64,000 bases of DNA from Arthrobacter sp. MSA 4-2 (GTDB lineage Bacteria > Actinomycetota > Actinomycetes > Actinomycetales > Micrococcaceae): contig NZ_JAEKGC010000011.1 in the NCBI RefSeq assembly GCF_016405885.1, positions 62,001 through 126,000 of the forward strand, in the 5' to 3' direction. Shown here piece after piece: positions 1-64,000 of this stretch (the stretch's first letter is position 1; the number at the start of each line of letters is the position of its first letter). The notes beneath the pieces were generated by a model. The model was not told the DNA's origin, searched no databases, and saw only the letters and a list, made by a program, of their open reading frames with translations. Made by a program: the position numbers and the translations under genes.

Positions 1-1440
1 GAGATCGTGGTGCGCCCCGGGGAGAAGATCCCCACCGACGGCGTGGTGGCGCACGGGCACAGCGCCGTCGACACCTCACTGCTGACCGGTGAGTCGATCC
101 CGGTGGAGGTCGGGCCCGGTGACCGCGTCACCGGCGCCACCATGAACACCTCGGGCCGCCTCGTCGTTCAGGCCACCCGGGTCGGCAGCGAGACGACGCT
201 GGCGCAGATGGGCCGGCTGGTCAGCCAGGCCCAGAGCGGCAAGGCCCGGATTGCGCGCCTTGCCGACCGCATCAGCGCCGTCTTCGTGCCGGTCGTCCTC
301 GGCATCGCCGTCGTCACCTTCGCCGCCTGGATCCTCCTCACCGGGGACCTCCAGGGCGCCTTCACCGCGGCGGTCGCCGTACTGGTCATCGCCTGCCCCT
401 GCGCGCTCGGCCTCGCCACGCCGACGGCCCTGCTGACCGGATCCGGGCGGGGCGCGCAGCTTGGCATCCTGATCCGCGGCCCCCAGGTGCTCGAGGACAC
501 CCGCACCATCGACACCATCGTGCTGGACAAGACGGGCACCGTCACCAGCGGCCGGCTGTCCGTCAGCGGCGTCGAGGTCCTCGGCCGCTACGGATCCGAC
601 GAACTGCTGCGCCTCGCCGGAGCGGTCGAAGCCGCCAGTGAACACCCCATCGGCGCGGCCATCGCCGCCCGGACTCCGGCCCTGCCCGCGGTCACCGCCT
701 TCACCAGCGCCCCCGGCGGCGGCGTACGCGGCACCGTCGAGGGGCTGAACGTGGTCGTGGGCCGGACCGGCTGGCTTCAGGAGCACGGTATTCTGCCCGG
801 AGCCGTCGAGGCCGAGGTGTTCGGGGCGGCCGAGGGCGCGGGCGCCACGGCCGTCTGGGTCGCCGTGGACGGCGCCGTGGCCGGGGTGATCTCCCTGACG
901 GACACTGTGAAGGACGGGTCGGCACGGGCCGTCCGGCAGCTGAAGGAACTGGGCCTGCGGCCGATCCTGCTCACCGGGGACAATGCGGCCGCCGCGGCCC
1001 GCGTGGCCGCAGAGGTCGGCATCCCCCCGGCCGACGTGCGTGCCGGCGTCCTGCCGGAAGGCAAGGTGGCGGTGATCCGCGAGCTCCAGCAGGAGGGTGC
1101 GACAGTCGCCATGGCCGGGGACGGCGTGAACGACGCGCCGGCGCTCGCCCAGGCCGACCTCGGGATCGCGATGGGCTCTGGCACCGACGTGGCCATCGAG
1201 GCCGCGGACATCACCGTCATGGGAAGCAGCCTCGAACAGGTGGCCCAGGCCGTTCGGCTGTCCCGCCGCACCCTGGCCACCATCAAGACGAATCTGTTCT
1301 GGGCCTTCTTCTATAACGTGATCGGAATACCTGTTGCCGCGCTGGGCCTGCTGAACCCCATTCTGGCCGGCGCCGCCATGGCGGCGAGTTCCGTGCTGGT
1401 GGTGGCCAACTCGCTGCGCCTGCGCCGCTTCGGCCGCTGA
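1..1440 (+). CDS. copA: Cu(I)-translocating P1B-type ATPase, 5' end outside window
   Basis: Integral membrane pump that uses ATP to export Cu(I). The reading frame is open from the first base, so only the last 479 residues are present; the N-terminal metal-binding domain and first helices lie outside. Seen in order: TGES (actuator loop, about nt 85-96), membrane motif CPC (nt 394-402), DKTGT phosphorylation site (about nt 526-540), SEHP nucleotide-binding motif, GDGVNDAP hinge, then YN in helix 7 and MxxSS in helix 8. CPC plus YN plus MxxSS is the P1B-1 signature, which supports Cu(I) rather than Zn or Co. A 9-bp hairpin follows the stop. No chaperone or regulator gene is visible downstream. 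Confidence 0.93.
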
Positions 1441-1455
1441 ACCGCTGACCGCGGA

Positions 1456-1478
1456 CACCCCGGCAGGCCGCCGGGGTG
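1456..1478 (+). terminator. Hairpin after the copper ATPase
   Basis: Perfect 9-bp stem CACCCCGGC / GCCGGGGTG with a 5-nt loop, 16 nt after the stop codon and before the next gene on the same strand. It has no T-tract, which is common in high-GC actinobacteria. Confidence 0.5.
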
Positions 1479-1566
1479 CCTGCGGGCTCCTGGTATTCAC
1501 TGGAGCTTCCCCCACCGGTCACCTTCCGGCCCCGGCCCATCACCGTAGGAGTGCGACGGTGATCCG

Positions 1567-2694
1567 GTGAGGATCGTGGTCGTCGCCGAAACATTCCTGC
1601 CCGCCGTCAATGGGGTCACCCATTCCGTACAGAAGATGCTTGAGCATTTTGCCCTGCGCGGAGACGAGGTCCTGGTCATCGCGCCCTCCGCCGGCGGCCC
1701 TCCAAGGCCGGTGCCAAAGGCCGCCCGGGTCGTGCTGCTTCCATCGGTTCCCCTCGCCCGGTACGCCAGCGTCCGGATCGCGGTGGGCGGCGTCGCTCGA
1801 ATCCGCCGGATCCTCGCCGACTTCGCACCGGACGTGGTGCACCTCGCCTCCCCCTTCGAACTGGGCTGGCGGGCCGCCCGCGCCGCCGAGCAGCTGGGAT
1901 TACCGGTCATCGCGGTCTACCAGACCGACATTCCCGGCTACGCAGCCAGGTACGGCGTGCCGTTCCTTGAGAACTGGGCGTGGCAGCGGGTCGAGAACAT
2001 CCACGGCGGTGCCTCCCGAACCCTCGCACCATCGAGCGCCGCCGTTGCCCAGCTGCAGGACCGGGGCGTTCCGAGGGTCCGCCTGTGGCGGCGCGGCGTC
2101 GACACACACCGGTTCCACCCCTCCCGACGCAGCACCACCCTGCGGGCCGGCATCGCTCCGGACGGGGCCCGGCTCATCGGCTATGTGGGACGGCTCGCCG
2201 CCGAGAAACAGGTGGAGGACCTGCGGGCCCTGGCTGGTATCGACAACACCCGCCTCGTCATCATCGGCGACGGGCCCCAGCGGCAGGCCCTTGAGGCAAT
2301 CCTACCCGACGCCGCGTTCCTGGGGTTCCTGGGCGGGAATGCGCTGGCCGCGGCGATGGCCAGCCTCGACCTCTTCGTCCACCCCGGTGAGCTTGAGACG
2401 TTCTGCCAGACCATCCAGGAAGCGATGGCCTCGGGCGTCCCTGTCGTCGCCACCGCCCGGGGCGGCCCGGTGGACCTGGTCGACAACTCCCGCACGGGCT
2501 GGCTCTACGAACCGGGCAACCTCGCCGACCTCCGGCGCCACGTGGAGGACCTGGCCGGAGACGACGCGAAACGCGCGGCCTTTTCCGCAGCCGCGTTCGC
2601 AGCCGTCCAGGGGCGCACCTGGCCGGTCCTGTGCGAGCTGCTGATCCAGCACTACGAAGAAGCCATCAACGACCATGCCCTCCTTCACCTCTGA
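1567..2694 (+). CDS. mgtA: GT4-family alpha-mannosyltransferase, MgtA-like
   Basis: Retaining GT-B glycosyltransferase of 375 residues, predicted cytoplasmic face of the membrane. The N-terminal half opens with ETFLPAVNGVT, the nucleotide-sugar half starts near residue 200 (GYVGRLAAEK), and an E-x7-E type motif sits in GELETFCQTIQEA near residue 275. The layout and the phrases VYQTDIPGYAARYG and RGVDTHRF closely recall actinobacterial MgtA (Rv0557 type), which adds mannose from GDP-Man to glucuronyl-diacylglycerol; this is from memory, not alignment. The start is GTG; the alternative GTG 8 bases upstream stops at once. The gene is followed 15 nt later by UDP-glucose dehydrogenase, which would make the UDP-GlcA needed for that acceptor lipid. 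Another GT4 mannosyl or glucosyl specificity remains possible. Confidence 0.75.
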   Translation: MRIVVVAETFLPAVNGVTHSVQKMLEHFALRGDEVLVIAPSAGGPPRPVPKAARVVLLPSVPLARYASVRIAVGGVARIRRILADFAPDVVHLASPFELGWRAARAAEQLGLPVIAVYQTDIPGYAARYGVPFLENWAWQRVENIHGGASRTLAPSSAAVAQLQDRGVPRVRLWRRGVDTHRFHPSRRSTTLRAGIAPDGARLIGYVGRLAAEKQVEDLRALAGIDNTRLVIIGDGPQRQALEAILPDAAFLGFLGGNALAAAMASLDLFVHPGELETFCQTIQEAMASGVPVVATARGGPVDLVDNSRTGWLYEPGNLADLRRHVEDLAGDDAKRAAFSAAAFAAVQGRTWPVLCELLIQHYEEAINDHALLHL

Positions 2695-2709
2695 GCTTGG
2701 GGAAACACC

Positions 2710-4068
2710 ATGAAGATCTCCGTCATCGGATGCGGCTACCTGGGTGCCGTGCACGCCGCCGCACTGTCCTCGCTGGGTCACACCGTCACCGGCATCGACA
2801 CCGACCCGGCCCGGGCCGCGCAGTTGGCGGCCGGGTCGGCGCCCTTCCACGAACCCGGGCTTGAGCCGCTGCTGCAGGGAGGACTCCGGGACGGAACGCT
2901 GCGCTTCACCACCGACCCCGCCGCCGCGGCCGGTGCCGACGTCCACTTCCTCTGCGTCGGCACCCCTCAGGAGAAGACAACCCGGCGCGCCGACCTGGGC
3001 TACGTCACCTCGGCGGTCCGGGACCTCGCCGCCCACCTGCGCCCGGGGTCGACCGTGGTGGGCAAGTCGACAGTCCCCGCCGGGACCAGTGCCATCCTCA
3101 CCCGCCTCCTCGCCGGAACCGGGGCGGACCTGGGATGGAACCCGGAATTCCTCCGCCAGGGCACCGCGGTCGCCGACTCCCTGCAGCCGGACCGGCTGGT
3201 CTACGGCGTGCCCGACGGCGCGGCGGGAGCGCGGGTGGCCCGCGTCCTCGACGAGGTCTATGCCCCCCTGCTCCGCGACGGCGTGCCCCGTCTCATCACC
3301 GGGCTCGCGACGGCCGAACTCACCAAGTCGGCGGCCAACGCGTTCCTGGCCCTGAAGATCTCCTACCTCAACGGCATCGCCGAGCTGTGCGAGAACGCGG
3401 GCGGAGACGTCGTCCACCTGGCCCGGGCCCTCGGCCTCGATGCCCGGATCGGTCCGAGGTACCTGCAGGCCGGCGCCGGCTTCGGCGGCGGCTGCCTCCC
3501 GAAGGACATCCGCTCCCTGCAGGCCCAGGCCGAGGATGCCGGTGCCGGCTCGCTCGGGCGGCTGCTGGCCCTGGTCGACACACTGAACACCGAAACCCGG
3601 CACCGGATCCACGAAGCGGCCCGCCAGATGTGCGGCGGGCAACTGGCCGGGCGCCGCATCACGGTCCTGGGGGCCGCCTTCAAGCCCGACACCGATGACA
3701 TCCGCGACTCCCCTGCCCTCGACATCGCCCTTCGTCTCGCCGGCTCCGGCGCGGTGGTCACGGTCACGGATCCCCGGGCGGCGGGCCAGCCGTGGTTCCG
3801 CTACCCGGAGCTTCGCTTCGAGCCGGACACGGCGGCGGCGCTGCGCGGTGCCGAACTGACGGTCCTGCTCACCGAATGGGCCGAGTACCTCGCGCTCGAC
3901 CCGCGCGAGGTCTCGTCCCTGGTGGACCGGTGCGCGGTCCTGGACGGACGCAATGCGCTCGATGCCGCCGCCTGGCGGTCGGCGGGGTGGTTCCACCGGG
4001 GCATCGGGCGCGGCCGGCGGGCCGGACTCTCCACCGTCGACGCCGCCCACTCCGGCGTGGGGTCCTGA
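2710..4068 (+). CDS. ugd: UDP-glucose 6-dehydrogenase
   Basis: Oxidises UDP-glucose twice with NAD to UDP-glucuronate in the cytosol. The 452 residues have the family layout: N-terminal Rossmann motif GCGYLG (residues 7-12), NPEFLRQG, central helical domain with TKSAANAFLALKIS, and catalytic Cys262 in GFGGGCLPKD. The C-terminal UDP-binding domain has GAAFKPDTDDIRDSPAL. The start ATG has GGGGAAAC just upstream. It sits between the MgtA-like transferase and an SGNH hydrolase in one tightly spaced run, which suggests glucuronate is being made for a surface lipid or polysaccharide. Confidence 0.93.
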   Translation: MKISVIGCGYLGAVHAAALSSLGHTVTGIDTDPARAAQLAAGSAPFHEPGLEPLLQGGLRDGTLRFTTDPAAAAGADVHFLCVGTPQEKTTRRADLGYVTSAVRDLAAHLRPGSTVVGKSTVPAGTSAILTRLLAGTGADLGWNPEFLRQGTAVADSLQPDRLVYGVPDGAAGARVARVLDEVYAPLLRDGVPRLITGLATAELTKSAANAFLALKISYLNGIAELCENAGGDVVHLARALGLDARIGPRYLQAGAGFGGGCLPKDIRSLQAQAEDAGAGSLGRLLALVDTLNTETRHRIHEAARQMCGGQLAGRRITVLGAAFKPDTDDIRDSPALDIALRLAGSGAVVTVTDPRAAGQPWFRYPELRFEPDTAAALRGAELTVLLTEWAEYLALDPREVSSLVDRCAVLDGRNALDAAAWRSAGWFHRGIGRGRRAGLSTVDAAHSGVGS

Positions 4069-4082
4069 GGCCGGAGCCGCAC

Positions 4083-4901
4083 ATGCACCTCCAGCCGCCG
4101 GGACTCCCGGGGCGCTATGTCGCTCTTGGCGATTCCTTCACCGAAGGGGTCGGGGATCCGAGCAGGATCCTCCCCAACGGCGTCCGCGGCTGGGCGGACC
4201 GGGTGGCCGAGCGGCTCGCGAAGTCCGCGCCGGGATGGGAATACGCGAACCTCGCCATCCGCAGCAAACGCCTGCGCCATATCGCCGCCGAACAGCTCGG
4301 CCCCGCCCTGGCCATGGAACCCACCCTGATCACGCTGTACGCCGGGGGAAACGACATTATGGATGCGGGGACCAACGTCCTCGAACTCCTCTCTTCCTAC
4401 GAGCGACTCGTCGCCCCACTGGCCGCGACGGGGGCGCGGCTGCTGCTCTTCACCGGCTACGACGTCGAGGTCTCCCCGGCGCTGCGCCTGCTCCGGAAAC
4501 GCAATCACGCCTACAACGACGGGGTCCGTGACATCGCACGCCGGCATGGTGCGGTCCTCGTCGACTTCTGGGCCATGGATGCCTACCGCGACCGGAGGAT
4601 GTGGGCGGCCGACCGCCTCCACATGTCGAAGGCAGGACACAAGTACATGGCCGCACAGGTCCTGGACCTGCTGGGGGTGCGGCACTCGCTCACACCCAAG
4701 GAATGGGACCCGGCACCCCGGCGGACGCTGCGGGAATGGGAGTACGCCCAGCGCCGGTGGGTCCATGACTGGGTCCTTCCGCTGGCGCACCGGAAGCTCC
4801 GCCGGGTCACCCTTGGCGATCACCTCGAGCCCCGCTGGCCCGAGCCACTGCGGGTGCCGCCGAAGGGCGGGCTCCGCAGGCTGGCCAAGGCCGCGCGGTG
4901 A
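4083..4901 (+). CDS. SGNH/GDSL-family hydrolase
   Basis: Esterase-fold enzyme of 272 residues. Block I is GDSFTEG near residue 17, the oxyanion Asn is in GGNDIMD, and the His/Asp block is DRLHMSKAGH. The frame is open far upstream, but the ATG at 4083 starts the conserved part (YVALGDSFTEG) and lies 14 nt after the ugd stop. No signal peptide is visible, so it is likely cytoplasmic. Members remove or move acyl groups on lipids, glycans or small esters; the neighbours suggest a lipid or glycan substrate, but that is inference. Confidence 0.88.
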   Translation: MHLQPPGLPGRYVALGDSFTEGVGDPSRILPNGVRGWADRVAERLAKSAPGWEYANLAIRSKRLRHIAAEQLGPALAMEPTLITLYAGGNDIMDAGTNVLELLSSYERLVAPLAATGARLLLFTGYDVEVSPALRLLRKRNHAYNDGVRDIARRHGAVLVDFWAMDAYRDRRMWAADRLHMSKAGHKYMAAQVLDLLGVRHSLTPKEWDPAPRRTLREWEYAQRRWVHDWVLPLAHRKLRRVTLGDHLEPRWPEPLRVPPKGGLRRLAKAAR

Positions 4902-5061
4902 CACCGCACCGGTCGGCCTGCAGACCAGAAGAGGCGTGCTGTTCAGCTCCGGGTCACGCCGCCGTCCGGCGCTGTTGGCCCCGGCTTGGAACCCTGAAGG
5001 TGCCCGCCCCGCAGCGCCGCCGCGGCGGAACAACCCAGCCCGCCCTGCCAGGAGACCGCTG

Positions 5062-6345
5062 ATGAATTTCGTCCTGACCGCCCCGCCCCGCCCGCCGGCC
5101 CCCGCGGCGGCGCCGCCGTCGACCGCACCGCCCCGGCTGGTCCTCCCGCCGCGCATCGACAGCGGGATGTGGCGGGCCGGGCACGTCCAGGGCATCGCCG
5201 TCGATACGGCCCGGGGCTTCGTCTACTTCTCCTTCACCACCCTGCTGGTGAAAACCGACCTTTCCGGCACCGTCATCGGTTCGGTCACGGGATTCACGGG
5301 GCACCTGGGCGATGTTGCCTTCAGCCCGCACGACGGCCGGGTCTACGCTTCCCTCGAATACAAGGCGGCGGAGTCCTTCTATGTGGCCGTCTTCGACGTG
5401 GACCGGGTGACCCGCCGGGGAATGGATGCGGAATCCGACGGGGTGGTCACCACCGTGTACCTGAAGGAGGTCACCCACGATTTTACGGCGTCCGTCCGGA
5501 CCGACGACGGACGGCACCTGCCGCACCGATACGGCTGCAGCGGGATCGACGGCATCTCCTTCGGCCCCACCCCGGGCGATCCCGGCGGCCCGTGGCACCT
5601 TATGGTGGCCTACGGCGTCTACTCGGACACCAGCCGAAACGACAACGACCACCAGGTGCTCCTGCAGTACGACCCGGCGGTGTTGAGGCCCTACGAGCGG
5701 ACCCTGCAGCAGGACCGGCCCCACCGGAACGGCCCGGACCGGCCCCAGGACAAATTCTTTGTCCGCACCGGGAACACCCGCTTCGGAGTGCAGAACCTGA
5801 AGTACGACCCGCACACCGGGCACTGGTTCCTCGGCGTGTACCAAGGGGCCAAGGACGGCTTTCCCAACTACCGCCTGTTCATGGTCGATGGAACGGTTCC
5901 GCCGGTGCGGGCTCCGCTCGGCACGGGCGCCGGGCCGGAGCACGGCCGGATGCTGCAACTGCACCCGTCCGGGCTCCACCATCCCGCCTCGGGCATTAAT
6001 GGCTGGGATTTCCGCGCCGACGTCGGATTCGAGGCACTCGGAGACGGGTACTACTACGTCTCCGAGCAACGCACGGGACCGGCGGGCAACGGAAGCCTTC
6101 TTCGCCTTCACCGGTGGACGGGCAACTCACCGGCACCCTTCGACCCGGCGCCTCTCGATCTGCTGGACCGGACGGCCCGACCGGCGTCGGTTCCGGCCAG
6201 GCCTTCGGGCCCCCTGCCGGCCCGGCCATCGGTCCGGTCCTCGGTCCGGTCCTCGGTTGGGTCCTCGGAGCAGGTCCGGTCCGCGGTGCCTGTTGACGGG
6301 GGGCTCAGGCGCGCGGCACCGGCTCCACAACATTCGGCTGGTTGA
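5062..6345 (+). CDS. Unknown protein, propeller-like
   Basis: I do not recognise a named family. The 427-residue product has recurring beta-strand stretches such as QGIAVDTARGFVYFSF, GDVAFSPHDGRVYASL and LGDGYYYVSEQ that resemble NHL/WD-type propeller blades. The start ATG has a good ribosome site (AGGAGA at 5050). A Pro/Ala-rich N-terminus lacks a hydrophobic signal core. The last about 55 residues are low complexity, include three 12-bp tandem units (6229-6264), and run 41 nt into the convergent transporter gene. The tail may therefore be an artefact of a lost stop. It follows the lipid/sugar genes by 160 nt and may be separate from them. Confidence 0.65.
   Translation: MNFVLTAPPRPPAPAAAPPSTAPPRLVLPPRIDSGMWRAGHVQGIAVDTARGFVYFSFTTLLVKTDLSGTVIGSVTGFTGHLGDVAFSPHDGRVYASLEYKAAESFYVAVFDVDRVTRRGMDAESDGVVTTVYLKEVTHDFTASVRTDDGRHLPHRYGCSGIDGISFGPTPGDPGGPWHLMVAYGVYSDTSRNDNDHQVLLQYDPAVLRPYERTLQQDRPHRNGPDRPQDKFFVRTGNTRFGVQNLKYDPHTGHWFLGVYQGAKDGFPNYRLFMVDGTVPPVRAPLGTGAGPEHGRMLQLHPSGLHHPASGINGWDFRADVGFEALGDGYYYVSEQRTGPAGNGSLLRLHRWTGNSPAPFDPAPLDLLDRTARPASVPARPSGPLPARPSVRSSVRSSVGSSEQVRSAVPVDGGLRRAAPAPQHSAG
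6229..6264 (+). repeat. Three 12-bp tandem units
   Basis: TCGGTCCGGTCC twice, then TCGGTTGGGTCC. The units lie inside the low-complexity C-terminal tail of the preceding gene and encode the repeating SSVR-type residues. Confidence 0.7.
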
Positions 6346-7276
6346 GCGGATCGCGTGCCGCCCTTCCGGCGGCACGCAGTTCATCGACCCGGACGCACAC
6401 CACGCCGGCGACGATCAGGGCCCCGCCGGCGAGCTGGATCAGCCCGGGGAGCTCCCCCAGGATCAGCCAGGCCGCAAGGACGGCGAAGACCACCTCGGTG
6501 AGCGCGGCAAAGGACGCCACCTTGGAGCCAAGCCGCTGGGCGGCGACGATGCCCGCGACGTAGGCGGCCACCGTTGAGATGAGGACCAGGCCGGCCACCG
6601 GCACCAGCCAGGACGTCTCCCAGCCCGCCAGCACCACGTCGGTGAACACGAAGCGGAACGGCATCAGGCCGGTCAGGCCCAGGACCAGGATGGTGAGCGC
6701 CCCGGCCACCATGCCGCCGCCGGCCATGACCAGCGGCGGGAGGGAGTCCTGCACCCGGGCCGACATCAGGAAGAAGACGACGAGGCACACCGCCGCGGCG
6801 AGTCCAAAGAGCACGCCGACAGGGTCGAGCCGTTCCTCCGCGCCCAGGTCGAGCACCAGCAGCAGGCCGAGGACGGCGACGACGGAGCCCAGGGCGGTCA
6901 ACCGGTGCGGTGCGCGCCGGGAACGGATCCACAGCCAGCCCACCAGCAGCACCGGAGCCAGGTATTCGAGCAGCAGCGACACGCCGACCGACATCCGGGC
7001 CACCGCGTTGAAGTAGAAGAGCTGGCACAGGGCGATCGCCGTGACGCCGTAGATGGTCAGGGTCAGGGCGTTGCCGCGCAGCGTCGACCAGCGCCCCCGC
7101 AGGGCCACGAGCACCGGCACCAGGAGCACCAGGGCCGCACCGCCGATGCGCACACCGACCGCCGCACCCGGACTCCAGCCGATCTCGAGCAGGGATTTGG
7201 CGAACGGTCCGGAGACCCCGAAGGTCGCCGCGGACAGCAGCGCCACCCAGATGCCGGACGGTGGACGCTGTGCCAT
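6305..7276 (-). CDS. EamA/DMT-family transporter
   Basis: Integral membrane protein of 323 residues with about ten hydrophobic helices in two EamA repeats, opening with IWVALLSAATFGVSGPFAKSLLEIG. The family exports or imports small metabolites such as amino acids or drugs; the substrate cannot be read here. It is divergent from a CGNR zinc-finger protein, a pairing that suggests local control, with a palindrome in the shared promoter region. Its 3' end overlaps the convergent propeller-like gene by 41 nt. Confidence 0.88.
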   Translation of the reverse strand: MAQRPPSGIWVALLSAATFGVSGPFAKSLLEIGWSPGAAVGVRIGGAALVLLVPVLVALRGRWSTLRGNALTLTIYGVTAIALCQLFYFNAVARMSVGVSLLLEYLAPVLLVGWLWIRSRRAPHRLTALGSVVAVLGLLLVLDLGAEERLDPVGVLFGLAAAVCLVVFFLMSARVQDSLPPLVMAGGGMVAGALTILVLGLTGLMPFRFVFTDVVLAGWETSWLVPVAGLVLISTVAAYVAGIVAAQRLGSKVASFAALTEVVFAVLAAWLILGELPGLIQLAGGALIVAGVVCVRVDELRAAGRAARDPLNQPNVVEPVPRA

Positions 7277-7329
7277 GCGCTTGCCCCTCAGGTGACGATC
7301 CGCGGGATGCCCCCGCCTACGGTGGTGTA

Positions 7330-7354
7330 ATGACCAAAATATGGTTATGGTCGT
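7330..7354. promoter_or_regulatory. Inverted repeat between EamA transporter and CGNR gene
   Basis: Arms ATGACCA and TGGTCGT (one mismatch) are separated by an AT-rich 11-nt core in the divergent promoter region. The spacing of about 18 bp between centres fits a dimer site. The CGNR protein next door is the obvious candidate binder; this is inference. Confidence 0.5.
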
Positions 7355-7386
7355 GACACTAGCGGGCCGATTTGTCAGGAGTCAAG

Positions 7387-7929
7387 ATGTCTTTCGCCTA
7401 TGACACGGAAGTTGCGTTGGTGTCCGCTGCGGCGCTGATCAACACGGCAGCGGAGGACCCGGACGGGCTTTCCACACTGGCCGACCTCGACGCGTTCCTT
7501 GCCGCCCAGCAGTTCTCCGGCTCCCGCACCCACACGCAGGCCGAGCTCGAGGACGTGCGCACGCTCCGCACCGAGCTTGAGGCCATCTGGCATGCCCCCG
7601 AGGACGACGCCGTCGAACGCGTCAACCGCATCCTCCGCGCGGCGCACGCGCTGCCCCAGCTGGTGCGCCACGACCACTGGGACTGGCATCTTCACGCCAC
7701 GGGGCCGGAGGCGCCCCTCGCGGACCGGATGGCCACCGAGGCGGCGATGGCCCTCGCCGACGTCATCCGCGGACACGAACTCGAGCGGCTGCGCACGTGC
7801 GCAGCGGAGGACTGCGCGGCCGTGGTCCTTGACCTCAGCCGCAACCGTTCCAAGCGCTTCTGCGACACCGGAAACTGCGCCAACCGGACGCACGTGAAGG
7901 CCTACCGGGCCCGCCGCGCGGCGGTCTAG
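7387..7929 (+). CDS. CGNR zinc-finger (ABATE-domain) putative regulator
   Basis: 180-residue protein with an N-terminal ABATE-like helical region and a C-terminal zinc finger. The finger has CAAEDC then FCDTGNCANR, so four Cys are present and the name motif reads CANR instead of CGNR, followed by a basic AYRARR tail that could bind nucleic acid. ATG 7387 is chosen because AGGAG (7377-7381) lies 5 nt before it; an upstream TTG would place that site inside the gene. It is divergent from the EamA transporter and probably controls it. Confidence 0.85.
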   Translation: MSFAYDTEVALVSAAALINTAAEDPDGLSTLADLDAFLAAQQFSGSRTHTQAELEDVRTLRTELEAIWHAPEDDAVERVNRILRAAHALPQLVRHDHWDWHLHATGPEAPLADRMATEAAMALADVIRGHELERLRTCAAEDCAAVVLDLSRNRSKRFCDTGNCANRTHVKAYRARRAAV

Positions 7930-7956
7930 GCTGGATGCCGCCCGGGTACGGCCGCG

Positions 7957-8337
7957 TCAGGCGTCGGGGCTGCGCTGCCCGTAGCGCGGCTCTTCCGTGC
8001 CGGACTCAGGCGCGGCCGGAGTGCCCGCGGCGCCCGACCTTCCGGGCCCGCCGGCCGCGGCCGAGGACCGGTTCACTCCGGAACCCTTGCCCAGGTGTTC
8101 CGGGTTGGGCTTGGCGGAGATCATCATCATCGCGCAGATGACCAGGGACACGATGAAGGCGAGGCCCGCCGCCGTGAGCCCGAGATCGACGCGCAGGACC
8201 CTGCTCCCCCCACCGGTCGCGAAGACCGTCGTGGCGGCGCCGGCCACGACCGCAAGGACCGCCGAAAAGACGAGGGGCCCCTTCACGCCGAGGCGCTCGC
8301 TGCCCTGGCCGGGCTGCCCCGGTTGGCTCTTAGCCAC
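7957..8337 (-). CDS. Small membrane protein, two helices
   Basis: 126-residue hypothetical protein. Two hydrophobic segments (GPLVFSAVLAVVAGAATTVF and LGLTAAGLAFIVSLVICAMM) are followed by the motif SAKPNPEHLGKG and a disordered Pro/Gly/Ala tail. It resembles small actinobacterial amino-terminal two-TM proteins of unknown role. GTG 8337 is preferred over upstream codons because GGAAGGA sits 6 nt before it. Confidence 0.7.
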   Translation of the reverse strand: MAKSQPGQPGQGSERLGVKGPLVFSAVLAVVAGAATTVFATGGGSRVLRVDLGLTAAGLAFIVSLVICAMMMISAKPNPEHLGKGSGVNRSSAAAGGPGRSGAAGTPAAPESGTEEPRYGQRSPDA

Positions 8338-8399
8338 TGTCAATCCTTCCGGTGGAGCATAGATGGTCGGGGCTTCTACGACCAGTAGAAGCACCCCTC

Positions 8400-9013
8400 C
8401 TAGTTTACGGCGTTCCCGGCGGGGCGCGCACCGGCGTCCTCCGGCGCCGGGCGGCCGGCCTCCTGCCGGTAAGTCAGGGCGGCAATACCCAGCACGACGG
8501 CGGTCAGCAGCGCTCCCCCACCGGCCACGCCGAGGAGCGCATGGGCACCAAGCTGCACGACGAACGGCAGGGCACCGCGGTGAGGACGGAGACCGCGCCG
8601 ATAAGGATCAGGTCGTTGCCCGCCGGCCGGGTCCGCCGCAGGCGCGCCCCGGTGACGAGCTCGACGGCTCCGGCGGCGCCCAGGGCGGCCCCGGCGGTGG
8701 CGGCGAAGAGGAGTCCGTCATGGACCACGAGGTTGCCGAGCGCCGCTGCAGCGAGGAGGCCGCCGGCCAGCGCCGCGGCGGGACCGCGGGTCCCGGAAAC
8801 CCCGGTGGAGCGCACTGTCCATGCGAGGCCCGCGCCCAGGACCAGCAGGTATGCCCCACCGGCGATGGACAGGACGTGGACGGACGGCTCCTGCCAGAAG
8901 ATGGTCAGCAGTCCGAAGACGGCGGCCGCGGCGGCCCGCAGCAGGAAGGGCTTCCAGATGGAGGAACCGTCCCGGCTGTCCGGCCCGGAGGCGCGGGAAG
9001 TCGCGGTCATCAC
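8400..9013 (-). pseudogene. HdeD/DUF308-like membrane protein, frameshifted
   Basis: The frame starting at 9013 encodes several hydrophobic helices (PFLLRAAAAAVFGLLTIFW resembles HdeD/DUF308 proteins) but ends at 8504 after a non-hydrophobic tail. Another minus frame continues from about 8580 as ALPFVVQLGAHALLGVAGGG with a further helix and stops naturally at 8400. Adding one base near 8575-8590, in GCGGTG-CCCTG, joins the two into one protein of about 204 residues. So there is a one-base deletion in the sequence, either a real lesion or a base-call error. GTG 9013 and ATG 9010 are both possible starts (GAAAGG upstream). Confidence 0.75.
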
Positions 9014-9090
9014 GCTCTACCTTTCAGGGGGAACCGGGCGGGAAAAGACACCTCCGGCACCGACAAGTGTAGAGGGCCGGGCGGGCCCGT

Positions 9091-10440
9091 TCACGCGGGA
9101 CGGCCGCCGGGGCCGGTGACCATCCACCGGTCATCGCGCACGCGCCAGCCCAGGGTGGCGGCCCGTGCCGCCATGTAGCCGAGGGCGAAGGCTGCCCACA
9201 GCCAGACCAGGCCGGCACCGCCGGTGAGCCCGGTGCTGTGCACCCAGGCGAGCAGCGGAAGATAGACGATCAGGTTGAGGACTCCGGCGAGGGCGAGGTA
9301 ACGTGCGTCGCCGGCTCCGATCAGGACGCCGTCGAGCACGAACACGAATCCGCACACCGGCTGGGCGGCTGCAAGCACCCAGAGGCCCGCGGCGAAGGCC
9401 GCCTGCACCGATTCGTCGGGGGTGAAGATCCAGCCGGCGAAGGGCGCGGCCAGGGCCAGCAGCGCGCCGGTGAGCACGCCGAAGCCGACGCCCCACACGA
9501 TCATGCGCCGGGTGAGGGCACGGGCGAGGGTCTTGTTCGCCGCACCGAGTTCCTTCCCGATCAGCGCCTGGGCCGCAATGGCCAGCGCGTCGAGGGCGAA
9601 GGCGAGGAACGTGAACACCGTCATGACCAGCTGGTGGGCCGCGAGGGACACCGGTCCCTGGGCGGTGGCGACGAAGACCGTGGCCAGGATGGCAAGGCGC
9701 AGGCTGAGCGTGCGCAGCATCAGCCAGGAGCCGACGGTGGCGGTGGACCGCACCCCGCGCCAGGACGGCCGCAGCGGCACCGCGCCGGCGCGCGTGGACC
9801 GGAAGATGATCGCCAGGAAGGCCGCTGCCATGCCGCACTGGGTGATGCTGGTGCCCAGGGCGGAGCCGGCGACTGACAGTCCCGCTCCGTACACGAGCAG
9901 CAGGTTCAGCACGATGTTGACCCCGAAGCCCACCGCGGCGACGATCAGCGGTGTCCGGGTGTCCTGCAGGCCGCGCAGCACCCCGGTGGCGGCCAGGACC
10001 ACGAGGATCGCGGTGAGCCCGGGCATGGACCAGCGGAGGTAGTCGACGGCGAAGGCGTGCACCTCACCCCGGGCACCCAGGCCCGCGGTGAGCGCCGGGG
10101 CGAAGATCCAGCCGGCGGCGGAGAGCACAACGCCCAGGAGCACCGCAAGGCCGATGCCGTCGCGCCCGGCGGCCAGGGCTTCCTCGCGCCGGCCCGCGCC
10201 GAGGAGGCGGGCCACGGCCGGGGTGGTCGAGTAGGCGAGGAAGATCATCAGGCCCACCCCGGTCTGCAGGACGGTGGAGGCGAGGCCGACGCCGGCGAGC
10301 TCGGCGACGCCCAGGTGCCCGACGATGGCCGAGTCGGCCAGCAGGAAGAGGGGTTCGGCGATGAGCGCGCCCAGCGCGGGCACCGCCAGCCGGAGGATGC
10401 TGCGGCTGAGCTGCCGGTTTCCGGGGAGGGTTTCACTCAC
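9091..10440 (-). CDS. MATE-family efflux transporter, DinF-like
   Basis: 449-residue protein with about twelve transmembrane helices and the MATE opening ILRLAVPALGALIAEPLFLLADSAIVGHLG. The second half contains LLMRTLSLRLAILATVFVATAQGP, typical of the DinF subgroup. Members export cationic drugs or metabolites using a Na+ or H+ gradient. No regulator is adjacent. Confidence 0.9.
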   Translation of the reverse strand: MSETLPGNRQLSRSILRLAVPALGALIAEPLFLLADSAIVGHLGVAELAGVGLASTVLQTGVGLMIFLAYSTTPAVARLLGAGRREEALAAGRDGIGLAVLLGVVLSAAGWIFAPALTAGLGARGEVHAFAVDYLRWSMPGLTAILVVLAATGVLRGLQDTRTPLIVAAVGFGVNIVLNLLLVYGAGLSVAGSALGTSITQCGMAAAFLAIIFRSTRAGAVPLRPSWRGVRSTATVGSWLMLRTLSLRLAILATVFVATAQGPVSLAAHQLVMTVFTFLAFALDALAIAAQALIGKELGAANKTLARALTRRMIVWGVGFGVLTGALLALAAPFAGWIFTPDESVQAAFAAGLWVLAAAQPVCGFVFVLDGVLIGAGDARYLALAGVLNLIVYLPLLAWVHSTGLTGGAGLVWLWAAFALGYMAARAATLGWRVRDDRWMVTGPGGRPA

Positions 10441-10482
10441 CTGCTCAGCCTATAAGCCCGGCTCCCGGGAGCGGCACGGCCA

Positions 10483-11307
10483 TCACGGCCCCGTCCGGAC
10501 GAGGCCGGCCAGGAACCTCCGGAGGCGCCGGAGCCTGCTGAGAACCGGATCGGCGGCCAGGACCTCCGCCAGGAGCGCCGGCCGGTTGGTGATGATGCCG
10601 TCGGCGCCGAGCTGAATCAGTTCGCGCATGCGGCGGGGGTTGTCGACCGTGTAGGGCCACAGGACCATCCCGCCGCCGTGGACGCGGCGGACCAAATCGG
10701 CGGTGACCTTGGTGTTCTTCGGGTTGATGCAGTGCGCCCAGCCCGCCGCCCCGTCGATCTCCTGCGGGAGCGGCGGCCCGCCCAGCAGACCCACCGGCAC
10801 CTCCGGCAGGAGGAGGTGGAACTCGTTGACGAAGGTCCAGTCGGCTGACTGCACCACCAGCTGCCCGGCCGAGGCTTCCTCAAGCCAGCCTGCGGCGTCG
10901 AGCACCGAGTGAAGGTCGTCGGCGATGCCCGGGGCGGATGCGGGATCCTTGACCTCAAGCAGCAGGCCCGCCCGGCCGGCCAGGGCGGTGAGGACCTCGT
11001 AGAGCGTGGGGACCCGGACCCCCGCGAAGCCGGGCCCGAACCAGCTTCCCGCGTCGAGATCGCGGATTTCGGGCAGGGTGAACCCGGCGACGTCGTACCG
11101 GGCGCGGCCGGGGAACACCCGGAGCACATCCGTGGTCCGCTGCAGGGTGGGGTCGTGGATGACGACCAGCTCCCCGTCCAGGGTCCGGCGCACGTCGATC
11201 TCCACGAAATCCGCGCCGTGGTCGACGGCGAGGGCGACGGCCGCAAGAGTGTTTTCGGGGGCGTCGGCGGACGCGCCGCGGTGCGCAATGACCTTAACTT
11301 TTCCCAC
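10483..11307 (-). CDS. Glycerophosphodiester phosphodiesterase, cytoplasmic type
   Basis: Hydrolyses glycerophosphodiesters to glycerol-3-phosphate and an alcohol. The 274 residues form a GDPD TIM barrel: HRGASADAPENT near the start, metal-binding EIDVRRT and the second His in VVIHDPTL, LEVKDP, and a late PYTVDNPRRM loop. No signal peptide, so it acts in the cytosol, unlike the secreted GDPD at 45177-46274. GTG start; no clear ribosome site. Confidence 0.9.
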   Translation of the reverse strand: MGKVKVIAHRGASADAPENTLAAVALAVDHGADFVEIDVRRTLDGELVVIHDPTLQRTTDVLRVFPGRARYDVAGFTLPEIRDLDAGSWFGPGFAGVRVPTLYEVLTALAGRAGLLLEVKDPASAPGIADDLHSVLDAAGWLEEASAGQLVVQSADWTFVNEFHLLLPEVPVGLLGGPPLPQEIDGAAGWAHCINPKNTKVTADLVRRVHGGGMVLWPYTVDNPRRMRELIQLGADGIITNRPALLAEVLAADPVLSRLRRLRRFLAGLVRTGP

Positions 11308-11370
11308 GAAGCCGCTGTCCTCCCGCCGTACGCGAACCGCCGGGCATAGCCCACCCCGGACAGGGCACAG

Positions 11371-11402
11371 CCTACCCGTCCGGCCGAGGGCGGACGGGTA
11401 GG
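11371..11402 (-). terminator. Strong hairpin after the MOSC gene
   Basis: Perfect 12-bp stem CCTACCCGTCCG / CGGACGGGTAGG with an 8-nt loop, starting 14 nt after the MOSC stop and separating it from the GDPD gene. Confidence 0.7.
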
Positions 11403-11415
11403 TGGCCGTGCAGGG

Positions 11416-11988
11416 TCAGGGCAGCCGGGTGGCCCGGCGCAGGGCCGGAACGTGCGCCTGCCAGGGCTCCAGCGGCACGGGGCTGACCAGCACGGCCTGC
11501 CCGCGGTGCAGCACACCGTCCGAGAGCACCTGGCAGCGGATGCCCCCTCGCCCGCGCATCGCGGAGTGCACGCCGGGGGCCATCACCCGGTCCATCCAGA
11601 CACAGGGGTGCGCCGGCCGCCCGCCCCGAAGCCTCACGGTGTCGCCGCCGGATTCCAGCGCGAACTCCTCCCCGATCAGGGGTGCCAGCTGGGCGCCCCG
11701 AAGGATCACATTGCGCCGTGGAAGCAGCGGGTCGAAGTGCTCGACCCCCAGTTCATCGGCGATTGCATCGAGGGCCTCGACCGCCATCAGCGTCACGGCC
11801 GCATCCATGTGCGCCGCCTTGCCGAAGAACCGGTCGCCGACGATCCCCTTGCCCGCCACGAGGTCAACCCTGTCGGCGTCCGTCGTCGGGACGTCCGCCG
11901 CTCCGTCGCGGGCGCGGCCGAAGTACGCGTGCGCCGGCGACACGAGCAGGTGCAGCACCTCCACGTCGTACCGAAACGATGTCGTCAT
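11416..11988 (-). CDS. MOSC-domain protein
   Basis: 190-residue single-domain protein with the MOSC core: GKGIVGDRFFGKAAH, RRNVILRGAQL, and a conserved Cys in GRPAHPCVWMD. MOSC proteins handle molybdenum-cofactor sulfur chemistry or detoxify N-hydroxylated bases (YiiM/YuaD type). No molybdenum genes are nearby, so the substrate is open. It is 9 nt downstream of the FAD oxidase gene and probably co-transcribed with it. Confidence 0.85.
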   Translation of the reverse strand: MTTSFRYDVEVLHLLVSPAHAYFGRARDGAADVPTTDADRVDLVAGKGIVGDRFFGKAAHMDAAVTLMAVEALDAIADELGVEHFDPLLPRRNVILRGAQLAPLIGEEFALESGGDTVRLRGGRPAHPCVWMDRVMAPGVHSAMRGRGGIRCQVLSDGVLHRGQAVLVSPVPLEPWQAHVPALRRATRLP

Positions 11989-11997
11989 GACCTCAAG

Positions 11998-13392
11998 CTA
12001 TCTCCGCGAGCCCGCCGGCACTGCATATGAGGCATCGCGGCCGAACACACCCTGCGGATCCACCCGCCGGCGGACTACCTCGACCTGCTCCGCCACCGAG
12101 GCGTCGAAGGAACGCTGCGGCCCATCGAAGCGGTCAACGAAGCTTGGAGCGGTCAGGCCGGTGTCCCAGGGCTCAAGCACCGCACGCAGTGCGGCCAGTC
12201 CGGCCTCCACCCCCTCCGCGGCGTCGGGGCCGGCGAGGATGCCTATGCTGAGCGAGCCGTAGGCACCTGGCAGGGAGTTCACGACCCCACCCCGTGGATC
12301 GGCGACGGCCAGGGCCCCACCGAGCTGCCGGAGCTCAACGATCGTCAGGTGGGCCCCATCGGCCGTGCCTGCGATCGATAGCAGAGCCAGGCGCCCGGCG
12401 GCACCGAGTGGCTTCAGCATCTGGTGGTCGCCTACGAACGGTGCCGGGTCCGGGGGATCCATGTGGGTTGCGGGCACGTCGGTGGGGACCCCGGGGTGCC
12501 AGGTGTCGAGGATCGGTTCGACCCGCCGGCGGAGGGGTTCCAGGAGGTCCGCGGCGATCTCCGCCCCGGAGCGCCCCTCCCCGTCGAGTACGGCTCCGTC
12601 GATGCACACGACCGGGCCCGCCGTAAGCGCCGGTGGAATCCCTGGCAGGGGCGGCAGGTTCATGACGCGGAAGGCAGTGGAGGCCTCGGGCGGTGCCGTC
12701 GCGGCCCACTCCTCCCACGCCTGAAGCAGGAACGGGGCCTCGGCGGCCGGCCAGAACGCGGCACCGGTGAACACCGAGTCGATGGCGAAGAGGGCCACCG
12801 TCACCGAGACGACGACGCCGAAGCCGCCGCCACCACCGCGCAGCGCGTCGAACAGTTCACGGTCGTTGTCGTGGTCCACCGTGACGACGGCACCATCCGC
12901 GGTGACGAGCGTGATCGAGGTGACCGAGTTCGAGGCGAGGCCGTACCGCCTGCCGTAGAAGCTCAGCCCCGTCCGCAGCAGGTACCCGACAGCCCCCACC
13001 GTCGGGGAGGACCCGTGCAGCGGAACCAGACCGTGGGGAGCGGAGGCGGCCAGCACCTCCCCCCAGGGAGTGCCCGCCGGAATCACCGCCGTCCGTGCCT
13101 CCGGGTCAACAGTGACCCCGCCTTCCAGCCGCGCCCGGATGAGCACGTCGTCCACCCCGTAGGGCAGCGCCGAGCCGGAGGCATGCCCGGTGGCATGCAC
13201 CCGCACCGACAGGTCCTGTGCCCTCGCCTCCCTGATGATGGCCTGGACTTGGGCGACGGTGGTGGCCGTCGCGGCGAACTGCGGACGGATCTCCACCGCC
13301 AGGTTGTAGCTGGAGGTGGCGGCTGTGTAGGCGCTCTCCCCGGCGGCAGCCAGGATGGGGCCGGTGGCGGCTGGATTCGGTTCTGCGGTCAC
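11998..13392 (-). CDS. FAD-linked oxidase (PCMH/BBE family)
   Basis: 464-residue flavoprotein. The FAD domain includes QFAATATTVAQVQAIIREA, a candidate histidyl-FAD attachment in ATGHASG, GAVGYLLRTGLSFYGRRYGLASNSV and FDALRGGGGGFGVVV. The C-terminus has the berberine-bridge-like VDPQGVFGRD. No secretion signal. GTG 13392 has CAGGAGA 5 nt upstream; the frame is open further upstream but that part is low-complexity and repetitive. Substrate unknown; family members oxidise sugars, alcohols or alkaloids with O2. Confidence 0.85.
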   Translation of the reverse strand: MTAEPNPAATGPILAAAGESAYTAATSSYNLAVEIRPQFAATATTVAQVQAIIREARAQDLSVRVHATGHASGSALPYGVDDVLIRARLEGGVTVDPEARTAVIPAGTPWGEVLAASAPHGLVPLHGSSPTVGAVGYLLRTGLSFYGRRYGLASNSVTSITLVTADGAVVTVDHDNDRELFDALRGGGGGFGVVVSVTVALFAIDSVFTGAAFWPAAEAPFLLQAWEEWAATAPPEASTAFRVMNLPPLPGIPPALTAGPVVCIDGAVLDGEGRSGAEIAADLLEPLRRRVEPILDTWHPGVPTDVPATHMDPPDPAPFVGDHQMLKPLGAAGRLALLSIAGTADGAHLTIVELRQLGGALAVADPRGGVVNSLPGAYGSLSIGILAGPDAAEGVEAGLAALRAVLEPWDTGLTAPSFVDRFDGPQRSFDASVAEQVEVVRRRVDPQGVFGRDASYAVPAGSRR

Positions 13393-13531
13393 TATGGTCT
13401 CCTGAATTTCCTGATTCCTGGGTTTCCTGGGTCCCCTCGGAAGGGCACTCTTGCCCGGGCAGGCCGCCACCGACGCCTGGTCGATACGCGGACTTGAGGG
13501 GGAATGGGTTCAATCGGCTCGGGATGCCGGC

Positions 13532-14194
13532 TTAGTATCCCGGGGCCTCCGACGGAGCAGCCGTCTGGGCGGCCTTCTTGCCGGTTCCGTCGATCGTGAA
13601 CCAGGTGCCCCCAATGCCCTGGCCAAGCGCCTGACCCGGGGCTGTATCCCCGGCGAAGTAGTAAACGGGCCATCCGCCAAGAGTCACCTGGCAGGTCCCG
13701 TCGGACCGTTCGACGTAGCCGATCAGGCTGGCGTCGACGTTCTCAGTGTAGATTTTGGCGGTGCCGTCCACCAGTAGCGGCGGCCAGTTCACGGCGCAGT
13801 CATCGACACAGGTGGTAGTGGACGGGTTGGCGGTGTCCTTGTCGAAGCGGTAGAGGGAGAATCCGCCCGCGTCCGTCACGGCGGTGCCGGCCGCCGGTCC
13901 CGCCGTGAGCTGGATGGCGTTCTTGGCGCTGTACCGATCGGCGGTGTCCAGCAGGGTCGGGGCGGCGCCGTCGAAAATCTGCACGGCCCCCTGGGTGCGC
14001 ACCAGCGTCGGAGCCTTTGCGGGCGCCGGGGATGCTTCGCCCGGTGCGGGTGCAGCCTCCGCCGGGGCGGGCGCGGCCGAGGTCGGCGCGGCGGAGGCGG
14101 TTGAGGCCGGTTCGGCGGCTGCGCTGCAGCCGGCCAGGGTCGCCAGGAGAACGGGGATCAGTGCTGCTTTGAGGGCGGTGCGGTTCAGGGTCAT
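13532..14194 (-). CDS. Secreted-repeat lipoprotein (COG4315/PF03640 type)
   Basis: 220-residue predicted lipoprotein: a lipobox LAGC after the signal peptide, a 40-residue Ala/Pro linker, then two secreted-repeat motifs. The first is GFSLYRFDKDT...CVDDCAVNWPPLLV and the second GWPVYYFAGDTAPG. The domain is of unknown function but recurs next to actinobacterial ECF sigma/anti-sigma pairs. ATG 14194 has AAAGGA 7 nt upstream; the longer frame lacks a signal peptide. The promoter region carries TGAACC-N16-CGTGTG, the same as that of the sigma factor at 15656, so the lipoprotein is a likely regulon member. Confidence 0.85.
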   Translation of the reverse strand: MTLNRTALKAALIPVLLATLAGCSAAAEPASTASAAPTSAAPAPAEAAPAPGEASPAPAKAPTLVRTQGAVQIFDGAAPTLLDTADRYSAKNAIQLTAGPAAGTAVTDAGGFSLYRFDKDTANPSTTTCVDDCAVNWPPLLVDGTAKIYTENVDASLIGYVERSDGTCQVTLGGWPVYYFAGDTAPGQALGQGIGGTWFTIDGTGKKAAQTAAPSEAPGY

Positions 14195-14245
14195 TCGATC
14201 GTCCTTTGACTGGGGGTGGAGGTGATGGCGGTCCATCACATCCAC

Positions 14246-14273
14246 CACACGGACCATGTCGCTAAACGGTTCA
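14246..14273 (-). promoter_or_regulatory. ECF-type promoter of the lipoprotein gene
   Basis: On the minus strand TGAACC (14273-14268), 16 nt, CGTGTG (14251-14246), about 50 nt before the start codon. It matches the -35/-10 pattern and spacing upstream of the ECF sigma operon and the published SigL pattern as I recall it (TGAACC, CGTGTC). Confidence 0.65.
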
Positions 14274-14411
14274 CCCGGGGGGGCTCCGGCCGTTCCGCGG
14301 CCGGGAACCGGGTAAAGTAGTGGGGTCCCGGGCACGCAGTCTCCGCATCACCGCTTCGGGATCTTTGTTCGGAAGGCGCACCACCTGAATTCCAGATTTT
14401 TCCGGCACATC

Positions 14412-14440
14412 GGAACAAGCGTTTCACCGTCAGCCGTGGG
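14412..14440 (+). promoter_or_regulatory. Possible weaker ECF-type promoter of the DUF1996 gene
   Basis: GGAACA, 17 nt, CGTGGG, ending 9 nt before the GTG start. It is a degenerate version of the two TGAACC-N16-CGTGT promoters in this region. Spacing and -10 differ by one, so support is modest. Confidence 0.35.
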
Positions 14441-14448
14441 TCGACTCC

Positions 14449-15429
14449 GTGTCCGGTGACCCGGGAGGGAAGTTCAAGGCTCCCGCCCTTGCGTTCCTCC
14501 TTGCCGTTATCGCCGCGCTCACCGCGGGGCTGCTGCTCCTCCCGGGGGCCGCAGGGTCGTCACCGAGCGCCGCTGCGTACGAGCCGATCTCGAAGGCTCC
14601 CCGAGCCGCTGCCGCCCCCGAAGCGCAGCCCGGGGCCTCCCTCGGGTCGTTCACCGTCGACTGCGGGGTGAACAGCGGCAAGGTGCGGAACTCCGACAAC
14701 CTCGTCGTTAGCCCCGGCAAGCGTGGTGCCGCGCACCACGTCCATGATTACGTCGGCAACCTCTCCACCAACGCCTTCTCCACCGAGGAGAGCCTCACGG
14801 CGGCCGGGACCACCTGCACGAACGGCGACAGGTCGTCCGTCTACTGGCCCGTGCTCCGGGTCGGTCCGGGGGCCGGGCACGGCACGCACGGCGCAGCGGC
14901 CGACGACGAGGGCATCCTCACCCCGCGCTCCGTCCGCATCGAGTTCCGGGGCAGCCCTGCCGCCAATGTCGTGCCGCTGGCCCCGAATGTCCGCACGGGC
15001 GCGGGAAACGCCCACGGGTACACCCAGGCGGGGGCGGGGACGGACCACCTACGGTGGTCCTGCTCGGGCAGCCCCGACCTCGCCAGCCGGCACTATCCGC
15101 TCTGCCCCGCAGGCGAAGACACGGTGCGCATTTTTGATTTCCCCAGCTGCTGGGACGGGCGGTCGGTCGACAGCCCCAACCACCGCTCCCACCTCGGCTA
15201 TCCGGACGGCGCCGGCTTCTGCCCGCCGGGCACGTTCCCGGTGCCCCAGCTCCACCTCGAGGTGGCCTACGCCGTGCCCGCCGGCGCCCGGTACGTCGTC
15301 GACGCGTTCCCGGAGGAACGCTCAAGCCCGGTGAGCGACCATGCCCACTTCATCAACCTGATGTCCGCCGGACTGATGGACAGCGTGGTCCGGTGCCTCA
15401 ACGAGGGACGGCACTGCGTCCCTGAGTAG
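14449..15429 (+). CDS. DUF1996-domain secreted protein
   Basis: 326-residue protein with a signal peptide or N-terminal anchor (hydrophobic APALAFLLAVIAALTAGLLLLPG) and a DUF1996 body. Visible family features are HHVHDYVGN, SVYWPVL, FPSCWDG, NHRSHLGYPDG and CPPGTFPVPQLHLEVAY. The function of DUF1996 is unknown; related proteins occur in fungi and actinomycetes and are extracellular. GTG start. It lies between the lipoprotein and the ECF sigma operon, which hints at the same regulon. Confidence 0.85.
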   Translation: MSGDPGGKFKAPALAFLLAVIAALTAGLLLLPGAAGSSPSAAAYEPISKAPRAAAAPEAQPGASLGSFTVDCGVNSGKVRNSDNLVVSPGKRGAAHHVHDYVGNLSTNAFSTEESLTAAGTTCTNGDRSSVYWPVLRVGPGAGHGTHGAAADDEGILTPRSVRIEFRGSPAANVVPLAPNVRTGAGNAHGYTQAGAGTDHLRWSCSGSPDLASRHYPLCPAGEDTVRIFDFPSCWDGRSVDSPNHRSHLGYPDGAGFCPPGTFPVPQLHLEVAYAVPAGARYVVDAFPEERSSPVSDHAHFINLMSAGLMDSVVRCLNEGRHCVPE

Positions 15430-15440
15430 GGCCTTTCCTT

Positions 15441-15456
15441 CCGCGCCGAAGCGCGG
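15441..15456 (+). terminator. Hairpin after the DUF1996 gene
   Basis: CCGCGC-CGAA-GCGCGG, a perfect 6-bp stem with a stable tetraloop, 11 nt after the stop codon. Confidence 0.5.
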
Positions 15457-15490
15457 ATCCGGGGTATTTCACAATCCGCCGGCCGTCCAT

Positions 15491-15518
15491 TGAACCGGTT
15501 CGGCCCGGGGCACGTGTT
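15491..15518 (+). promoter_or_regulatory. ECF-type promoter of the sigma operon
   Basis: TGAACC (15491-15496), 16 nt, CGTGTT (15513-15518). The match to the lipoprotein promoter suggests the sigma factor transcribes its own operon. Confidence 0.65.
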
Positions 15519-15554
15519 CCCCCTTGTACCGCTGAAAAGAAGCTGAGGAGTGAC

Positions 15555-15659
15555 ATGCACGCGTCTGCGCCACAGAACGCTGCTCCCGTAGTGGGTAGGG
15601 GCCGGGCATGGAGGCATTCCTCCTGCCGGTCGATCCCGATGAAGGGACAGGGCGAATGA
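15555..15659 (+). CDS. Possible 34-residue leader peptide ahead of the sigma factor
   Basis: A short open frame begins MHASAPQNAAPVV and ends with MKGQGE. Its ATG follows a strong GAGGAG site by 4 nt, it lies downstream of the ECF promoter, and its TGA overlaps the sigma-factor ATG as ATGA. This layout suggests translational coupling. No similarity to a known peptide is recognised, and the frame could be chance. Confidence 0.4.
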   Translation: MHASAPQNAAPVVGRGRAWRHSSCRSIPMKGQGE

Positions 15660-16210
15660 TCCTACGACGGCGGGCCCAGGTGGATCCCGGGGACGAATTC
15701 ATCCGCACCCTCTTCCAGGAGCACGGCAACGCGATGCTCGCGTACGCCACCCGCCTCACCGGCGACCGGGCGGCGGCCGAGGATGTTGTGCAGGAAACAC
15801 TGATCCGGGCGTGGAAACACGAGGAAACCCTCGGCAACGGCAAAGGGTCTGTGCGCGGATGGCTCCTCACCGTGGTCCGGAACATCATCACCGACCGGAT
15901 TCGGGCGCGTAATGCCCGGCCGCTCGAGGTTGCGGAGAACGAAATGACGGTGCCGCTGGAGCCCGACCATTCGGCGTCGGTCGTGACCACCATGGTGACA
16001 ATGGATGCGCTGGAACAGTTATCCTCCGACCACCGTGATGTGCTGAGATGCGTCTACCTTGAGGGGCGGACGGTTGGAGAGACGGCGGAGCGGCTCGGCA
16101 TTCCGCCGGGCACCGTGAAATCCCGAACGTACTATGCCCTGCGTACTCTGCGGGAGCGCTTCAATGATCTGGGGCTCAACATGGAAGGAGTAGCCCATGA
16201 ACATGTTTGA
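15656..16210 (+). CDS. ECF RNA polymerase sigma factor, SigL-like
   Basis: 184-residue group 4 sigma factor. Region 2 contains EHGNAMLAYATRLTGDRAAAEDVVQETLIRAWKH and WLLTVVRNIITDRIRARNARP; region 4 contains LSSDHRDVLRCVYLEGRTVGETAERLGIPPGTVKSRTYYALRTLR in separate conserved blocks. ATG 15656 is preferred over ATG 15608 because it has AAGGGA upstream and overlaps the stop of a short leader frame, while the extra 16 residues of the longer form look unconserved. It overlaps the zinc anti-sigma gene, the classic pair, and likely drives its own promoter. Confidence 0.9.
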   Translation: MILRRRAQVDPGDEFIRTLFQEHGNAMLAYATRLTGDRAAAEDVVQETLIRAWKHEETLGNGKGSVRGWLLTVVRNIITDRIRARNARPLEVAENEMTVPLEPDHSASVVTTMVTMDALEQLSSDHRDVLRCVYLEGRTVGETAERLGIPPGTVKSRTYYALRTLRERFNDLGLNMEGVAHEHV

Positions 16211-16922
16211 TGCCCACCTCGATGTCCAGGCAGTGTGGATGGACGAGCTGACCGGCGAGGAGGAGAGGCACGCGCGGGACCATCTTGCGGCGTGCCAGGC
16301 CTGCCGGGATGAGCTCGACTCCCTGCGGGCGCTCGAAGGCTCCCTGCGGTCCCTCCCCCCGGAGGCCCTGCTTGAAGGACCACCGCCAGACGCGGATCTG
16401 CTGCTGCAGCGCACCCTTCGGCAGCGCCGGACCCTCGGGACACCTCAGGCACGCGCGGGACGGCGGCGGGTGGCTACCTTCGCGGCAGCCGCGGCGCTGG
16501 TGGCGTTTGTCGCGGGAGTCAGCGGGACGGTGGGTTACACGATGAACGCCCCGCAGGCGTCCACCCCCGTTCCGCCCGCCCCGCCGGCGGCCACCGCTCC
16601 GGCGACCGAGGTGCCGGGAACCCGGTATGCGAGCACCGTCGACGCGGCCACCGGCGCCCGGCTCACGGTGAGCGTCCAGCCGGCGGCCGGGTTCGTGAAG
16701 GTCAACGCGGCCGTGACCGGCATCCCCGCGGGGGAACGGTGCCGGCTTATCGTGGAGGGCATCGACGGGAACCGGGAGATCGCCGGAAGCTGGGTCATTT
16801 CCGAGAAGGGCGCGGCCGAAGGGGCAACGATCAACGGAAGCGCGATCTTCGATCCTTCGCAGGTCCGGGCCGTCATGATCGAGAACTCGGACGGGAAGCG
16901 GTTCGCGGCGGCGACCCTCTGA
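16197..16922 (+). CDS. Membrane zinc-binding anti-sigma factor (zf-HC2/ZAS)
   Basis: 241-residue single-pass protein that should hold the upstream sigma factor inactive. The N-terminus has the ZAS motif HLAACQAC (His29, Cys33, Cys36), a basic stretch, one helix VATFAAAAALVAFVAGVSGTVGY, then an extracytoplasmic Ala/Pro linker and a C-terminal domain similar to those of RskA/RslA-type proteins. ATG 16197 has GGAAGGAG 6 nt upstream and overlaps the sigma stop by 14 nt. Release would follow oxidation of the Zn site or cleavage from outside. Confidence 0.9.
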   Translation: MNMFDAHLDVQAVWMDELTGEEERHARDHLAACQACRDELDSLRALEGSLRSLPPEALLEGPPPDADLLLQRTLRQRRTLGTPQARAGRRRVATFAAAAALVAFVAGVSGTVGYTMNAPQASTPVPPAPPAATAPATEVPGTRYASTVDAATGARLTVSVQPAAGFVKVNAAVTGIPAGERCRLIVEGIDGNREIAGSWVISEKGAAEGATINGSAIFDPSQVRAVMIENSDGKRFAAATL

Positions 16923-16986
16923 CGCCTGCTGCGGGCGCCGGTTCGAACGGCCGCCGGCACCCCGGCGGACACTGGGCGTCGCGGGT

Positions 16987-17019
16987 GCCGGCGGGCACGG
17001 AGGGGCCGTGCCCGCCGGC
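16987..17019. terminator. Bidirectional hairpin between anti-sigma and carboxypeptidase genes
   Basis: Perfect 14-bp stem GCCGGCGGGCACGG / CCGTGCCCGCCGGC with a 5-nt loop, lying between two convergent genes. Confidence 0.8.
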
Positions 17020-17024
17020 GGCGG

Positions 17025-18065
17025 CTACTCCGTCGGGCGGGTGGTCTGCTCCGCGAGGGTGTCCCAGAAGGACGTGTCGGCGAAGTTGATCGACCCGTCG
17101 GCGATGGCGCGGGCCGTCGCGTCGAGGGTGAGAACGGTCTGCCGGATCAGGTAGCCGTTGCTCTTCTGGCCCAGCACCGCGGACTCGGCGGTGTTGTCCG
17201 ACATGCCGCGCATTTCGAAGAGCAGGGTCGAGATGCCGTACTCCACGGCGATCCCATTGCGGCTGATCGTCTCCGCCGTGCCGCCGACGTACCGGCCCAG
17301 GTGTCCCCACCCGGTGGAGTCGACGGCACCGAACACCACCGATCCGAGCCGCTTGGAGCCCTCGAGGACAGCAGGCTCGACATTGGCGGTGGTCGGGTAG
17401 AGGATCGAGCCCGAAACCAGCCGCCCGTCACGTTCGCTCTGGGTCCCCTGATGGTGAAGGTCGATCATGTAGTCGATGTCGTAGGCCCGCATGACGTTGT
17501 TGTGGAGGGCCTGGGTCTCGGGCTGGAGCTTGTTCACGTGGTCGCGGTTGAGGTCGACCCCGTTGGCGTTGGCCCGCGTCAGCGTCCTTCCGCCGTCGGC
17601 GATGTAGCCGTCCAGCGGGAAGTTGACGTCCCCCATCGCACCGTCGGGATTCAGCATGGGCACCACCAGGATGTTCACGCCATCAAGCACGCCGCGGGAC
17701 TTTCCGGTCCCCAGGTGCTTGATGAATTCGAGGGCACCCTCGGTGGTGAGCTGCTCGTTGCCGTGCTGCTGCGTCAGGTAGAGGATGGTGGGGTTGTCCG
17801 GATTGCTGATGTACTTCGCCAGGTACAGGTCCCGGCCCTTGACCGACTGCCCGATCACCTCCAGTTCAAGCGCGGACTGGCGGGCATCCTGGTTCTCCAG
17901 CTCCGCGACGACCTCGTCGTAGGAGCGCAGGATCGAGGTGTTGATGGTCTCGTGCCCGCCGTAGTTCGGACCCTCGCCCACGGCGAAGGCCGGGGCTGCG
18001 GCCGTTGCCCCGGTGGTGAGCAGGACGGCCAGCGAGAGGGCGGCGAATTTCCTGGATGACGTCAT
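17025..18065 (-). CDS. Secreted M14-family zinc carboxypeptidase
   Basis: 346-residue exported peptidase. After a signal peptide (SLAVLLTTGATAAAPAFA) comes the M14 fold: Zn ligands in QQHGNEQLT (HxxE), substrate residues in GVDLNRDH, the third Zn His in IDLHHQGT, and the catalytic Glu in LLFEMRG. Members trim C-terminal residues from peptides or cell-wall stems outside the cell. ATG 18065 has GGGAGGA 5 nt upstream. The promoter region contains a CAACCG-TTAC-CGGTTG palindrome. Confidence 0.9.
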   Translation of the reverse strand: MTSSRKFAALSLAVLLTTGATAAAPAFAVGEGPNYGGHETINTSILRSYDEVVAELENQDARQSALELEVIGQSVKGRDLYLAKYISNPDNPTILYLTQQHGNEQLTTEGALEFIKHLGTGKSRGVLDGVNILVVPMLNPDGAMGDVNFPLDGYIADGGRTLTRANANGVDLNRDHVNKLQPETQALHNNVMRAYDIDYMIDLHHQGTQSERDGRLVSGSILYPTTANVEPAVLEGSKRLGSVVFGAVDSTGWGHLGRYVGGTAETISRNGIAVEYGISTLLFEMRGMSDNTAESAVLGQKSNGYLIRQTVLTLDATARAIADGSINFADTSFWDTLAEQTTRPTE

Positions 18066-18103
18066 GGTGTTCCTCCCCAAGGAGCGGATGTGGTGTCCTG
18101 AGT

Positions 18104-18119
18104 CAACCGTTACCGGTTG
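18104..18119. promoter_or_regulatory. Palindrome upstream of the carboxypeptidase
   Basis: CAACCG-TTAC-CGGTTG, perfect 6-bp arms, 39 nt before the carboxypeptidase start, with a TTGACA (18129-18124, minus strand) just upstream. It could be an operator or the end of the upstream transcript. Confidence 0.4.
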
Positions 18120-18125
18120 CCCGTG

Positions 18126-18722
18126 TCAACCTTCTCTACGGAAGCCGAGCCACACCAAGAATTGGTGCCAGATCGTCCTTCCCGTGTAAACAACCCACGC
18201 GATTACGGGCCACACTGCGGCATCGGTGGCCGAGTACCCCCATGCCATCAGGACCAGGAAAAGCCCGAGCGCGATCAGAGCCGCCACCAGCACACGGGCC
18301 CACCACGGCATACGCCGCAGGCGTGCAAGGCGTGACCAGAAGGGCGGTGTCCGCTGGGACTGTACGCCCGGGTTCGCATCCTGCAGGGTCCGCCCGAACT
18401 CGGCGAGCGCTGCCGCGCGCGCCGGACGGTCCTCCTTGAGCCACCGTTCCAGTTCCTCGCGGGATTCGACAATGCCAAGGGCCCGGGCGGCAACCGGCTG
18501 CGACGAATGCCCCCTCTCGTGGTGGACGGCGGCGAGGCTGAGCCACACATCGTTGTCGTCCGCGCCGCGGGAGAGCGCGAAGGCCTCGTCAACGCCGAAG
18601 TCGCTGCGGATCCAGGCGGTGGCCTCCTCCAGAGTGGCCCCTTTCGCAAGATGGTCCTCGAACTCGCGCCGAACGTCCAAAGCGTCGTCGTTGTCGAAAA
18701 TTTCCGTCCCCCAGGAGCCCAT
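18126..18722 (-). CDS. DUF4259 protein with C-terminal membrane helices
   Basis: 198 residues. The N-terminus MGSWGTEIFDNDDALD and the following helical region match DUF4259, a domain of unknown function. The C-terminus adds two hydrophobic helices (ARVLVAALIALGLFLVLMAW and AAVWPVIAWVVYTGR), so the protein is likely membrane anchored with a cytoplasmic N-terminal domain. It may share a transcript with the carboxypeptidase 60 nt downstream. Confidence 0.8.
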   Translation of the reverse strand: MGSWGTEIFDNDDALDVRREFEDHLAKGATLEEATAWIRSDFGVDEAFALSRGADDNDVWLSLAAVHHERGHSSQPVAARALGIVESREELERWLKEDRPARAAALAEFGRTLQDANPGVQSQRTPPFWSRLARLRRMPWWARVLVAALIALGLFLVLMAWGYSATDAAVWPVIAWVVYTGRTIWHQFLVWLGFRREG

Positions 18723-18871
18723 CCGATGAGCCTAAGGGCGCGAAATCCCCCGGCAGCCCCGGTGGGTGAAAATTGCGCAAATACTGCGCCGCGCGCCCCC
18801 GCCGCGGACGGCCTGCACCCCCGGGGCGGGCGCCCCGAATCGACGGCGGCATGCAAGGGCCGTGTTTGAAG

Positions 18872-18901
18872 TTGGCTGGCACGCACCGGAAGCGGTGTAA
18901 T
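18872..18901 (+). promoter_or_regulatory. Candidate promoter of the GAPDH gene
   Basis: TTGGCT, 18 nt, TGTAAT, about 97 nt before the TTG start. The rest of the 276-nt gap (18723-18998) shows no other feature. Confidence 0.4.
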
Positions 18902-18998
18902 GAGTCAAACGACCAGTCGACGATGCCTGGCGCTATCCCTGCGTCCCATCCGGCTGGATGAGTACGCGCCGGTGCTCCCGGCGCAGTGAGGGACACAG

Positions 18999-20477
18999 TT
19001 GACGCACCACGATCCGACCACGAGCCGCGGGACCTGGATGGACCGCGAGGCGCTCGCCGAAGCGATGATCCCGCTGATCGGCCGCCTGTACCGCACCAAC
19101 AATGTGGTCACCAGCATCCACGGCCGCAGCCTCATCAATAAGTCGACCATGAACATCCTCAAGGCGCACCGGTTCGCGCGGCGGATCAGCACGGAGGAAC
19201 TCCGCCTCGAGGACACCCTGCCAATGCTCGAGATCCTCTCGCGCCTCGATCTCGGCGCCGCGGCGATCGACATCGCAAGGTTGCGCCTGAAGTACGACCT
19301 TGAGGGTGGGAGCCGCTCACTTGAGGACTTCCTCCGTGGCGAACTCGCCGACGTCGTGGGCAAGGGCGGCCGTGACGAGCGGACGAGCACCGACGTCGTC
19401 CTCTATGGTTTCGGCCGGATCGGCCGCCTCCTGGCCCGCCTGCTCATCGAAAAGGCCGGCGGCGGCCATGGCCTGCGGCTGCGCGCCGTCGTCGTTCGCC
19501 GGGGCTCCGACAACGACCTCATCAAGCGGGCGAGCCTGCTGCGCCGCGACTCGGTCCACGGCTCCTTCGAAGGCACCATCCAGGTGGACGAGGAGGCGGA
19601 GATCATCACCGCGAACGGGATTCCCATCCAGGTGATCTACTCGAACGATCCCTCAACGATCGACTACACCCGGTACGGAATCCACGACGCGCTCGTCGTG
19701 GACAACACCGGCCGCTGGCGCGACGCCGAGGGGCTGTCCCAGCACCTGCGCAGCAAGGGTGCGGCGAAGGTCCTGCTGACCGCGCCGGGCAAGGGCGGGC
19801 TGAAGAACATCGTGCACGGCATCAACCACGGCACCATCAGCGGCGACGACACCATCATCACCGCCGCATCGTGCACCACGAACGCCATCACGCCCGTCCT
19901 GAAAGCCGTCAACGACCGGTTCGGGGTGGTGCACGGGCACGTAGAGACAGTCCACTCCTTCACCAACGACCAGAACCTCATCGACAACTTCCACCGCGGG
20001 GACCGGCGGGGACGGTCTGCAGCCCTGAACATGGTGCTCACGGAGACCGGTGCGGCGAAGGCCGTCGCCAAGGCGCTGCCCGAACTCGAAGGGAAGCTGA
20101 CCGGCAGTTCCATCCGCGTCCCCACCCCGGATGTCTCCATCGCGATCCTGAACCTCACCCTGCGCACCGGCACGACGAAGGAGGAGGTGAACGCCTACCT
20201 GCGGGAGATGTCGCTGCAGTCGGACCTGCGCAAGCAGATCGACTACATCGACTCGCCGGAGGTTGTCTCAACAGACTTCGTCGGCTCGCGGCGCGCCGGA
20301 ATCGTCGACGGCCTGGCGACCATCGCCAACGACACCTTCCTGGTGCTGTACGTCTGGTACGACAACGAGTTCGGCTACAGCTGCCAGGTGGTGCGGGTGA
20401 TGGAGGAAATGGCCGGGGTCCATCCTCCGGCCTTCCCCGCGAAGGAAGCGGACGCGCGGGTCGCCGTCGGGCGCTGA
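18999..20477 (+). CDS. gap: Glyceraldehyde-3-phosphate dehydrogenase, long actinobacterial form
   Basis: 492 residues against about 335 for ordinary GAPDH. An N-terminal helical extension of about 125 residues (IPLIGRLYRTNNVVTSIHGRSL) precedes the NAD domain (YGFGRIGRLLARLL) and the catalytic domain with Cys in AASCTTNAITP. The C-terminus has WYDNEFGYSCQVVR. Enzymes of this long type are known from Micrococcaceae and relatives, beside the standard glycolytic one. The TTG start has GAGGG 7 nt upstream; the next in-frame ATG (19038) is less well placed. The role may be gluconeogenic; direction cannot be read from sequence. Confidence 0.9.
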   Translation: MTHHDPTTSRGTWMDREALAEAMIPLIGRLYRTNNVVTSIHGRSLINKSTMNILKAHRFARRISTEELRLEDTLPMLEILSRLDLGAAAIDIARLRLKYDLEGGSRSLEDFLRGELADVVGKGGRDERTSTDVVLYGFGRIGRLLARLLIEKAGGGHGLRLRAVVVRRGSDNDLIKRASLLRRDSVHGSFEGTIQVDEEAEIITANGIPIQVIYSNDPSTIDYTRYGIHDALVVDNTGRWRDAEGLSQHLRSKGAAKVLLTAPGKGGLKNIVHGINHGTISGDDTIITAASCTTNAITPVLKAVNDRFGVVHGHVETVHSFTNDQNLIDNFHRGDRRGRSAALNMVLTETGAAKAVAKALPELEGKLTGSSIRVPTPDVSIAILNLTLRTGTTKEEVNAYLREMSLQSDLRKQIDYIDSPEVVSTDFVGSRRAGIVDGLATIANDTFLVLYVWYDNEFGYSCQVVRVMEEMAGVHPPAFPAKEADARVAVGR

Positions 20478-20494
20478 GCCCGGAACCCGGGGAA

Positions 20495-20526
20495 GGCGGG
20501 CGGAAACCTTTACAACTCCGCCCGCC
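20495..20526 (+). terminator. Hairpin after the GAPDH gene
   Basis: Perfect 10-bp stem GGCGGGCGGA / TCCGCCCGCC with a 12-nt loop, 18 nt after the stop. Confidence 0.7.
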
Positions 20527-20608
20527 GCGCGCACAATGGCTCGCATATCAGCCTCCACTGCCTCGACAGCGCGCTGTCACGTCCACCTGAAGAGCAGAAG
20601 GCATCGTC

Positions 20609-21463
20609 ATGAATGAGGTACAGAATGCGTCCGACGCGGACCGGGCGCTGAAGCAGAAGCACCGCGCCATGTGGGCCCAGGGCGACTATCCGACCCTGGC
20701 CAGCGACCTGATCTCCGAGCTTGGAGCGGTCCTCGTCGAAGCGTGCGGAATCCGGCCCGGGCAGCGGGTCCTTGATGTGGCAGCCGGTGCGGGCAACGCA
20801 GCCATCCCGGCGGCCATGATGGGGGCGGAGGTGATCGCCAGCGACCTCACCCCCGAACTGTTCAACGCCGGCCGCGACCACGCCGCGGCCCGGGGCGCCA
20901 CCCTTGAATGGCGGGAGGCCGACGCGGAGGCCCTGCCCTTTTCGGACAATGAGTTCGACGTGGTGATGTCCTGCGTGGGGGTGATGTTCGCCCCGCACCA
21001 CCAGGCGGCCGCCGACGAACTGGTCAGGGTGTGCCGGCCCGGCGGCACCATCGGCCTGCTGAGCTGGACCCCCGGCGGGTTCATCGGGAAGATGTTCGCC
21101 ACCATGAAGCCGTTCGCTCCCCCGCCCCCGCCCGGCGCCCAGCCGCCGCCCCTGTGGGGCAGCGAGGACCACGTCCAGGAACTCCTCGGAGCGCAGGTCA
21201 CCGATCTCCGCGCGCTGACCCAGACGGTGGTCATCGACAAGTTCGCCGGGCCGGAGGAATTCCTCCACTACTTCAAGGACTTCTACGGACCGACGATCTC
21301 GGTGTACAAGTTCATCGCCGATGACCAGGAGAAGGTCGACGCCCTCGACAAGGCCCTGATCGAACTGGCCCGCACCTCCAGCACCGCCGGCCAGGGGTCG
21401 CCGCCGCTGATGGAGTGGGAGTACCTGGTGCTGACCGCCCGGAAGATCGACGCCGGAGGATAA
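20609..21463 (+). CDS. Class I SAM-dependent methyltransferase
   Basis: 284-residue UbiE/Methyltransf_11-type enzyme. Motif I is VLDVAAGAGNAAIPAA, followed by EVIASDLTPE, the ADAEALPFSDNEFDVVMSCVGVMF block, and the post-motif LVRVCRPGGTIGLLSWTP. The substrate is not identifiable. The ATG at 20609 follows AGAAGG by about 8 nt. Confidence 0.87.
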   Translation: MNEVQNASDADRALKQKHRAMWAQGDYPTLASDLISELGAVLVEACGIRPGQRVLDVAAGAGNAAIPAAMMGAEVIASDLTPELFNAGRDHAAARGATLEWREADAEALPFSDNEFDVVMSCVGVMFAPHHQAAADELVRVCRPGGTIGLLSWTPGGFIGKMFATMKPFAPPPPPGAQPPPLWGSEDHVQELLGAQVTDLRALTQTVVIDKFAGPEEFLHYFKDFYGPTISVYKFIADDQEKVDALDKALIELARTSSTAGQGSPPLMEWEYLVLTARKIDAGG

Positions 21464-21561
21464 ACTGACCTACCGGGCTCCCTCCCCCGGGATGCGGAGC
21501 TGCCGGTGGACGTTGGACGACCCGAAGCCCCTGCCAGGGCCGCCGGCCGGGTGATGGGCCG

Positions 21562-22536
21562 ATGAGCCGCGGGCTGCCGCTGGGGGTTGCCGCGATCCTC
21601 GTGACCTCCTTCCTCTGGGGCACCACCGGCACGGCCGCGACCTTCGCCCCCGACGTGGGGCCCCTGGCGATCGGGGCCGCCGCCCTGGGCATCGGCGGGC
21701 TCCTGCAGGCGGTGATCGCCGTCCCGGCACTGCGCCGGGCCCGCCCCGGCCTGCGCCGCCATGCGCGCCTGGTCGCAGCCGGCGCGTTGTCCGTCGCCGT
21801 CTACCCGCTGGCCTTCTACAGCTCGATGCACCTGGGCGGGGTGGCGATCGGCACGGTGGTGTCACTCGCCTCGGCGCCGCTGGCCTCGGGCGTGCTCGAA
21901 CGGTTCCTTGAGGGCCGCTCCCTCAGCCGCTGGTGGATGCTTGCCGCGGCGCTGGGCGTTGCGGGAAGCGTCCTGCTCTGCCTGTCCAGGCTGGAAGGCT
22001 CCCCGGCCGCCGTCCTCCCGCTGGCCGGAAGCATAGTGCTCGGCCTGGTTGCCGGCGCGACCTATGCCACCTATTCCTGGGTGGTGCACCGCCTGATGGC
22101 CTCCGGCGTGGAACGGGCCGCCTCCATGGGTGCGGTGTTCGGCGCCGGCGGGGCCCTCCTGCTGCCGGTCCTGCTCCTTACGGGCGCGCCGCTGCTCGCC
22201 ACCGGGCAGTCGATCGCCGTCGCGGCATATATGGCGCTGGTGCCGATGTTCCTGGGGTACCTGTTATTCGGCTACGGCCTCACCCGGGTGCGCCCGAGCA
22301 CCGCCACCACGCTCACCCTCAGCGAGCCGGCCGTCGCGGCGCTCCTCGCGGTCCTCGTCGTCGGCGAACACCTGACGGCGGCCGGCTGGGCCGGACTGGC
22401 AACCATCGCCGCGGCCCTGGTGGTGCTCGCCGTCGCCCCGGCCACCAGCGGGCCCCGCCCGGACGCCGCCGGACCCATGGGCCGCGGGGATCCGGAGGGA
22501 ATCAGGAGTGTTCCTGCCCCGCCCCATCGACGGTGA
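21562..22536 (+). CDS. EamA/DMT-family transporter
   Basis: 324 residues with about ten helices, opening LPLGVAAILVTSFLWGTTGTAATFAP, with the second EamA repeat from about residue 150. The end LRLSEPAVAALL-type region reads LTLSEPAVAALLAVLVVGEHLT, typical of the family. Substrate unknown. It is about 100 nt downstream of the methyltransferase and overlaps the convergent GlgC-like gene by 35 nt; the last about 25 residues are hydrophilic. Confidence 0.87.
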   Translation: MSRGLPLGVAAILVTSFLWGTTGTAATFAPDVGPLAIGAAALGIGGLLQAVIAVPALRRARPGLRRHARLVAAGALSVAVYPLAFYSSMHLGGVAIGTVVSLASAPLASGVLERFLEGRSLSRWWMLAAALGVAGSVLLCLSRLEGSPAAVLPLAGSIVLGLVAGATYATYSWVVHRLMASGVERAASMGAVFGAGGALLLPVLLLTGAPLLATGQSIAVAAYMALVPMFLGYLLFGYGLTRVRPSTATTLTLSEPAVAALLAVLVVGEHLTAAGWAGLATIAAALVVLAVAPATSGPRPDAAGPMGRGDPEGIRSVPAPPHRR

Positions 22537-23620
22537 TGACGCCGTCGGCGCCGTCGATCTTGCGGTCCGCCTCAATGGAGGCACCGGCGTCGACGATGGC
22601 CCGTGTGACCTCCGCTCCCGCGGCAACCCTGACACCCTCAAGCAGCACCGAATCCCGGACCACGGCGCCGGATTCCACCACGGTGTCCGGGCCGATGACG
22701 CTGCCGGAGACGTGGCCGCGCACCGTGGATCCGGGGGACAGCAGCGAATTCTCGATGCGTGCGCCCGCGGCCACGAAGGCCGGCATCCTGCGCGGAGCCC
22801 CGGTGAGCATGGGCCACTTCGGGTCATCGAAGTCAAGGCCCGTGCCTTCGAGAAGGTCCATATGGGCGCGGTGGTAGTTCTCGGGCCGCCCGAGGTCCCG
22901 CCAGTAGCCCTCGAGGCGATGCTCGGCAACCTTGGCGTTCTTCACCAGGTGGGGAACCAGCTGGTGGCCGTAGTCCTTCAACTCCCCCTCCGTCTCCTGC
23001 AGCATCGCCAGGGTGTCGAGGAGCGTCGAGGCGTCATAGAGGAAGATCTCGGCTGCGACGAGGTCCGTCGCGGGCTGGTCCGGTTTGTACTGGAACCCGG
23101 TGACCAGTCCGTTCTCCGCTTCGACCACGCCGTGCTGGGAGGCGTCCCCGTCGAAGCGGGTGGTGACCATGGTCAGCACCGCCCCGGAGTCGAGGTGGGT
23201 CTGCACCACCTCCCGGTAGTCCAGCTGGTAGAGGTGATCGGCGCTGAGGACCAGCACGAGGTCCGGGCCGTATTCGCGGATGAAGTCCGCCTGCCTGTGG
23301 ATCCCATCGGCGTTGCCTTCGGCGAATCCCTCGCCGTCGTTGCCCTGGAAGGGCGGCAGCACGCGCAGGCCCCCGTTGGTCCGGTCGAGGTCCCAGGGCC
23401 GGCCGCTGGCCAGGTGGTCGTTGATCGATTTGGGCTGGTACTGCTCGACGATCCACACGTCGGCATAGCCGCTGTGATAGAGGTTCGACAGGGGAATGTC
23501 GATCATCCGGTAGGTGCCGCCGACGGGAAGCACCGGCTTGGCCCGGTGGTCCGTCAGGACACCCAGCCGGCCGCCGGCGCCTCCGGCCAGGATGAGGGCA
23601 AGGACCCTGGGCTGATGCAT
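22502..23620 (-). CDS. glgC: Glucose-1-phosphate adenylyltransferase-like enzyme
   Basis: 372-residue nucleotidyltransferase of the ADP-glucose pyrophosphorylase family. The pyrophosphorylase loop reads GGAGGRLGVLTDHRAKPVLPVGG followed by YRMIDIPLSN; later come SADHLYQLDY, a lysine in GFQYKPDQP, GYWRDLGRPENY, and a left-handed beta-helix C-terminus (GSTVRGHVSGSVIGPDTVVE). It would make ADP-glucose for glycogen or alpha-glucan. ATG 23620 has GGAGGAAG 5 nt upstream, better than the frame's earlier codons. The loop differs slightly from classical GlgC (GGEGKRL), so regulation or substrate may differ. Confidence 0.78.
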   Translation of the reverse strand: MHQPRVLALILAGGAGGRLGVLTDHRAKPVLPVGGTYRMIDIPLSNLYHSGYADVWIVEQYQPKSINDHLASGRPWDLDRTNGGLRVLPPFQGNDGEGFAEGNADGIHRQADFIREYGPDLVLVLSADHLYQLDYREVVQTHLDSGAVLTMVTTRFDGDASQHGVVEAENGLVTGFQYKPDQPATDLVAAEIFLYDASTLLDTLAMLQETEGELKDYGHQLVPHLVKNAKVAEHRLEGYWRDLGRPENYHRAHMDLLEGTGLDFDDPKWPMLTGAPRRMPAFVAAGARIENSLLSPGSTVRGHVSGSVIGPDTVVESGAVVRDSVLLEGVRVAAGAEVTRAIVDAGASIEADRKIDGADGVITVDGAGQEHS

Positions 23621-23725
23621 ATGCTCTTCCTCCCGCTCCAATCCCCCATCACACGATTCCCCATCGACAGTTCAATTGCACCAAACCGGGGCCGATAACG
23701 GCACCCCTTTCCCCCGCGGAACGGC

Positions 23726-24943
23726 TCAGGTGAGGGCGGCGCTGGCCGCCTCGATGGCCTCCGGCGAGAGGACGTGGGCGATCGCCATGACCGCGGCACC
23801 GAGCACACCGGCGCGCTGACCGGCGATGGAGGGCACCACCCGCAGGTGTTCGGTGGCCAGCGGCAGGGACCTCCGGTACACCACCTCCCGGATTCCGGCC
23901 AGCAGGTGCTCCCCTGCCTGCGCGAGGCTGCCGCCGATGACGATGACCGAGGGGTTGGTCAGGTTCACGCAGGTCGCCAGGACGTCCCCGATGTCCCGGC
24001 CGGCCTGCCGGATCACCTGGATGGCGGTGCTGTCCCCGGACCGGACCAGCCGGATGACGTCCGCGCTGGAGGAGAGCGTCAGCCCGGTCTCGGCGGTGAG
24101 GGCCGCGGCGAGCGCGGGCCAGCCGGCCAGTGCCTCGAGACAGCCGGTATTGCCGCAGCGGCACCAGACCTCCCCGCCGCGGGGCACCCGGACGTGGCCG
24201 AGGTCCCCGGCGGTGCCCTGGGCTCCACGCTGAAGGGAGCCGCTTGAAATAATGCCGGCCCCGATCCCGGTGGCCACCTTGATGAACATGAACTCGGTGA
24301 TGTCGGGCCAGTGGAACCGCTGCTCCCCCAGGGCCATGATGTTCACGTCGTTGTCCACGAGCACCGGAACGGAATAGCTCCGCTGTACGAGGGCGGGGAC
24401 ATCGATGCGGTCCCATCCGGGCATGATCGGCGGGTTCATGGGCCGGCCCGTCTCGTGCTCGACCGGCCCCGGGAGCCCGATGCCGATGGCGGCGAGCTCG
24501 GCGACGCTGCGGCCGGCGCGCGTGAGGAGGGCCCCGATGGTCTCAGTGAGCCAGCCCAGGACGCGCTCCGGCCCGTCGGTGATCGGGAGCTCCGCCGAGT
24601 CGCTCTCGAGCTCGGTGCCGGAGAGGTCGCTGAGGATCACCCGGGCGTGGGTGGCACCGAGGTCAGCGCCGATCACCACGCGCGCCCCGGGGTTCAGGGC
24701 AAATAACGACGGCGGACGGCCCCCGGTGGAGGCAGCACCTCCGTACGGGGCGACGAGGCCGAGCCGAATGAGGGTGTCAACGCGCGAGGCGACGGTGGAG
24801 CGGGCGAGGCCGGTCAGCTGTGCCAGTTCGGCCCGGGTGCGCGGCTGCCCGTCCCGGAGGAGCTGGAACACTTCGCTCGCCCCCGGTGCGGGAACCGTTG
24901 ACGGGCGGGCTCCCGTCCATGGAAGCGCTGGAAAAGATGACAC
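23726..24943 (-). CDS. ROK-family transcriptional regulator
   Basis: 405-residue NagC/XylR-type repressor. An N-terminal winged helix (RTRAELAQLTGLARSTVASRVDTLIRLGLV) is followed by a ROK domain with GADLGATHARVILSD, DNDVNIMALGEQ, GTGIGAGIISSG and the zinc motif CRCGNTGCLE. It diverges from a sugar ABC/catabolic operon and is its likely sugar-responsive repressor. The GTG start has no ribosome site and lies 6 nt from a TTTACT -10 element, which suggests a leaderless transcript. Confidence 0.9.
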   Translation of the reverse strand: MSSFPALPWTGARPSTVPAPGASEVFQLLRDGQPRTRAELAQLTGLARSTVASRVDTLIRLGLVAPYGGAASTGGRPPSLFALNPGARVVIGADLGATHARVILSDLSGTELESDSAELPITDGPERVLGWLTETIGALLTRAGRSVAELAAIGIGLPGPVEHETGRPMNPPIMPGWDRIDVPALVQRSYSVPVLVDNDVNIMALGEQRFHWPDITEFMFIKVATGIGAGIISSGSLQRGAQGTAGDLGHVRVPRGGEVWCRCGNTGCLEALAGWPALAAALTAETGLTLSSSADVIRLVRSGDSTAIQVIRQAGRDIGDVLATCVNLTNPSVIVIGGSLAQAGEHLLAGIREVVYRRSLPLATEHLRVVPSIAGQRAGVLGAAVMAIAHVLSPEAIEAASAALT

Positions 24944-24949
24944 GCGTTC

Positions 24950-24978
24950 AGTAAAGCACGCGCACTTTCGATCGTCAC
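24950..24978 (-). promoter_or_regulatory. Candidate leaderless promoter of the ROK gene
   Basis: On the minus strand GTGACG (24978-24973), 17 nt, TTTACT (24955-24950), then 6 nt to the GTG start codon, so the transcript would begin at the start codon. Confidence 0.45.
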
Positions 24979-25033
24979 TTCAGCAGGTAACGAGCAAGTA
25001 GTACGCGACTTTTGAACGAGTATCGACAGAAGT

Positions 25034-25049
25034 TGTGAGCTCTGTCACA
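25034..25049. promoter_or_regulatory. Perfect CRP/GlxR-type operator
   Basis: TGTGAGCTCTGTCACA fits TGTGA-N6-TCACA exactly. It lies between the ROK gene and the sugar operon, 8 nt before the ATG of the ATPase. So close to the start codon it would most simply act as a repressor site, unless transcription starts upstream and translation begins later. Confidence 0.75.
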
Positions 25050-25057
25050 GTGTGTTC

Positions 25058-26566
25058 ATGAATGGGAACGTCCAACCGCCGGTGCTCCGCGTGACCGGCC
25101 TCGCCAAGGCCTTCTTCGGGGTGCCGGTGCTCCAGGAGGTGGGCCTCGAGCTGCGCGCCGGGGAAGTCCACGGTCTCGTCGGCGAGAACGGGGCCGGCAA
25201 GTCGACGCTGATGAAACTGCTGGCCGGGGTCTACCAGCGCGACGCCGGAACCATCGAGATCGACGGGGAGCCGGTGGAGTTCCACCACCCCACCCAGGCC
25301 CACCTCGCGGGCCTGTCCACGGTGTTCCAGGAGTTCAACCTGCTTCCCGACCGCACCGTGGCGGAGAACATCTACCTGGGCCGGGAGCCGCGCCGGGGCC
25401 TCCTCGTCGACACGAAGGCGATGAACCTCAGGACGGCCGAACTGCTCGACCAGCTCGGCATCGGCAACATCCGGCCCACCGCGGCGGTCAGCTCCCTGTC
25501 GGTGGCCCAGCAGCAGATCGTCGAGATCGCCAAGGCCGTCAGCTACGACGCCCGCATCATCTCCATGGACGAACCCACCGCAGCCCTCGCCGGCGCGGAG
25601 GTCGAACTCCTCTACGCCATCGTGCGCCGCCTGAAGGAACGCGGAACGGCCATCCTCTATGTCTCCCACCGGCTCAAGGAGATTTTCGATCTCTGCGACA
25701 CCATCACGGTGCTCAAGGACGGGCGGATCGTCGGTACCCAGCCGGCCGCCGAACTGAACGACGCCTCCCTCGTGCGCATGATGGTCGGCCGTCCCATCTC
25801 GGCCTACTACCCGGAGGAACACCCGGGCACCACCGCAGGACGGACCCTGCTGACCATCGAGGGAGGCGGCAACCACCAGCTCGATGCCATCGACCTCGAC
25901 CTGCGGGCCGGGGAGATCGTCGGGGTGGCCGGACTGCAGGGCTCGGGGCGCACCGAGCTGGTCGAGGCGATCTTCGGGGCAGCACCCTTCACCCGCGGCC
26001 GCGTGGAGCTGGACGGCCGGCCCTTCACGGCCACCTCCCCGCGCGAGGCCATTCGGCGGCGCATCGCCCTGATCACCGAGGACCGCAAGGCGCAGGGGCT
26101 GAGCCTGAACCAGTCAATCCTCAACAACGCCCTGGGCGTCATCCGGTCGGTCTTTCCGCGGCGCACCCCCGAGGCGCGCGCGGCGACGCCCGGCATCCTG
26201 TCCTCCCTTGAGGTCGTCGCGCGGGACCTGGACCAGGAGGTGCAGTACCTCTCGGGCGGCAACCAGCAGAAGGTGGTGCTGGCCAAGTGGCTGGCCATCG
26301 ACCCGCTGGTGGTCCTCCTCGACGAACCGACCCGCGGCATCGACGTCGGGGCCAAGCTCGCCGTCTACAACCTCATGCGGGCCCTCGCCGCCGAGGGCCG
26401 GGCGCTGCTCATGGTCTCCAGCGAACTGCCCGAACTGCTGGGCATGAGCAGCCGCATCGTGGTGATGCGCGACGGCAGGATCGCCGGTGGGCTGCCGGTG
26501 GGCGCAAGCGAAGAACAGGTCCTCCAGCTGGCCACCGGGGCCCGGAACGAAACGGCACTTCCATGA
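25058..26566 (+). CDS. CUT2 sugar ABC transporter, ATPase with two ABC domains
   Basis: 502-residue RbsA/MglA-type subunit that powers sugar import. Domain 1 has Walker A GENGAGKST, signature LSVAQQQ and Walker B IISMDEPTAAL. Domain 2 has the usual degenerate P-loop GLQGSGRTEL, signature LSGGNQQK and LLDEPTRGID. GTG 25052 and ATG 25058 are both possible and neither has a ribosome site. It is the first gene of a seven-gene operon, divergent from the ROK repressor, and overlaps the next gene by ATGA. Confidence 0.93.
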   Translation: MNGNVQPPVLRVTGLAKAFFGVPVLQEVGLELRAGEVHGLVGENGAGKSTLMKLLAGVYQRDAGTIEIDGEPVEFHHPTQAHLAGLSTVFQEFNLLPDRTVAENIYLGREPRRGLLVDTKAMNLRTAELLDQLGIGNIRPTAAVSSLSVAQQQIVEIAKAVSYDARIISMDEPTAALAGAEVELLYAIVRRLKERGTAILYVSHRLKEIFDLCDTITVLKDGRIVGTQPAAELNDASLVRMMVGRPISAYYPEEHPGTTAGRTLLTIEGGGNHQLDAIDLDLRAGEIVGVAGLQGSGRTELVEAIFGAAPFTRGRVELDGRPFTATSPREAIRRRIALITEDRKAQGLSLNQSILNNALGVIRSVFPRRTPEARAATPGILSSLEVVARDLDQEVQYLSGGNQQKVVLAKWLAIDPLVVLLDEPTRGIDVGAKLAVYNLMRALAAEGRALLMVSSELPELLGMSSRIVVMRDGRIAGGLPVGASEEQVLQLATGARNETALP

Positions 26567-27579
26567 AAATCACCTCCCGGCTCACCTCGACCCACATCGT
26601 CTACCTCGTGGTGCTGCTGACCGTCATCGCCGGCACCATCCTCGTGGCCGCCGCCGGGCGCAGCTTCTTCAGCGCCGGCAACATCTCCTCGATCCTCACG
26701 GGCACCAGCGTCCTCGGCTTCATCGCCATCGGCCAGACCCTGGTGATCCTCGTGGGAAGCCTCGATCTCTCCGTGCCCTACGTGGTGAGCCTGAGCAGCC
26801 TGCTCGCGGCGGGGATCATGGCCAACCAGCCGGCCAATATCCTCCCCGGCGTCCTCGTGGCGCTCGCGGTGGCTGCGGTCATCGGCCTCATCAACGGGCT
26901 CGTGGTCTCCGGACTGAAGGTCCACGGCTTCGTCGCCACCCTGGGCACGGGCCTGATCATCAGCGGATATCTGGCCACCAATTACAAGGGCAGCTCCGGG
27001 CAGGCCCCGCTGTCCTTCCGGCTGGTGGGCGCCACCGGCCTCGGACCGGTGCCCATCTCCACCCTGATCATGCTCGCCTGCGCCGCCGTCGTCCTGCTGG
27101 TGCTCGACCGCACCCGGCTCGGGCACTCGATGTACGCCGTAGGGGGCGACATCAACGTGGCCCGCATGTCGGGCATCCGCACCAGCACCCCCATCATCGC
27201 CGCCCACATCATCTGCTCCGTCCTGGCCGGCATGGCGGGACTGCTGCTGGCGGCGCGGCTCGGGGTGGGCAGCCCCACCATCGGTAGCCAGGGCGGCTAC
27301 GACCTGCTCTCCATCGCCGCCGTCGTCCTCGGCGGCACCCTGCTGGCCGGTGGAAAAGGATCACTCGTGGGAACCCTCGGAGGCGTCCTGATCTTCGCGA
27401 TGATCGACAACATCATGAGCGTTCTGCAGATCAACCCCTTCCTCAAGGATGTGGTGCGCGGCATCGTCATCGTCGCCGCCGTCGCGGTCTACGCCGGACG
27501 CCGCGTGGTCAGCCGGACCGCCCGCTTCGACGACACCCCGCAGGAAACCGTGTCGACCCGGCAGGAAGTCGGCGCATGA
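26563..27579 (+). CDS. CUT2 sugar ABC transporter permease 1
   Basis: 338 residues, about ten membrane helices (BPD_transp_2/RbsC family). FIAIGQTLVILVGSLDLSVPYVVSLSSLLAAGI carries the family's DLSVG-like block and NGLVVSGLKVHGFVATLGT the conserved loop. The start ATG overlaps the ATPase stop (ATGA) and the end overlaps permease 2 the same way, so translation is coupled. Two different permeases suggest a heterodimeric channel. Confidence 0.92.
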   Translation: MKITSRLTSTHIVYLVVLLTVIAGTILVAAAGRSFFSAGNISSILTGTSVLGFIAIGQTLVILVGSLDLSVPYVVSLSSLLAAGIMANQPANILPGVLVALAVAAVIGLINGLVVSGLKVHGFVATLGTGLIISGYLATNYKGSSGQAPLSFRLVGATGLGPVPISTLIMLACAAVVLLVLDRTRLGHSMYAVGGDINVARMSGIRTSTPIIAAHIICSVLAGMAGLLLAARLGVGSPTIGSQGGYDLLSIAAVVLGGTLLAGGKGSLVGTLGGVLIFAMIDNIMSVLQINPFLKDVVRGIVIVAAVAVYAGRRVVSRTARFDDTPQETVSTRQEVGA

Positions 27580-28673
27580 GCACCCTCACCCCGGACCGGA
27601 AGGCCGAACTGCGGCGCGACCGCTCACCCCGGAAGGACCGCCTGCTGCGCGGCATGCGTACCCCCGGAGGCGCGGTGTTCATCCTGCTGCTGGCCCTGCT
27701 CGCCGCCGTCATCTTCGTCAACCCCTCCTTCGGCGAGCCCGGCTCCCTGATCCGCTTCATCGGCCGCACCGCACCGATCGCGATCGCCGCGATCGGACAG
27801 TACTTCGTCATCGTCTCGGGCGAATTCGACCTCTCCATGGGATCGGTGGTGACGGCCCAGGTCATCATCGCCGGGAACCTCATCGGACAGGACGACGCGA
27901 AGGTCCTTCCCGTGCTGCTCCTGATGCTGGTCTTCGGCGCGCTCATCGGCCTGATCAACGGCCTCGTGACGACGCTCCTGAAGATCCCAAGCTTCATCGT
28001 CACCCTCGGCATGATGCTCGCCCTGCTGGGCCTGGTGCTCTACTGGACCGGCGGCGCCGCCACGGGAAACCCCGCAGACACCTTCCGCCAGATCGGCCGC
28101 GGGGGCATCGAGAACATTCCGGTGCTCGAGATCCTGCCCTACCCGGTACTGATCCTCCTGGCCATCGCCGCCGGGGCCTTCTGGCTGATGCGCCGGCCCT
28201 ACGGGCGCACCCTGATCGCCGTCGGCGACAACGCCCGCGCCGCGGCCCTCACCGGGGCCCGCGTGTGGTGGATCCGCACCCGCGCCTTCATCCTCTCCTC
28301 GCTCGCCGCCACGGTCGCCGGCATCATCCTGGTCGGCTACGCCGGGGTGCACCCCTCGGTAGGGCGCGGCTACGAGTTCACGGCCATCACCGCCGTCGTC
28401 CTCGGCGGGGTGGTCCTGGGCGGCGGCCGCGGCTGGGTGCTCTCCGCGGCCGCAGGGGCCTTCGCCCTGGAGATGCTCTTCACGCTGCTGAACTTCGCCG
28501 GCGTCGCATCGACCTGGCGGGACACCGTCCAGGGCATCATCATCGTCGCCGCCGTCGCGGCCGGCGCACGCACCTGGGAGCGCCGCCGGCGCGGCGCGTC
28601 CAGCGCCACCCACGACAAGCAGACACCAATTGCACAGCCGCCCGCAGTGGGCACCAATGAGGGAGGAAAATGA
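27576..28673 (+). CDS. CUT2 sugar ABC transporter permease 2
   Basis: 365 residues, RbsC family. GEFDLSMGSVVTAQVIIAGN is the conserved block and NGLVTTLLKIPSFIVTLGMMLAL the cytoplasmic-loop region. It has a charged N-terminal extension of about 30 residues and a hydrophilic C-tail. Coupled to the genes on both sides by 4-nt or shorter overlaps. It pairs with permease 1. Confidence 0.92.
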   Translation: MSTLTPDRKAELRRDRSPRKDRLLRGMRTPGGAVFILLLALLAAVIFVNPSFGEPGSLIRFIGRTAPIAIAAIGQYFVIVSGEFDLSMGSVVTAQVIIAGNLIGQDDAKVLPVLLLMLVFGALIGLINGLVTTLLKIPSFIVTLGMMLALLGLVLYWTGGAATGNPADTFRQIGRGGIENIPVLEILPYPVLILLAIAAGAFWLMRRPYGRTLIAVGDNARAAALTGARVWWIRTRAFILSSLAATVAGIILVGYAGVHPSVGRGYEFTAITAVVLGGVVLGGGRGWVLSAAAGAFALEMLFTLLNFAGVASTWRDTVQGIIIVAAVAAGARTWERRRRGASSATHDKQTPIAQPPAVGTNEGGK

Positions 28674-29905
28674 TGCGCCGAAGCATCCAATCAAAGGTCA
28701 CGGCGGTCGCAGCGGCAGCGTTGCTCGCCCTGACCGCGTGCACCACCGATCCATCCATCGAGAACCCGCCGGCCGCCGAGACCGAAGGCGGGGAGGCGGC
28801 GGCCACCCCTGCCGAGGAGGGCGGCGACGAATGGTTCGACCAGGCGGCGTTCGATGAGCAGTCCGAGCAGCGCTCGGCCAGCTTCACCGGCGACCCGGAG
28901 CAGCCGTGGCTCCAGTACCTCGAGGGGGAGATGACCGACACCTCCGAGTTCGCGTCCGAGGGCGCCAAGAAGGTGTGCTTCGCCAACGCGTCGATCTCCA
29001 ACCCGTGGCGCCAGACCGGCTGGATCACCATGAACCAGCAGCTCGAGGTGCTCGTGGAGCAGGGGGTGATCTCCGAGATGGAGACCCGGGACGCGCAGGA
29101 CGACGACAACACCCAGATCGCCGACATCGACTACTTCATCGCGGAGGGCGACTGCGACGCGTTCATCATCTCGCCCAACTCCACCGCCGCCATGACCCCG
29201 GCCGTCGAGCGGGCCTGTGAGACCGGGAAGCCCGTGATCGTCTTCGACCGCGGCGTCGAGACCGACTGCGCCACCACCTTCATCCACCCGATCGGCGGTT
29301 TCGCCTGGGGCATCGACACCGCCGAATTCCTTATCGACAACCTCGAGGAGGGCGACAAGGTCGTGGCCCTGCGGATCCTCCCCGGCGTCGACGTGCTCGA
29401 GCAGCGCTGGGCGGCGGCGGAGAAGATCTTCGAGGAGAACGGCATCGAGGCGACCGACTACTTCACCGGGGCCGACCCGACCGAGATCAAGAAGATCATC
29501 TCGGATGAGCTGGCGACCGGCGACGTGCAGGGCGTGTGGATGGACGCCGGCGACGGCGCCGTCGCGGCCATCGAAGCCTTCGAGGACGCCGGCAAGGACT
29601 ACCCGGTCATGACCGGGGAGGACGAGATGAGCTTCCTGCGCAAGTGGGAGGAGACGGGGCTGACCGGACTCGCGCCCGTCTACTCCAACTTCCAGTGGCG
29701 CACCCCGCTGCTGGCCGTCGAGAAGATCTTCGCCGGCGAGGAAGTGCCCAAGGAGTGGGTGCTCCCGCAGACCCCCATCCCCGAAGAGGAACGGGCCGAC
29801 TTCCTTGCCTCGAACGAGGGCATGCCGGACGGCCACTACGCCAAGTTCGGCGGCACCGACCTCCCGGGCTACCCCGAGGTGTGGCAGGAACGCCAGATCC
29901 CGTAA
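28673..29905 (+). CDS. Sugar ABC transporter substrate-binding lipoprotein
   Basis: 410-residue exported lipoprotein: signal helix VTAVAAAALLALTAC with the lipobox Cys, an acidic 45-residue linker, then a periplasmic-binding-protein type I fold (AFIISPNSTAAMTPAVERACETGKPVIVFDRGVETD). It is longer than classical RbsB (about 300 residues). ATG 28673 lies 6 nt after GGGAGG; ATG 28670 is directly upstream and closer. It is last in the transporter group but followed by the catabolic genes 33 nt on. Confidence 0.9.
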   Translation: MRRSIQSKVTAVAAAALLALTACTTDPSIENPPAAETEGGEAAATPAEEGGDEWFDQAAFDEQSEQRSASFTGDPEQPWLQYLEGEMTDTSEFASEGAKKVCFANASISNPWRQTGWITMNQQLEVLVEQGVISEMETRDAQDDDNTQIADIDYFIAEGDCDAFIISPNSTAAMTPAVERACETGKPVIVFDRGVETDCATTFIHPIGGFAWGIDTAEFLIDNLEEGDKVVALRILPGVDVLEQRWAAAEKIFEENGIEATDYFTGADPTEIKKIISDELATGDVQGVWMDAGDGAVAAIEAFEDAGKDYPVMTGEDEMSFLRKWEETGLTGLAPVYSNFQWRTPLLAVEKIFAGEEVPKEWVLPQTPIPEEERADFLASNEGMPDGHYAKFGGTDLPGYPEVWQERQIP

Positions 29906-29938
29906 CCGGCCGGCAGCACGTTCAGGAGGCAGGGCAGC

Positions 29939-30796
29939 ATGCACCGCAGCATCGGCGTCAACACCTGGGTGTGGGAATCCCCGCTCACCGACGCCACCCT
30001 GCCTCCGCTGCTTGCCCGCATCGCCGCCATGGGCTTCGATGCGGTCGAGCTGCCCCTCGAGAACGCCGGGGACCTCACCGCGGAGGTGGTGCGGGCCGCC
30101 CTGGGCGGGCTGCAGCCCTTCGTGGTCGGGGCGATGGCCCCGGGCCGGGACCTCGTCTCGGCCGGGGAGCCCGTGATCGCCGAAACCCAGGACTACCTCC
30201 GCGAGTGCATCGCCCTGGCCCGGGACATCGGTGCCGGGGCGGTGTGCGGGCCGTTCTACTCCTCCACCGGCCGTGTCTGGCGGATGGATGAGGCGGCGCG
30301 GCGGGACGCCTACGCCCAGCTGCGCCGGAACCTGGCCCCGCTGGCCGAGGAGGCCGTGGAGGCCGGCGTCGTGCTGGGAATCGAACCCCTCAACCGGTAC
30401 GAGACCTCCCTGCTCAACACCACCGCCCAGGCGCTGGAGGCGCTCGGGCCGCTGCTCGGCCGGGGCGTGGGCCTGGCCCTGGACACCTACCATCTGGGCA
30501 TTGAGGAGCGCTCCTCGGCGGACGCCATCCGCGCCGCCGGGGAGCACCTGGTGCACCTGCAGGTCTGCGGCAACGACCGGGGCGCCCCGGGCGGTGACCA
30601 GACCGACTGGACCGGCATCTTCACGGCCCTCGACGCCATCGGCTACCGGGGCGCGGTGAACATCGAAAGCTTTACGGCGGACAACGCCAGCATCGCCACG
30701 GCCGCCTCCATCTGGCGCCCGCTTGCGGAGTCACAGGACGCCCTGGCCCGGGACGGACTGCGGTTCCTGCGCTCGGTCCCCGCCGCCGCCCTCTAA
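29939..30796 (+). CDS. Sugar isomerase/epimerase-family TIM barrel 1
   Basis: 285-residue AP-endonuclease-2/xylose-isomerase-like TIM barrel related to D-tagatose/D-psicose 3-epimerases. Metal-site residues are visible in GIEPLNRYET (Glu), ALDTYHLG (Asp), HLQVCGNDRG (His) and NIESF (Glu). The start has AGGAGGCAGG 8 nt upstream. It precedes a Gfo/Idh/MocA dehydrogenase and a second TIM barrel, so besides epimerisation it might carry out elimination or hydration of a keto-sugar, as reported for enzymes of this fold. Confidence 0.88.
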   Translation: MHRSIGVNTWVWESPLTDATLPPLLARIAAMGFDAVELPLENAGDLTAEVVRAALGGLQPFVVGAMAPGRDLVSAGEPVIAETQDYLRECIALARDIGAGAVCGPFYSSTGRVWRMDEAARRDAYAQLRRNLAPLAEEAVEAGVVLGIEPLNRYETSLLNTTAQALEALGPLLGRGVGLALDTYHLGIEERSSADAIRAAGEHLVHLQVCGNDRGAPGGDQTDWTGIFTALDAIGYRGAVNIESFTADNASIATAASIWRPLAESQDALARDGLRFLRSVPAAAL

Positions 30797-30808
30797 GGAG
30801 ATCCCTAC

Positions 30809-31981
30809 ATGACCACCACCGTTCCTGCACCCGCCCCTTCCCCGTCCGACGTTTCGGCGGACCCCCTGGGGGTGGCGGTCCTCGGCTATTCCTTCATGGG
30901 CAAGGCCCACTCCAACGCGTGGCGCAATGTGAACGCCTTCTACCCCTCGCCGCGGGTCGCCCAGAAGGTGCTGGTGGGCCGGGATCCGGCGCAGGTGCGG
31001 GAGGCCGCGCGGCAGTTCGGCTGGGAGGAGAGCGCCACCGACTGGCGCTCCGTCCTTGAGCGGGACGACATCGCCATCGTTGACATCTGCACTCCCGGGC
31101 ACCTCCACGCCGAGCTCGCCATCGCCGCCCTGGAAGCGGGCAAGCACGTCCTCGTGGAGAAGCCGCTGGCGAACTCCGTGCCGGAGGCCGCGCTGATGGC
31201 GGCGACCGCGGTGGAGGCCCGCTCCCGCGGCGTGCAGTCGATGGTCGCCTTCAACTACCGCCGGCTGCCGGCGCTCGCCCTGGCCCGTAAGCTCATCGCC
31301 GAAGGCCGGCTCGGGGAGGTCAGGCAGGTGCGCCTGAGCTACCTTCAGGACTGGCTTTCGGACGAGGGCGCCCCGATGTCCTGGCGCCTGCGCAGGGAAA
31401 CCGCCGGCTCCGGCGCCCTCGGCGACCTCGCCTCCCACGCCGTCGACCAGCTGCTGTTCCTCCTCGGGACGCCCGTCGTCTCGGTGTCAGGAACCGTGAA
31501 CACCTTCGTTTCGACGCGGGAGGGCGGTCACGGACCGGAACCGGTCACCGTCGACGACGCGGCCTGGGCGACGCTGCGGCTGGGCAGCGGCGCCGTGGCC
31601 AGCCTCGAGGTCTCCCGGGTCGCCACCGGCCGGAAGAACGCGCTCCAGATCGAGGTGTTCGGCTCCCGCGGCGGGCTGCGGTTCGACCTGGAGCGGCTCA
31701 ACGAGCTGAGGTTCTTCGACGCCGGAGCCCCGGCCGAGGCCCAGGGGTACAGCACGATCCTCGCCACGGAGCCCTCCCACCCCTACCTCGAAGCGTGGTG
31801 GCCGCCCGGCCACCTACTAGGCTGGGATTCGACGTTCACCAGCCAGGCCGCGGACCTGCTCCGGGCGATCGAGTCCGGGACGACGCCGTCCCCCTCGTTC
31901 GAGGACGGGCTCGCGGTGCAGCGGGTGCTCGAGGCCCTGCAGGTCAGCGCGGCCCAGGGCAGCCGGGCGGTGGACCTGTGA
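30809..31981 (+). CDS. Gfo/Idh/MocA-family oxidoreductase
   Basis: 390-residue NAD(P)-dependent sugar dehydrogenase. The Rossmann motif is VLGYSFMGKAHS, the catalytic Lys is in EKPLAN, and the second conserved block is GSGALGDLASHAVDQLLFLLG with the usual His. AAGGAG lies 7 nt before the ATG. The size and the 'MGKAHS' opening recall sugar C3-dehydrogenases such as levoglucosan dehydrogenase, but no alignment was possible. It sits between two TIM-barrel isomerases in the same operon. Confidence 0.9.
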   Translation: MTTTVPAPAPSPSDVSADPLGVAVLGYSFMGKAHSNAWRNVNAFYPSPRVAQKVLVGRDPAQVREAARQFGWEESATDWRSVLERDDIAIVDICTPGHLHAELAIAALEAGKHVLVEKPLANSVPEAALMAATAVEARSRGVQSMVAFNYRRLPALALARKLIAEGRLGEVRQVRLSYLQDWLSDEGAPMSWRLRRETAGSGALGDLASHAVDQLLFLLGTPVVSVSGTVNTFVSTREGGHGPEPVTVDDAAWATLRLGSGAVASLEVSRVATGRKNALQIEVFGSRGGLRFDLERLNELRFFDAGAPAEAQGYSTILATEPSHPYLEAWWPPGHLLGWDSTFTSQAADLLRAIESGTTPSPSFEDGLAVQRVLEALQVSAAQGSRAVDL

Positions 31982-32030
31982 CGCCGGAGGTCGGGCCCCA
32001 CGCCCGCTTCCCGAACCGAGGAGATGCTTA

Positions 32031-33029
32031 GTGGGACGAAACTACACGCTGTTCACGGGCCAGTGGGCCGACCTGCCCTTCGAGAAGGTGGCCGAACTGG
32101 CCGGCCAGTGGGGGTACGACGGGCTGGAGATCGCCGTCTCCGGGGACCACCTCGACGCCTGGCGGTGGGACGACGACGCCTACATCCAGGACCGGCTGGA
32201 CATCCTCGAACGCAACGGGCTGAAGGTCTGGGCCATTTCGAACCACCTCAAGGGCCAGGCGGTGTGCGATGACCCGATCGACTTCCGGCACGAGGCGATC
32301 GTCGGGCCCAGGGTCTGGGGCGACGGCGACCCCGAGGGCGTGCGCTCCCGGGCCGCCGAGGAGATGAAGCTGACGGCGCGCCTGGCGCAGCGACTCGGCG
32401 TGAAGACCGTCGTGGGTTTCACCGGCTCCTCCATCTGGCAGTACGTCGCGATGTTCCCGCCGGTCTCCGCCGAGGTGATCGAGGCCGGGTACCGGGACTT
32501 CGCCGACCGGTGGAACCCCGTCCTCGATGTGTTCGACGAGTGCGGCGTCCGCTTCGCGCACGAGGTGCATCCGTCGGAGATCGCCTACGACTACTGGAGC
32601 ACCCAGCGCGCCCTGGAGGCCATCGGGCACCGCGAGGCGTTCGGCCTGAACTGGGATCCGAGCCACTTCATGTGGCAGCAGATTGATCCCGTGGGGTTCA
32701 TCTCCGACTTCGCCGACCGGATCTACCACGTGGACTGCAAGGACACAAAGATGCGGATGGGCGGCGGGCGCAACGGCATCCTCTCCTCGCACCTGCCCTG
32801 GGGGGACCAGCGCCGGGGCTGGGACTTCGTCTCGACCGGCCGCGGGGACGTGCCCTGGGAGGCAAGCTTCCGGGCTCTGACGGCCATCGGCTACGACGGG
32901 CCGATCTCGGTGGAGTGGGAAGACGCGGGCATGGACCGCCTGCAGGGCGCCCCTGAGGCGCTGGCCTTCCTGAAGTCCTTCGACTTCGCCCCGTCCGGCG
33001 CCTCCTTCGACGCCGCCTTCAAGCAGTAG
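32031..33029 (+). CDS. Sugar isomerase/epimerase-family TIM barrel 2
   Basis: 332-residue AP-endonuclease-2 fold protein, only distantly like the first one. Likely metal ligands are in HEVHPSEIAYD, NWDPSHFMWQ, YHVDCKDTKM and VEWEDAGMD. It contains a conserved-looking GRNGILSSHLPWGDQRRGWDFVSTGRGD loop. The GTG start has GAGGAG about 6 nt upstream. It is the last gene of the operon, followed by a palindromic repeat. Homologues usually accompany Gfo/Idh/MocA dehydrogenases. Confidence 0.88.
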   Translation: MGRNYTLFTGQWADLPFEKVAELAGQWGYDGLEIAVSGDHLDAWRWDDDAYIQDRLDILERNGLKVWAISNHLKGQAVCDDPIDFRHEAIVGPRVWGDGDPEGVRSRAAEEMKLTARLAQRLGVKTVVGFTGSSIWQYVAMFPPVSAEVIEAGYRDFADRWNPVLDVFDECGVRFAHEVHPSEIAYDYWSTQRALEAIGHREAFGLNWDPSHFMWQQIDPVGFISDFADRIYHVDCKDTKMRMGGGRNGILSSHLPWGDQRRGWDFVSTGRGDVPWEASFRALTAIGYDGPISVEWEDAGMDRLQGAPEALAFLKSFDFAPSGASFDAAFKQ

Positions 33030-33040
33030 CAGGGCCCCGA

Positions 33041-33103
33041 CGCCGAAACTGCAGCTCACCACGCTTTCCCGGGCTCGGAGCGTGGTTATCTGCAGTTTCG
33101 GCG
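33041..33103. repeat. Palindromic intergenic repeat, copy 1
   Basis: Arms 33041-33065 and 33079-33103 match at 23 of 25 positions (CGCCGAAACTGCAG start) around a 13-nt loop. It lies between the convergent sugar operon and poxB and could serve as a terminator for both. Two related copies occur at 35016-35082 and 36257-36319. Confidence 0.85.
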
Positions 33104-33115
33104 GACAGGGAGCGC

Positions 33116-34867
33116 CTACCGTCTGGGGAGATTGCGGAAATTGCTGCGGGCCATGCTGACGGCTTCGCCCGCCCCTCCGTTGAGGACCACCTTGGACATC
33201 GCCGTCGCGAAACCCACGACCTGGTCCCGGGTGATTTTGGGCGGGATGGACAAGGCCCGCGGGTCGGTGATCAGCTCCACGAGCGCGGGGCCGGGATGGG
33301 CGAACGCCTCGCGGTAGGCATCTTTGATCCCTGCGGGGTCGGTGACCCGGGCCGCGTGGAAGCCCATCGCGCGGGCCACCTCGGCATAGTTGATGTCCGG
33401 CACGTCCACGCCGAAATCGGGGAGGCCGTCCACGAGCATCTCGAGTTTGACCATCCCCAGGGTCGAATTGTTGAAGACGACAACCTTGACCGGGAGCCGG
33501 GAGGCCACGGCGGTGAGCAGGTCCCCCAGCAGCATGGACAGCCCGCCGTCGCCGGACACCGAGACCACCTGGCGCCCGGGGTAGGCCGCCTGGGCGCCGA
33601 GGGCATGCGGCAGGGCGTTGGCCATTGAGCCGTGGAGATAGGAACCGATCAGCCGGCGCGTCCCCAGGGGGTTGATGTAACGGGCGGTCCAGACATTGCA
33701 CATGCCCGTGTCGGCGGTGAAGACGGCATCGGGGGCGGCTGCTTCATCCAGGAGCGAGGCAGCGTACTCCGGGTGGATGGGCCGGATCTTTTCCACATCG
33801 TGGGTGTAGGCGCCGAGGGCCTTGTTCATCAGGCGGTCGTGCTTCTTCAGCATCTTCTCGAGGAACTGCCTGTCGGTCTTGGGGACGACCAGCGCCTCGA
33901 GTGCCCGCAGCGTGGGCCGAACTTCGGCGTGGACGGCGACGTCGACGTCGGTCCTGCGGCCAAGGTGGTCCGGCGCGCTGTCGACCTGCGCCGTGCGGAC
34001 GCCGTCGGGCAGGAACTGGTCGTAGGGGAAGTCGGTTCCCAGCAGGAGCAGGAGGTCCGCCCCCTCGATCCCCGCGGCGGCGGCCCCGTAGCCGAGCAGG
34101 CCCGTCATGCCGATGTCGAGCGGATTGTCGTACTGGATGAAGTCCTTGCCGCGCAGCGTATGCCCGATCGGGGCGCCGATCTTCTCCGCAAGGGCGATCA
34201 CGTCGTCGTGGGCGCCCTCGACGCCGGCTCCGCAGAAAATGGCGACGGTTCCGGCGTCATTGATCGCTGCGGCAAGGGCGCGGACCGCATCGGGGTGCGG
34301 AACGAGCGTGCCGCGGGTGAACGGGGCACACAGCGGGGTGTCCGCCACCGCGTCGTGCTCGGCAAGGTCCCCGGGAAGCACCACGACGCCCACACCGCGC
34401 AGACCCACGGCGTGCTGGATGGCGCTCTGCATGACCCGGGGGGCCTGCGCCGCGGTGCTGATGAGTTCGGAGTACACGGAACATTCGCTGAAGAGCCGGT
34501 CGGGGTGGGTCTCCTGGAAGTACCCGGTCCCGATCTGCCGGCTGGGGATGTGCGAGGCGATGGCCAGGACGGGGGCGCCGCTCCGCTGCGCATCGAAGAG
34601 CCCATTGATCAGGTGCAGGTTGCCCGGCCCCGCCGAACCGGCGCAGACGGCCAGCCGGCCCGTGAGTTGGGCTTCGGCCGCTGCGGCAAAGGCGGCAGAT
34701 TCCTCATGGCGGACGTGGATCCAGTCGATACCCCCCTTGGCGCTACCTCCGGTCTGCCGGACGGCATCCACGATGGAGTTGAGGCTGTCCCCCACGATGC
34801 CGTAGATGCGCTGCACCCCTGCGGATTGGAGCTGTTGAACGAGCTGGTGAGCAAGATTCTTGGCCAT
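33116..34867 (-). CDS. poxB: Thiamine-dependent pyruvate oxidase/dehydrogenase
   Basis: 583-residue ThDP flavoenzyme that converts pyruvate to acetate and CO2, passing electrons to quinone. The N-terminal PYR domain has GIVGDSLNSIVDAVRQ and catalytic Glu in RHEESAAFAA; the central FAD/DHS-like domain has FCGAGVEGAH; the PP domain has GDGGLSMLLGDLLTAV...NN as ThDP/Mg site. The C-terminus is similar to PoxB's membrane-binding tail region. Single gene flanked by palindromic repeats on both sides. The start has AGGAGA about 6 nt upstream (GGTCTCCTGG on the plus strand). Confidence 0.9.
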   Translation of the reverse strand: MAKNLAHQLVQQLQSAGVQRIYGIVGDSLNSIVDAVRQTGGSAKGGIDWIHVRHEESAAFAAAAEAQLTGRLAVCAGSAGPGNLHLINGLFDAQRSGAPVLAIASHIPSRQIGTGYFQETHPDRLFSECSVYSELISTAAQAPRVMQSAIQHAVGLRGVGVVVLPGDLAEHDAVADTPLCAPFTRGTLVPHPDAVRALAAAINDAGTVAIFCGAGVEGAHDDVIALAEKIGAPIGHTLRGKDFIQYDNPLDIGMTGLLGYGAAAAGIEGADLLLLLGTDFPYDQFLPDGVRTAQVDSAPDHLGRRTDVDVAVHAEVRPTLRALEALVVPKTDRQFLEKMLKKHDRLMNKALGAYTHDVEKIRPIHPEYAASLLDEAAAPDAVFTADTGMCNVWTARYINPLGTRRLIGSYLHGSMANALPHALGAQAAYPGRQVVSVSGDGGLSMLLGDLLTAVASRLPVKVVVFNNSTLGMVKLEMLVDGLPDFGVDVPDINYAEVARAMGFHAARVTDPAGIKDAYREAFAHPGPALVELITDPRALSIPPKITRDQVVGFATAMSKVVLNGGAGEAVSMARSNFRNLPRR

Positions 34868-35015
34868 CAGGGTCTCCTGGAGGTAAGCGCTGGTGCCCTT
34901 GCAGTCGCCAGTGTAGGCGGGCTCCGGCGGCCCCCGCCCGAAACCCCGTCACAAAACGTCCGCCCGCTGCCACAAATCCTCCTCCGGGGAGGCCGCGCCC
35001 GGCGCAGCGCAGGTG

Positions 35016-35082
35016 CCCGCCGAGACTGCAACTCACCACGCTTTGCCCGCCGCTGCGGGTGGTTACCTGCCGTTTCGGCGGG
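35016..35082. repeat. Palindromic intergenic repeat, copy 2
   Basis: Left arm CCCGCCGAGACTGCAACTC, right arm ending CCTGCCGTTTCGGCGGG, with CACCACGC / GCGGGTGG inner pairs. It lies in the 247-nt gap between the nitrilase-family gene and poxB. The rest of that gap shows no recognisable feature. Confidence 0.8.
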
Positions 35083-35114
35083 AGGCTCCGTACCCGGGCG
35101 CCGGAGGGCCGACC

Positions 35115-36113
35115 TTACGCATCCTTCACCCGGAAGGAATCCGGCACGGGGGAAGCCGAGTGGCGGGCAGTACGGGGGTCCCGTTCGAGGCCCGAGGGTT
35201 GGGTGAGGATTGAATACAGCTCGGGTCGGCGGCCCAGGAGCCAGCGCCGGCCGGTTGCCAGTGGCAGTAAGTCCAGGTCCAGGTCGGCCGTGACGACAGC
35301 GGTGTCGGGGACGGGCGTCTCGGCAATGATGCGGCCGTAGGGGTCGAGGATCATGGCGTTCCCCGTGCGGATTTCGTCGTCATCGGGGCCGATCCCGTTG
35401 CTGAACAGGACAAAGATGCCATTGTCATGGGCACGCGAGGGCAGCCAGCGCATCAGCCACCCGCGCCCGGACGGCCCGTTAACCGCCGCCAGGAGTGCCT
35501 CGGGATCATCATGCCGGTTATCCCAAAGGGTGCGCGGGAGGGGACGCATCCCGTGAGGGCTCATGGATTTCGTGCCTCCGGTCTGGTGAGGGGCAATCAG
35601 GACAGTGGCGCCCAGCAGCGCGACAGCCCGCACATTCTCGACGAGGTTGTTGTCCCAGCAGATGAGGATCCCCATCCGCGCGCCCCAGGGTGTGTCGAAA
35701 ACCGTGTACGAGTCCCCGCTCGAAATCGCTTCGTGCTCGAACGCATGAAGTTTGCGGTGGACGTGCACTTCCCCATCGGGCAGGCAGACGGCATAGGAGT
35801 TGTAGAGGGTATCCCCCGCCGCTTCAAGGAATCCCACGCCGATGCCGAGCCCCAGTTCCATGGCCAGCTGCTGCACCTCGGCGACGGCCGGGCCGTCTTG
35901 GGACTGGGCCAGTTCCCGCAGCCGGGACGCGGGCTGGCGGGTGAGATGCCAGTAACCCAAGAGGCACATCTCCGGGAAGGAGATCAGCTGCACACCGTCC
36001 GCGGCTGCCTGCCCTGACAGCGTCCGAATGATCCCCAGGTTGGCCCCAATATCGTCAGGAACAGGCTCAAACTGGACTACTGCTGCACGAATCGCGTTCA
36101 CCGAAGGCACCAC
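35115..36113 (-). CDS. Carbon-nitrogen hydrolase (nitrilase superfamily)
   Basis: 332-residue amidase/nitrilase-fold enzyme. The Glu-Lys-Cys triad is visible in SFPEMCLLG, HRKLHAFEHE and LICWDNN. It hydrolyses a C-N bond in an amide, nitrile or carbamate; the branch cannot be decided. The GTG start at 36113 is chosen by the frame's extent; another in-frame GTG lies 4 codons on, and neither has a clear ribosome site. A hairpin GCCCC/GGGGC lies about 50 nt upstream in the leader. Confidence 0.85.
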   Translation of the reverse strand: MVPSVNAIRAAVVQFEPVPDDIGANLGIIRTLSGQAAADGVQLISFPEMCLLGYWHLTRQPASRLRELAQSQDGPAVAEVQQLAMELGLGIGVGFLEAAGDTLYNSYAVCLPDGEVHVHRKLHAFEHEAISSGDSYTVFDTPWGARMGILICWDNNLVENVRAVALLGATVLIAPHQTGGTKSMSPHGMRPLPRTLWDNRHDDPEALLAAVNGPSGRGWLMRWLPSRAHDNGIFVLFSNGIGPDDDEIRTGNAMILDPYGRIIAETPVPDTAVVTADLDLDLLPLATGRRWLLGRRPELYSILTQPSGLERDPRTARHSASPVPDSFRVKDA

Positions 36114-36256
36114 TTCTCAGCATCCCCCTTGGATGGGTTGGTTGAACTCTCAAAGCCCCAACGGATAGTGGGGGCGTCGGCCCGGATTCAAGTCAACCTC
36201 CCGGCCGCCCGTCCGTCCAGCCAGTCCATGCGTCCGGTCCGCCAGGGCCTCCTTCA

Positions 36257-36319
36257 CCGAGGCTGCAGCACACAATGCTCCGCCCGCCGCTGAGGGTGGT
36301 TACCTGCAGTTTCGGCGGG
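36257..36319. repeat. Palindromic intergenic repeat, copy 3 (degenerate)
   Basis: The right arm GAGGGTGGTTACCTGCAG TTTCGGCGGG (36292-36319) closely matches copies 1 and 2, while the left arm (ACCGAGGCTGCAG...) has diverged. It lies in the 413-nt gap 36114-36526, which also holds the promoter and CRP-like site of the next operon. Confidence 0.75.
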
Positions 36320-36414
36320 AGTGCGGGTGGCATGGCGCACGCTGGGAACTTAACAGGACCATCCCTTGAACGCGCCTGCAGGCCCCCGCACTACCCTGCC
36401 GCCAGCATTTCGCC

Positions 36415-36442
36415 TTGACAGGCATGCCCCTCAATGTAATCT
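36415..36442 (+). promoter_or_regulatory. Sigma-70 promoter of the second sugar operon
   Basis: TTGACA (36415-36420), 16 nt, TAATCT (36437-36442), about 85 nt before the SDR start. The -35 matches consensus fully and it is the best vegetative promoter I see in the window. Confidence 0.75.
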
Positions 36443-36450
36443 TTATCACA
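36435..36450. promoter_or_regulatory. CRP/GlxR-like operator over the -10 box
   Basis: TGTAATCTTTATCACA fits TGTGA-N6-TCACA with one mismatch and covers the TAATCT -10 element, so binding should block the promoter. The first sugar operon has a perfect version of the same site. Confidence 0.6.
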
Positions 36451-36526
36451 GCAGAAAACCGGTTTTTCAGCCGCATCAGGCGAAGGGCGCGCTCCGCGCC
36501 GCCGGAATACTACTGAGGAGAAACAC

Positions 36527-37306
36527 ATGGGATCACTTGAGGGCAAGGTAGCACTCATCACCGGCGCCGCTTCCGGAATGGGCAAGGCGATGGCGGTCGG
36601 GTTCGCTGGAGAAGGCGCACATGTCGTCATCGCCGACCTGAACCTGGACGGGGCGAAGGAGGCCGCCGAGGCCATCCGCGCCACGGGAGGATCGGCCTCG
36701 GCCGTCTCCCTCAACGTCGCAGATCCCCAGCAGTCCAAGTCCGTCACCGAAGACATCGTGAACGAGCACGGCCGGATCGACATCCTGGTCAACAACGCCG
36801 GCATCGGCCTGATCAAGCCGCTCTGGGAGACCACCCCCGAAGAGTGGGACCGCATCATGAATGTCAACGTCAAGGGCCTGTTCTTCCTGACCCAGGCGGT
36901 GTGTGAACCGATGCGCAAGCAGCGCAGCGGCAAGATCATCAATATGGCCTCCATCGCCGGCCGCCGCGGCGAGGCACTCGTCGCCGCCTACTGCGCCTCC
37001 AAGGCCACCGTCATCTCCATCACCCAGTCCACCGCCATGGCCATGGCCGAGTACGGCGTCAATGTCAACGCAATGGCACCGGGCATCGTCGACACCCCCT
37101 ACTGGAAAGAAGTCGACAAGCAGTTCGGCGAGATCACTGGAAAGGCCGAGGGCGAGACGTTCAAGAGCGCCGCCGACAACATCCCGCTGGGCCGCACCTC
37201 CGTTCCCGAGGACGTCGTGCCGCTGGCGATCTTCCTCGCCGGCCCGGGCTCCGACTACATCACGGCCCAGACCTACAACGTCGAGGGCGGAATGGTCATG
37301 AGCTGA
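36527..37306 (+). CDS. SDR oxidoreductase, polyol (sorbitol/galactitol) dehydrogenase-like
   Basis: 259-residue classical SDR: TGAASGMGKA cofactor motif, NNAG, catalytic Ser in NMASIAGRRGEALV, and YCASK. The block KIINMASxAGRRGEALVAxYCAxKA is very close to SmoS-type L-iditol/sorbitol dehydrogenases as I recall them. It probably oxidises a polyol or sugar with NAD. GAGGAG lies 7 nt upstream of the ATG. It is the first gene of a six-gene sugar uptake/oxidation operon. Confidence 0.9.
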   Translation: MGSLEGKVALITGAASGMGKAMAVGFAGEGAHVVIADLNLDGAKEAAEAIRATGGSASAVSLNVADPQQSKSVTEDIVNEHGRIDILVNNAGIGLIKPLWETTPEEWDRIMNVNVKGLFFLTQAVCEPMRKQRSGKIINMASIAGRRGEALVAAYCASKATVISITQSTAMAMAEYGVNVNAMAPGIVDTPYWKEVDKQFGEITGKAEGETFKSAADNIPLGRTSVPEDVVPLAIFLAGPGSDYITAQTYNVEGGMVMS

Positions 37307-37352
37307 GCCTTCCGGCTCAACCCCATCCCTACCTGTTCCCGAAAGGACAGTC

Positions 37353-38834
37353 GTGAGCTTTCCCCTCCTGAGCGAGAACTCCCTGCTTGGATCAACACCC
37401 GCCATGCTCGTCGGCGGACGGTGGGTCTCCACCGACGAAACCCGGCCTGTCGACAACCCGGCCACCGGCGAGGCGCTCACCGAAGTGCCCGAGGCCGGCC
37501 CGGAACACCTTGAGGAAACGCTCGCCGTCGCCTACAAGGCCCAGAAGGACTGGGGCCGGCGCACCTACGCGGAGCGCGCCGACGTCCTGGCCGCCGTCAT
37601 CGACGCCGTCGAGGAGCACGCCGAGGAACTGGCGCAGATCGTCGTTGCCGAACAGGGCAAGACGATCACCGAGGCGCGCGGGGAAATCGGCGGGGTCAAG
37701 GCCTTCTTCGACTTCGCGCTCACCCAGAAGTACCGCAACGTCGGCGAGGTGGTCGCCTCCTCGGCGGCCAACCGCCAGCTGATGGTGCGCGAGGAACCCA
37801 TCGGCATCGTCGCGGCGATCATCCCCTGGAACTTCCCGGCGGCGATTTTCGCCCGGAAGGTCGCCCCCGCCCTGATGGCAGGCAACGCCATCGTGCTCAA
37901 ACCCAGCGAGCTGACCCCGCTGTCGGCCCTCGCCATGGCGAAGGTGTGCGAAAAGGCGGGCGTCCCTGCCGGCCTGGTGAGCGTCCTCACCGGCGGGGGC
38001 CGGAGCATCGGCAAGGCCCTCGTCGAACACCCGCTGGTGGGCATGGTCACCGTGACCGGGTCGACCCGCGCCGGCCGGGAGATCCTGGCCCAGGCGGCGC
38101 ACAAGGTCATTCCGGTGTCCCTCGAACTGGGCGGCAAGGCCCCCGTAATCGTCTTCGATGACGCCGATCTCGACCTGGCGGTCCAGGAGGCGTTCGAATC
38201 GCGGTTCTGGAACTGCGGGCAGGTCTGCACCTGCAACGAGCGCACCTACGTCCAGCGGGGGGTGCACGACGAGTTCGTGCGGCGCCTCCTGGAGAAGGTG
38301 AACGGGCTCGTGGTGGGCGACCCGCTGGACGAGGGCAGCCAGATCGGCCCCAAGGTCTCCCAGGCCGAATGGGACAAGGTCAAGGCCTTCGTCGACGGCG
38401 CGGTCGACGCCGGTGCGCGGCTCGAGACCGGCGGCGGCCGGCCCGAGGACCTCAAGGACGACAAGGGGTTCTGGTTCGCCCCCACCGTCCTGACCGGTGT
38501 CAGCAATGAAATGGACATCGTGCAGCAGGAAGTGTTCGGCCCGGTGCTCCCGATCATCCCCTTCGACACCTACGACGAGGTGGTGGAGTTCGCCAACTCG
38601 ACCGACTACGGCCTGACCGCGTACGCCTACACCGAGGACTTCCGGACGGCCCTCTCGCTCACCGAGGACCTCGAGTTCGGCGAGGTGTACATCAACCAGA
38701 CCGGCCCCGAGCAGGTGCAGGGTTTCCACACCGGTTGGAAAATGTCCGGTCTGGGCGGCGACGACGGCCAGCACGGCTTCGAGCGCTACACCCGCAAGAA
38801 AACTGTCTACCTGGACTACCGGCGCGGCACCTAG
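37353..38834 (+). CDS. Aldehyde dehydrogenase, AldA-like
   Basis: 493-residue NAD-dependent ALDH. Seen: PWNFPAAIFARKVAPALMAGN, TGSTRAGR, catalytic Glu in LELGGKAP and catalytic Cys in NCGQVCTCNER. The C-terminal QGFHTGWKMSGLGGDDGQHG strongly recalls E. coli lactaldehyde/glycolaldehyde dehydrogenase AldA. It would oxidise a hydroxy-aldehyde made from the imported sugar. GTG start with AAAGGA 7 nt upstream. It follows the SDR by 46 nt and precedes the ABC binding protein. Confidence 0.9.
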   Translation: MSFPLLSENSLLGSTPAMLVGGRWVSTDETRPVDNPATGEALTEVPEAGPEHLEETLAVAYKAQKDWGRRTYAERADVLAAVIDAVEEHAEELAQIVVAEQGKTITEARGEIGGVKAFFDFALTQKYRNVGEVVASSAANRQLMVREEPIGIVAAIIPWNFPAAIFARKVAPALMAGNAIVLKPSELTPLSALAMAKVCEKAGVPAGLVSVLTGGGRSIGKALVEHPLVGMVTVTGSTRAGREILAQAAHKVIPVSLELGGKAPVIVFDDADLDLAVQEAFESRFWNCGQVCTCNERTYVQRGVHDEFVRRLLEKVNGLVVGDPLDEGSQIGPKVSQAEWDKVKAFVDGAVDAGARLETGGGRPEDLKDDKGFWFAPTVLTGVSNEMDIVQQEVFGPVLPIIPFDTYDEVVEFANSTDYGLTAYAYTEDFRTALSLTEDLEFGEVYINQTGPEQVQGFHTGWKMSGLGGDDGQHGFERYTRKKTVYLDYRRGT

Positions 38835-38911
38835 CCGCCTCCGCCTTCGAGGCCCCGCCACAGCAGTCGGGGCCGCAGCCGAGCACGAACCTCAACAAGG
38901 AAGTTGGAATC

Positions 38912-39994
38912 ATGAATCTGCACGCCACTCCGATCCTCAAGTCCCTGGCCTGTGCCGCCGTGCTGGGCTTCGCCCTGACCGGCTGCACCAACACGGGAAC
39001 CACCACCGGGGGCTCCGGAGGCGGCTCCGAGACGCCTGAGGGAACTCAGCAGTCCGTCGCCTCCGCCGAAGGCCCCACCTGCTCCATTGAGGACTACGGA
39101 GCCGAGAAGATCGACCTGAAGGACGCCGTCGTCGGATTCTCCCAGTCGGAGAAGGAGGACAACCCCTTCCGCATCGCCGAGACGCAGTCGATCAAGGATG
39201 AAGCGGAGAAGCTGGGGGTGAAGAAGCTGATCACCACCAACGCGCAGTCGACCCTGTCCAAGCAGATCTCCGACATCCAGGACATGATCTCCCAGGGGGC
39301 CCAGGCGCTCATCGTCGCTCCCCTGAACTCCGACGGCCTGGAGCCTGCCCTGCAGGCGGCCCGCGACAAGAACATCCCGGTCATCACCATCGACCGTAAG
39401 GTCAACGCGACCGCCTGCGAGGACTACGTCACCTTCCTGGGCTCGAACTTCGTCGAGCAGGGCAAACGAGCCGCCGACCAGTTGATCGAGGGCACCGGAG
39501 GGGAGGCGAAGGTCGCGATCCTGCTGGGCTCCTCCGGCAACGCCGTGACCACCGACCGGACCAAGGGGTTCAAGGACCAGGTCGCCGCCGAGGCGCCGGG
39601 TATCGAGATCGTGGCCGAGCAGACCGGCGACTTCGCCCGCGACAAGGGCCAGTCGGTCACCGAACAGCTGCTGCAGGCCAACCCGGACATCACCGCGATC
39701 TACGCGGAGAACGACGAGATGGGCCTCGGTGCCCAGGCGGCGATCGTCGCGGCGGGCAAGACACCGGGCGAGGACATCCAGATCTACTCCATCGACGGCA
39801 CCCGGAACGCGGTCGAACAGATCACCGCCGGCTCCTACAACGGCGTCATCGAATCGAACCCCCGCTTCGGGCCGCTGGCCTTCCAGACCCTGGTCGACTT
39901 CATGGACGGCAAGCCGGTGGGGCAGGACATCATCATCGCCGATTCGGAATACGACCCCTCGAACGCTGCCGAGCGGGTGAACTCCGCGTACTGA
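38912..39994 (+). CDS. Sugar-binding lipoprotein, YtfQ/RbsB-like
   Basis: 360-residue lipoprotein with lipobox LTGC after the signal helix LKSLACAAVLGFA, a Gly/Ser linker, then a type I binding-protein fold (VGFSQSEKEDNPFRIAETQSI, ALIVAPLNSDGLEPALQAA, VITIDRKVNA). The wording resembles the galactofuranose-binding protein YtfQ more than RbsB. The frame is open upstream but ATG 38912 begins the signal peptide and has AAGGAAG upstream. Confidence 0.9.
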   Translation: MNLHATPILKSLACAAVLGFALTGCTNTGTTTGGSGGGSETPEGTQQSVASAEGPTCSIEDYGAEKIDLKDAVVGFSQSEKEDNPFRIAETQSIKDEAEKLGVKKLITTNAQSTLSKQISDIQDMISQGAQALIVAPLNSDGLEPALQAARDKNIPVITIDRKVNATACEDYVTFLGSNFVEQGKRAADQLIEGTGGEAKVAILLGSSGNAVTTDRTKGFKDQVAAEAPGIEIVAEQTGDFARDKGQSVTEQLLQANPDITAIYAENDEMGLGAQAAIVAAGKTPGEDIQIYSIDGTRNAVEQITAGSYNGVIESNPRFGPLAFQTLVDFMDGKPVGQDIIIADSEYDPSNAAERVNSAY

Positions 39995-40057
39995 TTCCCC
40001 GGGGGCGGGGCCGCACCGGTCCCGCCCTCCACCACCGTCACACGAAAGGCAGCAAAC

Positions 40058-41638
40058 GTGACAGAGCAGCTCAGCACCGCCGCACCGGCGCCCGTGCTCG
40101 AAGCCCGCGGGGTGGGCAAGACCTTCACCGGAGTCGCGGCCCTGCAGGGCGTCGACTTCACCCTCCGCGCCGGTGAAAGCCTCGCCCTGATGGGAGAGAA
40201 CGGCGCCGGGAAGTCGACGCTGATCAAGGTCCTCACCGGGGTGTACCAGCCGGACGAGGGCCAAATGTTCCTCCATGGCGAGCCGGCCAGCTTCGCCAAG
40301 CCGGTTGACGCCCAGCACGCCGGGATCAGCACCATCTACCAGGAGGTCAACCTCGTCCCCCTGATGACGGTGGCCCAGAACATCTTCCTGGGCCGCGAGC
40401 CCCGGAACCGGTTCGGCCTGATCGACTTCCGGAAAATGCAGGAGGACGCCCGCTCCCTCCTGGCGACGTACGACATCCACGTCGACGTGCGCCGTCCGCT
40501 GCGCAGCCTGGCCCTGGGCATGCAGCAGATGGTCGCGCTCGCCCGGGCCGTCTCCATCGACGCCCGCGTCGTCATCATGGATGAACCGACGTCGTCGCTC
40601 GAGGCCCGCGAGGTGGAAACCCTCTTCCGGGTGATCGGGATGCTCCGCTCGCAGGGCATCGCGATCGTCTACGTCAGCCACCGGATGGACGAGATTTTCG
40701 CCATCTGCGAAACGGTCACGGTCCTGCGGGACGGCAGGGTGGTCCACAACGGGCGCCTGGCCGACCTGTCACGGGTCGAACTGGTGGCGCTGATGCTCGG
40801 ACGGTCGGTGGAGAAGGTCAAGCGTGGCGGCGTGACCGCCTTCGGCGAAGTCAAGGAGGGCGAGGGCGAACCGGTCCTTACCGCCCGGGATCTGAGCCGC
40901 AAGCACCAGATCAGCGGCATCGGCCTGGATATCCGCCCCGGCGAAGTGGTGGGTCTGGGCGGCCTGCTCGGCTCCGGGCGCTCCGAGACGCTCAAGGCGA
41001 TGGCCGGGGTCATGCAGCTGGACGAGGGAAGCCTCACCGTGGACGGGAAACGCGTCCGCAGCGGATCGGTCGCGGCCGCCATCAAGGCGGGCGTCGTCAT
41101 GCTCCCCGAGGACCGGAAGGCCGAAGGGATCATTCCGAACCTCTCCATCCGCGACAACATCGTCCTGGCCGCCCTGCCGCGCCTCTCGCGTGCCGGGTTC
41201 ACCTCGCGCGCCAAGCAGGACGCCATCGTGGACGTGTTCATGAAGCGTCTGCGGATCAAGGCCGCGAGCCCCAACCAGGTGGTGTCGGAGCTGTCCGGCG
41301 GCAACCAGCAGAAGGTCATGATCGCCCGCTGGCTGGCCATGAACCCGAAGGTCCTGCTGCTCGACGAGCCCACCCGGGGGATCGACGTCGGTGCTAAGGC
41401 GGAGGTCCAGGCGCTCATCAACGAGCTGGCCGACGAAGGCCTGGCGATCGTCCTGGTCTCCTCCGAACTCGAGGAAGTCGTCGAGGGATCCGCGCGCGTC
41501 GTCGTCCTGCGCGACGGCTCCGTCGAGCGGGAGCTGCGCGGCAGCGAGGTCACCGAGCAACACCTCATGGCCGCCCTGGTGGGCGAGAACCACTCACCGG
41601 CCGACGAGTCACCAGCTGAGATTAAGGAACGCCTGTGA
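40058..41638 (+). CDS. Sugar ABC transporter ATPase, YtfR/RbsA-like
   Basis: 526-residue double ABC subunit. Domain 1: GENGAGKST, LALGMQQM signature region, VIMDEPTSSLE. Domain 2: GLLGSGRSE, LSGGNQQK, LLDEPTRGID. GTG start with AAAGG about 8 nt upstream. GTGA overlap with the first permease couples translation. Energises the transporter formed with the adjacent binding protein and two permeases. Confidence 0.93.
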   Translation: MTEQLSTAAPAPVLEARGVGKTFTGVAALQGVDFTLRAGESLALMGENGAGKSTLIKVLTGVYQPDEGQMFLHGEPASFAKPVDAQHAGISTIYQEVNLVPLMTVAQNIFLGREPRNRFGLIDFRKMQEDARSLLATYDIHVDVRRPLRSLALGMQQMVALARAVSIDARVVIMDEPTSSLEAREVETLFRVIGMLRSQGIAIVYVSHRMDEIFAICETVTVLRDGRVVHNGRLADLSRVELVALMLGRSVEKVKRGGVTAFGEVKEGEGEPVLTARDLSRKHQISGIGLDIRPGEVVGLGGLLGSGRSETLKAMAGVMQLDEGSLTVDGKRVRSGSVAAAIKAGVVMLPEDRKAEGIIPNLSIRDNIVLAALPRLSRAGFTSRAKQDAIVDVFMKRLRIKAASPNQVVSELSGGNQQKVMIARWLAMNPKVLLLDEPTRGIDVGAKAEVQALINELADEGLAIVLVSSELEEVVEGSARVVVLRDGSVERELRGSEVTEQHLMAALVGENHSPADESPAEIKERL

Positions 41639-42603
41639 GTACCGTAACGTCCGCTGTCCGCCTGCCGCAGAAGGGATCGGCGCTGGTCTTCCTCCAGCGG
41701 TACGGCGTGTACCTGGCCATTGCGCTGCTCCTGCTGTTCAACCTGTTCTTCACCCCGAACTTCATGACGATCGATAACTTCCGCGTCCAGTTCATCCAGG
41801 TGGTTCCGGTGCTCATCGTGGCCCTCGGCATGGCCCTGGTGATCGGCACGGAGGGAATCGACCTCAGCGTCGGTGCGGTCATGGCGCTCTCCGCGGCGGT
41901 GATCCCCCTCTACATCGGGTACGGCCCGCTGCCGGCGGCGATCCTTGCGGTCCTCGCCGGCTGCCTGATCGGTCTGGCCAACGGCACGATGATCGCGCTC
42001 ATCGGGGTGCAACCGATCGTGGCGACGCTCTCCCTCATGGTCGCCGGGCGCGGCATCGCCCTGCTGGTGGCCGACGAGCAGCTCAAGTCCGTCATCGACC
42101 CGGGCTTCCTGGCCCTGGGCCGTGGAACCATCGCCGGCGTGCCCTACAGCGTCCTGCTCGCCCTGATCCTCGTGGGCCTGGTGGCGGTGCTGGTGAACCG
42201 GACGACCTTCGGCAAGCAGCTGGTCTCCATCGGCGGAAGCCGGCGGGCCGCCGAACTCGCCGGACTGCCGGTGAAGCGCGTGCTGATCACCATCTATATC
42301 CTCGCGGCCGCGCTCGCCTCCATCGCCGGCATCATCCAGACGGCACGGCTCAGCGCCTCGGTGCCCTCAACGGTCGGGAACCTCATTGAGCTTTCGGCGA
42401 TCACCGCCGTCGTGATCGGCGGCACCCCGCTCAGCGGCGGCCAGGTGAAGGTTTTGGGGACCGTCGCCGGCGCCCTGCTCCTTCAGCTCATCGCGGCGTC
42501 GCTGATCAAGCACAATGTGCCCGACGCGTACTCCCAGATCACCCAGGCCGTCATCATCCTCCTCGCGGTCTACCTTCAGCGTGGAAAGGCGGTGCTCAAG
42601 TGA
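41635..42603 (+). CDS. Sugar ABC transporter permease, YtfT-like
   Basis: 322-residue RbsC-family permease with about ten helices, IGTEGIDLSVGAVMALSAAVIPL and GLANGTMIALIGVQPIVATLSLM. The GTG start overlaps the ATPase stop (GTGA) and has AAGGA 6 nt upstream. The end overlaps the second permease by GTGA. Confidence 0.92.
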   Translation: MSTVTSAVRLPQKGSALVFLQRYGVYLAIALLLLFNLFFTPNFMTIDNFRVQFIQVVPVLIVALGMALVIGTEGIDLSVGAVMALSAAVIPLYIGYGPLPAAILAVLAGCLIGLANGTMIALIGVQPIVATLSLMVAGRGIALLVADEQLKSVIDPGFLALGRGTIAGVPYSVLLALILVGLVAVLVNRTTFGKQLVSIGGSRRAAELAGLPVKRVLITIYILAAALASIAGIIQTARLSASVPSTVGNLIELSAITAVVIGGTPLSGGQVKVLGTVAGALLLQLIAASLIKHNVPDAYSQITQAVIILLAVYLQRGKAVLK

Positions 42604-43598
42604 GCCTGGCCCTTGAACCCAGTGTCGGACCGGCAACGACCAAGCAGGTCACGCGCGAGCGCATCGCCGGGAACGTGCAGCGCTACGGGGCGGCGATCGT
42701 CCTGGGGCTGCTGCTGGTGGTCGGCAGCTTCGCCTTCCCCACTTTCCCCACCCTGAGCAACTTCACGAATATCGCCACCCAGTCCTCGTTCCTGCTCATC
42801 GTCGCCGTCGGCATGACCTTCGTCATCCTGACCGGCGGGATCGACCTCTCGGTCGGCTCCGTCTACGCGCTCGGCGGGATCCTTGCCGCCTACGGCTCCA
42901 CCTGGGGCATCGCCGGCGCCGTGCTCCTGCCGCTGCTGGTCTGCGGGGCCGTCGGCATTCTCCAGGGCCTGCTGATCGCCTATGGCGGGATGGCGCCCTT
43001 CATCGTCACGCTGGCTGGCCTGCTCGGCATCCGCGGCCTGGTCTTCGCCCTGACCAACGAGGGCGCCAACACCCCGCTGATCAAGGATGCCGCGGTGACC
43101 GCCCTGGGCCAGGGCGGCATGCTCGGCCTGCGCTGGCCGGTGGTGATCGCCGTGGTCGTCGTGGTCATCGGGTCGGTGCTGCTTGCCCGCGGCAGGGGCT
43201 CCCAGACGGTCCTGGCCATCGGCGGCTCCGAGAGCGCGGCGGTGCTGATGGGCCTGCCGGTGGCCCGCGTGAAGTTCAGCGTCTATGTGGTGAGCGGCCT
43301 GTGCGCCGGCCTCGCCGGGGCCCTGAACGCGGCCTACTCCTCCTCGGGCGTGCCGACCGTCGGCGTCGGGCTTGAACTGAGCGCGATCGCCGCCGTCGTC
43401 ATCGGCGGAACGCTGCTCACCGGCGGCCGCGGCAACCTGATCGGGACGACGGCGGGCGTGCTGCTGCTGACGGTGATCCAGAACCTGATCAACCAGGTCG
43501 GCTCCCTCACCTCGTCGGTGCAGGCGGTGGTGTCCGGGATCTTCCTGGCCGTCGTGGTCATCATCCAGACGGTACTGTCCCGTACCCAGCGGTTGTAG
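42600..43598 (+). CDS. Sugar ABC transporter permease, YjfF-like
   Basis: 332-residue RbsC-family permease: LTGGIDLSVGSVYALGGILAAYG and GLLIAYGGMAPFIVTLAGLLGIRG. Binding protein, one ATPase and two unlike permeases in this order copy the ytfQ-ytfR-ytfT-yjfF galactofuranose system of E. coli, so furanose sugars are candidate substrates; this is inference from order and resemblance. Confidence 0.92.
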   Translation: MSLALEPSVGPATTKQVTRERIAGNVQRYGAAIVLGLLLVVGSFAFPTFPTLSNFTNIATQSSFLLIVAVGMTFVILTGGIDLSVGSVYALGGILAAYGSTWGIAGAVLLPLLVCGAVGILQGLLIAYGGMAPFIVTLAGLLGIRGLVFALTNEGANTPLIKDAAVTALGQGGMLGLRWPVVIAVVVVVIGSVLLARGRGSQTVLAIGGSESAAVLMGLPVARVKFSVYVVSGLCAGLAGALNAAYSSSGVPTVGVGLELSAIAAVVIGGTLLTGGRGNLIGTTAGVLLLTVIQNLINQVGSLTSSVQAVVSGIFLAVVVIIQTVLSRTQRL

Positions 43599-43615
43599 CC
43601 GGGTACGCGGTTACC

Positions 43616-43654
43616 GGGGCGTCCTACCAGCGGTCAGCGCAGGTAGGACGCCCC
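43616..43654. terminator. Bidirectional hairpin that runs into the SDR coding end
   Basis: Perfect 13-bp stem GGGGCGTCCTACC / GGTAGGACGCCCC with a 13-nt loop between convergent genes. The right arm forms the last codons of the SDR at 43634-44392. Confidence 0.8.
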
Positions 43655-44392
43655 GTTTGCGTCGACCACGGTTCCGCTGACCCACTCCGGGGCGCCGGTC
43701 GCCAGCCACAGTACGACGGCGGCAACCTCCTCCGGCTCGGCGACCCGCCCAAAGGGGCTCTGGGCGCGGACGGCGTCGCCCTGGGCGCCCTGCAGCACCG
43801 GCCGACCCATCCTGGTGTCGACGAACCCGGGGGCGACGGCGGCGGCGACGATGCCGTGCGGGGCCAGGGCCACGGCGAGCGACTGGGTCATTGAGTGGAG
43901 CGCGGCCTTGCTCGCGCCGTACGCGGGGGTGGTCGGTTCGCCCCGGTAGGCGCCGCGGGAGCCGACACTGATCAGCCGCCCGCCGGCGGGCCCCCGGGAG
44001 CGGTGGATCAGGTGGTCGGCCATCAGCCAGGACAGGTTGGCCGGGCCCATCAGGTTGACTTCGAGGGTGCGCCGCCAGGCCTGCTGCCAGTCGGCATAGG
44101 AGGTGCCGTCCACGGGGTGTGCTTGGAAGATGCCCGCATTGTTGACCAGTACGTCGATGCCGCCCAGCTCCCGCGCCGCCTCGTCGAAGACCCGCCGGCA
44201 GGCCTCGGGTGAGGAGAGATCGCCGACGACGACGGCGTGGCCGTCACCGGGCAGCCCGGCCCGCACCCGCTCGGCGGCGTCGGCGTCGTGACCTGCGTGC
44301 ACGGCCACCAGGTGGCCGGCGTCCGCGAGCGCGTATGCAATGGCGGCGCCGATGCCGCGGCCGGCGCCCGTCACGAGGCTTGCTGTCGTCAT
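43634..44392 (-). CDS. SDR-family oxidoreductase
   Basis: 252-residue classical SDR: TGAGRGIGAA, NNAGIF, SVGSRGAYRGEP with the Ser, YGASK, and PGFVDTRMG. NAD(P)-dependent; substrate unknown. The ATG overlaps the stop of the upstream membrane protein gene (ATGA), so the two are translated as a pair. Its last codons form one arm of a terminator hairpin. Confidence 0.88.
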   Translation of the reverse strand: MTTASLVTGAGRGIGAAIAYALADAGHLVAVHAGHDADAAERVRAGLPGDGHAVVVGDLSSPEACRRVFDEAARELGGIDVLVNNAGIFQAHPVDGTSYADWQQAWRRTLEVNLMGPANLSWLMADHLIHRSRGPAGGRLISVGSRGAYRGEPTTPAYGASKAALHSMTQSLAVALAPHGIVAAAVAPGFVDTRMGRPVLQGAQGDAVRAQSPFGRVAEPEEVAAVVLWLATGAPEWVSGTVVDANGASYLR

Positions 44393-45099
44393 CTGCGTGA
44401 CGATACCGAACCGGGGCCCGGGTGGCTATCGGGATCCTGAGAAGTCGCAGCGCGGGCAAGCTGCACGGCGGCTGCCGCCATCTCATCGGCAAGCCTGAAA
44501 ACATCCCACACCGCTGACGGGCGCGTTTCGCTGCTGAAGGCCGTCACCGTAGTTTCTCCGGAGGAGTCCTCGACGAAGAAGTGGAGGGGAGCAGGACGCT
44601 TCAGGTGGAGTACCGCCGCTTGGTGGCGCAGTCCCGTGGTGTCCCAATCCCTGTCCAACTCCACCCAGAGGGTGGTGCCGATCTCCCGGCTGCTGGCACC
44701 CGGCCGGGTGAACACCGCATGCAGGGCGGAGAGCGTCTCGGAGATTCCTTGAGTCGCACTCCACGACTCCTCGAGAGAGAACCGCCGGGCGGCGGTGCGG
44801 CGCATGACGTCGATGGGCAACCGGACTGGCCGGCGCAGGAAGCTGCCCTGGGTCAGAAGAACTGCCAGCACGAAGACAGAAGGATAAAAAAGGAGCATGG
44901 TAAGCATCCCGAGCAGGAGTGATTCGCCGGCATAGGTTACCCGAAGAACGTTGAGGGCCATCCATCCGCCCACCACCACCAGCACCGCCATGGTTCTGCG
45001 CAGCGGCGTGGTGAAGTAGAGCATCAGCCGCTGCACCCGGCTCAGCTTCTCGTCGGGCTGCCCGCCGCCGGTGCCCCCATTCGGCCGGTCCGAAGTCAT
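44389..45099 (-). CDS. Unknown membrane protein, two helices
   Basis: 236 residues, not recognised. Two N-terminal hydrophobic helices (MAVLVVVGGWMALNVLRV and LLGMLTMLLFYPSVFVLAVLL) are followed by a cytoplasmic-looking domain of about 140 residues with Trp and acidic patches (LWVELDRDWDTTGLRHQAAVLHLKRP in part). ATG 45099 is chosen; a GTG at 45114 is possible and touches the upstream hairpin. Coupled to the SDR gene by a 4-nt overlap. Confidence 0.7.
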   Translation of the reverse strand: MTSDRPNGGTGGGQPDEKLSRVQRLMLYFTTPLRRTMAVLVVVGGWMALNVLRVTYAGESLLLGMLTMLLFYPSVFVLAVLLTQGSFLRRPVRLPIDVMRRTAARRFSLEESWSATQGISETLSALHAVFTRPGASSREIGTTLWVELDRDWDTTGLRHQAAVLHLKRPAPLHFFVEDSSGETTVTAFSSETRPSAVWDVFRLADEMAAAAVQLARAATSQDPDSHPGPGSVSSRR

Positions 45100-45114
45100 G
45101 CGCCAGTGTCGCAC

Positions 45115-45162
45115 GGGCCGGGCATTTCCGGCAGGGGCGAACCCACCGAAGATGCCCGGCCC
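45115..45162 (-). terminator. Hairpin after the secreted GDPD gene
   Basis: Perfect 11-bp stem GGGCCGGGCAT / ATGCCCGGCCC enclosing 26 nt, starting 15 nt after the GDPD stop. Confidence 0.6.
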
Positions 45163-45176
45163 GCGGCCGACACCTC

Positions 45177-46274
45177 CTAGGAGGACGCCTTGGCTTCCTT
45201 GTACTGGTGGGGCAGCTTCATCGACTTCCCGGCGAGGACCCCGCGCAGCCGGTCCGGGTAGTCGGTGATCAGCCCGTCGATGCCGAGGTCGATCAGGCTG
45301 GACATGGTGGCCTCGTCGTTCACCGTCCAGGGGATGACCTGCATTCCCGCGGCGTGCGCCCGCTGGACCATGTCGGCGGTGACGTAGGGGACGTAGTTGC
45401 CGTCGGTGACCGTGCCGTTCTGCGGCGACCCATGCACCGGAGAGACGGCATCGAAGCCCAGGAAGGAGGCCGCCCGGACGAGGTCCCCGCCGAAGTCGTC
45501 GGCGTCGATGCCGCCGAGCCAGGGCGAGGCGCCGGGCTGTCCAACCTGCAGGAAGTCCTTATTGGTGAGGGCGACGGTGCGGATTTCCGGTGCCTGCTGC
45601 TGCACGAGGCGCAGGGCGCCCCAGTCGAAGCTCTGGATTGAGGTCCGGCGCTCCATGCCGGCCGCGCGGATCTCCCGCAGCGCCACCTCGACGAACTGCT
45701 CCCGCGGGGCGGTCTGTTCCGGGGCGCCTGCCTCCACCTTGGTTTCGATGTTGAACTCGACCTGGCTGGCCCGGTGCGCCTTCACCAGGGTGAACAGTTC
45801 GGTCAGGGTCGGCATTTTCGCGCCCGGCGCGGTGACCTGGCCGGGGTAGGCGGGCAGCGCGCGGGATCCGCAGTCGAGGGTGCGGACCTGGTCGAAGGTG
45901 AGGTCCTTGACGTACTTGCCGGCATAGGGGAACTGCGGGTCGCCGGGGACCACGGGCGCGGTGTCGGCGCACTTGCGGCCGTCGATCCGGCGGTCGTGGG
46001 TGATCACCTCCCGGCCGTCGCGGGTGATCTGCAGGTCGAGCTCGAGCGTCGAGACCCCGGTGCGCAGCGCGGCGGCGAATGCCGGGAGGGTGCTCTCCAC
46101 GGTGAGGCCGATCCCGCCCCGGTGCGCCTGGAGGTCGAAGTGCGCACCGGCGGCGGCCGGCGCGGGGCCGTTGGCCGCCGGAGCGGGAACGGTCTGTGCG
46201 GCGGCGGGGGCGACGGCGCCGAACGCCAGGGCGAGGCAGAGCGCTGCCGTGGCGGGAAGGTGTCGTGGTTTCAC
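45177..46274 (-). CDS. Secreted glycerophosphodiester phosphodiesterase
   Basis: 365 residues: signal peptide (ATAALCLALAFGAVAPAAAQ), an Ala/Pro linker, then a GDPD barrel with LQAHRGGIGLTVESTLPAF, LELDLQITRDG, VITHDRRI, FNIETKVEAG and IPWTVNDEATM. It hydrolyses glycerophosphodiesters outside the membrane, for example from phospholipid or teichoic acid turnover. The cytosolic GDPD at 10483 has no signal. GGAGCT is 6 nt before the ATG. Confidence 0.92.
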   Translation of the reverse strand: MKPRHLPATAALCLALAFGAVAPAAAQTVPAPAANGPAPAAAGAHFDLQAHRGGIGLTVESTLPAFAAALRTGVSTLELDLQITRDGREVITHDRRIDGRKCADTAPVVPGDPQFPYAGKYVKDLTFDQVRTLDCGSRALPAYPGQVTAPGAKMPTLTELFTLVKAHRASQVEFNIETKVEAGAPEQTAPREQFVEVALREIRAAGMERRTSIQSFDWGALRLVQQQAPEIRTVALTNKDFLQVGQPGASPWLGGIDADDFGGDLVRAASFLGFDAVSPVHGSPQNGTVTDGNYVPYVTADMVQRAHAAGMQVIPWTVNDEATMSSLIDLGIDGLITDYPDRLRGVLAGKSMKLPHQYKEAKASS

Positions 46275-46379
46275 TGGAGCTCCTGGTCGGGGGCGGTTTG
46301 CGCTTCCACCGTCGCGGGGATCAGCGAACGGCCCGGGTCGGGAAGGTGGCCGGGGCGCTGACTCCCCCTGAACATCCGC

Positions 46380-47489
46380 CTAACCGGCGAGGATCCCCGC
46401 AGCTTCTACAAACGTCTGGGCCGGCGTCGTGACGTGGGGTGAAAGACGGATACGGCGGCCGTCGTGCGCGGTGGCACTGATGCCGGCGTCCGCGAGTGCC
46501 CTCAGGGCAGCTCCCGCGTCGGGAACCTCCACCGACACGATCCCCGCACGCTCGGCACGCCGCCGGGGCGAGAGCACCGGAAGACCGGCGGCATCGAGTT
46601 CGGCGAGCAGGCGGTCCACCCCTGCCGCGATCCCTGCCTCGATTCCGGGCAGGGTGGCGGCCTCGATCAGTTCGAGCGCGGCGGCGAAGGACCCCACGGC
46701 GAAAGGCGAAAGGTGGGAGATGCCAAAGCCGAGGGCGCCCGCGCGCGATGGGTGCTCGACGCCGTCATAGACGGTCGCGTCCTCGACCCCCGTCCAGCCG
46801 CTCAGCACCGGACGGATCCGCGCAATCCCTGCCTCCGAAAAGGCCAGGGCGCCTGCACCCCACCCGCCGCGGATCCATTTCTGGGCACCGACGACGAGTG
46901 CGTCGGCCAGGGTCCAGTCGAGCTCGACGACCCCGAAGCCCTGGATGCCGTCGACGATGAGCAGCCGGTCGGGCCCGAGAACCTCCCGGAGGCCGGCCAG
47001 GTCCGCGCGGTAGCCGGTGCGGAAATCGACGGCGCTGACGGCGAGCGCGACGGTATCGGAGGTCAGTGCCTGGTCCACCAGTTCCACCGTGACGCGGTCT
47101 CCCGGCGCGCCCAGGCGGTGGACCGCACCAAGCCCCAGTCCGTTCGCGCGGAGCCAAGGATAAAGATTGGCGGGGAACTCCCCCGCACCGACCAGGACCG
47201 TCCCGGTCCCGATCCCGAAGGCTACCTGGAACAGCCCAAGCGAGGTGTAGGGCAGCAGCCCCACACGCTCGACCGGGAATCCACTGAGCCGGGAGAACGC
47301 CTGCCGGGCCCGCAGGTCCTGCAGGTGCAGCTGTTCACTAGTGCCGACGGCTCCCTCGGCGGCCGTGCGCAGGAGGTCCGCAGCGGTCTCCTCAACCTGC
47401 CGCGACGGCGGTCCATAGCTGGCGAAGTTCAGGTACCCGCCAGATTCGCGGAAGGCCGCCGCATACTCCTGCAGCTTCGAATCGGGCAC
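46380..47489 (-). CDS. Class V aminotransferase-fold PLP enzyme, possibly EgtE-like
   Basis: 369 residues with the fold of cysteine desulfurases and EgtE. PLP Asp is in LLIVDGIQGFGVVELD and the Schiff-base Lys in ALVVGAQKWIRGGWGAGAL. The start is GTG 47489, preceded by GGGGAGGGGAG; the longer frame adds a basic, unconserved stretch. Length (about 370) and the QGFG/KWI regions fit the ergothioneine C-S lyase EgtE, but no other egt genes are nearby, so a desulfurase or kynureninase-like role is equally open. Confidence 0.8.
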   Translation of the reverse strand: MPDSKLQEYAAAFRESGGYLNFASYGPPSRQVEETAADLLRTAAEGAVGTSEQLHLQDLRARQAFSRLSGFPVERVGLLPYTSLGLFQVAFGIGTGTVLVGAGEFPANLYPWLRANGLGLGAVHRLGAPGDRVTVELVDQALTSDTVALAVSAVDFRTGYRADLAGLREVLGPDRLLIVDGIQGFGVVELDWTLADALVVGAQKWIRGGWGAGALAFSEAGIARIRPVLSGWTGVEDATVYDGVEHPSRAGALGFGISHLSPFAVGSFAAALELIEAATLPGIEAGIAAGVDRLLAELDAAGLPVLSPRRRAERAGIVSVEVPDAGAALRALADAGISATAHDGRRIRLSPHVTTPAQTFVEAAGILAG

Positions 47490-47681
47490 TGCCGCTCCCC
47501 TCCCCTGGCCGCGGCCGTCCGGCCGCGGGTGCGCTTTGATTGTCCGTCTGTGTCGTTCACCCCAGTATCCCCGGGGCGCAACGGAGTCCGCGGGAAATGC
47601 CGACGCGCGCCTGCCCGGGTGGCGCGACGGGTGCCGTCCCGACACAATGGCGGTACAGCGTGCCCAAGGCGAAGAGGAGCC

Positions 47682-48341
47682 GTGTCAGCTGAAGCGATAA
47701 GGGCCGCGGGCCCCAGTGACCTGGAGCGGTTTCTCCCGCGGCCCGTCGACGGCGGGCGCGTCCTGCTTGGCATCACCGGGGCTCCGGGCGCCGGGAAGTC
47801 GGCGCTCGCCCGGGCCCTCGTGGACGCGGAACCCGGCCGGCGAGGCTATGTGCCGATGGATGGATTCCATTTTGCCGATCAGGAGCTGGTGCGCCAGGGG
47901 CTGCGGGACCGGAAGGGCGCCCCGGAGACCTTCGACGCCTACGGGTACGCCGACCTGCTGGCACGGCTGCGCCGCCGGCCGGCCCACACCGTCTACGCGC
48001 CGGCCTTCGAGCGGGATCTCGAACAGCCCCTCGCCAACGCCCTGCCGGTGCCGCCCGGGCTTCCGCTGCTCATCACCGAGGGAAATTACCTGCTCCTCGA
48101 CGCCCCGGGGTGGCGGGAGGTTCACGCGCAGCTGAGCGAGGTATGGTTCGTCGACGTCGACCCGTCCCTGCGGGTGCAGCGCCTGATCGACCGGCATGTC
48201 CGGTTCGGCAAGTCCGAGGACGCCGCCCGCGCCTGGGTCGAACAGGTGGATGAGCCGAACGCCCGCCTTATAGACGCGACGAGGGCCGCCGCCGACCGGG
48301 TGATTGACCTGACCGCCTTCGCCGTCCCGGGCGCGGACTAA
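47682..48341 (+). CDS. P-loop nucleoside/sugar kinase (uridine-kinase-like, FrcK/YggC type)
   Basis: 219-residue cytosolic kinase. Walker A GITGAPGAGKS lies near residue 30, then PMDGFHFADQEL (substrate Asp), FDAYGYADLLARL, ITEGNYLLLD and RLIDRHVRFGKS lid. These are family marks of the 'nucleoside/nucleotide kinase' group, some of which phosphorylate fructose or pantothenate. GTG 47682 gives the full N-terminus; AGGAG is only 2 nt away, so initiation may use the GAAG slightly upstream. Divergent from the PLP enzyme. Confidence 0.85.
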   Translation: MSAEAIRAAGPSDLERFLPRPVDGGRVLLGITGAPGAGKSALARALVDAEPGRRGYVPMDGFHFADQELVRQGLRDRKGAPETFDAYGYADLLARLRRRPAHTVYAPAFERDLEQPLANALPVPPGLPLLITEGNYLLLDAPGWREVHAQLSEVWFVDVDPSLRVQRLIDRHVRFGKSEDAARAWVEQVDEPNARLIDATRAAADRVIDLTAFAVPGAD

Positions 48342-48365
48342 GGGAACTCCTGCGATTGACGACGA

Positions 48366-48629
48366 CCGATCAAGCTGCTGGTCTGCAGCGTCCTTCGCCG
48401 CAGCACTGGCCTTGCGCTGCCGGTAGGAGCGCATCGCCATCTTCGTGCCGCAGGGATTGGCCCTGCAGTAGGCTCCGGCGCCATTGCGGGTGCGGTCGTA
48501 GAAGGCCGTCTTGCACTGCGGGTTACCGCAGGCCCTGACCCTGTGCCACCGCTCCCCACTCCACCCACCGGTCGGCATCCCCTGGAGGTGCCGGCCGGTC
48601 GCCGCGTTCACGGCATGGCACGCTCCCAC
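48366..48629 (-). pseudogene. CGNR zinc-finger remnant
   Basis: The minus strand encodes RVRACGNPQCKTAFYDRTRNG then AYCRANPCGTKMAMRSYRQRK, a clear CGNR-type zinc finger with four Cys and a basic tail. The N-terminal ABATE domain is absent: upstream the frame runs into the C-terminus of the frameshifted FAD oxidase. Downstream the frame has no proper stop and reads through the antisense of the kinase gene. A truncated, decaying gene is the simplest reading. Confidence 0.7.
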
Positions 48630-48697
48630 GCAACACTCCAGGAGCGCGTCGTCACCGGCGCAGCCCGCCCGTGCCCGGGGCTGGAGGGCCCGGCCGG

Positions 48698-50258
48698 TCA
48701 GGCAGTCCGGAAGGCCGGGGTGGCGAAGACCCCTGCGGGGTCGGCCGCGGCCCGGATTCCGGCCAGCCGCTTCGCGTTCTCGCCGAAGTAGGCGGTCCCC
48801 GGATCGGCCAGGGTGGAGTCGGAGTAGTTGAAGTAGGCGCCTTCACCCCAGAACGGGACCATGCTGGCACGCGATTGCCGGACAAATTCATCGAAGGGAA
48901 CGGGATTTCCGCCCTCCTCATAGGTGGCCGTGTACTGGACGGTGGCGTAGGCACCCCGATGCCCGAAGGCGGTCGAGGCGGCCGGCAGTTCCCGGACCGC
49001 GCCCCCAAGGGCATCCAGCGACACCCCCGTTTCGATGGCTCCCAGCCGGTGGCCGAGCTCGCACCGTTCCACCAGCACAGCGGCACCCTCGACGTCCAGC
49101 AGGTCGTAGGGGACATGGGAGGTGGCGCAAAGCCTCTCGCCGGAGCGCCCCGCCGTCACCGGTGGTGCACTGGTCCACGGGCACCCCGGCGCACCCGGCG
49201 TAGGTGAACATCACCTCGGTGTAGGTCCGGTCCGGCCGCACGCTGTTCACCAGCGGCAGGACTCCGGCCGCCTCGTGAAGGCCGGCAACCTGGGCGTCGA
49301 GTGCGGCGGAGGGACCCGTCCAGGTCGCGGTGAGCTGGATGGTCGGCCCGTCGTGCCGGGCTCCACTGAGCAGCTTGAGCGTTGACCACAGCCGGGGATC
49401 CACCTCGGGGGCCCACTGCTGCCACGCAAGGATGACCGGCACGGCATCGGTGAAAGCCCACTCGAGGAACACAGTGGTGATGGTGGGAGCGGGCACCGTC
49501 TCGAAGGTCAACGACGTCACGATGCCGACCTGCCCGCCTCCCCCGCGGCAGGCCCAGAGGAGGTCCTCATTCTCGTCGACGCTGGCGGTCAGGAGCTCCC
49601 CGCCGGCCGTCACGAGCTCCACCGACCGCAGCGCGTCCGAGGTCAGCCCGTACGCCCGGGTCAGCACTCCGACACCACCGCCCAGGGTCAGCCCGGCGAC
49701 GCCCACCGTGGCGCAGGAGCCGCCGGCCACCGCGCGCCCCCTTGCGCCGACCGCGTCGTAGACCTGGATCAGGGATGCGCCGGCCCCGATGACGGCCGCG
49801 CCTGAGTCCTCGACCGTGATGCCGGAAAGACCTCGCAGGTCGATGACGAGCGACGGTGCCAGGCCTGCCTGGCCCACATCTCCCGAGGAATACCCGGAAT
49901 AGCTGTGGCCCCCGGCCCGGACGACGAAGGGCACGTCCGCCTCCCCTGCGAAGCGGACCGCCTGTGCGACGTCGTCCGCGGTGGCCGCCGCCAGCACGGC
50001 GAGCGGCAGGGCGCCGTCGAACCGTGGGTTCTCGACCCTCTTCGCGTCCTCATACCCGTCGGCACCCTCCAGGTACAACGGTCCGGAGATCTTTGACCGG
50101 AGCTTCCCCCAATTCGGCCCGGCCGGCGGTGGCTCCACGGTCGGCGGGGTCTGCACGACCGTCGGCGTTGCAGGCCGGGAACAGGCCGCCAGCACAGCGG
50201 CGGTCCCGCCAAAGGTCACCGAAGCGAGGAAAGTCCTCCGGTTCACAGAACTCATCAT
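48698..50258 (-). pseudogene. FAD-linked oxidase, Tat lipoprotein, frameshifted
   Basis: The N-terminus has a twin-Arg signal NRRTFLAS and lipobox LAAC, so the product would be an exported lipoprotein. The FAD domain follows (VRAGGHSYSGYSSG, CATVGVAGLTLGGGVGVL), with His and a Cys that could give two covalent FAD links. The frame is lost near residue 370 after VPVDQCTTGDGG and the true C-terminus (TSHVPYDLLDVEG ... YFNYSDSTLADPGTAYFGENAKRL in part) continues in another minus frame to 48698. Removing one G from the G4 run (CCCC at 48148+1000, that is 49148-49151) restores DGGRSGERLCATS. Full length would be about 519 residues. Real lesion or base-call error cannot be told apart here. Confidence 0.82.
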
Positions 50259-50323
50259 TTGAGCCTACGCTTCCGGAGCCGCGCTCCCATTGCGCGCAAC
50301 ATGTGGGAAGCGCCACCGTCAGC

Positions 50324-51079
50324 TCAACCCCCCACGCGGTGGATGGTGAAGGCGGTGAGGAATCCGACGGCCGCGGTGAAACCAGTGAGGTTGTGATGCT
50401 CCTCAAAGGCCTCCGGGATCATGGTGTCTGCCAGCATGGCGAGGATGCCTCCGGCGGCGATGGCCGTGATGAAGGCGATCAGCGCGGCCGGGGCGTTCTC
50501 CAGGGCGGCATATCCAAGCAGGGAGGCCAAGCCACAGAGCACCGCGATGGCCGTCCACACGCCGAACACGTATCCGGGCCCGCGGCCGGCCTTCTTCATG
50601 CCGGCCGTACTCGAAAGGCCTTCCGGGACATTGGAGATGAACACCGCCGCGAGCATGGCCGGGCTGACGGTTCCCGAGGCGATGAGGCCCACGCCGAGGA
50701 CAACGGATTCGGGAATACCGTCAATCAGGGCACCGATGGCGATAGCCGTCCCGCTGCCCGGTGCGTCCTTCTCCGAGGGCTGCTTCTGCCCGGACCGTTT
50801 GCGATGCTTGGCCCCTGCACGGGCTAGGAGGATGTTCGAGCCGACGAAGATCGCCGCACCGGTGAGGAAACCAACTACCGTCGGCAGCAGCCCCCCGCTG
50901 TCGACGGCTTCCTGAACCAGTTCGAAGGCCAGCGCCGAGATCAGGACACCGGCCCCGAAGGCCATGATGGTGGCCACGAGTCGGGAAGGCACCTTCCATA
51001 GCCAGGCGATCGCGGACCCCAGCACGAGGGCCCCGCCGGCGAGGGTACCCCACCCCAGGGCCTGCAGCCACATCGGCAT
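50324..51079 (-). CDS. ZIP-family metal transporter
   Basis: 251-residue membrane protein with about eight helices. Metal-path motifs are IDGIPESVVLGVGL in helix 4, FISNVPEGLSSTAGMKKAG in helix 5 and a C-terminal EEHHNLTGF. A hydrophilic loop KHRKRSGQKQPSEKDAPG follows helix 3. It imports Zn2+ or another divalent cation down its gradient. ATG 51079 has GAAGGAG 6 nt upstream; the frame extends further up without a ribosome site. Confidence 0.88.
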   Translation of the reverse strand: MPMWLQALGWGTLAGGALVLGSAIAWLWKVPSRLVATIMAFGAGVLISALAFELVQEAVDSGGLLPTVVGFLTGAAIFVGSNILLARAGAKHRKRSGQKQPSEKDAPGSGTAIAIGALIDGIPESVVLGVGLIASGTVSPAMLAAVFISNVPEGLSSTAGMKKAGRGPGYVFGVWTAIAVLCGLASLLGYAALENAPAALIAFITAIAAGGILAMLADTMIPEAFEEHHNLTGFTAAVGFLTAFTIHRVGG

Positions 51080-51635
51080 GCGCAACTCCTTCACTTCCCA
51101 GCCGCAAATCCACAAGGCCGGCCTCCGTGTCCTCAGCGGAGAATATCAACCGGGCGCCGCTGCGGGTTCAGAGGCGGGACATGAGCCGGGGTCGCAGCCG
51201 CCCGCCACGCCGCTGCTGGTGACCGTAACCTTCAGTGCCATTGTGGCCCTCGGCATTGTCGCGCCGATAACCTCGATGCATTGGTCTCGTCAATCGAAAT
51301 ATCCACCCCGACGACGAGTTTCAGGTTCGGATGCCCGAGCGCAGACCGCGCCCGGGCCTAACTCCTGGAGTCGGCAGCTCATCCTGTTGCTGTCACAACG
51401 AGCACGGATGGAACTTCCTTCGGCTGCAGGGGCGACCGCTTCCCGTGAAACACTCATCGATTCCACCCGGTGTCATCTGCCGTGCGTAGAACTGCCCCAG
51501 GACAGCCCTGCCTGGGCTAGTTGGGGCTGGATGGCTTGAAGGCGGCGCATATGCAGGTCTCGATACAGCAGACATGGGAAGCCATCTCCGCAGGGGCAAT
51601 GACCAGCTCAAGCAGCACCAGGCCGAGAGGTTGAA
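51080..51635. other. 556-nt stretch without a convincing gene
   Basis: Somewhat lower GC than its surroundings. Short open frames exist (one encodes a hydrophobic VTFSAIVALGIVAPITSMHW stretch on the plus strand near 51216-51290) but none has a ribosome site plus coherent codon use. The last bases hold the ribosome site GAGAGG of the next SDR. It may hold decayed coding sequence; I recognise nothing. Confidence 0.5.
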
Positions 51636-52481
51636 ATGAGCGTGTATTTCATCACCGGAGCGTCCAGGGGTTTCGGCGCCGAGCTGGTTCGCGAGGCATT
51701 GTCGCGTGGGCATCAGGTAGTCGCCACGGCCCGCAACCGGCAGGCCGTTAATGACACTTTCCCCGACGCCGGGGATCAGCTGCTGGCCGTGTCGCTGGAT
51801 GTGACGGATGAGGCCGCAGCCAGAACCGCCGCCGAGGCGGCCGTCGACGCGTTCGGCCGCATCGACGTGCTGATCAACAATGCCGGCCGCGGTCTTCTGG
51901 GCGCCGTGGAGGAGGCCAGCGACCTCGAAGTCCGCGCCGTCTACGAGACGAACGTCTTCGGCCTGCTGTCGGTGACCAGGGCCATCGCGCCGGTGCTGCG
52001 GCGGCAGCGTTCCGGGACGATCGTCAATATCAGTTCGATCGGTGGTTTCCGGTCGTCCGCCGGCTGGGGTGTCTACTCGTCGACCAAGTTCGCGGTCGAG
52101 GGCCTCTCGGAATCTCTCCATGCGGAACTGGAACCGCTTGGGGTTCACGTCATGGTGGTTGAACCGGGCTATTTCCGGACCGATTTCCTGGATTCCAGCA
52201 GCCTGCACGTCGAGGAACAGGTGATCGATGATTACCGGGAGGGGCCGGCCGGCCAGATGAGACTGGTGGCGGAGGAGGTTAACCACTCCCAGCCGGGGGA
52301 CCCCAGGAAGGCAGCCAAGGCGATCGTGGACGTCGTCGGAGCCGAGACGCCGCCACTACGGCTTCTTCTCGGACGCGACACCGTCGGCGCGGTCGAGGCC
52401 AAGATCGATCATGTTCAGAAAGAGCTCGAGCTCTGGCGTGAGGTGTCCGTCTCCACGGACCACGAGGACGTCACCACCTAG
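51636..52481 (+). CDS. SDR-family oxidoreductase
   Basis: 281-residue classical SDR: TGASRGFGAEL, NNAGRGLLG, NISSIGGFRSSAGWG with the Ser, YSSTK, EPGYFRTDF. The long C-terminal helical part is typical of the subgroup acting on larger carbonyl compounds, but the substrate is unknown. GAGAGG lies 5 nt before the ATG. Ends 1 nt before the convergent VOC gene's stop, leaving no room for a terminator. Confidence 0.88.
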   Translation: MSVYFITGASRGFGAELVREALSRGHQVVATARNRQAVNDTFPDAGDQLLAVSLDVTDEAAARTAAEAAVDAFGRIDVLINNAGRGLLGAVEEASDLEVRAVYETNVFGLLSVTRAIAPVLRRQRSGTIVNISSIGGFRSSAGWGVYSSTKFAVEGLSESLHAELEPLGVHVMVVEPGYFRTDFLDSSSLHVEEQVIDDYREGPAGQMRLVAEEVNHSQPGDPRKAAKAIVDVVGAETPPLRLLLGRDTVGAVEAKIDHVQKELELWREVSVSTDHEDVTT

Positions 52482-52482
52482 C

Positions 52483-52875
52483 TCAGGACTGCGCGGGACC
52501 GCCGGCCTCTCGGGGCGGAATCTCCTGGAGGACCCAGCGGTTGCCGTCCGGATCGGCGAAATAGGCGAACAGGAATCCCCCAAGGTCCTGCGGCTCGCTG
52601 ATCGGGGCTCCGCGGCCGACCAGTTCGGAGCGCGCGGCCGCCATGTCCGGCACCACGAGCTGGAGACCCTCGAGGCTTCCGGGGGCCATGCTGGTCATCC
52701 CGGTGCCGATCACAATGGAGCAGGACGATCCCGACGGAGTGAGCTGGACGACCCGCATCCCGGGGATGTGCTCGGCGTCGTGGTCGAGAACGAAGCCGAG
52801 GGCGTCGATATAGAAGGCCTTGGCCCTGTCCACATCGGAGACGGGCACCTGCACAACCTCAAGGCGGAGTTCCAT
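52483..52875 (-). CDS. VOC-superfamily (glyoxalase/dioxygenase fold) protein
   Basis: 130-residue single VOC domain: VVQVPVSDVDRAKAFYIDALGF at the N-terminus, and FLFAYFADPDGNRWVLQEI at the C-terminus. Glyoxalase, fosfomycin-resistance or lyase-like roles are all possible. ATG 52875; the frame is open far upstream only as the antisense shadow. It follows the BTAD regulator by 65 nt on the same strand. Confidence 0.85.
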   Translation of the reverse strand: MELRLEVVQVPVSDVDRAKAFYIDALGFVLDHDAEHIPGMRVVQLTPSGSSCSIVIGTGMTSMAPGSLEGLQLVVPDMAAARSELVGRGAPISEPQDLGGFLFAYFADPDGNRWVLQEIPPREAGGPAQS

Positions 52876-52940
52876 GGGCGCCACCCTACGGGACAAGGGC
52901 GCACCGCGGGGTGGATTCGAGGGATGAATTTCGGGTCCGT

Positions 52941-54914
52941 TCACTCCGGCCAGCCGCCCAGCCGGTCCTCGAGCCGGGCCAGGAACCCAGAGACGGGTCC
53001 CAGGTTGCAGAACCCACTTCCAGCGCCCGCGTATTCGGCGGCGGCGGGAAGCAGTTCCGCGTGGGCCCGGCCCATGCTGCCTTCGTCCCCGAGTTGAAGA
53101 GCCGCCTCTGCGATCAGGCACCACAGTATCTCCCGGTGGTGGGTCGGCTCCGGTTCCGGAACCCCGCGGAGGACGGCGAGCGCTGCCCGCCGCTCTCCCC
53201 TGGCCAGCAGGACCAGAGGTTCGGTCCAGGGCCGGTACGGGCCCCAGTCCACCCCCTCCTCCGTGGGCGCGGACCGCCCATGCCGAAGTCGCAGACACAG
53301 CAGGGACAGCGCCAGGGCGCCCTGCTCCACCCCGGGCATTCCAGCGCCGCGCAGTCGGCCCGCTGCGGCGCGGTAGGCGGCCGCCACCTCCGTGGGCGCC
53401 CCGCCCCTCAGGTCCATCCGCAGGGCGCGGTACCAGGTGGTGAAGACGCCCACCAACGGCGATTCGTACTCCTCTGCCAGCCGGTCGGCCTCGGCGGCGT
53501 GGTGATCGGCAGAAACCAGCTCCCCCAGCGCGGCGCTTGCCTGCATCCGGATGAGGTGGCCCAGCAGCTCGTAGGTGGGCAGGTCGTGCTGTCCGGCGAG
53601 CTCGAGGATTTCGGAGCCGAGGCGCGCCCGTTCCGGGGCCAGCCCCGATCGGGAGAACGACTGAAGAAACGTCCCGTTCAGCACAAACGTCAGCAGCGCC
53701 GGGTCGTTCAGGCCGCGGGCCAGCTCCTCCGCCTCCCGCGCTGCCTGCCGTCCCCGTGTTCCGGGCAGTCCCCGGGATTCGATGGCGATCGTCGTCAGCA
53801 GCCGCGCCCGGAGCGTCCCGTGGGTTCCTGAGGGCAGCGCCGCGAGGGTTTTCTCGGTGAGGACGAGGATGTGTGCCGCCTGGACGGGATCGTCGGATCT
53901 CGTCCACAGGGCCGGCACGTCATAGGCGCCGATCACCCGCGCCGTCAGGTCCACATCCGCCAGCCCGTCGGCCGCCACCACCGCCGCCAGGCGCTGCCTG
54001 CGCGCGGTCTCAAGCCCTCCACCCCCGGTGATGGCAAGATGGCGAAGCAGTTCAACCGTCGAGCGGAGCCGCCCCTTGGCGCCGACTCCGGAGTTCGGGC
54101 CGTAGCCGGACAGCGTCCGGTGCCACACCAGATCCTGTGCATCCGAGGGAGCCGGGTGCAGGTCGAGCCCGGGCGACTGGTGCAGGATGTCGTGCTCGAG
54201 TGCACGGAGCACCGAATGCGGGGACAAGCCGAGCTTGTCGTTCAACAGGGCGCGGGCCCGCCGCAGCACCTTCAGGGCTTCGTGCTGGCGCCCCGACCGG
54301 TAAAGGGCAAGCGCAAGGAGGCGCCATCCTTCCTCCCGCCAGGGGTGTTCCTCTACGAAGGCTTCGAGGTCGGTGACGGCGTGCACGGCCTGACCGGCCC
54401 GAAGCTGCTCCGCCGCGCGGGCCTCCACCGCCCCGAGACGGAGTTCCCCAAGCCTCCTGCGTTCGGCGAAGGTCCACGGCTCATCGGCGAAATCGGCGTA
54501 CGCGGGGCCACGCCAGCGCGCTAGGGCCTCCTTGAGGGCAGGCAGCGGCGGCCCGTAGGCACCGGCCCCCGGCCTCAGGTCGTCTTCGAACAGGAGGGAG
54601 TCCACCTCGCAGGCATCCAGCTGCAGCGCGTATCCGGAGCCTGCCGATACGACCACCCGGGGCTTGCCCCGGGCCGGGCGCTCTGGCTCGAGAGCCCGGC
54701 GCAGCGCACCGATGTAGGTGTGGACCACCCCGGTGACGTTCCCCGGAGGGTCCTCCCAAAGGTCCTCGACGAGTGCTCCCAGAGCGACGGGGCGCCCGCG
54801 CGCCGCGGCAAGCCGGGCGAGCAGCGCGCGCTGCCGCGGGCCGCCCAATGGGATCGGGTCTCCCTTCGCATCCCAGGCCGCCGTCGTCCCCAAAACGCCG
54901 ATTGTCACACCCAT
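52941..54914 (-). CDS. BTAD-domain (AfsR/SARP-type) transcriptional regulator
   Basis: 657 residues. The N-terminal OmpR-like winged helix (GDPIPLGGPRQRALLARLAAARGRPV) and the BTAD helices up to about residue 250 (LSPHSVLRALEHDILHQSP) are clear. The remaining about 400 residues look like helical TPR-type repeats, without the P-loop ATPase of full AfsR/MalT-like proteins. ATG 54914 is preferred to GTG 54932 by ribosome-site spacing. Divergent from an alpha/beta hydrolase with an 11-bp direct repeat before it, the pattern SARPs bind. Confidence 0.85.
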   Translation of the reverse strand: MGVTIGVLGTTAAWDAKGDPIPLGGPRQRALLARLAAARGRPVALGALVEDLWEDPPGNVTGVVHTYIGALRRALEPERPARGKPRVVVSAGSGYALQLDACEVDSLLFEDDLRPGAGAYGPPLPALKEALARWRGPAYADFADEPWTFAERRRLGELRLGAVEARAAEQLRAGQAVHAVTDLEAFVEEHPWREEGWRLLALALYRSGRQHEALKVLRRARALLNDKLGLSPHSVLRALEHDILHQSPGLDLHPAPSDAQDLVWHRTLSGYGPNSGVGAKGRLRSTVELLRHLAITGGGGLETARRQRLAAVVAADGLADVDLTARVIGAYDVPALWTRSDDPVQAAHILVLTEKTLAALPSGTHGTLRARLLTTIAIESRGLPGTRGRQAAREAEELARGLNDPALLTFVLNGTFLQSFSRSGLAPERARLGSEILELAGQHDLPTYELLGHLIRMQASAALGELVSADHHAAEADRLAEEYESPLVGVFTTWYRALRMDLRGGAPTEVAAAYRAAAGRLRGAGMPGVEQGALALSLLCLRLRHGRSAPTEEGVDWGPYRPWTEPLVLLARGERRAALAVLRGVPEPEPTHHREILWCLIAEAALQLGDEGSMGRAHAELLPAAAEYAGAGSGFCNLGPVSGFLARLEDRLGGWPE

Positions 54915-54979
54915 GCCCGGACCGCCTTCCACACGCCTTCATCAAGTGTGACTGACGCACGCGCCGGCGCCGCACGCCA

Positions 54980-55001
54980 TTGAGAAGCCGTTGAGTCGGC
55001 G
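54980..55001 (+). promoter_or_regulatory. 11-bp direct repeat, possible BTAD regulator site
   Basis: TTGAGAAGCCG then TTGAGTCGGCG, identical at 8 of 11 positions, adjacent to each other 46 nt before the hydrolase start. SARP-type regulators bind heptamer repeats at 11-bp spacing. A good -10 is not visible downstream. Confidence 0.45.
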
Positions 55002-55047
55002 GTGCGAGCCTTGGGCTGCACCCTGATCCCGATCCAAGGACTCCTCC

Positions 55048-55926
55048 ATGACACCCACGATTGAAAACTTCACCTACTCAAAGGTGACGGTCGCCGCCGG
55101 CGTCCACCTGAACGTCGCCGTCGCCGGCTCGGGCAGCCCCGTCGTGCTGCTTCACGGCTTTCCCCAGACCCACCTGATGTGGCGGCACGTCGCCGCCGCT
55201 CTGGCCGAGGACCACACCGTGATCTGCCCGGACCTGCGGGGATACGGCGACAGCGGGAAGCCCGCCGAGACCGGCCCGGACGTATATTCCAAACGCACGA
55301 TGGGTCGGGACGTCGTCGCCCTGGCCGCCGCACTGGGCCACGAGAAATTCGCCCTCGCCGGGCATGACCGCGGAGCCCTGGTCGGCTTCCGCACCGCAAT
55401 GGACCACCCCGACGCCGTCACTCACTTCGCCAGCCTCGACGTCCTGCCGACCCTGGATATGTGGAACGTGCTGCACGGGCAGTCCGCCGCGGTCGGGTTC
55501 CACCTCTACCTCATGGCCCAGCCCCCGGATCTCGCCGAGGAAATGATCTCGAACAGCGCCGACACCTTCTTCTCCTACTTCCTGGACGCGTGGACGAAGG
55601 ACTCCGGCGCCATCCCGGCGGACGTCCGGTCGGCCTACCTCCATGCCAGCGCCAACGCGGTGCCCTCCATCGTGGCCGACTATCGGGCCTCCGCCGGCAT
55701 CGACGTCGTCCACGACCAGGCGGATCTTGACTTCGGGAACACGCTCCGGATGCCGGTGACCGTCATCCAGCAGGACTGGGGCTCCGCGCTGGGCTTCGAC
55801 GCCGCGGCCCTGTGGAAGGCATGGGCTCCGGACCTTGAGCACTTCAGCACCCAGGCCGGACACTTCATGGCCGAGGAAACCCCGGCAGACATTGCGCAGG
55901 CCATCCGGGACCTGCTCCTCCGGTAG
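55048..55926 (+). CDS. Alpha/beta hydrolase of the haloacetate dehalogenase/epoxide hydrolase group
   Basis: 292 residues. The nucleophile is Asp in AGHDRGALVGFR; oxyanion HGFPQTHLMW, acid and His (QAGHFMAEE) are present. The body is close to fluoroacetate dehalogenase as I remember it (PSYNLDHP/DILPT-like region reads ASLDVLPTLDMW). However the Arg that binds the carboxylate (RGxR position) is Leu and the Trp of the halide-binding HW pair is Leu (FHLYL). So fluoroacetate activity is doubtful; an epoxide hydrolase or another dehalogenase is more likely. Divergent from the BTAD regulator. Confidence 0.85.
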   Translation: MTPTIENFTYSKVTVAAGVHLNVAVAGSGSPVVLLHGFPQTHLMWRHVAAALAEDHTVICPDLRGYGDSGKPAETGPDVYSKRTMGRDVVALAAALGHEKFALAGHDRGALVGFRTAMDHPDAVTHFASLDVLPTLDMWNVLHGQSAAVGFHLYLMAQPPDLAEEMISNSADTFFSYFLDAWTKDSGAIPADVRSAYLHASANAVPSIVADYRASAGIDVVHDQADLDFGNTLRMPVTVIQQDWGSALGFDAAALWKAWAPDLEHFSTQAGHFMAEETPADIAQAIRDLLLR

Positions 55927-55954
55927 GTCGGGCACGGCGGCGGCCGGTGGAACG

Positions 55955-55973
55955 GGAGGCCGCCACGGCCTCC
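55955..55973 (+). terminator. Hairpin after the hydrolase gene
   Basis: GGAGGCCG-CCA-CGGCCTCC, a perfect 8-bp stem with a 3-nt loop, 28 nt after the stop codon. Confidence 0.6.
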
Positions 55974-55992
55974 TGTAATCAGCTGTAACCCG

Positions 55993-56022
55993 TTGACCCG
56001 CCGGATCGGCGGGCCGGATAAT
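55993..56022 (+). promoter_or_regulatory. Promoter with nested palindrome for the FAD oxidase at 56083
   Basis: TTGACC (55993-55998), 18 nt, GATAAT (56017-56022). The palindrome CCCGCCG-GAT-CGGCGGG (55997-56013) fills the spacer, so a repressor could sit between -35 and -10. Confidence 0.55.
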
Positions 56023-56082
56023 GGTCCCGCCGCGTTTCCCCGCGGACTCACACGGAGCCCCAACGCGGCCGGACGGTGAATC

Positions 56083-57510
56083 ATGCACACTCCCCTGATG
56101 CCCAGCCATGACGGGGCGGCGGCCGCCGTCCTCGCCCTCACCGCCGAAACCTCGGGGGAGGTGATCGACGAATCCCATCCCGAGTACGACGACGCCCGGC
56201 GCGTCTGGAACGCCATGATCGACCGCCGGCCCGCCGCGGTCCTCCGGGCTTCGGGGGAAGACGACGTTGCCGCCGCCATCCGGTGCTCCATCGAACACGG
56301 GATCCCGCTTGCCGTCCGCGGCGGTGGGCACAGCGTGGCCGGTAACGGCACGGTGGACGGTGGGATCGTGCTCGACCTCAGGGCCCTGTCCGCGGTGGAC
56401 GTGGACGCCGACCGGGGCCTGGTGCGGATCGGCGGCGGGGCGACGCTCGCGCAGGTGGACGCGGCGACTGAACCCCACGGGCTGGCGGTCCCGCTGGGAG
56501 TCGTGTCGGCCACGGGCGTAGGCGGGCTCACCCTCGGCGGGGGCATGGGATGGCTGACACGGCCCTACGGGCTGAGCATCGACAACCTGGTGTCGGCGCG
56601 GGTCGTCACCGCGTCGGGGACGGTGGTCGAGGCCGATGACCAGCAGAATCCGGAACTGTTCTGGGGCCTGCGGGGCGGAGGCGGCAACTTCGGCGTCGTC
56701 TCCTCGTTCACCTTCCGGGCCCACCGCCTCCCCCGGCCCCTCTACGCCGGCAACCTGGTCTACACCCCGCGGACGTGGGACACGGCCCTGGCCGCTTACG
56801 CCGCCTGGACCGAGACGCTCCCCGATGAGCTGAACAGCATCCTGACCTTCATCACCCCGCCGCCGCACTGGGAGATGGGGACAGACCCGCTGATGATCGT
56901 CGGGTTCCTCTGGGCCGGTGGCGACCGGAGCGTCGGGGAAGCGCTCATTGCCGACCTGCGTGCCGCAGCCCCTCCCGAGATGGAGGAGGTGGAGGCGGCC
57001 ACCTGGACCGGATGGCAGTCCGCCGTCGACGAGCTCTTCCCCAAGGGCGTGCGCGCCTACTGGCGCAACTCCGCCCTGAAGCATCTCTCACCGGAGGTCC
57101 AGGCGATCCTCCTCCGCCGGGCCGCCGAACAGACCTGGCAGGGCACAGGATTCGACATCCACCACATGGGCGGAGCGGTGGCCCGGGTGCCGGCCGGCGC
57201 CACCCCGTTCCCCGACCGCCAGTCGCCCTACTGGCTGAACATCTATGGATTCTGGACCGACGACGGCGACGACGAGCGGAACGTGGGGTTTGTGAAGTCG
57301 CTCTCCGGGGACATCGCCCCGCATGCCGCGCCCGGCCGGTACGTCAACTTCATGGGCGCCGAGGAACCGGCCGCGCCCGATCCGGGGACCCGCTCCCCCG
57401 ATGACGCCGCGGTGTACCGCGGGGAGGTCTTCGACCGGCTCACCGCGCTCAAGACTGAGGTCGACCCGCGGAACGTCTTTCGGCTCAACCACAACGTCGC
57501 GCCCCGCTGA
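56083..57510 (+). CDS. FAD-linked oxidase (PCMH/BBE family)
   Basis: 475 residues. FAD domain: RRPAAVLRASGEDDVAAAIR, covalent-type His in RGGGHSVAGNGT, GVVSATGVGGLTLGGGMGWL (no Cys at the second attachment site), FWGLRGGGGNFGVVSSF. The C-terminal BBE motif is DPRNVFRLNHNVAP. Resembles 6-hydroxynicotine oxidase-like and sugar oxidases; no signal peptide, so cytoplasmic. Its own promoter with a palindrome suggests separate control. Confidence 0.88.
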   Translation: MHTPLMPSHDGAAAAVLALTAETSGEVIDESHPEYDDARRVWNAMIDRRPAAVLRASGEDDVAAAIRCSIEHGIPLAVRGGGHSVAGNGTVDGGIVLDLRALSAVDVDADRGLVRIGGGATLAQVDAATEPHGLAVPLGVVSATGVGGLTLGGGMGWLTRPYGLSIDNLVSARVVTASGTVVEADDQQNPELFWGLRGGGGNFGVVSSFTFRAHRLPRPLYAGNLVYTPRTWDTALAAYAAWTETLPDELNSILTFITPPPHWEMGTDPLMIVGFLWAGGDRSVGEALIADLRAAAPPEMEEVEAATWTGWQSAVDELFPKGVRAYWRNSALKHLSPEVQAILLRRAAEQTWQGTGFDIHHMGGAVARVPAGATPFPDRQSPYWLNIYGFWTDDGDDERNVGFVKSLSGDIAPHAAPGRYVNFMGAEEPAAPDPGTRSPDDAAVYRGEVFDRLTALKTEVDPRNVFRLNHNVAPR

Positions 57511-57600
57511 CGGGCGGCGGCGGGCGGTTGAACGGTGGGCGGCTGAATGGGGAGCCTGGCGCTGGGGACCGTTGCGGCCGGGGCACGCTTCTTAGCTGAA

Positions 57601-57620
57601 GCCGGGCATACGCGCCCGGC
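57601..57620 (-). terminator. Hairpin after the MarR gene
   Basis: GCCGGGC-ATACGC-GCCCGGC, a 7-bp stem immediately downstream of the MarR stop and between convergent genes. Confidence 0.55.
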
Positions 57621-57626
57621 ACGCCG

Positions 57627-58118
57627 TCAGACCTGCGGTTCCGCCGTCGGAGCAGGAGCCGCAGCGAGGTGTGAGCCATGCCGCAGCAGGGTCTCAAGCG
57701 CGTCGGCGAGGTTGTCCACCTGCTCATCACTGAGCGCGTCGGCGAACCACTTCTGCGCCGACCGCAGATGCGGCCCGAGGGCGCGCCGGTAGGCGGTGCG
57801 CCCCTCGTCGGTGAGGGCGATCAGGGAAGCCCGGCCGTCGGCGGCCTCGCTCGCCGCTTTTTCGACCAGCCCGCGCTTCTCCAGCCGGCGGAGCTGGTGG
57901 GCGAGGCGGCTTGAATCCCAACCGATGGCACGCGCACACTCGGACGGCCGCGCAGTGCCCTTCGCAGCCATCGACAGATGGGCCAGCACCGTGAACTCTG
58001 CCTCCGAGAGCTTCGCGTCGTTCCACAGGTCGCGGCCGACCTCGCGCCGGAGCAGCTCGGTGACTTCCTGGAGGTTCTCCCAGGTCCGGAGTTGGCGCTC
58101 CGTCATGTTTGCTGACAT
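57627..58118 (-). CDS. MarR-family transcriptional regulator
   Basis: 163 residues: winged helix with LSEAEFTVLAHLS, RPSECARAIGWDSSRLAHQLRRLEKRGLVEK (recognition helix) and the wing ASEAADGRASLIALTDEGR. It diverges from the MFS exporter operon, with two near-identical palindromes in the shared gap, the standard layout of a self-regulating MarR repressor. The inducer is probably a substrate of the operon. Confidence 0.9.
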   Translation of the reverse strand: MSANMTERQLRTWENLQEVTELLRREVGRDLWNDAKLSEAEFTVLAHLSMAAKGTARPSECARAIGWDSSRLAHQLRRLEKRGLVEKAASEAADGRASLIALTDEGRTAYRRALGPHLRSAQKWFADALSDEQVDNLADALETLLRHGSHLAAAPAPTAEPQV

Positions 58119-58192
58119 ATCAGGAAGTCTACCCGGGCCGGAATACCGTTGCCCCGCCGCCTACGCCAAGAGCATGAAGGATTTGCAGGATT

Positions 58193-58206
58193 GCTGACGC
58201 GTCAGC
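58193..58206. promoter_or_regulatory. MarR operator 1
   Basis: GCTGACGCGTCAGC, perfect 14-bp palindrome, overlapping the -35-like TTGCTG (58191-58196) of the exporter operon. Confidence 0.75.
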
Positions 58207-58221
58207 TAAAGTCTTACTATC

Positions 58222-58239
58222 TTGCTGACGAATCAGCAA
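58222..58239. promoter_or_regulatory. MarR operator 2
   Basis: TTGCTGACGAATCAGCAA, perfect 7-bp arms around CGAA, just downstream of the -10-like TACTAT (58215-58220). It shares the TTGCTGA half-site with operator 1, 29-31 bp away, so two dimers could lie on the same face of the DNA. Confidence 0.75.
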
Positions 58240-58306
58240 CTTCGAACCCGACAGCCGGAACCGCCTCAGGCGGGCGGACCAGGCGGGCACTCCCGAAAGG
58301 CTTTTC

Positions 58307-59776
58307 ATGCCGCCCATCCCACAACCCACCCTCCACGACCGAACCGCCCCACCGCCGCCCGCCCCCGAGAATCCGCGCCGGAGGGCAGGGGCGGTGCTGG
58401 CCCTGCTGGCGGCGGCCCAGTTCGTGGTGGTGCTCAACGCGAGCAGCGTCAATCTGGCGCTCCCCAGCCTGATTGGCGATCTCAGTGCCTCCGCTTCGCT
58501 GTCTGTGTGGGTCGTGTCGGCCTATCTGCTGACCTTCGGCGCCCTGCTGCTGTTCGGCGGACGGCTGGGTGATGTCATCGGCCGGCGGCGGATGTTCTCC
58601 ATCTCGGTGGGACTCTTTGGCGCGGCGGCCCTGGCCGGCGGACTCGCGCCGACTCTTGAGACCCTCATCGCCGCCCGTGCCGTGCAGGGCGCCGCGGCCG
58701 CCGGGCTTGCCCCAACTGCGTTGTCGCTGCTGACGACCCTCTTCACCGATCCCGCGGCCCGCCGGCGCGCCATCGGCGTGTGGGGCGCCGTCGCCAGTTC
58801 CGGCGGCGCGGCTGGCGTCCTGGTGGGCGGGGGCTTCACGGCGGCCTGGGGCTGGCGGGCAGTACTGCTGGTGAACGTCCCCCTCATCGTGCTGATGCTG
58901 GTGGCCATCCCCCTGCTGATCCCCGTCATCCCGCGGGGAGGGGCGCAGCGCCTGGACGCCTCGGGTGCCGTACTGTCCTTCCTCGGAATCTCCGCACTGA
59001 TCGGCGGCCTGACCCTCGGCAACGAGCAGGGCTGGCTCTCCCCGATCACCCTGGGCCTGCTGGTCGGCGGAGCCGTTCTGCTCATCGCCTTCGGCCTCAC
59101 CGAACGGGGCAAGCCGGCTCCGTTGATACCGGCGCACCTGCTCAGGCGCTGGCCCTCGACCGGCGGGAACATCGGCATGCTCCTCGTCGCCGTGGCCCTG
59201 TACCCGACGATGCTGCTGCTCTCACTCATCCTCCAGGGATCCTCCGGTTTCTCACCGGTCGGCGCCGGACTGATGATGCTGCCCATGTCCCTGGCCACCA
59301 TCGGGGCCGCGCTGTTCACCCCGCGGCTTGTCGCCGTGCGGGGCCCGCTGGCCTCCCTCTTCATCGGGCTTGCACTGCTCGGCCTGGCCACCGGCGCCCT
59401 GGCGCTGGCGAGCGCGCTCGGTGCGCCGCCCGCCGTTCTCATCCCGGTGACCGTGGCCTTCGGTGCAGCGGTCGGCATCGCGGTCACCTCGGCGACCACC
59501 CAGGCCCTTGCGGGCGCCAGTCCCCGCGAGGCCGGCTCGGTCAGCGGCCTGATCCAGACCGCCCAGCAGCTGGGCGGCGCGGTGGGGCTCACCGTCATCG
59601 GCGCCATCGCCGCCGCGGTGACCGGATCCCTCCATGGAAGCGGACCGGGCGCCGTCGACACCGGGTACGGTGCCGCGCTCGGGGTGGCCGCCGTCATCGT
59701 TCTCGGCGGGCTGCTGGTCCTGGCCGTGCGGCAGCGGCGTTTCGCACAGGCATCGACCGACCCGGCCCGCGCATGA
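58307..59776 (+). CDS. MFS drug-exporter, DHA2-type
   Basis: 489 residues, about 14 helices (EmrB/QacA group). Motif A GGRLGDVIGRRRM, motif D1-like NASSVNLALPSL, and the antiporter motif GGAAGVLVGGGFTAAWGWRAVLLVNVPL. Exports drugs or toxic metabolites by proton antiport. An Ala/Pro-rich N-terminal tail of 25 residues precedes helix 1. First gene of a MarR-controlled operon; its stop overlaps the FAD oxidase start (ATGA). Confidence 0.92.
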   Translation: MPPIPQPTLHDRTAPPPPAPENPRRRAGAVLALLAAAQFVVVLNASSVNLALPSLIGDLSASASLSVWVVSAYLLTFGALLLFGGRLGDVIGRRRMFSISVGLFGAAALAGGLAPTLETLIAARAVQGAAAAGLAPTALSLLTTLFTDPAARRRAIGVWGAVASSGGAAGVLVGGGFTAAWGWRAVLLVNVPLIVLMLVAIPLLIPVIPRGGAQRLDASGAVLSFLGISALIGGLTLGNEQGWLSPITLGLLVGGAVLLIAFGLTERGKPAPLIPAHLLRRWPSTGGNIGMLLVAVALYPTMLLLSLILQGSSGFSPVGAGLMMLPMSLATIGAALFTPRLVAVRGPLASLFIGLALLGLATGALALASALGAPPAVLIPVTVAFGAAVGIAVTSATTQALAGASPREAGSVSGLIQTAQQLGGAVGLTVIGAIAAAVTGSLHGSGPGAVDTGYGAALGVAAVIVLGGLLVLAVRQRRFAQASTDPARA

Positions 59777-61107
59777 GTTCCGCACCGCTCCGCGGCATGG
59801 CCGGAGGCATTACCCGCTCGTCGCTGCCCTCCTCCCTCCGGGAAGGCCTGGTCCTCCCCTCCGACCTAGGGTACGGGCCGCTGCGGCACACCTACTCCTA
59901 CCGGGGCTCACCGGCGGCCGTGCTGCGCCCACGCACGACCGGAGCCGTCGTCGACGCACTGTCCTATGCCACGGCGTCGGCCCTCCCCCTGAGCGTGCGC
60001 AGCGGTGGCCACGGCATCAGCAGCGCCTCCACCAACGACGGCGGAATCGTCCTCGACCTCTCGGCGATCAACACTGTCAACGTCCCCGACCCCGGCACGG
60101 GACGGGTGCGCATCGGCGCGGGCGCCCGGTGGGGAGATGTTGCGCAGGCACTGTCCCCCTTCGGCCTGGCGGTCAGTTCGGGTGACTCCGGCGACGTCGG
60201 GGTGGGCGGGCTCGCCACGGCCGGTGGAATCGGCCTGATGGGCCGCAAGCACGGGCTGACCATCGATTCGATGGCGGCGGCCACCGTCGTGACCGCCGAC
60301 GGCGCCGTACGGACGGCGAGCGCGGCCGAGAATCCGGACCTCTTCTGGGCGGTCCGCGGGGCGGGAGCGAATTTCGGCATTGTGACGGAGTTCGAGTTCA
60401 CCGCTGCCAAGGTCCCCGGCGTCATCTCCACCACCGTCCAGTACGACACCTCCGACACCGCCGGGTTCCTGCAGCGGTGGGGCGACGCGGTCGAGGCGGC
60501 ACCCCGGGAGATCACGGCGTTCCTTTACCTGTTCGCCGGATCCACCGCGGGCATGGCAAGCATCGTCTACGCGGGGCTGGACGCGGACGCCGCCCGGCGG
60601 GCGCTCGCACCGTTCCTCGCGCTGGCCCCGCTGCTCGGCGGGCAGTCCCAGGCCATGCGCTACGCCCAACTGGTCACGGCCACCGGGGCCCCGCACACCG
60701 GTGCGGTGTCGCTGCAGACGCGAAGCGGGCTCGCGGTCCACCTCGACGCCCCGATCGCCGTCCGGCTCGCCGGGATGGTGGCCAGTGGAACCGCGGCCAC
60801 GCTGCAGATCCGCGCGGTCGGTGGGAGGATCAACGACGTCGACGCCGGCGCCACCGCCTATGCGCACCGGCACCAGAACTTCTCCATTTTCGTCGGCGCC
60901 GATCCTGCCCGCCGAGGAGATCTCTGGCGCGAGTGGGAGGAGCTTCACCCCCACCTTGACGGGCTGTACCTCAGCTTCGAGATGGACAAGGATCCGCGCC
61001 GGCTCGCCGATGCCTTTCCCACCGCGACCCTGGCCCGGCTCCGCGACCTGAAGGCCGCCTACGACCCGGCGGGGCTCTTCAACACCAACTTCCCCCTGAG
61101 GGCATGA
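59773..61107 (+). CDS. FAD-linked oxidase (PCMH/BBE family), operon with MFS exporter
   Basis: 444 residues. FAD domain: GSPAAVLRPRTTGAVVDAL, His in SGGHGISSASTNDGG, GVGGLATAGGIGLMGRKHGLTIDSM, FWAVRGAGANFGIVTEF. C-terminus AYDPAGLFNTNFPL. No signal peptide. Start overlaps the MFS stop by ATGA, so it is translated with the exporter. It may modify a compound that the exporter removes or the esterase releases. Confidence 0.88.
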   Translation: MSSAPLRGMAGGITRSSLPSSLREGLVLPSDLGYGPLRHTYSYRGSPAAVLRPRTTGAVVDALSYATASALPLSVRSGGHGISSASTNDGGIVLDLSAINTVNVPDPGTGRVRIGAGARWGDVAQALSPFGLAVSSGDSGDVGVGGLATAGGIGLMGRKHGLTIDSMAAATVVTADGAVRTASAAENPDLFWAVRGAGANFGIVTEFEFTAAKVPGVISTTVQYDTSDTAGFLQRWGDAVEAAPREITAFLYLFAGSTAGMASIVYAGLDADAARRALAPFLALAPLLGGQSQAMRYAQLVTATGAPHTGAVSLQTRSGLAVHLDAPIAVRLAGMVASGTAATLQIRAVGGRINDVDAGATAYAHRHQNFSIFVGADPARRGDLWREWEELHPHLDGLYLSFEMDKDPRRLADAFPTATLARLRDLKAAYDPAGLFNTNFPLRA

Positions 61108-61142
61108 CCCTCCCGGAGCCTCCCCACTTCAAAGGACAAACG

Positions 61143-61913
61143 ATGAACACCCTCACCCTGCCCACCTGGGCCCGCCCGCACACCGACCTCACCGGCAGGA
61201 CCGCGCTCGTCGTGGGAGGTGCAGGCGGTGTCGGCGAAGGCGTTGTCCGTGCCCTCCTCGACGCCGGCGCGGTAGTCGTGGCCGCGGGCCGGAGCCGCGC
61301 CCGTCTTGACGAGCTCGCCTCCAGGGTCCGCTCCCCGCGGCTGCACACCACGGTGCTTGATGCCCTGGCGGAGGACCTGGACCAAGCGGTGTCGACCCTT
61401 GCCGCCGGACACGGCGGGTTCGACGCCGTCGTCGTGAGCGTTGCGTCGTGGGGGGACCAGGGCCGCAAGCCCCTGCTGGCCCTGACCGACGCCGAGTGGG
61501 ACGCCCTCGTCGCGGCGAACCAGACCAGCGTGTTCCGCCTGTACCGCGCCCTGGTGCCGCACGTCGGGGCGGACGGGGTGCTGGTGCAGCTCAACGGGCT
61601 GAGCGCCGACCTTCCCTTCCCCGGCGCGGGCGGCGTCGCGCTGACCGCCGCGGCGACGAAGTCCCTCACCCGCACCCTCGCGGCCGAGCTTGCCGGGCGC
61701 GGACCACGGATCCACGAGGTGATTCTCGGTGTCGTCCGCACCCGGGCGCGGCAGCTCGCCGGCGTCGACGACCCACGCTGGATCGATGGCACCGAGGTCG
61801 GAATCCACCTGCGCGAACTCATCGCCGGCACGAGTCCCCTGACCGGCGTGGCGCTTCACTACTTCGTGTCCAAGGCCGCCGGCCCCTCGGGGAGCGCACC
61901 GGAGCATCCCTGA
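61143..61913 (+). CDS. Atypical SDR without the catalytic Tyr
   Basis: 256 residues. Rossmann motif GGAGGVGEG differs from TGxxxGxG by its first residue. Ser appears in LNGLSADLPFPG, but the YxxxK position reads AAATK, so the catalytic Tyr is Ala while Lys is kept. The enzyme may be a binding/regulatory protein or use a different mechanism. ATG 61143 has AAAGGA 6 nt upstream; a frame-start ATG at 61104 overlaps the oxidase stop. Confidence 0.8.
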   Translation: MNTLTLPTWARPHTDLTGRTALVVGGAGGVGEGVVRALLDAGAVVVAAGRSRARLDELASRVRSPRLHTTVLDALAEDLDQAVSTLAAGHGGFDAVVVSVASWGDQGRKPLLALTDAEWDALVAANQTSVFRLYRALVPHVGADGVLVQLNGLSADLPFPGAGGVALTAAATKSLTRTLAAELAGRGPRIHEVILGVVRTRARQLAGVDDPRWIDGTEVGIHLRELIAGTSPLTGVALHYFVSKAAGPSGSAPEHP

Positions 61914-62076
61914 GCCACGTGGACTATTTCGGCCTCGGTGACCCCGGGCCGTCCGCTTCGCCTGGGCCCCCTTTCGGCAGCCGAAGGGTAATGTTGCGGC
62001 GATCTCGATGGGCCCTTGAGGTCCGGCCGGAATAATGTGCGTCAGTCTCTGGTTCCAACAGCATGAAAGAAAACGG

Positions 62077-62112
62077 GGTCGGCCACATATCTATAAATGA
62101 GTGGTCGGCCAC
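62077..62112 (+). repeat. Direct repeat before the quinone oxidoreductase gene
   Basis: GGTCGGCCAC occurs at 62077-62086 and 62103-62112, 26 bp apart, flanking an AT-rich ATATCTATAAATG core that could hold a -10. The rest of the 272-nt gap 61914-62185 shows no other feature. Confidence 0.55.
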
Positions 62113-62185
62113 CTTGCGGGATGCAGACCCAGACCCGCAGCACCACCTGCAGCCCGTGAACGAACTCCAGACCAAAGGACCCATC

Positions 62186-63106
62186 ATGAAAGCGCATCTC
62201 CTCAACAGCTACGGCCCCGACTCCATCGTCCTCGGCGAGGCCGACGAGCCCACCGCAGCCGCCGGGCAGGTAAAGGTTGCCGTCGAAGCGATCGGCATCA
62301 ATCCGCTGGACTGGAAGTTCAGCAACGGCTACCTCGCCGAGATGTTCCCGCTGCCGCTGCCGGCGGTTCTGGGGACGGACATCGCCGGCACGGTGCTCGA
62401 GGTCGGCGACGGCGTCGAGGGCTTCACTGTCGGCGACCGGGTTGTCGGTTTTGCCGACAGCGGAGCCTTCGCGGAGAAGGCCGTCACCGGCGCCGCCCGG
62501 CTCGCGGTGATCCCGGACGGCCTGACGGCCGAGCAGGCGGTCACCCTGGCCACCTCCGGTGAAACCTCGCAGCGTGGCCTGTCCCTGCTGGCGCCGGCGC
62601 CGGCATCCACCGTCGTCGTCAACGGAGCGGCCGGTGCCGTGGGAAGCGCCGTCGTGCAGATCCTCGTCGCTGACGGACATCAAGTCATCGGCACCGCAAG
62701 TCCCGACAACCACGACTACCTCCGCTCCCTCGGCGCAACACCGGTGACCTACCGAGAAACCATGATCGACGAAATCACGGCCGCCGCACCCCAAGGGATC
62801 GACGCCGCGTTCGACACCGCAGGCCAGGAATTCGTCGCCCGCGTCGCCGGACTCGTGCCGGCATCCCGGATCGTCACCATCGTTGACTTCGCCGCCGGGG
62901 CCCAGGGCGCGATCGTCGCCGCAGGCGATCCCACGGCCCTCACCGCCGAAACCCTCCACCCAGTGCTCGACCTCGCCGCCCGGGGCGCCTTCCAGACCGA
63001 GATTGCCCGGAAGTTCCCCTTCGAGCAGATCCCCCAGGCCCTCGCACTCAGCCAGGGCGGACACCTCCGCGGCAAGATCGTCGTCTCCGGAGCCAACCAG
63101 GCCTGA
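62186..63106 (+). CDS. Zinc-independent quinone oxidoreductase (MDR family)
   Basis: 306-residue NADP-dependent enzyme: GroES-like N-terminus (GINPLDWKFSNGYL, LGTDIAGTV), Rossmann motif VNGAAGAVGSAVVQIL, and the C-terminal HLRGKIVV. Zinc-ligand Cys are absent, as in quinone reductases. ATG 62186 has AAAGGA 6 nt upstream; the frame-start ATG 62063 gives an unconserved tail. It follows the SDR by 272 nt and may have its own promoter. Confidence 0.9.
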   Translation: MKAHLLNSYGPDSIVLGEADEPTAAAGQVKVAVEAIGINPLDWKFSNGYLAEMFPLPLPAVLGTDIAGTVLEVGDGVEGFTVGDRVVGFADSGAFAEKAVTGAARLAVIPDGLTAEQAVTLATSGETSQRGLSLLAPAPASTVVVNGAAGAVGSAVVQILVADGHQVIGTASPDNHDYLRSLGATPVTYRETMIDEITAAAPQGIDAAFDTAGQEFVARVAGLVPASRIVTIVDFAAGAQGAIVAAGDPTALTAETLHPVLDLAARGAFQTEIARKFPFEQIPQALALSQGGHLRGKIVVSGANQA

Positions 63107-63151
63107 GCGCTCCATCCCTCCCCCACCCACAGCTTCCAAAAGGAAAAAGCC

Positions 63152-64000
63152 ATGACCACCGCCCCCACCGCCCCCGCCCGCCCGCCGTACGACCCCGAAC
63201 TGGCCGAGCTGCTCGACAACAGCCCGTTGCCCTCAACGGTCACCGCCGACATGATCGATTTCCTTCGTGCCAATCCGTTCGGCCCCACCCTCGAGGACCT
63301 CCTCGCGACCCGCCCCATCTCACACCGCGAGCACACCATCGCCCGCCCGGGCAGCGAGATCATCGCCTCGGTCTTCACCCCCGCCGATAAGGACGCCTCG
63401 GCTCCGGCCATCTACTTCCTGCACGGCGGCGGAATGATCATCGGAAACCGCTTCACCGGCATCGGACACGTCCTGGACTGGGCCGTTGAGCACCGGGCCG
63501 TCGTCGTCTCGCTCGAATACCGGCTCGCACCGGAGAGCCCGGCACCGGGTCCCGTGGAGGACGCCTACGCGGGGCTCCTCTGGTTGGCCGACAACGCCGG
63601 TGAACTCGGAATCGACGGCGAGCGCATCCTGATCGCCGGAACTTCCGCCGGTGCCGGCCTCTCGGCGGGCGTCACGCTGCTGGCCCGCGACCGGAAGGGC
63701 CCGGCACTGATCGCCCAGATGCTGCTGAGCCCCATGCTCGACGACCGCGACGCCACCGCGTCAAGCCACCAGTACACGCAGACCGGGTCCTGGAGCCGCG
63801 AAAGCAATTCCACGGGCTGGGACGCCCTGCTGGGTGAGCGCCGCGGGACCGACGACGTCGACATCTACAGCGCACCGGCCCGGGCGACGGACCTGACGGG
63901 CCTGCCGCCGGCGTTCATCGATGTCGGATCGGCCGAGGTCTTCCGCGATGAGGATGTCGCCTACGCGTCCCGTCTGTGGGCGGCCGGAGTGCAGGCGGAA
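63152..64000 (+). CDS. HSL-family esterase/lipase, cut by window end
   Basis: Alpha/beta hydrolase-3 type, 283 residues visible and still open at the last base. HGGGMI oxyanion motif, nucleophile Ser in GTSAGAGL, acid Asp in IDVGSAEVFRDED; the catalytic His is expected beyond the end. It hydrolyses short-chain esters. AAGGAAAAAG lies just upstream of the ATG. Last visible gene of the redox cluster. Confidence 0.9.
   Translation, partial: MTTAPTAPARPPYDPELAELLDNSPLPSTVTADMIDFLRANPFGPTLEDLLATRPISHREHTIARPGSEIIASVFTPADKDASAPAIYFLHGGGMIIGNRFTGIGHVLDWAVEHRAVVVSLEYRLAPESPAPGPVEDAYAGLLWLADNAGELGIDGERILIAGTSAGAGLSAGVTLLARDRKGPALIAQMLLSPMLDDRDATASSHQYTQTGSWSRESNSTGWDALLGERRGTDDVDIYSAPARATDLTGLPPAFIDVGSAEVFRDEDVAYASRLWAAGVQAE

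Follow-up and report, generated by a model that had tools for sequence, protein, structure and literature searches.

The DNA analysed here, a window of 64,000 nucleotides from the soil actinobacterium Arthrobacter sp. MSA 4-2, carries a conserved eight-gene operon whose products probably take up an uncommon sugar or sugar conjugate and lead it by way of a 3-keto intermediate to ordinary glucose. With the breakdown of levoglucosan and of plant C-glycosides the operon has one enzyme in common, the large barrel B2, while its other barrel, B1, resembles an epimerase and not the expected lyase. The trio at its core (29939-33029, all on the plus strand) comprises B1 (29939-30796; 285 aa), an AP_endonuc_2 barrel of the ketose 3-epimerase fold (Pfam E 2e-32); a Gfo/Idh/MocA oxidoreductase, here termed Gfo (30809-31981; 390 aa), which matched the Pfam GFO_IDH_MocA model and two C-terminal models; and B2 (32031-33029; 332 aa), a barrel of the SCO6571 family (AP_endonuc_2, E 1.6e-41). 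The open reading frames lie exactly as given in the original prediction, which had described this region as a TIM barrel/Gfo-Idh-MocA/TIM barrel trio with two very dissimilar barrels. The best BLASTP alignment between B1 and B2 covered 108 columns (E 2e-4), and their identity in a multiple alignment was 20%.

The dedicated importer and ROK regulator that had been proposed for the trio are both real and supported by Pfam. The regulator is encoded divergently (23726-24943, minus strand) and combines a winged HTH (HTH_IclR at 24-64) with a ROK domain (E 6e-60); an opposite-strand ROK gene upstream recurs at the fetched B1 loci. The importer, on the plus strand, consists of a CUT2 (ribose/arabinose-type) sugar ABC transporter ATPase with two ABC_tran domains (25052-26566), two CUT2 permeases (26557-27579 and 27576-28673; BPD_transp_2, E 2e-36 and 4e-38) and a sugar-binding protein (28670-29905; Peripla_BP_4, E 4e-27) with a lipobox, LTAC, that was read by eye. 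The ATPase scored 506 bits against the NCBIfam AraG model, below its cut-off of 689. The top PDB match of the binding protein was 4pe6 (E 1e-18), the remaining matches included ribose-type binding proteins, and none of these PDB relatives names a ligand. From the ATPase to B2 the intergenic gaps are -10, -4, -4, 33, 12 and 49 bp, and the importer, B1, Gfo and B2 therefore likely form a single transcription unit. The neighbouring gene at 33116-34867, a TPP enzyme considered as a candidate IolD, was rejected as such and is PoxB (NF005114, 996 bits; cut-off 893).

The arrangement of the trio is a conserved set and not a product of chance. B1, Gfo and B2 occur in the same order at 52 of the 80 named loci holding a B1 relative, with about 1.9 kb between Gfo and B2 in three of the 52 (L068, L071 and L074), and the ordered trio was found in Arthrobacter, Kocuria, Nocardioides, Ornithinimicrobium, Serinicoccus, Agrococcus, Aeromicrobium and others. 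B1 follows the importer wherever that side was covered (78/78), and in A. crusticola B1, Gfo and B2 are 96-99% identical to those of the window. Moreover, B2 accompanies B1 at all 80 named loci, within the fetched stretch at 70 of them (L068, one of the 70, being in two pieces) and elsewhere in the genome at the other ten (10/10). In a sample of the order, all 14 genomes with B1 held B2, compared with 110 of 198 genomes overall. Gfo and B2 themselves form a unit: B2 was present in 97 of the 98 genomes in which a Gfo matched the LevoglcsnDh model below its cut-off, and a Gfo of this type adjoins 79 of 123 full-length B2 genes, these Gfos being only partly placed in the tree. The pairing counts omit B2 fragments (G194 and the second match of G143) and the four places with a true LgdA.

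In the PDB, B2 matched 2zds (E 6e-159), the solved structure of the SCO6571 family, which was released in 2008 under the label 'putative DNA-binding protein'; the titles and opening abstract lines of three papers found for SCO6569-6572 state no function. B2 also matched AtHYD, a 2-hydroxy-3-keto-glucal hydratase (8ro4, E 6e-39 over 312 residues), with which it shares the ExH motif, DPSH and the last Glu. E178-x-H180, D209 and E295 are invariant in the 139 B2 sequences. As a point against the preferred reading of B2, the position aligned with a metal-ligand His of AtHYD is Asp in 129 of them and His in the other 10. LgdB3, which is unassayed, is the name of Kaur et al. (2023) for a large barrel whose gene neighbours that of LgdA in Actinobacteria. 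In four of ten distinct genomes with a true LgdA, a copy of B2 sits at the LgdA operon, three in Micrococcaceae with 82-83% identity and a fourth with 77%, and because copies this similar occupy true levoglucosan operons, B2 is very probably LgdB3. Such placement was seen in four of the seven Micrococcaceae genomes with a true LgdA and in none of four in the order sample (one genome being common to both sets); against the reading, B2 was not near LgdA in six of the ten genomes. The names LgdB1, LgdC and LgdB3 are used here as labels given by position beside a true LgdA and not by comparison with published sequences. Furthermore, B2 has CGDB/CarC-like genes for C-glycoside lyases as neighbours in Novosphingobium pSA2, G177 and G097, and it also stands beside 3-keto-glucoside-lyase-like genes. 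Other Gfo-B2 operons carry upstream an eliminase-type barrel, c8, that AtOGE (8bvk) matches. The labels c6, c8 and CarC-like come from clustering, PDB matches (c8 only), the pSA2 annotation and reading by eye. On this evidence B2 is predicted to be a 2-hydroxy-3-keto-glucal hydratase and possibly also a lyase. The original prediction is partly supported. Its link to 3-keto-sugar and elimination-hydration chemistry is upheld by the YLQDW motif of Gfo and by the orthologues of B2 that lie in C-glycoside-lyase clusters and in a share of the levoglucosan operons.

By sequence, Gfo groups with LgdA and LgdC, yet it is neither. Its PDB matches included 4h3v (E 2e-126), the levoglucosan dehydrogenase LGDH (6a3f, E 5e-88) and a scyllo-inositol dehydrogenase (5ya8, E 4e-67). 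YLQDW is common to the LgdA and LgdC groups, and Gfo also carries D-x-x-x-H. Its identity to LgdA is 41%, and against the LgdA profile (NF052479), whose curated cut-off is 650, it reached 331 bits; no protein of the window's own genome exceeded this cut-off. A tree of 63 rows, taken from the window plus a choice of 44 loci, separated the LgdA clade (10 rows, 100/99) from the clade of the window type (22 rows, 90/97); it also contains a side group of two rows, and the program flagged two of its branches as long. At 12 loci the B1 operon has a divergent Gfo, and all eight of these that were placed in the tree fell in the LgdC clade, as did that of L179, an operon of the lyase type. Since LgdC-clade proteins replace the window-type Gfo in B1 operons, the latter may do the job of LgdC, which suggests that it reduces 3-keto-glucose. 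Gfo is accordingly predicted to be a sugar C3 dehydrogenase/3-keto-hexose reductase.

The fold and the conserved residues of B1 are those of an epimerase. In the PDB it matched the ketose 3-epimerase 7dz5 (E 2.5e-33), and the best 50 Foldseek matches of its AlphaFold2 model (pLDDT 95) were all ketose 3-epimerases (TM 0.83-0.90, 23-30% identity). E149, E155, D182, H185, Q208, R214 and E243 are invariant in the 92 aligned B1 sequences, an alignment that leaves out L131, L015 and L016; the plasmid row L166 is included in alignment A1 and not in A2, the basis of the B1 model. All of these residues except Q208, which aligns with a His in 7dz5, belong to what we take to be the catalytic set of ketose 3-epimerases. 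The profile of B1 matched E. coli YcjR, a 3-keto-glucoside 4-epimerase, with E 2e-23, and its match to the LgdB1 profile (E 2e-11) was at superfamily level only. BLASTP found no similarity between B1 and LgdB1, whose gene precedes that of LgdA (E 1.6), and the first Foldseek matches of an LgdB1 model, which included IolE, AtHYD and SCO6571, differed from those of B1. The proposal that the trio equals LgdA/LgdB1/LgdB2 is not supported, given the epimerase signature of B1 and the Gfo score of 331 against 650 bits. B1 is instead predicted to be an epimerase of a keto-sugar intermediate. The epimerase residues are common to free-ketose epimerases and YcjR, and therefore they do not fix the substrate of B1.

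We propose with moderate confidence that the operon encodes a 3-keto-sugar pathway ending at glucose. The CUT2 transporter would import a small hexose derivative under the control of the ROK regulator, and Gfo with NAD(H) would oxidise this sugar or glycoside at C3. B1, as a metal-dependent enzyme, would then epimerise the keto-sugar beside its carbonyl to give the gluco configuration. B2 would act at the 2-hydroxy-3-keto-glucal stage by hydration to 3-keto-glucose, possibly after performing the preceding loss of the C1 substituent itself, and the same Gfo would reduce 3-keto-glucose to glucose, so that the cycle would be redox neutral. The use of one Gfo for both redox steps is an assumption: many levoglucosan operons carry two Gfos, and the B1 loci L135 and L136 have a c6-like dehydrogenase gene just past the regulator. 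If B1 is not an eliminase, B2 has to perform both elimination and hydration unless the substrate is already unsaturated on arrival; the LgdB2 of B. smithii was reported to be only partly bifunctional (PMC7676230). The proposed cycle resembles GH4 chemistry, here spread over three proteins.

A different division of labour, unlikely though not negligible, would make B1 a new eliminase: Gfo would form a 3-keto-glycoside, B1 would beta-eliminate the C1 substituent on an epimerase scaffold, and B2 would hydrate the product before reduction by Gfo. The arrangement fits an eliminase, with B1 behind the importer and directly before Gfo as LgdB1 is before LgdA; in most levoglucosan operons seen, an LgdC-like Gfo stands between the permease and LgdB1. 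The barrel c8 upstream in some other Gfo-B2 operons also agrees with such a role. Epimerisation begins with metal-assisted abstraction of a C-H hydrogen next to a ketone, a half-reaction that it shares with elimination. Furthermore, AtOGE and the C-glycoside eliminase are reported to be convergent and without sequence relationship (PMC10628242). However, LgdB1 (H155-P-H157, 10/10), the c8 barrels (GYHNH, 8/8) and AtOGE (reported His132/His134) have an HxH motif, which is absent from the first metal strand of B1, where E149 stands in 92 of 92 sequences. In addition, six of eight operons that combine another importer with Gfo-B2 show no other recognisable barrel over 9.5-19.9 kb of fetched sequence, L153 and L164 being the two exceptions, and a separate eliminase is therefore not always needed. 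The existence of a simpler operon of importer, Gfo and B2 agrees with an improbable reading in which the imported sugar is already oxidised or unsaturated, such as a 3-keto-glycoside, 3-keto-hexose or 2-hydroxy-3-keto-glucal freed by other microbes, so that B1 would fix the stereochemistry, B2 would hydrate and Gfo would only reduce. The eight-gene operon has no second dehydrogenase, and its Gfo is exchangeable with LgdC-type reductases, as this reading would expect. Against it, LgdA has been suggested to work in both directions (PMC10066097), and one Gfo may thus suffice.

It is quite improbable that B1 is a true ketose 3-epimerase of imported allulose, tagatose or ribulose and that Gfo and B2 serve another branch, merely sharing its operon. 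The best 50 folds, all ketose 3-epimerases, and a match of 124 bits to the D-psicose 3-epimerase model (NF051856) speak for it, but this score is far below the cut-off of 300, Gln208 is invariant where 7dz5 has His, B2 is present in every B1 genome checked, and the operon has no separate kinase gene. An inositol pathway, with Gfo as inositol dehydrogenase, B1 as an IolI-like inosose isomerase and B2 as an IolE-like inosose dehydratase, is largely refuted and very improbable. It would use the same three protein types, 5ya8 is a relative of Gfo, and B2 does match IolE (TIGR04379), but with only 39 bits against a cut-off of 290. The best IolD score in the window's genome was 207 bits (cut-off 715), eight of the 14 B1 genomes, including this one, have no IolD over the cut-off (six have one), and B2 occurs in levoglucosan and C-glycoside operons. 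The trio showed no clear orthology to inositol or allulose pathways, which had been named as grounds for abandoning the original prediction, but B1 alone does belong to the allulose/tagatose 3-epimerase fold family.

The 3-keto-sugar pathway preferred here can be compared with several known systems. The levoglucosan (LGDH) pathway of Bacillus smithii and Paenarthrobacter (LgdA/LgdB1/LgdB2 or LgdB3/LgdC) has the same order of CUT2 importer, small barrel, Gfo and large barrel, and it differs in that B1 is not LgdB1, the window Gfo has its own clade, a separate LgdC is lacking and the regulator is of the ROK family. Levoglucosan itself was rejected as the substrate, with Gfo under the LgdA cut-off and B1 distinct from LgdB1; levoglucosan and inositol are both unlikely. 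The four-enzyme O-glucoside pathway of Agrobacterium (GlycDH, AtOGE, AtHYD and a Gfo) contains a relative of B2 and ends with a Gfo reductase, whereas the window operon has neither the flavin GlycDH nor an AtOGE-like barrel. C-glycoside catabolism (CarBC/DgpBC-type lyases) has the B2 and Gfo types in common with the operon: in Novosphingobium pSA2 and G177, genes for CGDB and a CarC-like protein adjoin B2 and an LgdC-clade Gfo, and in G097 B2 comes with a window-clade Gfo. The window's genome gave no match to CGDB (PF19906, the C-glycoside lyase beta subunit), and C-glycoside cleavage by this operon was rejected on that ground. The ycj cluster of E. coli (YcjQ, YcjR and YcjS; 3-keto-guloside/glucoside epimerisation) likewise combines 3-dehydrogenases, an epimerase barrel and an ABC importer. 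YcjR and B1 both contain EPLNRY and YHxxIEE, but the C-terminal part of B1 has no counterpart in YcjR, where His takes the place of Gln208, and the cluster has phosphorylases and no annotated B2-like gene. Ketose 3-epimerases (D-tagatose, D-allulose and L-ribulose) share the fold and E149, E155, D182, H185, R214 and E243; the invariant Gln208 and the 3-keto-sugar operon context are particular to B1.

More tentatively, the Gfo-B2 pair, found in roughly half of the genomes sampled from the order, could serve Actinobacteria as a general terminal module of sugar breakdown without hydrolysis, to which interchangeable front ends are joined: LgdB1 eliminases, AtOGE/3-keto-glucoside-lyase barrels, C-glycoside lyases, a bare importer or, here, B1 with its E-D-Q-E site as a 3-keto-sugar epimerase. 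If so, the operon would process an epimeric (non-gluco) sugar conjugate by a 3-keto route, and B2 would be the shared hydratase/lyase. A testable function is hereby proposed for the SCO6571 family, with members in 110 of the 198 genomes of the order sample, and the family very probably corresponds to LgdB3, the unassayed barrel from operons for levoglucosan. These findings suggest that soil actinobacteria commonly break down sugars by a modular route of oxidation, elimination, hydration and reduction whose front-end enzymes can be swapped, and B1 may offer a new epimerase specificity of use in rare-sugar work. Five Microbacterium-type loci (L135, L136, L137, L141 and L144) carry an extra Gfo-like gene on the opposite strand, outside the Gfo tree.

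All three open reading frames were confirmed where the original prediction had placed them, namely B1, an AP_endonuc_2 barrel of 285 amino acids (29939-30796), the Gfo/Idh/MocA oxidoreductase, Gfo (30809-31981), and B2, a 332-residue SCO6571-family barrel and probable LgdB3 (32031-33029). These genes are closely packed on the same (forward) strand downstream of a four-gene CUT2 sugar importer, and a ROK regulator is divergent from the operon. The genome comprises 3.59 Mb in 35 contigs. Among the matches listed, the closest named copies were those of an uncultured Arthrobacter, AVDCRST_MAG83 (93-99% identity across the seven genes fetched), and of A. crusticola (96-99% across eight).

The suggested analogy with the levoglucosan pathway breaks down at B1, which lacks BLASTP similarity to LgdB1 and the HxH motif and carries epimerase residues instead. 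BLASTP found no similarity between B1 and the 273-residue barrel preceding LgdA, the levoglucosan dehydrogenase (E 1.6), and the LgdB1 profile matched B1 at the superfamily level only (E 2e-11). The HxH motif (H155-P-H157 in 10 of 10 LgdB1 sequences, HNH in 8 of 8 barrels of cluster c8) resembles His132 and His134 of the Agrobacterium O-glucoside eliminase, AtOGE, given in PMC10628242 as ligand and catalytic residue, respectively, whereas all 92 B1 sequences carry Glu149 at this position. E155, D182, H185, R214 and E243 are likewise each found in 92/92, and the conserved residues align with those of the ketose 3-epimerase 7dz5. By this alignment, E149 and these five are putative catalytic residues of the ketose 3-epimerase type. 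In the predicted structure of B1 (pLDDT 95), the 50 best PDB matches were all ketose 3-epimerases (TM 0.83-0.90), but 7dz5 has His in place of the invariant Gln208 of B1. Profile comparison matched B1 to E. coli YcjR, a 3-keto-glucoside 4-epimerase (E 2e-23), so this fold is also used on 3-keto-pyranosides.

The closest solved relative of B2 was SCO6571 (2zds, E 6e-159), labelled a putative DNA-binding protein on deposition, followed by AtHYD, the Agrobacterium 2-hydroxy-3-keto-glucal hydratase (8ro4, E 6e-39). E178, H180, D209, H212, H233, K237 and E295 were invariant in 139/139 distinct B2 sequences. One further AtHYD residue, a His that aligns with metal ligands of the superfamily, corresponds to Asp in 129 and to His in 10 of the 139.

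Three kinds of neighbourhood tie B2 to 3-keto-sugar chemistry. True LgdA, defined by a score over the NCBI cut-off, was searched for in 149 Micrococcaceae genomes and a 198-genome sample of the order. It was present in 7 of the 149, and in four of these seven a B2 orthologue (77-83% identity) lay at the levoglucosan operon, the gene order being SBP-ABC-permease-LgdC-LgdB1-LgdA-small ORF-B2 in three; B2 was near LgdA in none of the four order-sample genomes with LgdA, one of which is also among the seven. This location agrees with the 'LgdB3' cluster of Kaur et al. (PMC10066097), which occurs in 71 of 265 LgdA neighbourhoods and is proposed there, without assay, as an LgdB2 substitute. The small ORF after LgdA (about 110 amino acids; L191, at 11001-11294, L192, L193, L195 and L196) is absent from the window operon. 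C-glycoside clusters form the second kind: Novosphingobium plasmid pSA2 and genome G177 encode the lyase subunit CGDB, a CarC-like barrel and a lactonase-like protein, then B2 and a Gfo, with a GMC oxidoreductase nearby, and in G097 CGDB is followed by B2 and a Gfo. CGDB was found in 6 of the 198 genomes, with B2 within 10 kb in two. In the third kind, several operons, mostly of Micrococcaceae, have in one run a c8 barrel (GYHNH motif), a second Gfo of cluster c6, a further Gfo and B2; the best solved matches of c8 include the 3-keto-beta-glucopyranoside-1,2-lyase AL1 (8tcd, E 1e-16) and AtOGE (8bvk, E 2e-15). In a fourth arrangement (8 loci), a different CUT2 importer, its binding proteins only 23-28% identical to that of the window, accompanies Gfo and B2; in six of these loci no further barrel could be recognised within the stretch fetched, unlike in L153 and L164. 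In L164 (G067:C1:350001-369999) this arrangement shares a single stretch with a c8-like barrel and with B1, which is accompanied by a second importer, so that one Gfo-B2 pair is common to two front ends.

Gfo shared 41% identity with an LgdA orthologue, and was rejected as LgdA itself (331 bits in the LevoglcsnDh model, 650 required). A tree of 63 Gfo proteins had as its main groups c6 (9 rows), LgdA (10 rows, 100/99), LgdC (20 rows, 100/97) and the window type (22 rows, 90/97). Members of the LgdC clade were the levoglucosan operons' second Gfo, the Gfos from the C-glycoside clusters of pSA2 and G177, and each of the eight divergent Gfos included from B1 operons (out of 12 such loci). The YLQDW motif is common to the LgdA, LgdC and window-type groups and absent from c6. 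Furthermore, window-type and LgdC-type enzymes interchange in otherwise similar operons (B1 operons and the c8-c6 operon L179), which suggests that the window-type enzyme does the job of LgdC, 3-keto-glucose reduction. Gfo may also perform the first oxidation, because the operon has no other dehydrogenase; Kaur et al. (PMC10066097) mention a dual role of LgdA as a suggestion of others. In two Microbacterium loci a c6-like gene lies just past the regulator. Of the 98 order-sample genomes whose LevoglcsnDh match stayed below the cut-off (E up to 1e-90), 97 had B2, and such Gfos, only partly placed in the tree, adjoin 79 of 123 full-length B2 genes. A second, solitary Gfo in the window's genome (L150, G000:C11:328285-329385) is 66% identical to Gfo and nearer to that of c8-type operons.

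A named-genome scan for B1 retained the best 80 of 354 relatives as loci. Within these 80, the order B1-Gfo-B2 occurred in 52 (in three, about 1.9 kb separates Gfo from B2; in L068, one of the three, B2 matched as two pieces), B1-B2 plus a Gfo that is divergent and close to the regulator in 10 (the regulator side of L141 lay outside the fetched stretch), Gfo-B2 upstream of the importer in 7, importer-B1 with neither Gfo nor B2 within 10 kb in 5, B1-Gfo without full B2 in 4, and a divergent Gfo in 2 more, where B2 was either missing or 7 kb distant. B1 followed the importer in 78 of the 78 loci whose importer side was fetched. All ten loci without local B2 (L075, L087, L090, L094-L096, L100, L103, L108, L138) had B2 elsewhere in the genome. 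L100, L103 and L108, from Nocardioides, lack the operon B2 gene and have another copy in each genome; L103, as read, keeps a remnant (about 12020-12200; the start and last 46 or so codons) left by a natural internal deletion. In the even order sample, B1 (at least 54% identity) was present in 14 of 198 genomes, and B2 in 14/14 of these versus 110/198 overall (hypergeometric P 1.8e-4, uncorrected for kinship).

From the evidence on B1, B2 and Gfo we therefore infer, for every reaction, a 3-keto-sugar pathway with an epimerase. The CUT2 transporter would import the sugar, Gfo would oxidise C3, B1 would epimerise the product, B2 would remove the C1 substituent and hydrate, around 2-hydroxy-3-keto-glucal, and reduction by Gfo would yield glucose. 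B1 is linked to the importer rather than to Gfo-B2, which fits an enzyme that would channel one particular substrate into a general end module.

In the main rival reading, B1 would be an eliminase of a new type; it directly precedes Gfo, as LgdB1 does, and elimination and epimerisation have their first chemical step in common. Further alternatives are that B1, in keeping with its structural matches, epimerises free ketoses, or that the importer takes up already oxidised sugars. An inositol pathway is least likely, as no IolD over the cut-off was found in the window's genome (best 207 bits versus 715). The levoglucosan, O-glucoside and C-glycoside systems are already described. In the open-licence papers searched, LgdB3 appeared in PMC10066097 only, and no description of a B1-Gfo-B2 operon was found in titles or abstract starts, which is weak evidence of absence because of this limit.

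Other sugar genes were observed around the operon and on a haloarchaeal plasmid. A separate run at 36527-42603, read by eye, encodes an SDR, an aldehyde dehydrogenase, a sugar-binding protein, a CUT2-type ATPase and a permease; among the 80 loci, a similar importer at matching distance occurred in A. crusticola only. L166, on plasmid 2 of the haloarchaeon Halalkalicoccus jeotgali (4800-13550), encodes a B1 homologue (45% identical, His at position 208) along with a sugar dehydrogenase, a sugar ABC transporter and another two barrels. L149 (G000:C2:52932-60000), a short way upstream of the window, groups a barrel resembling IolO or psicose epimerase with a Zn-dependent dehydrogenase, genes similar to ABC permeases and one more Gfo, possibly a second, YcjQ/YcjR/YcjS-like rare-sugar cluster.
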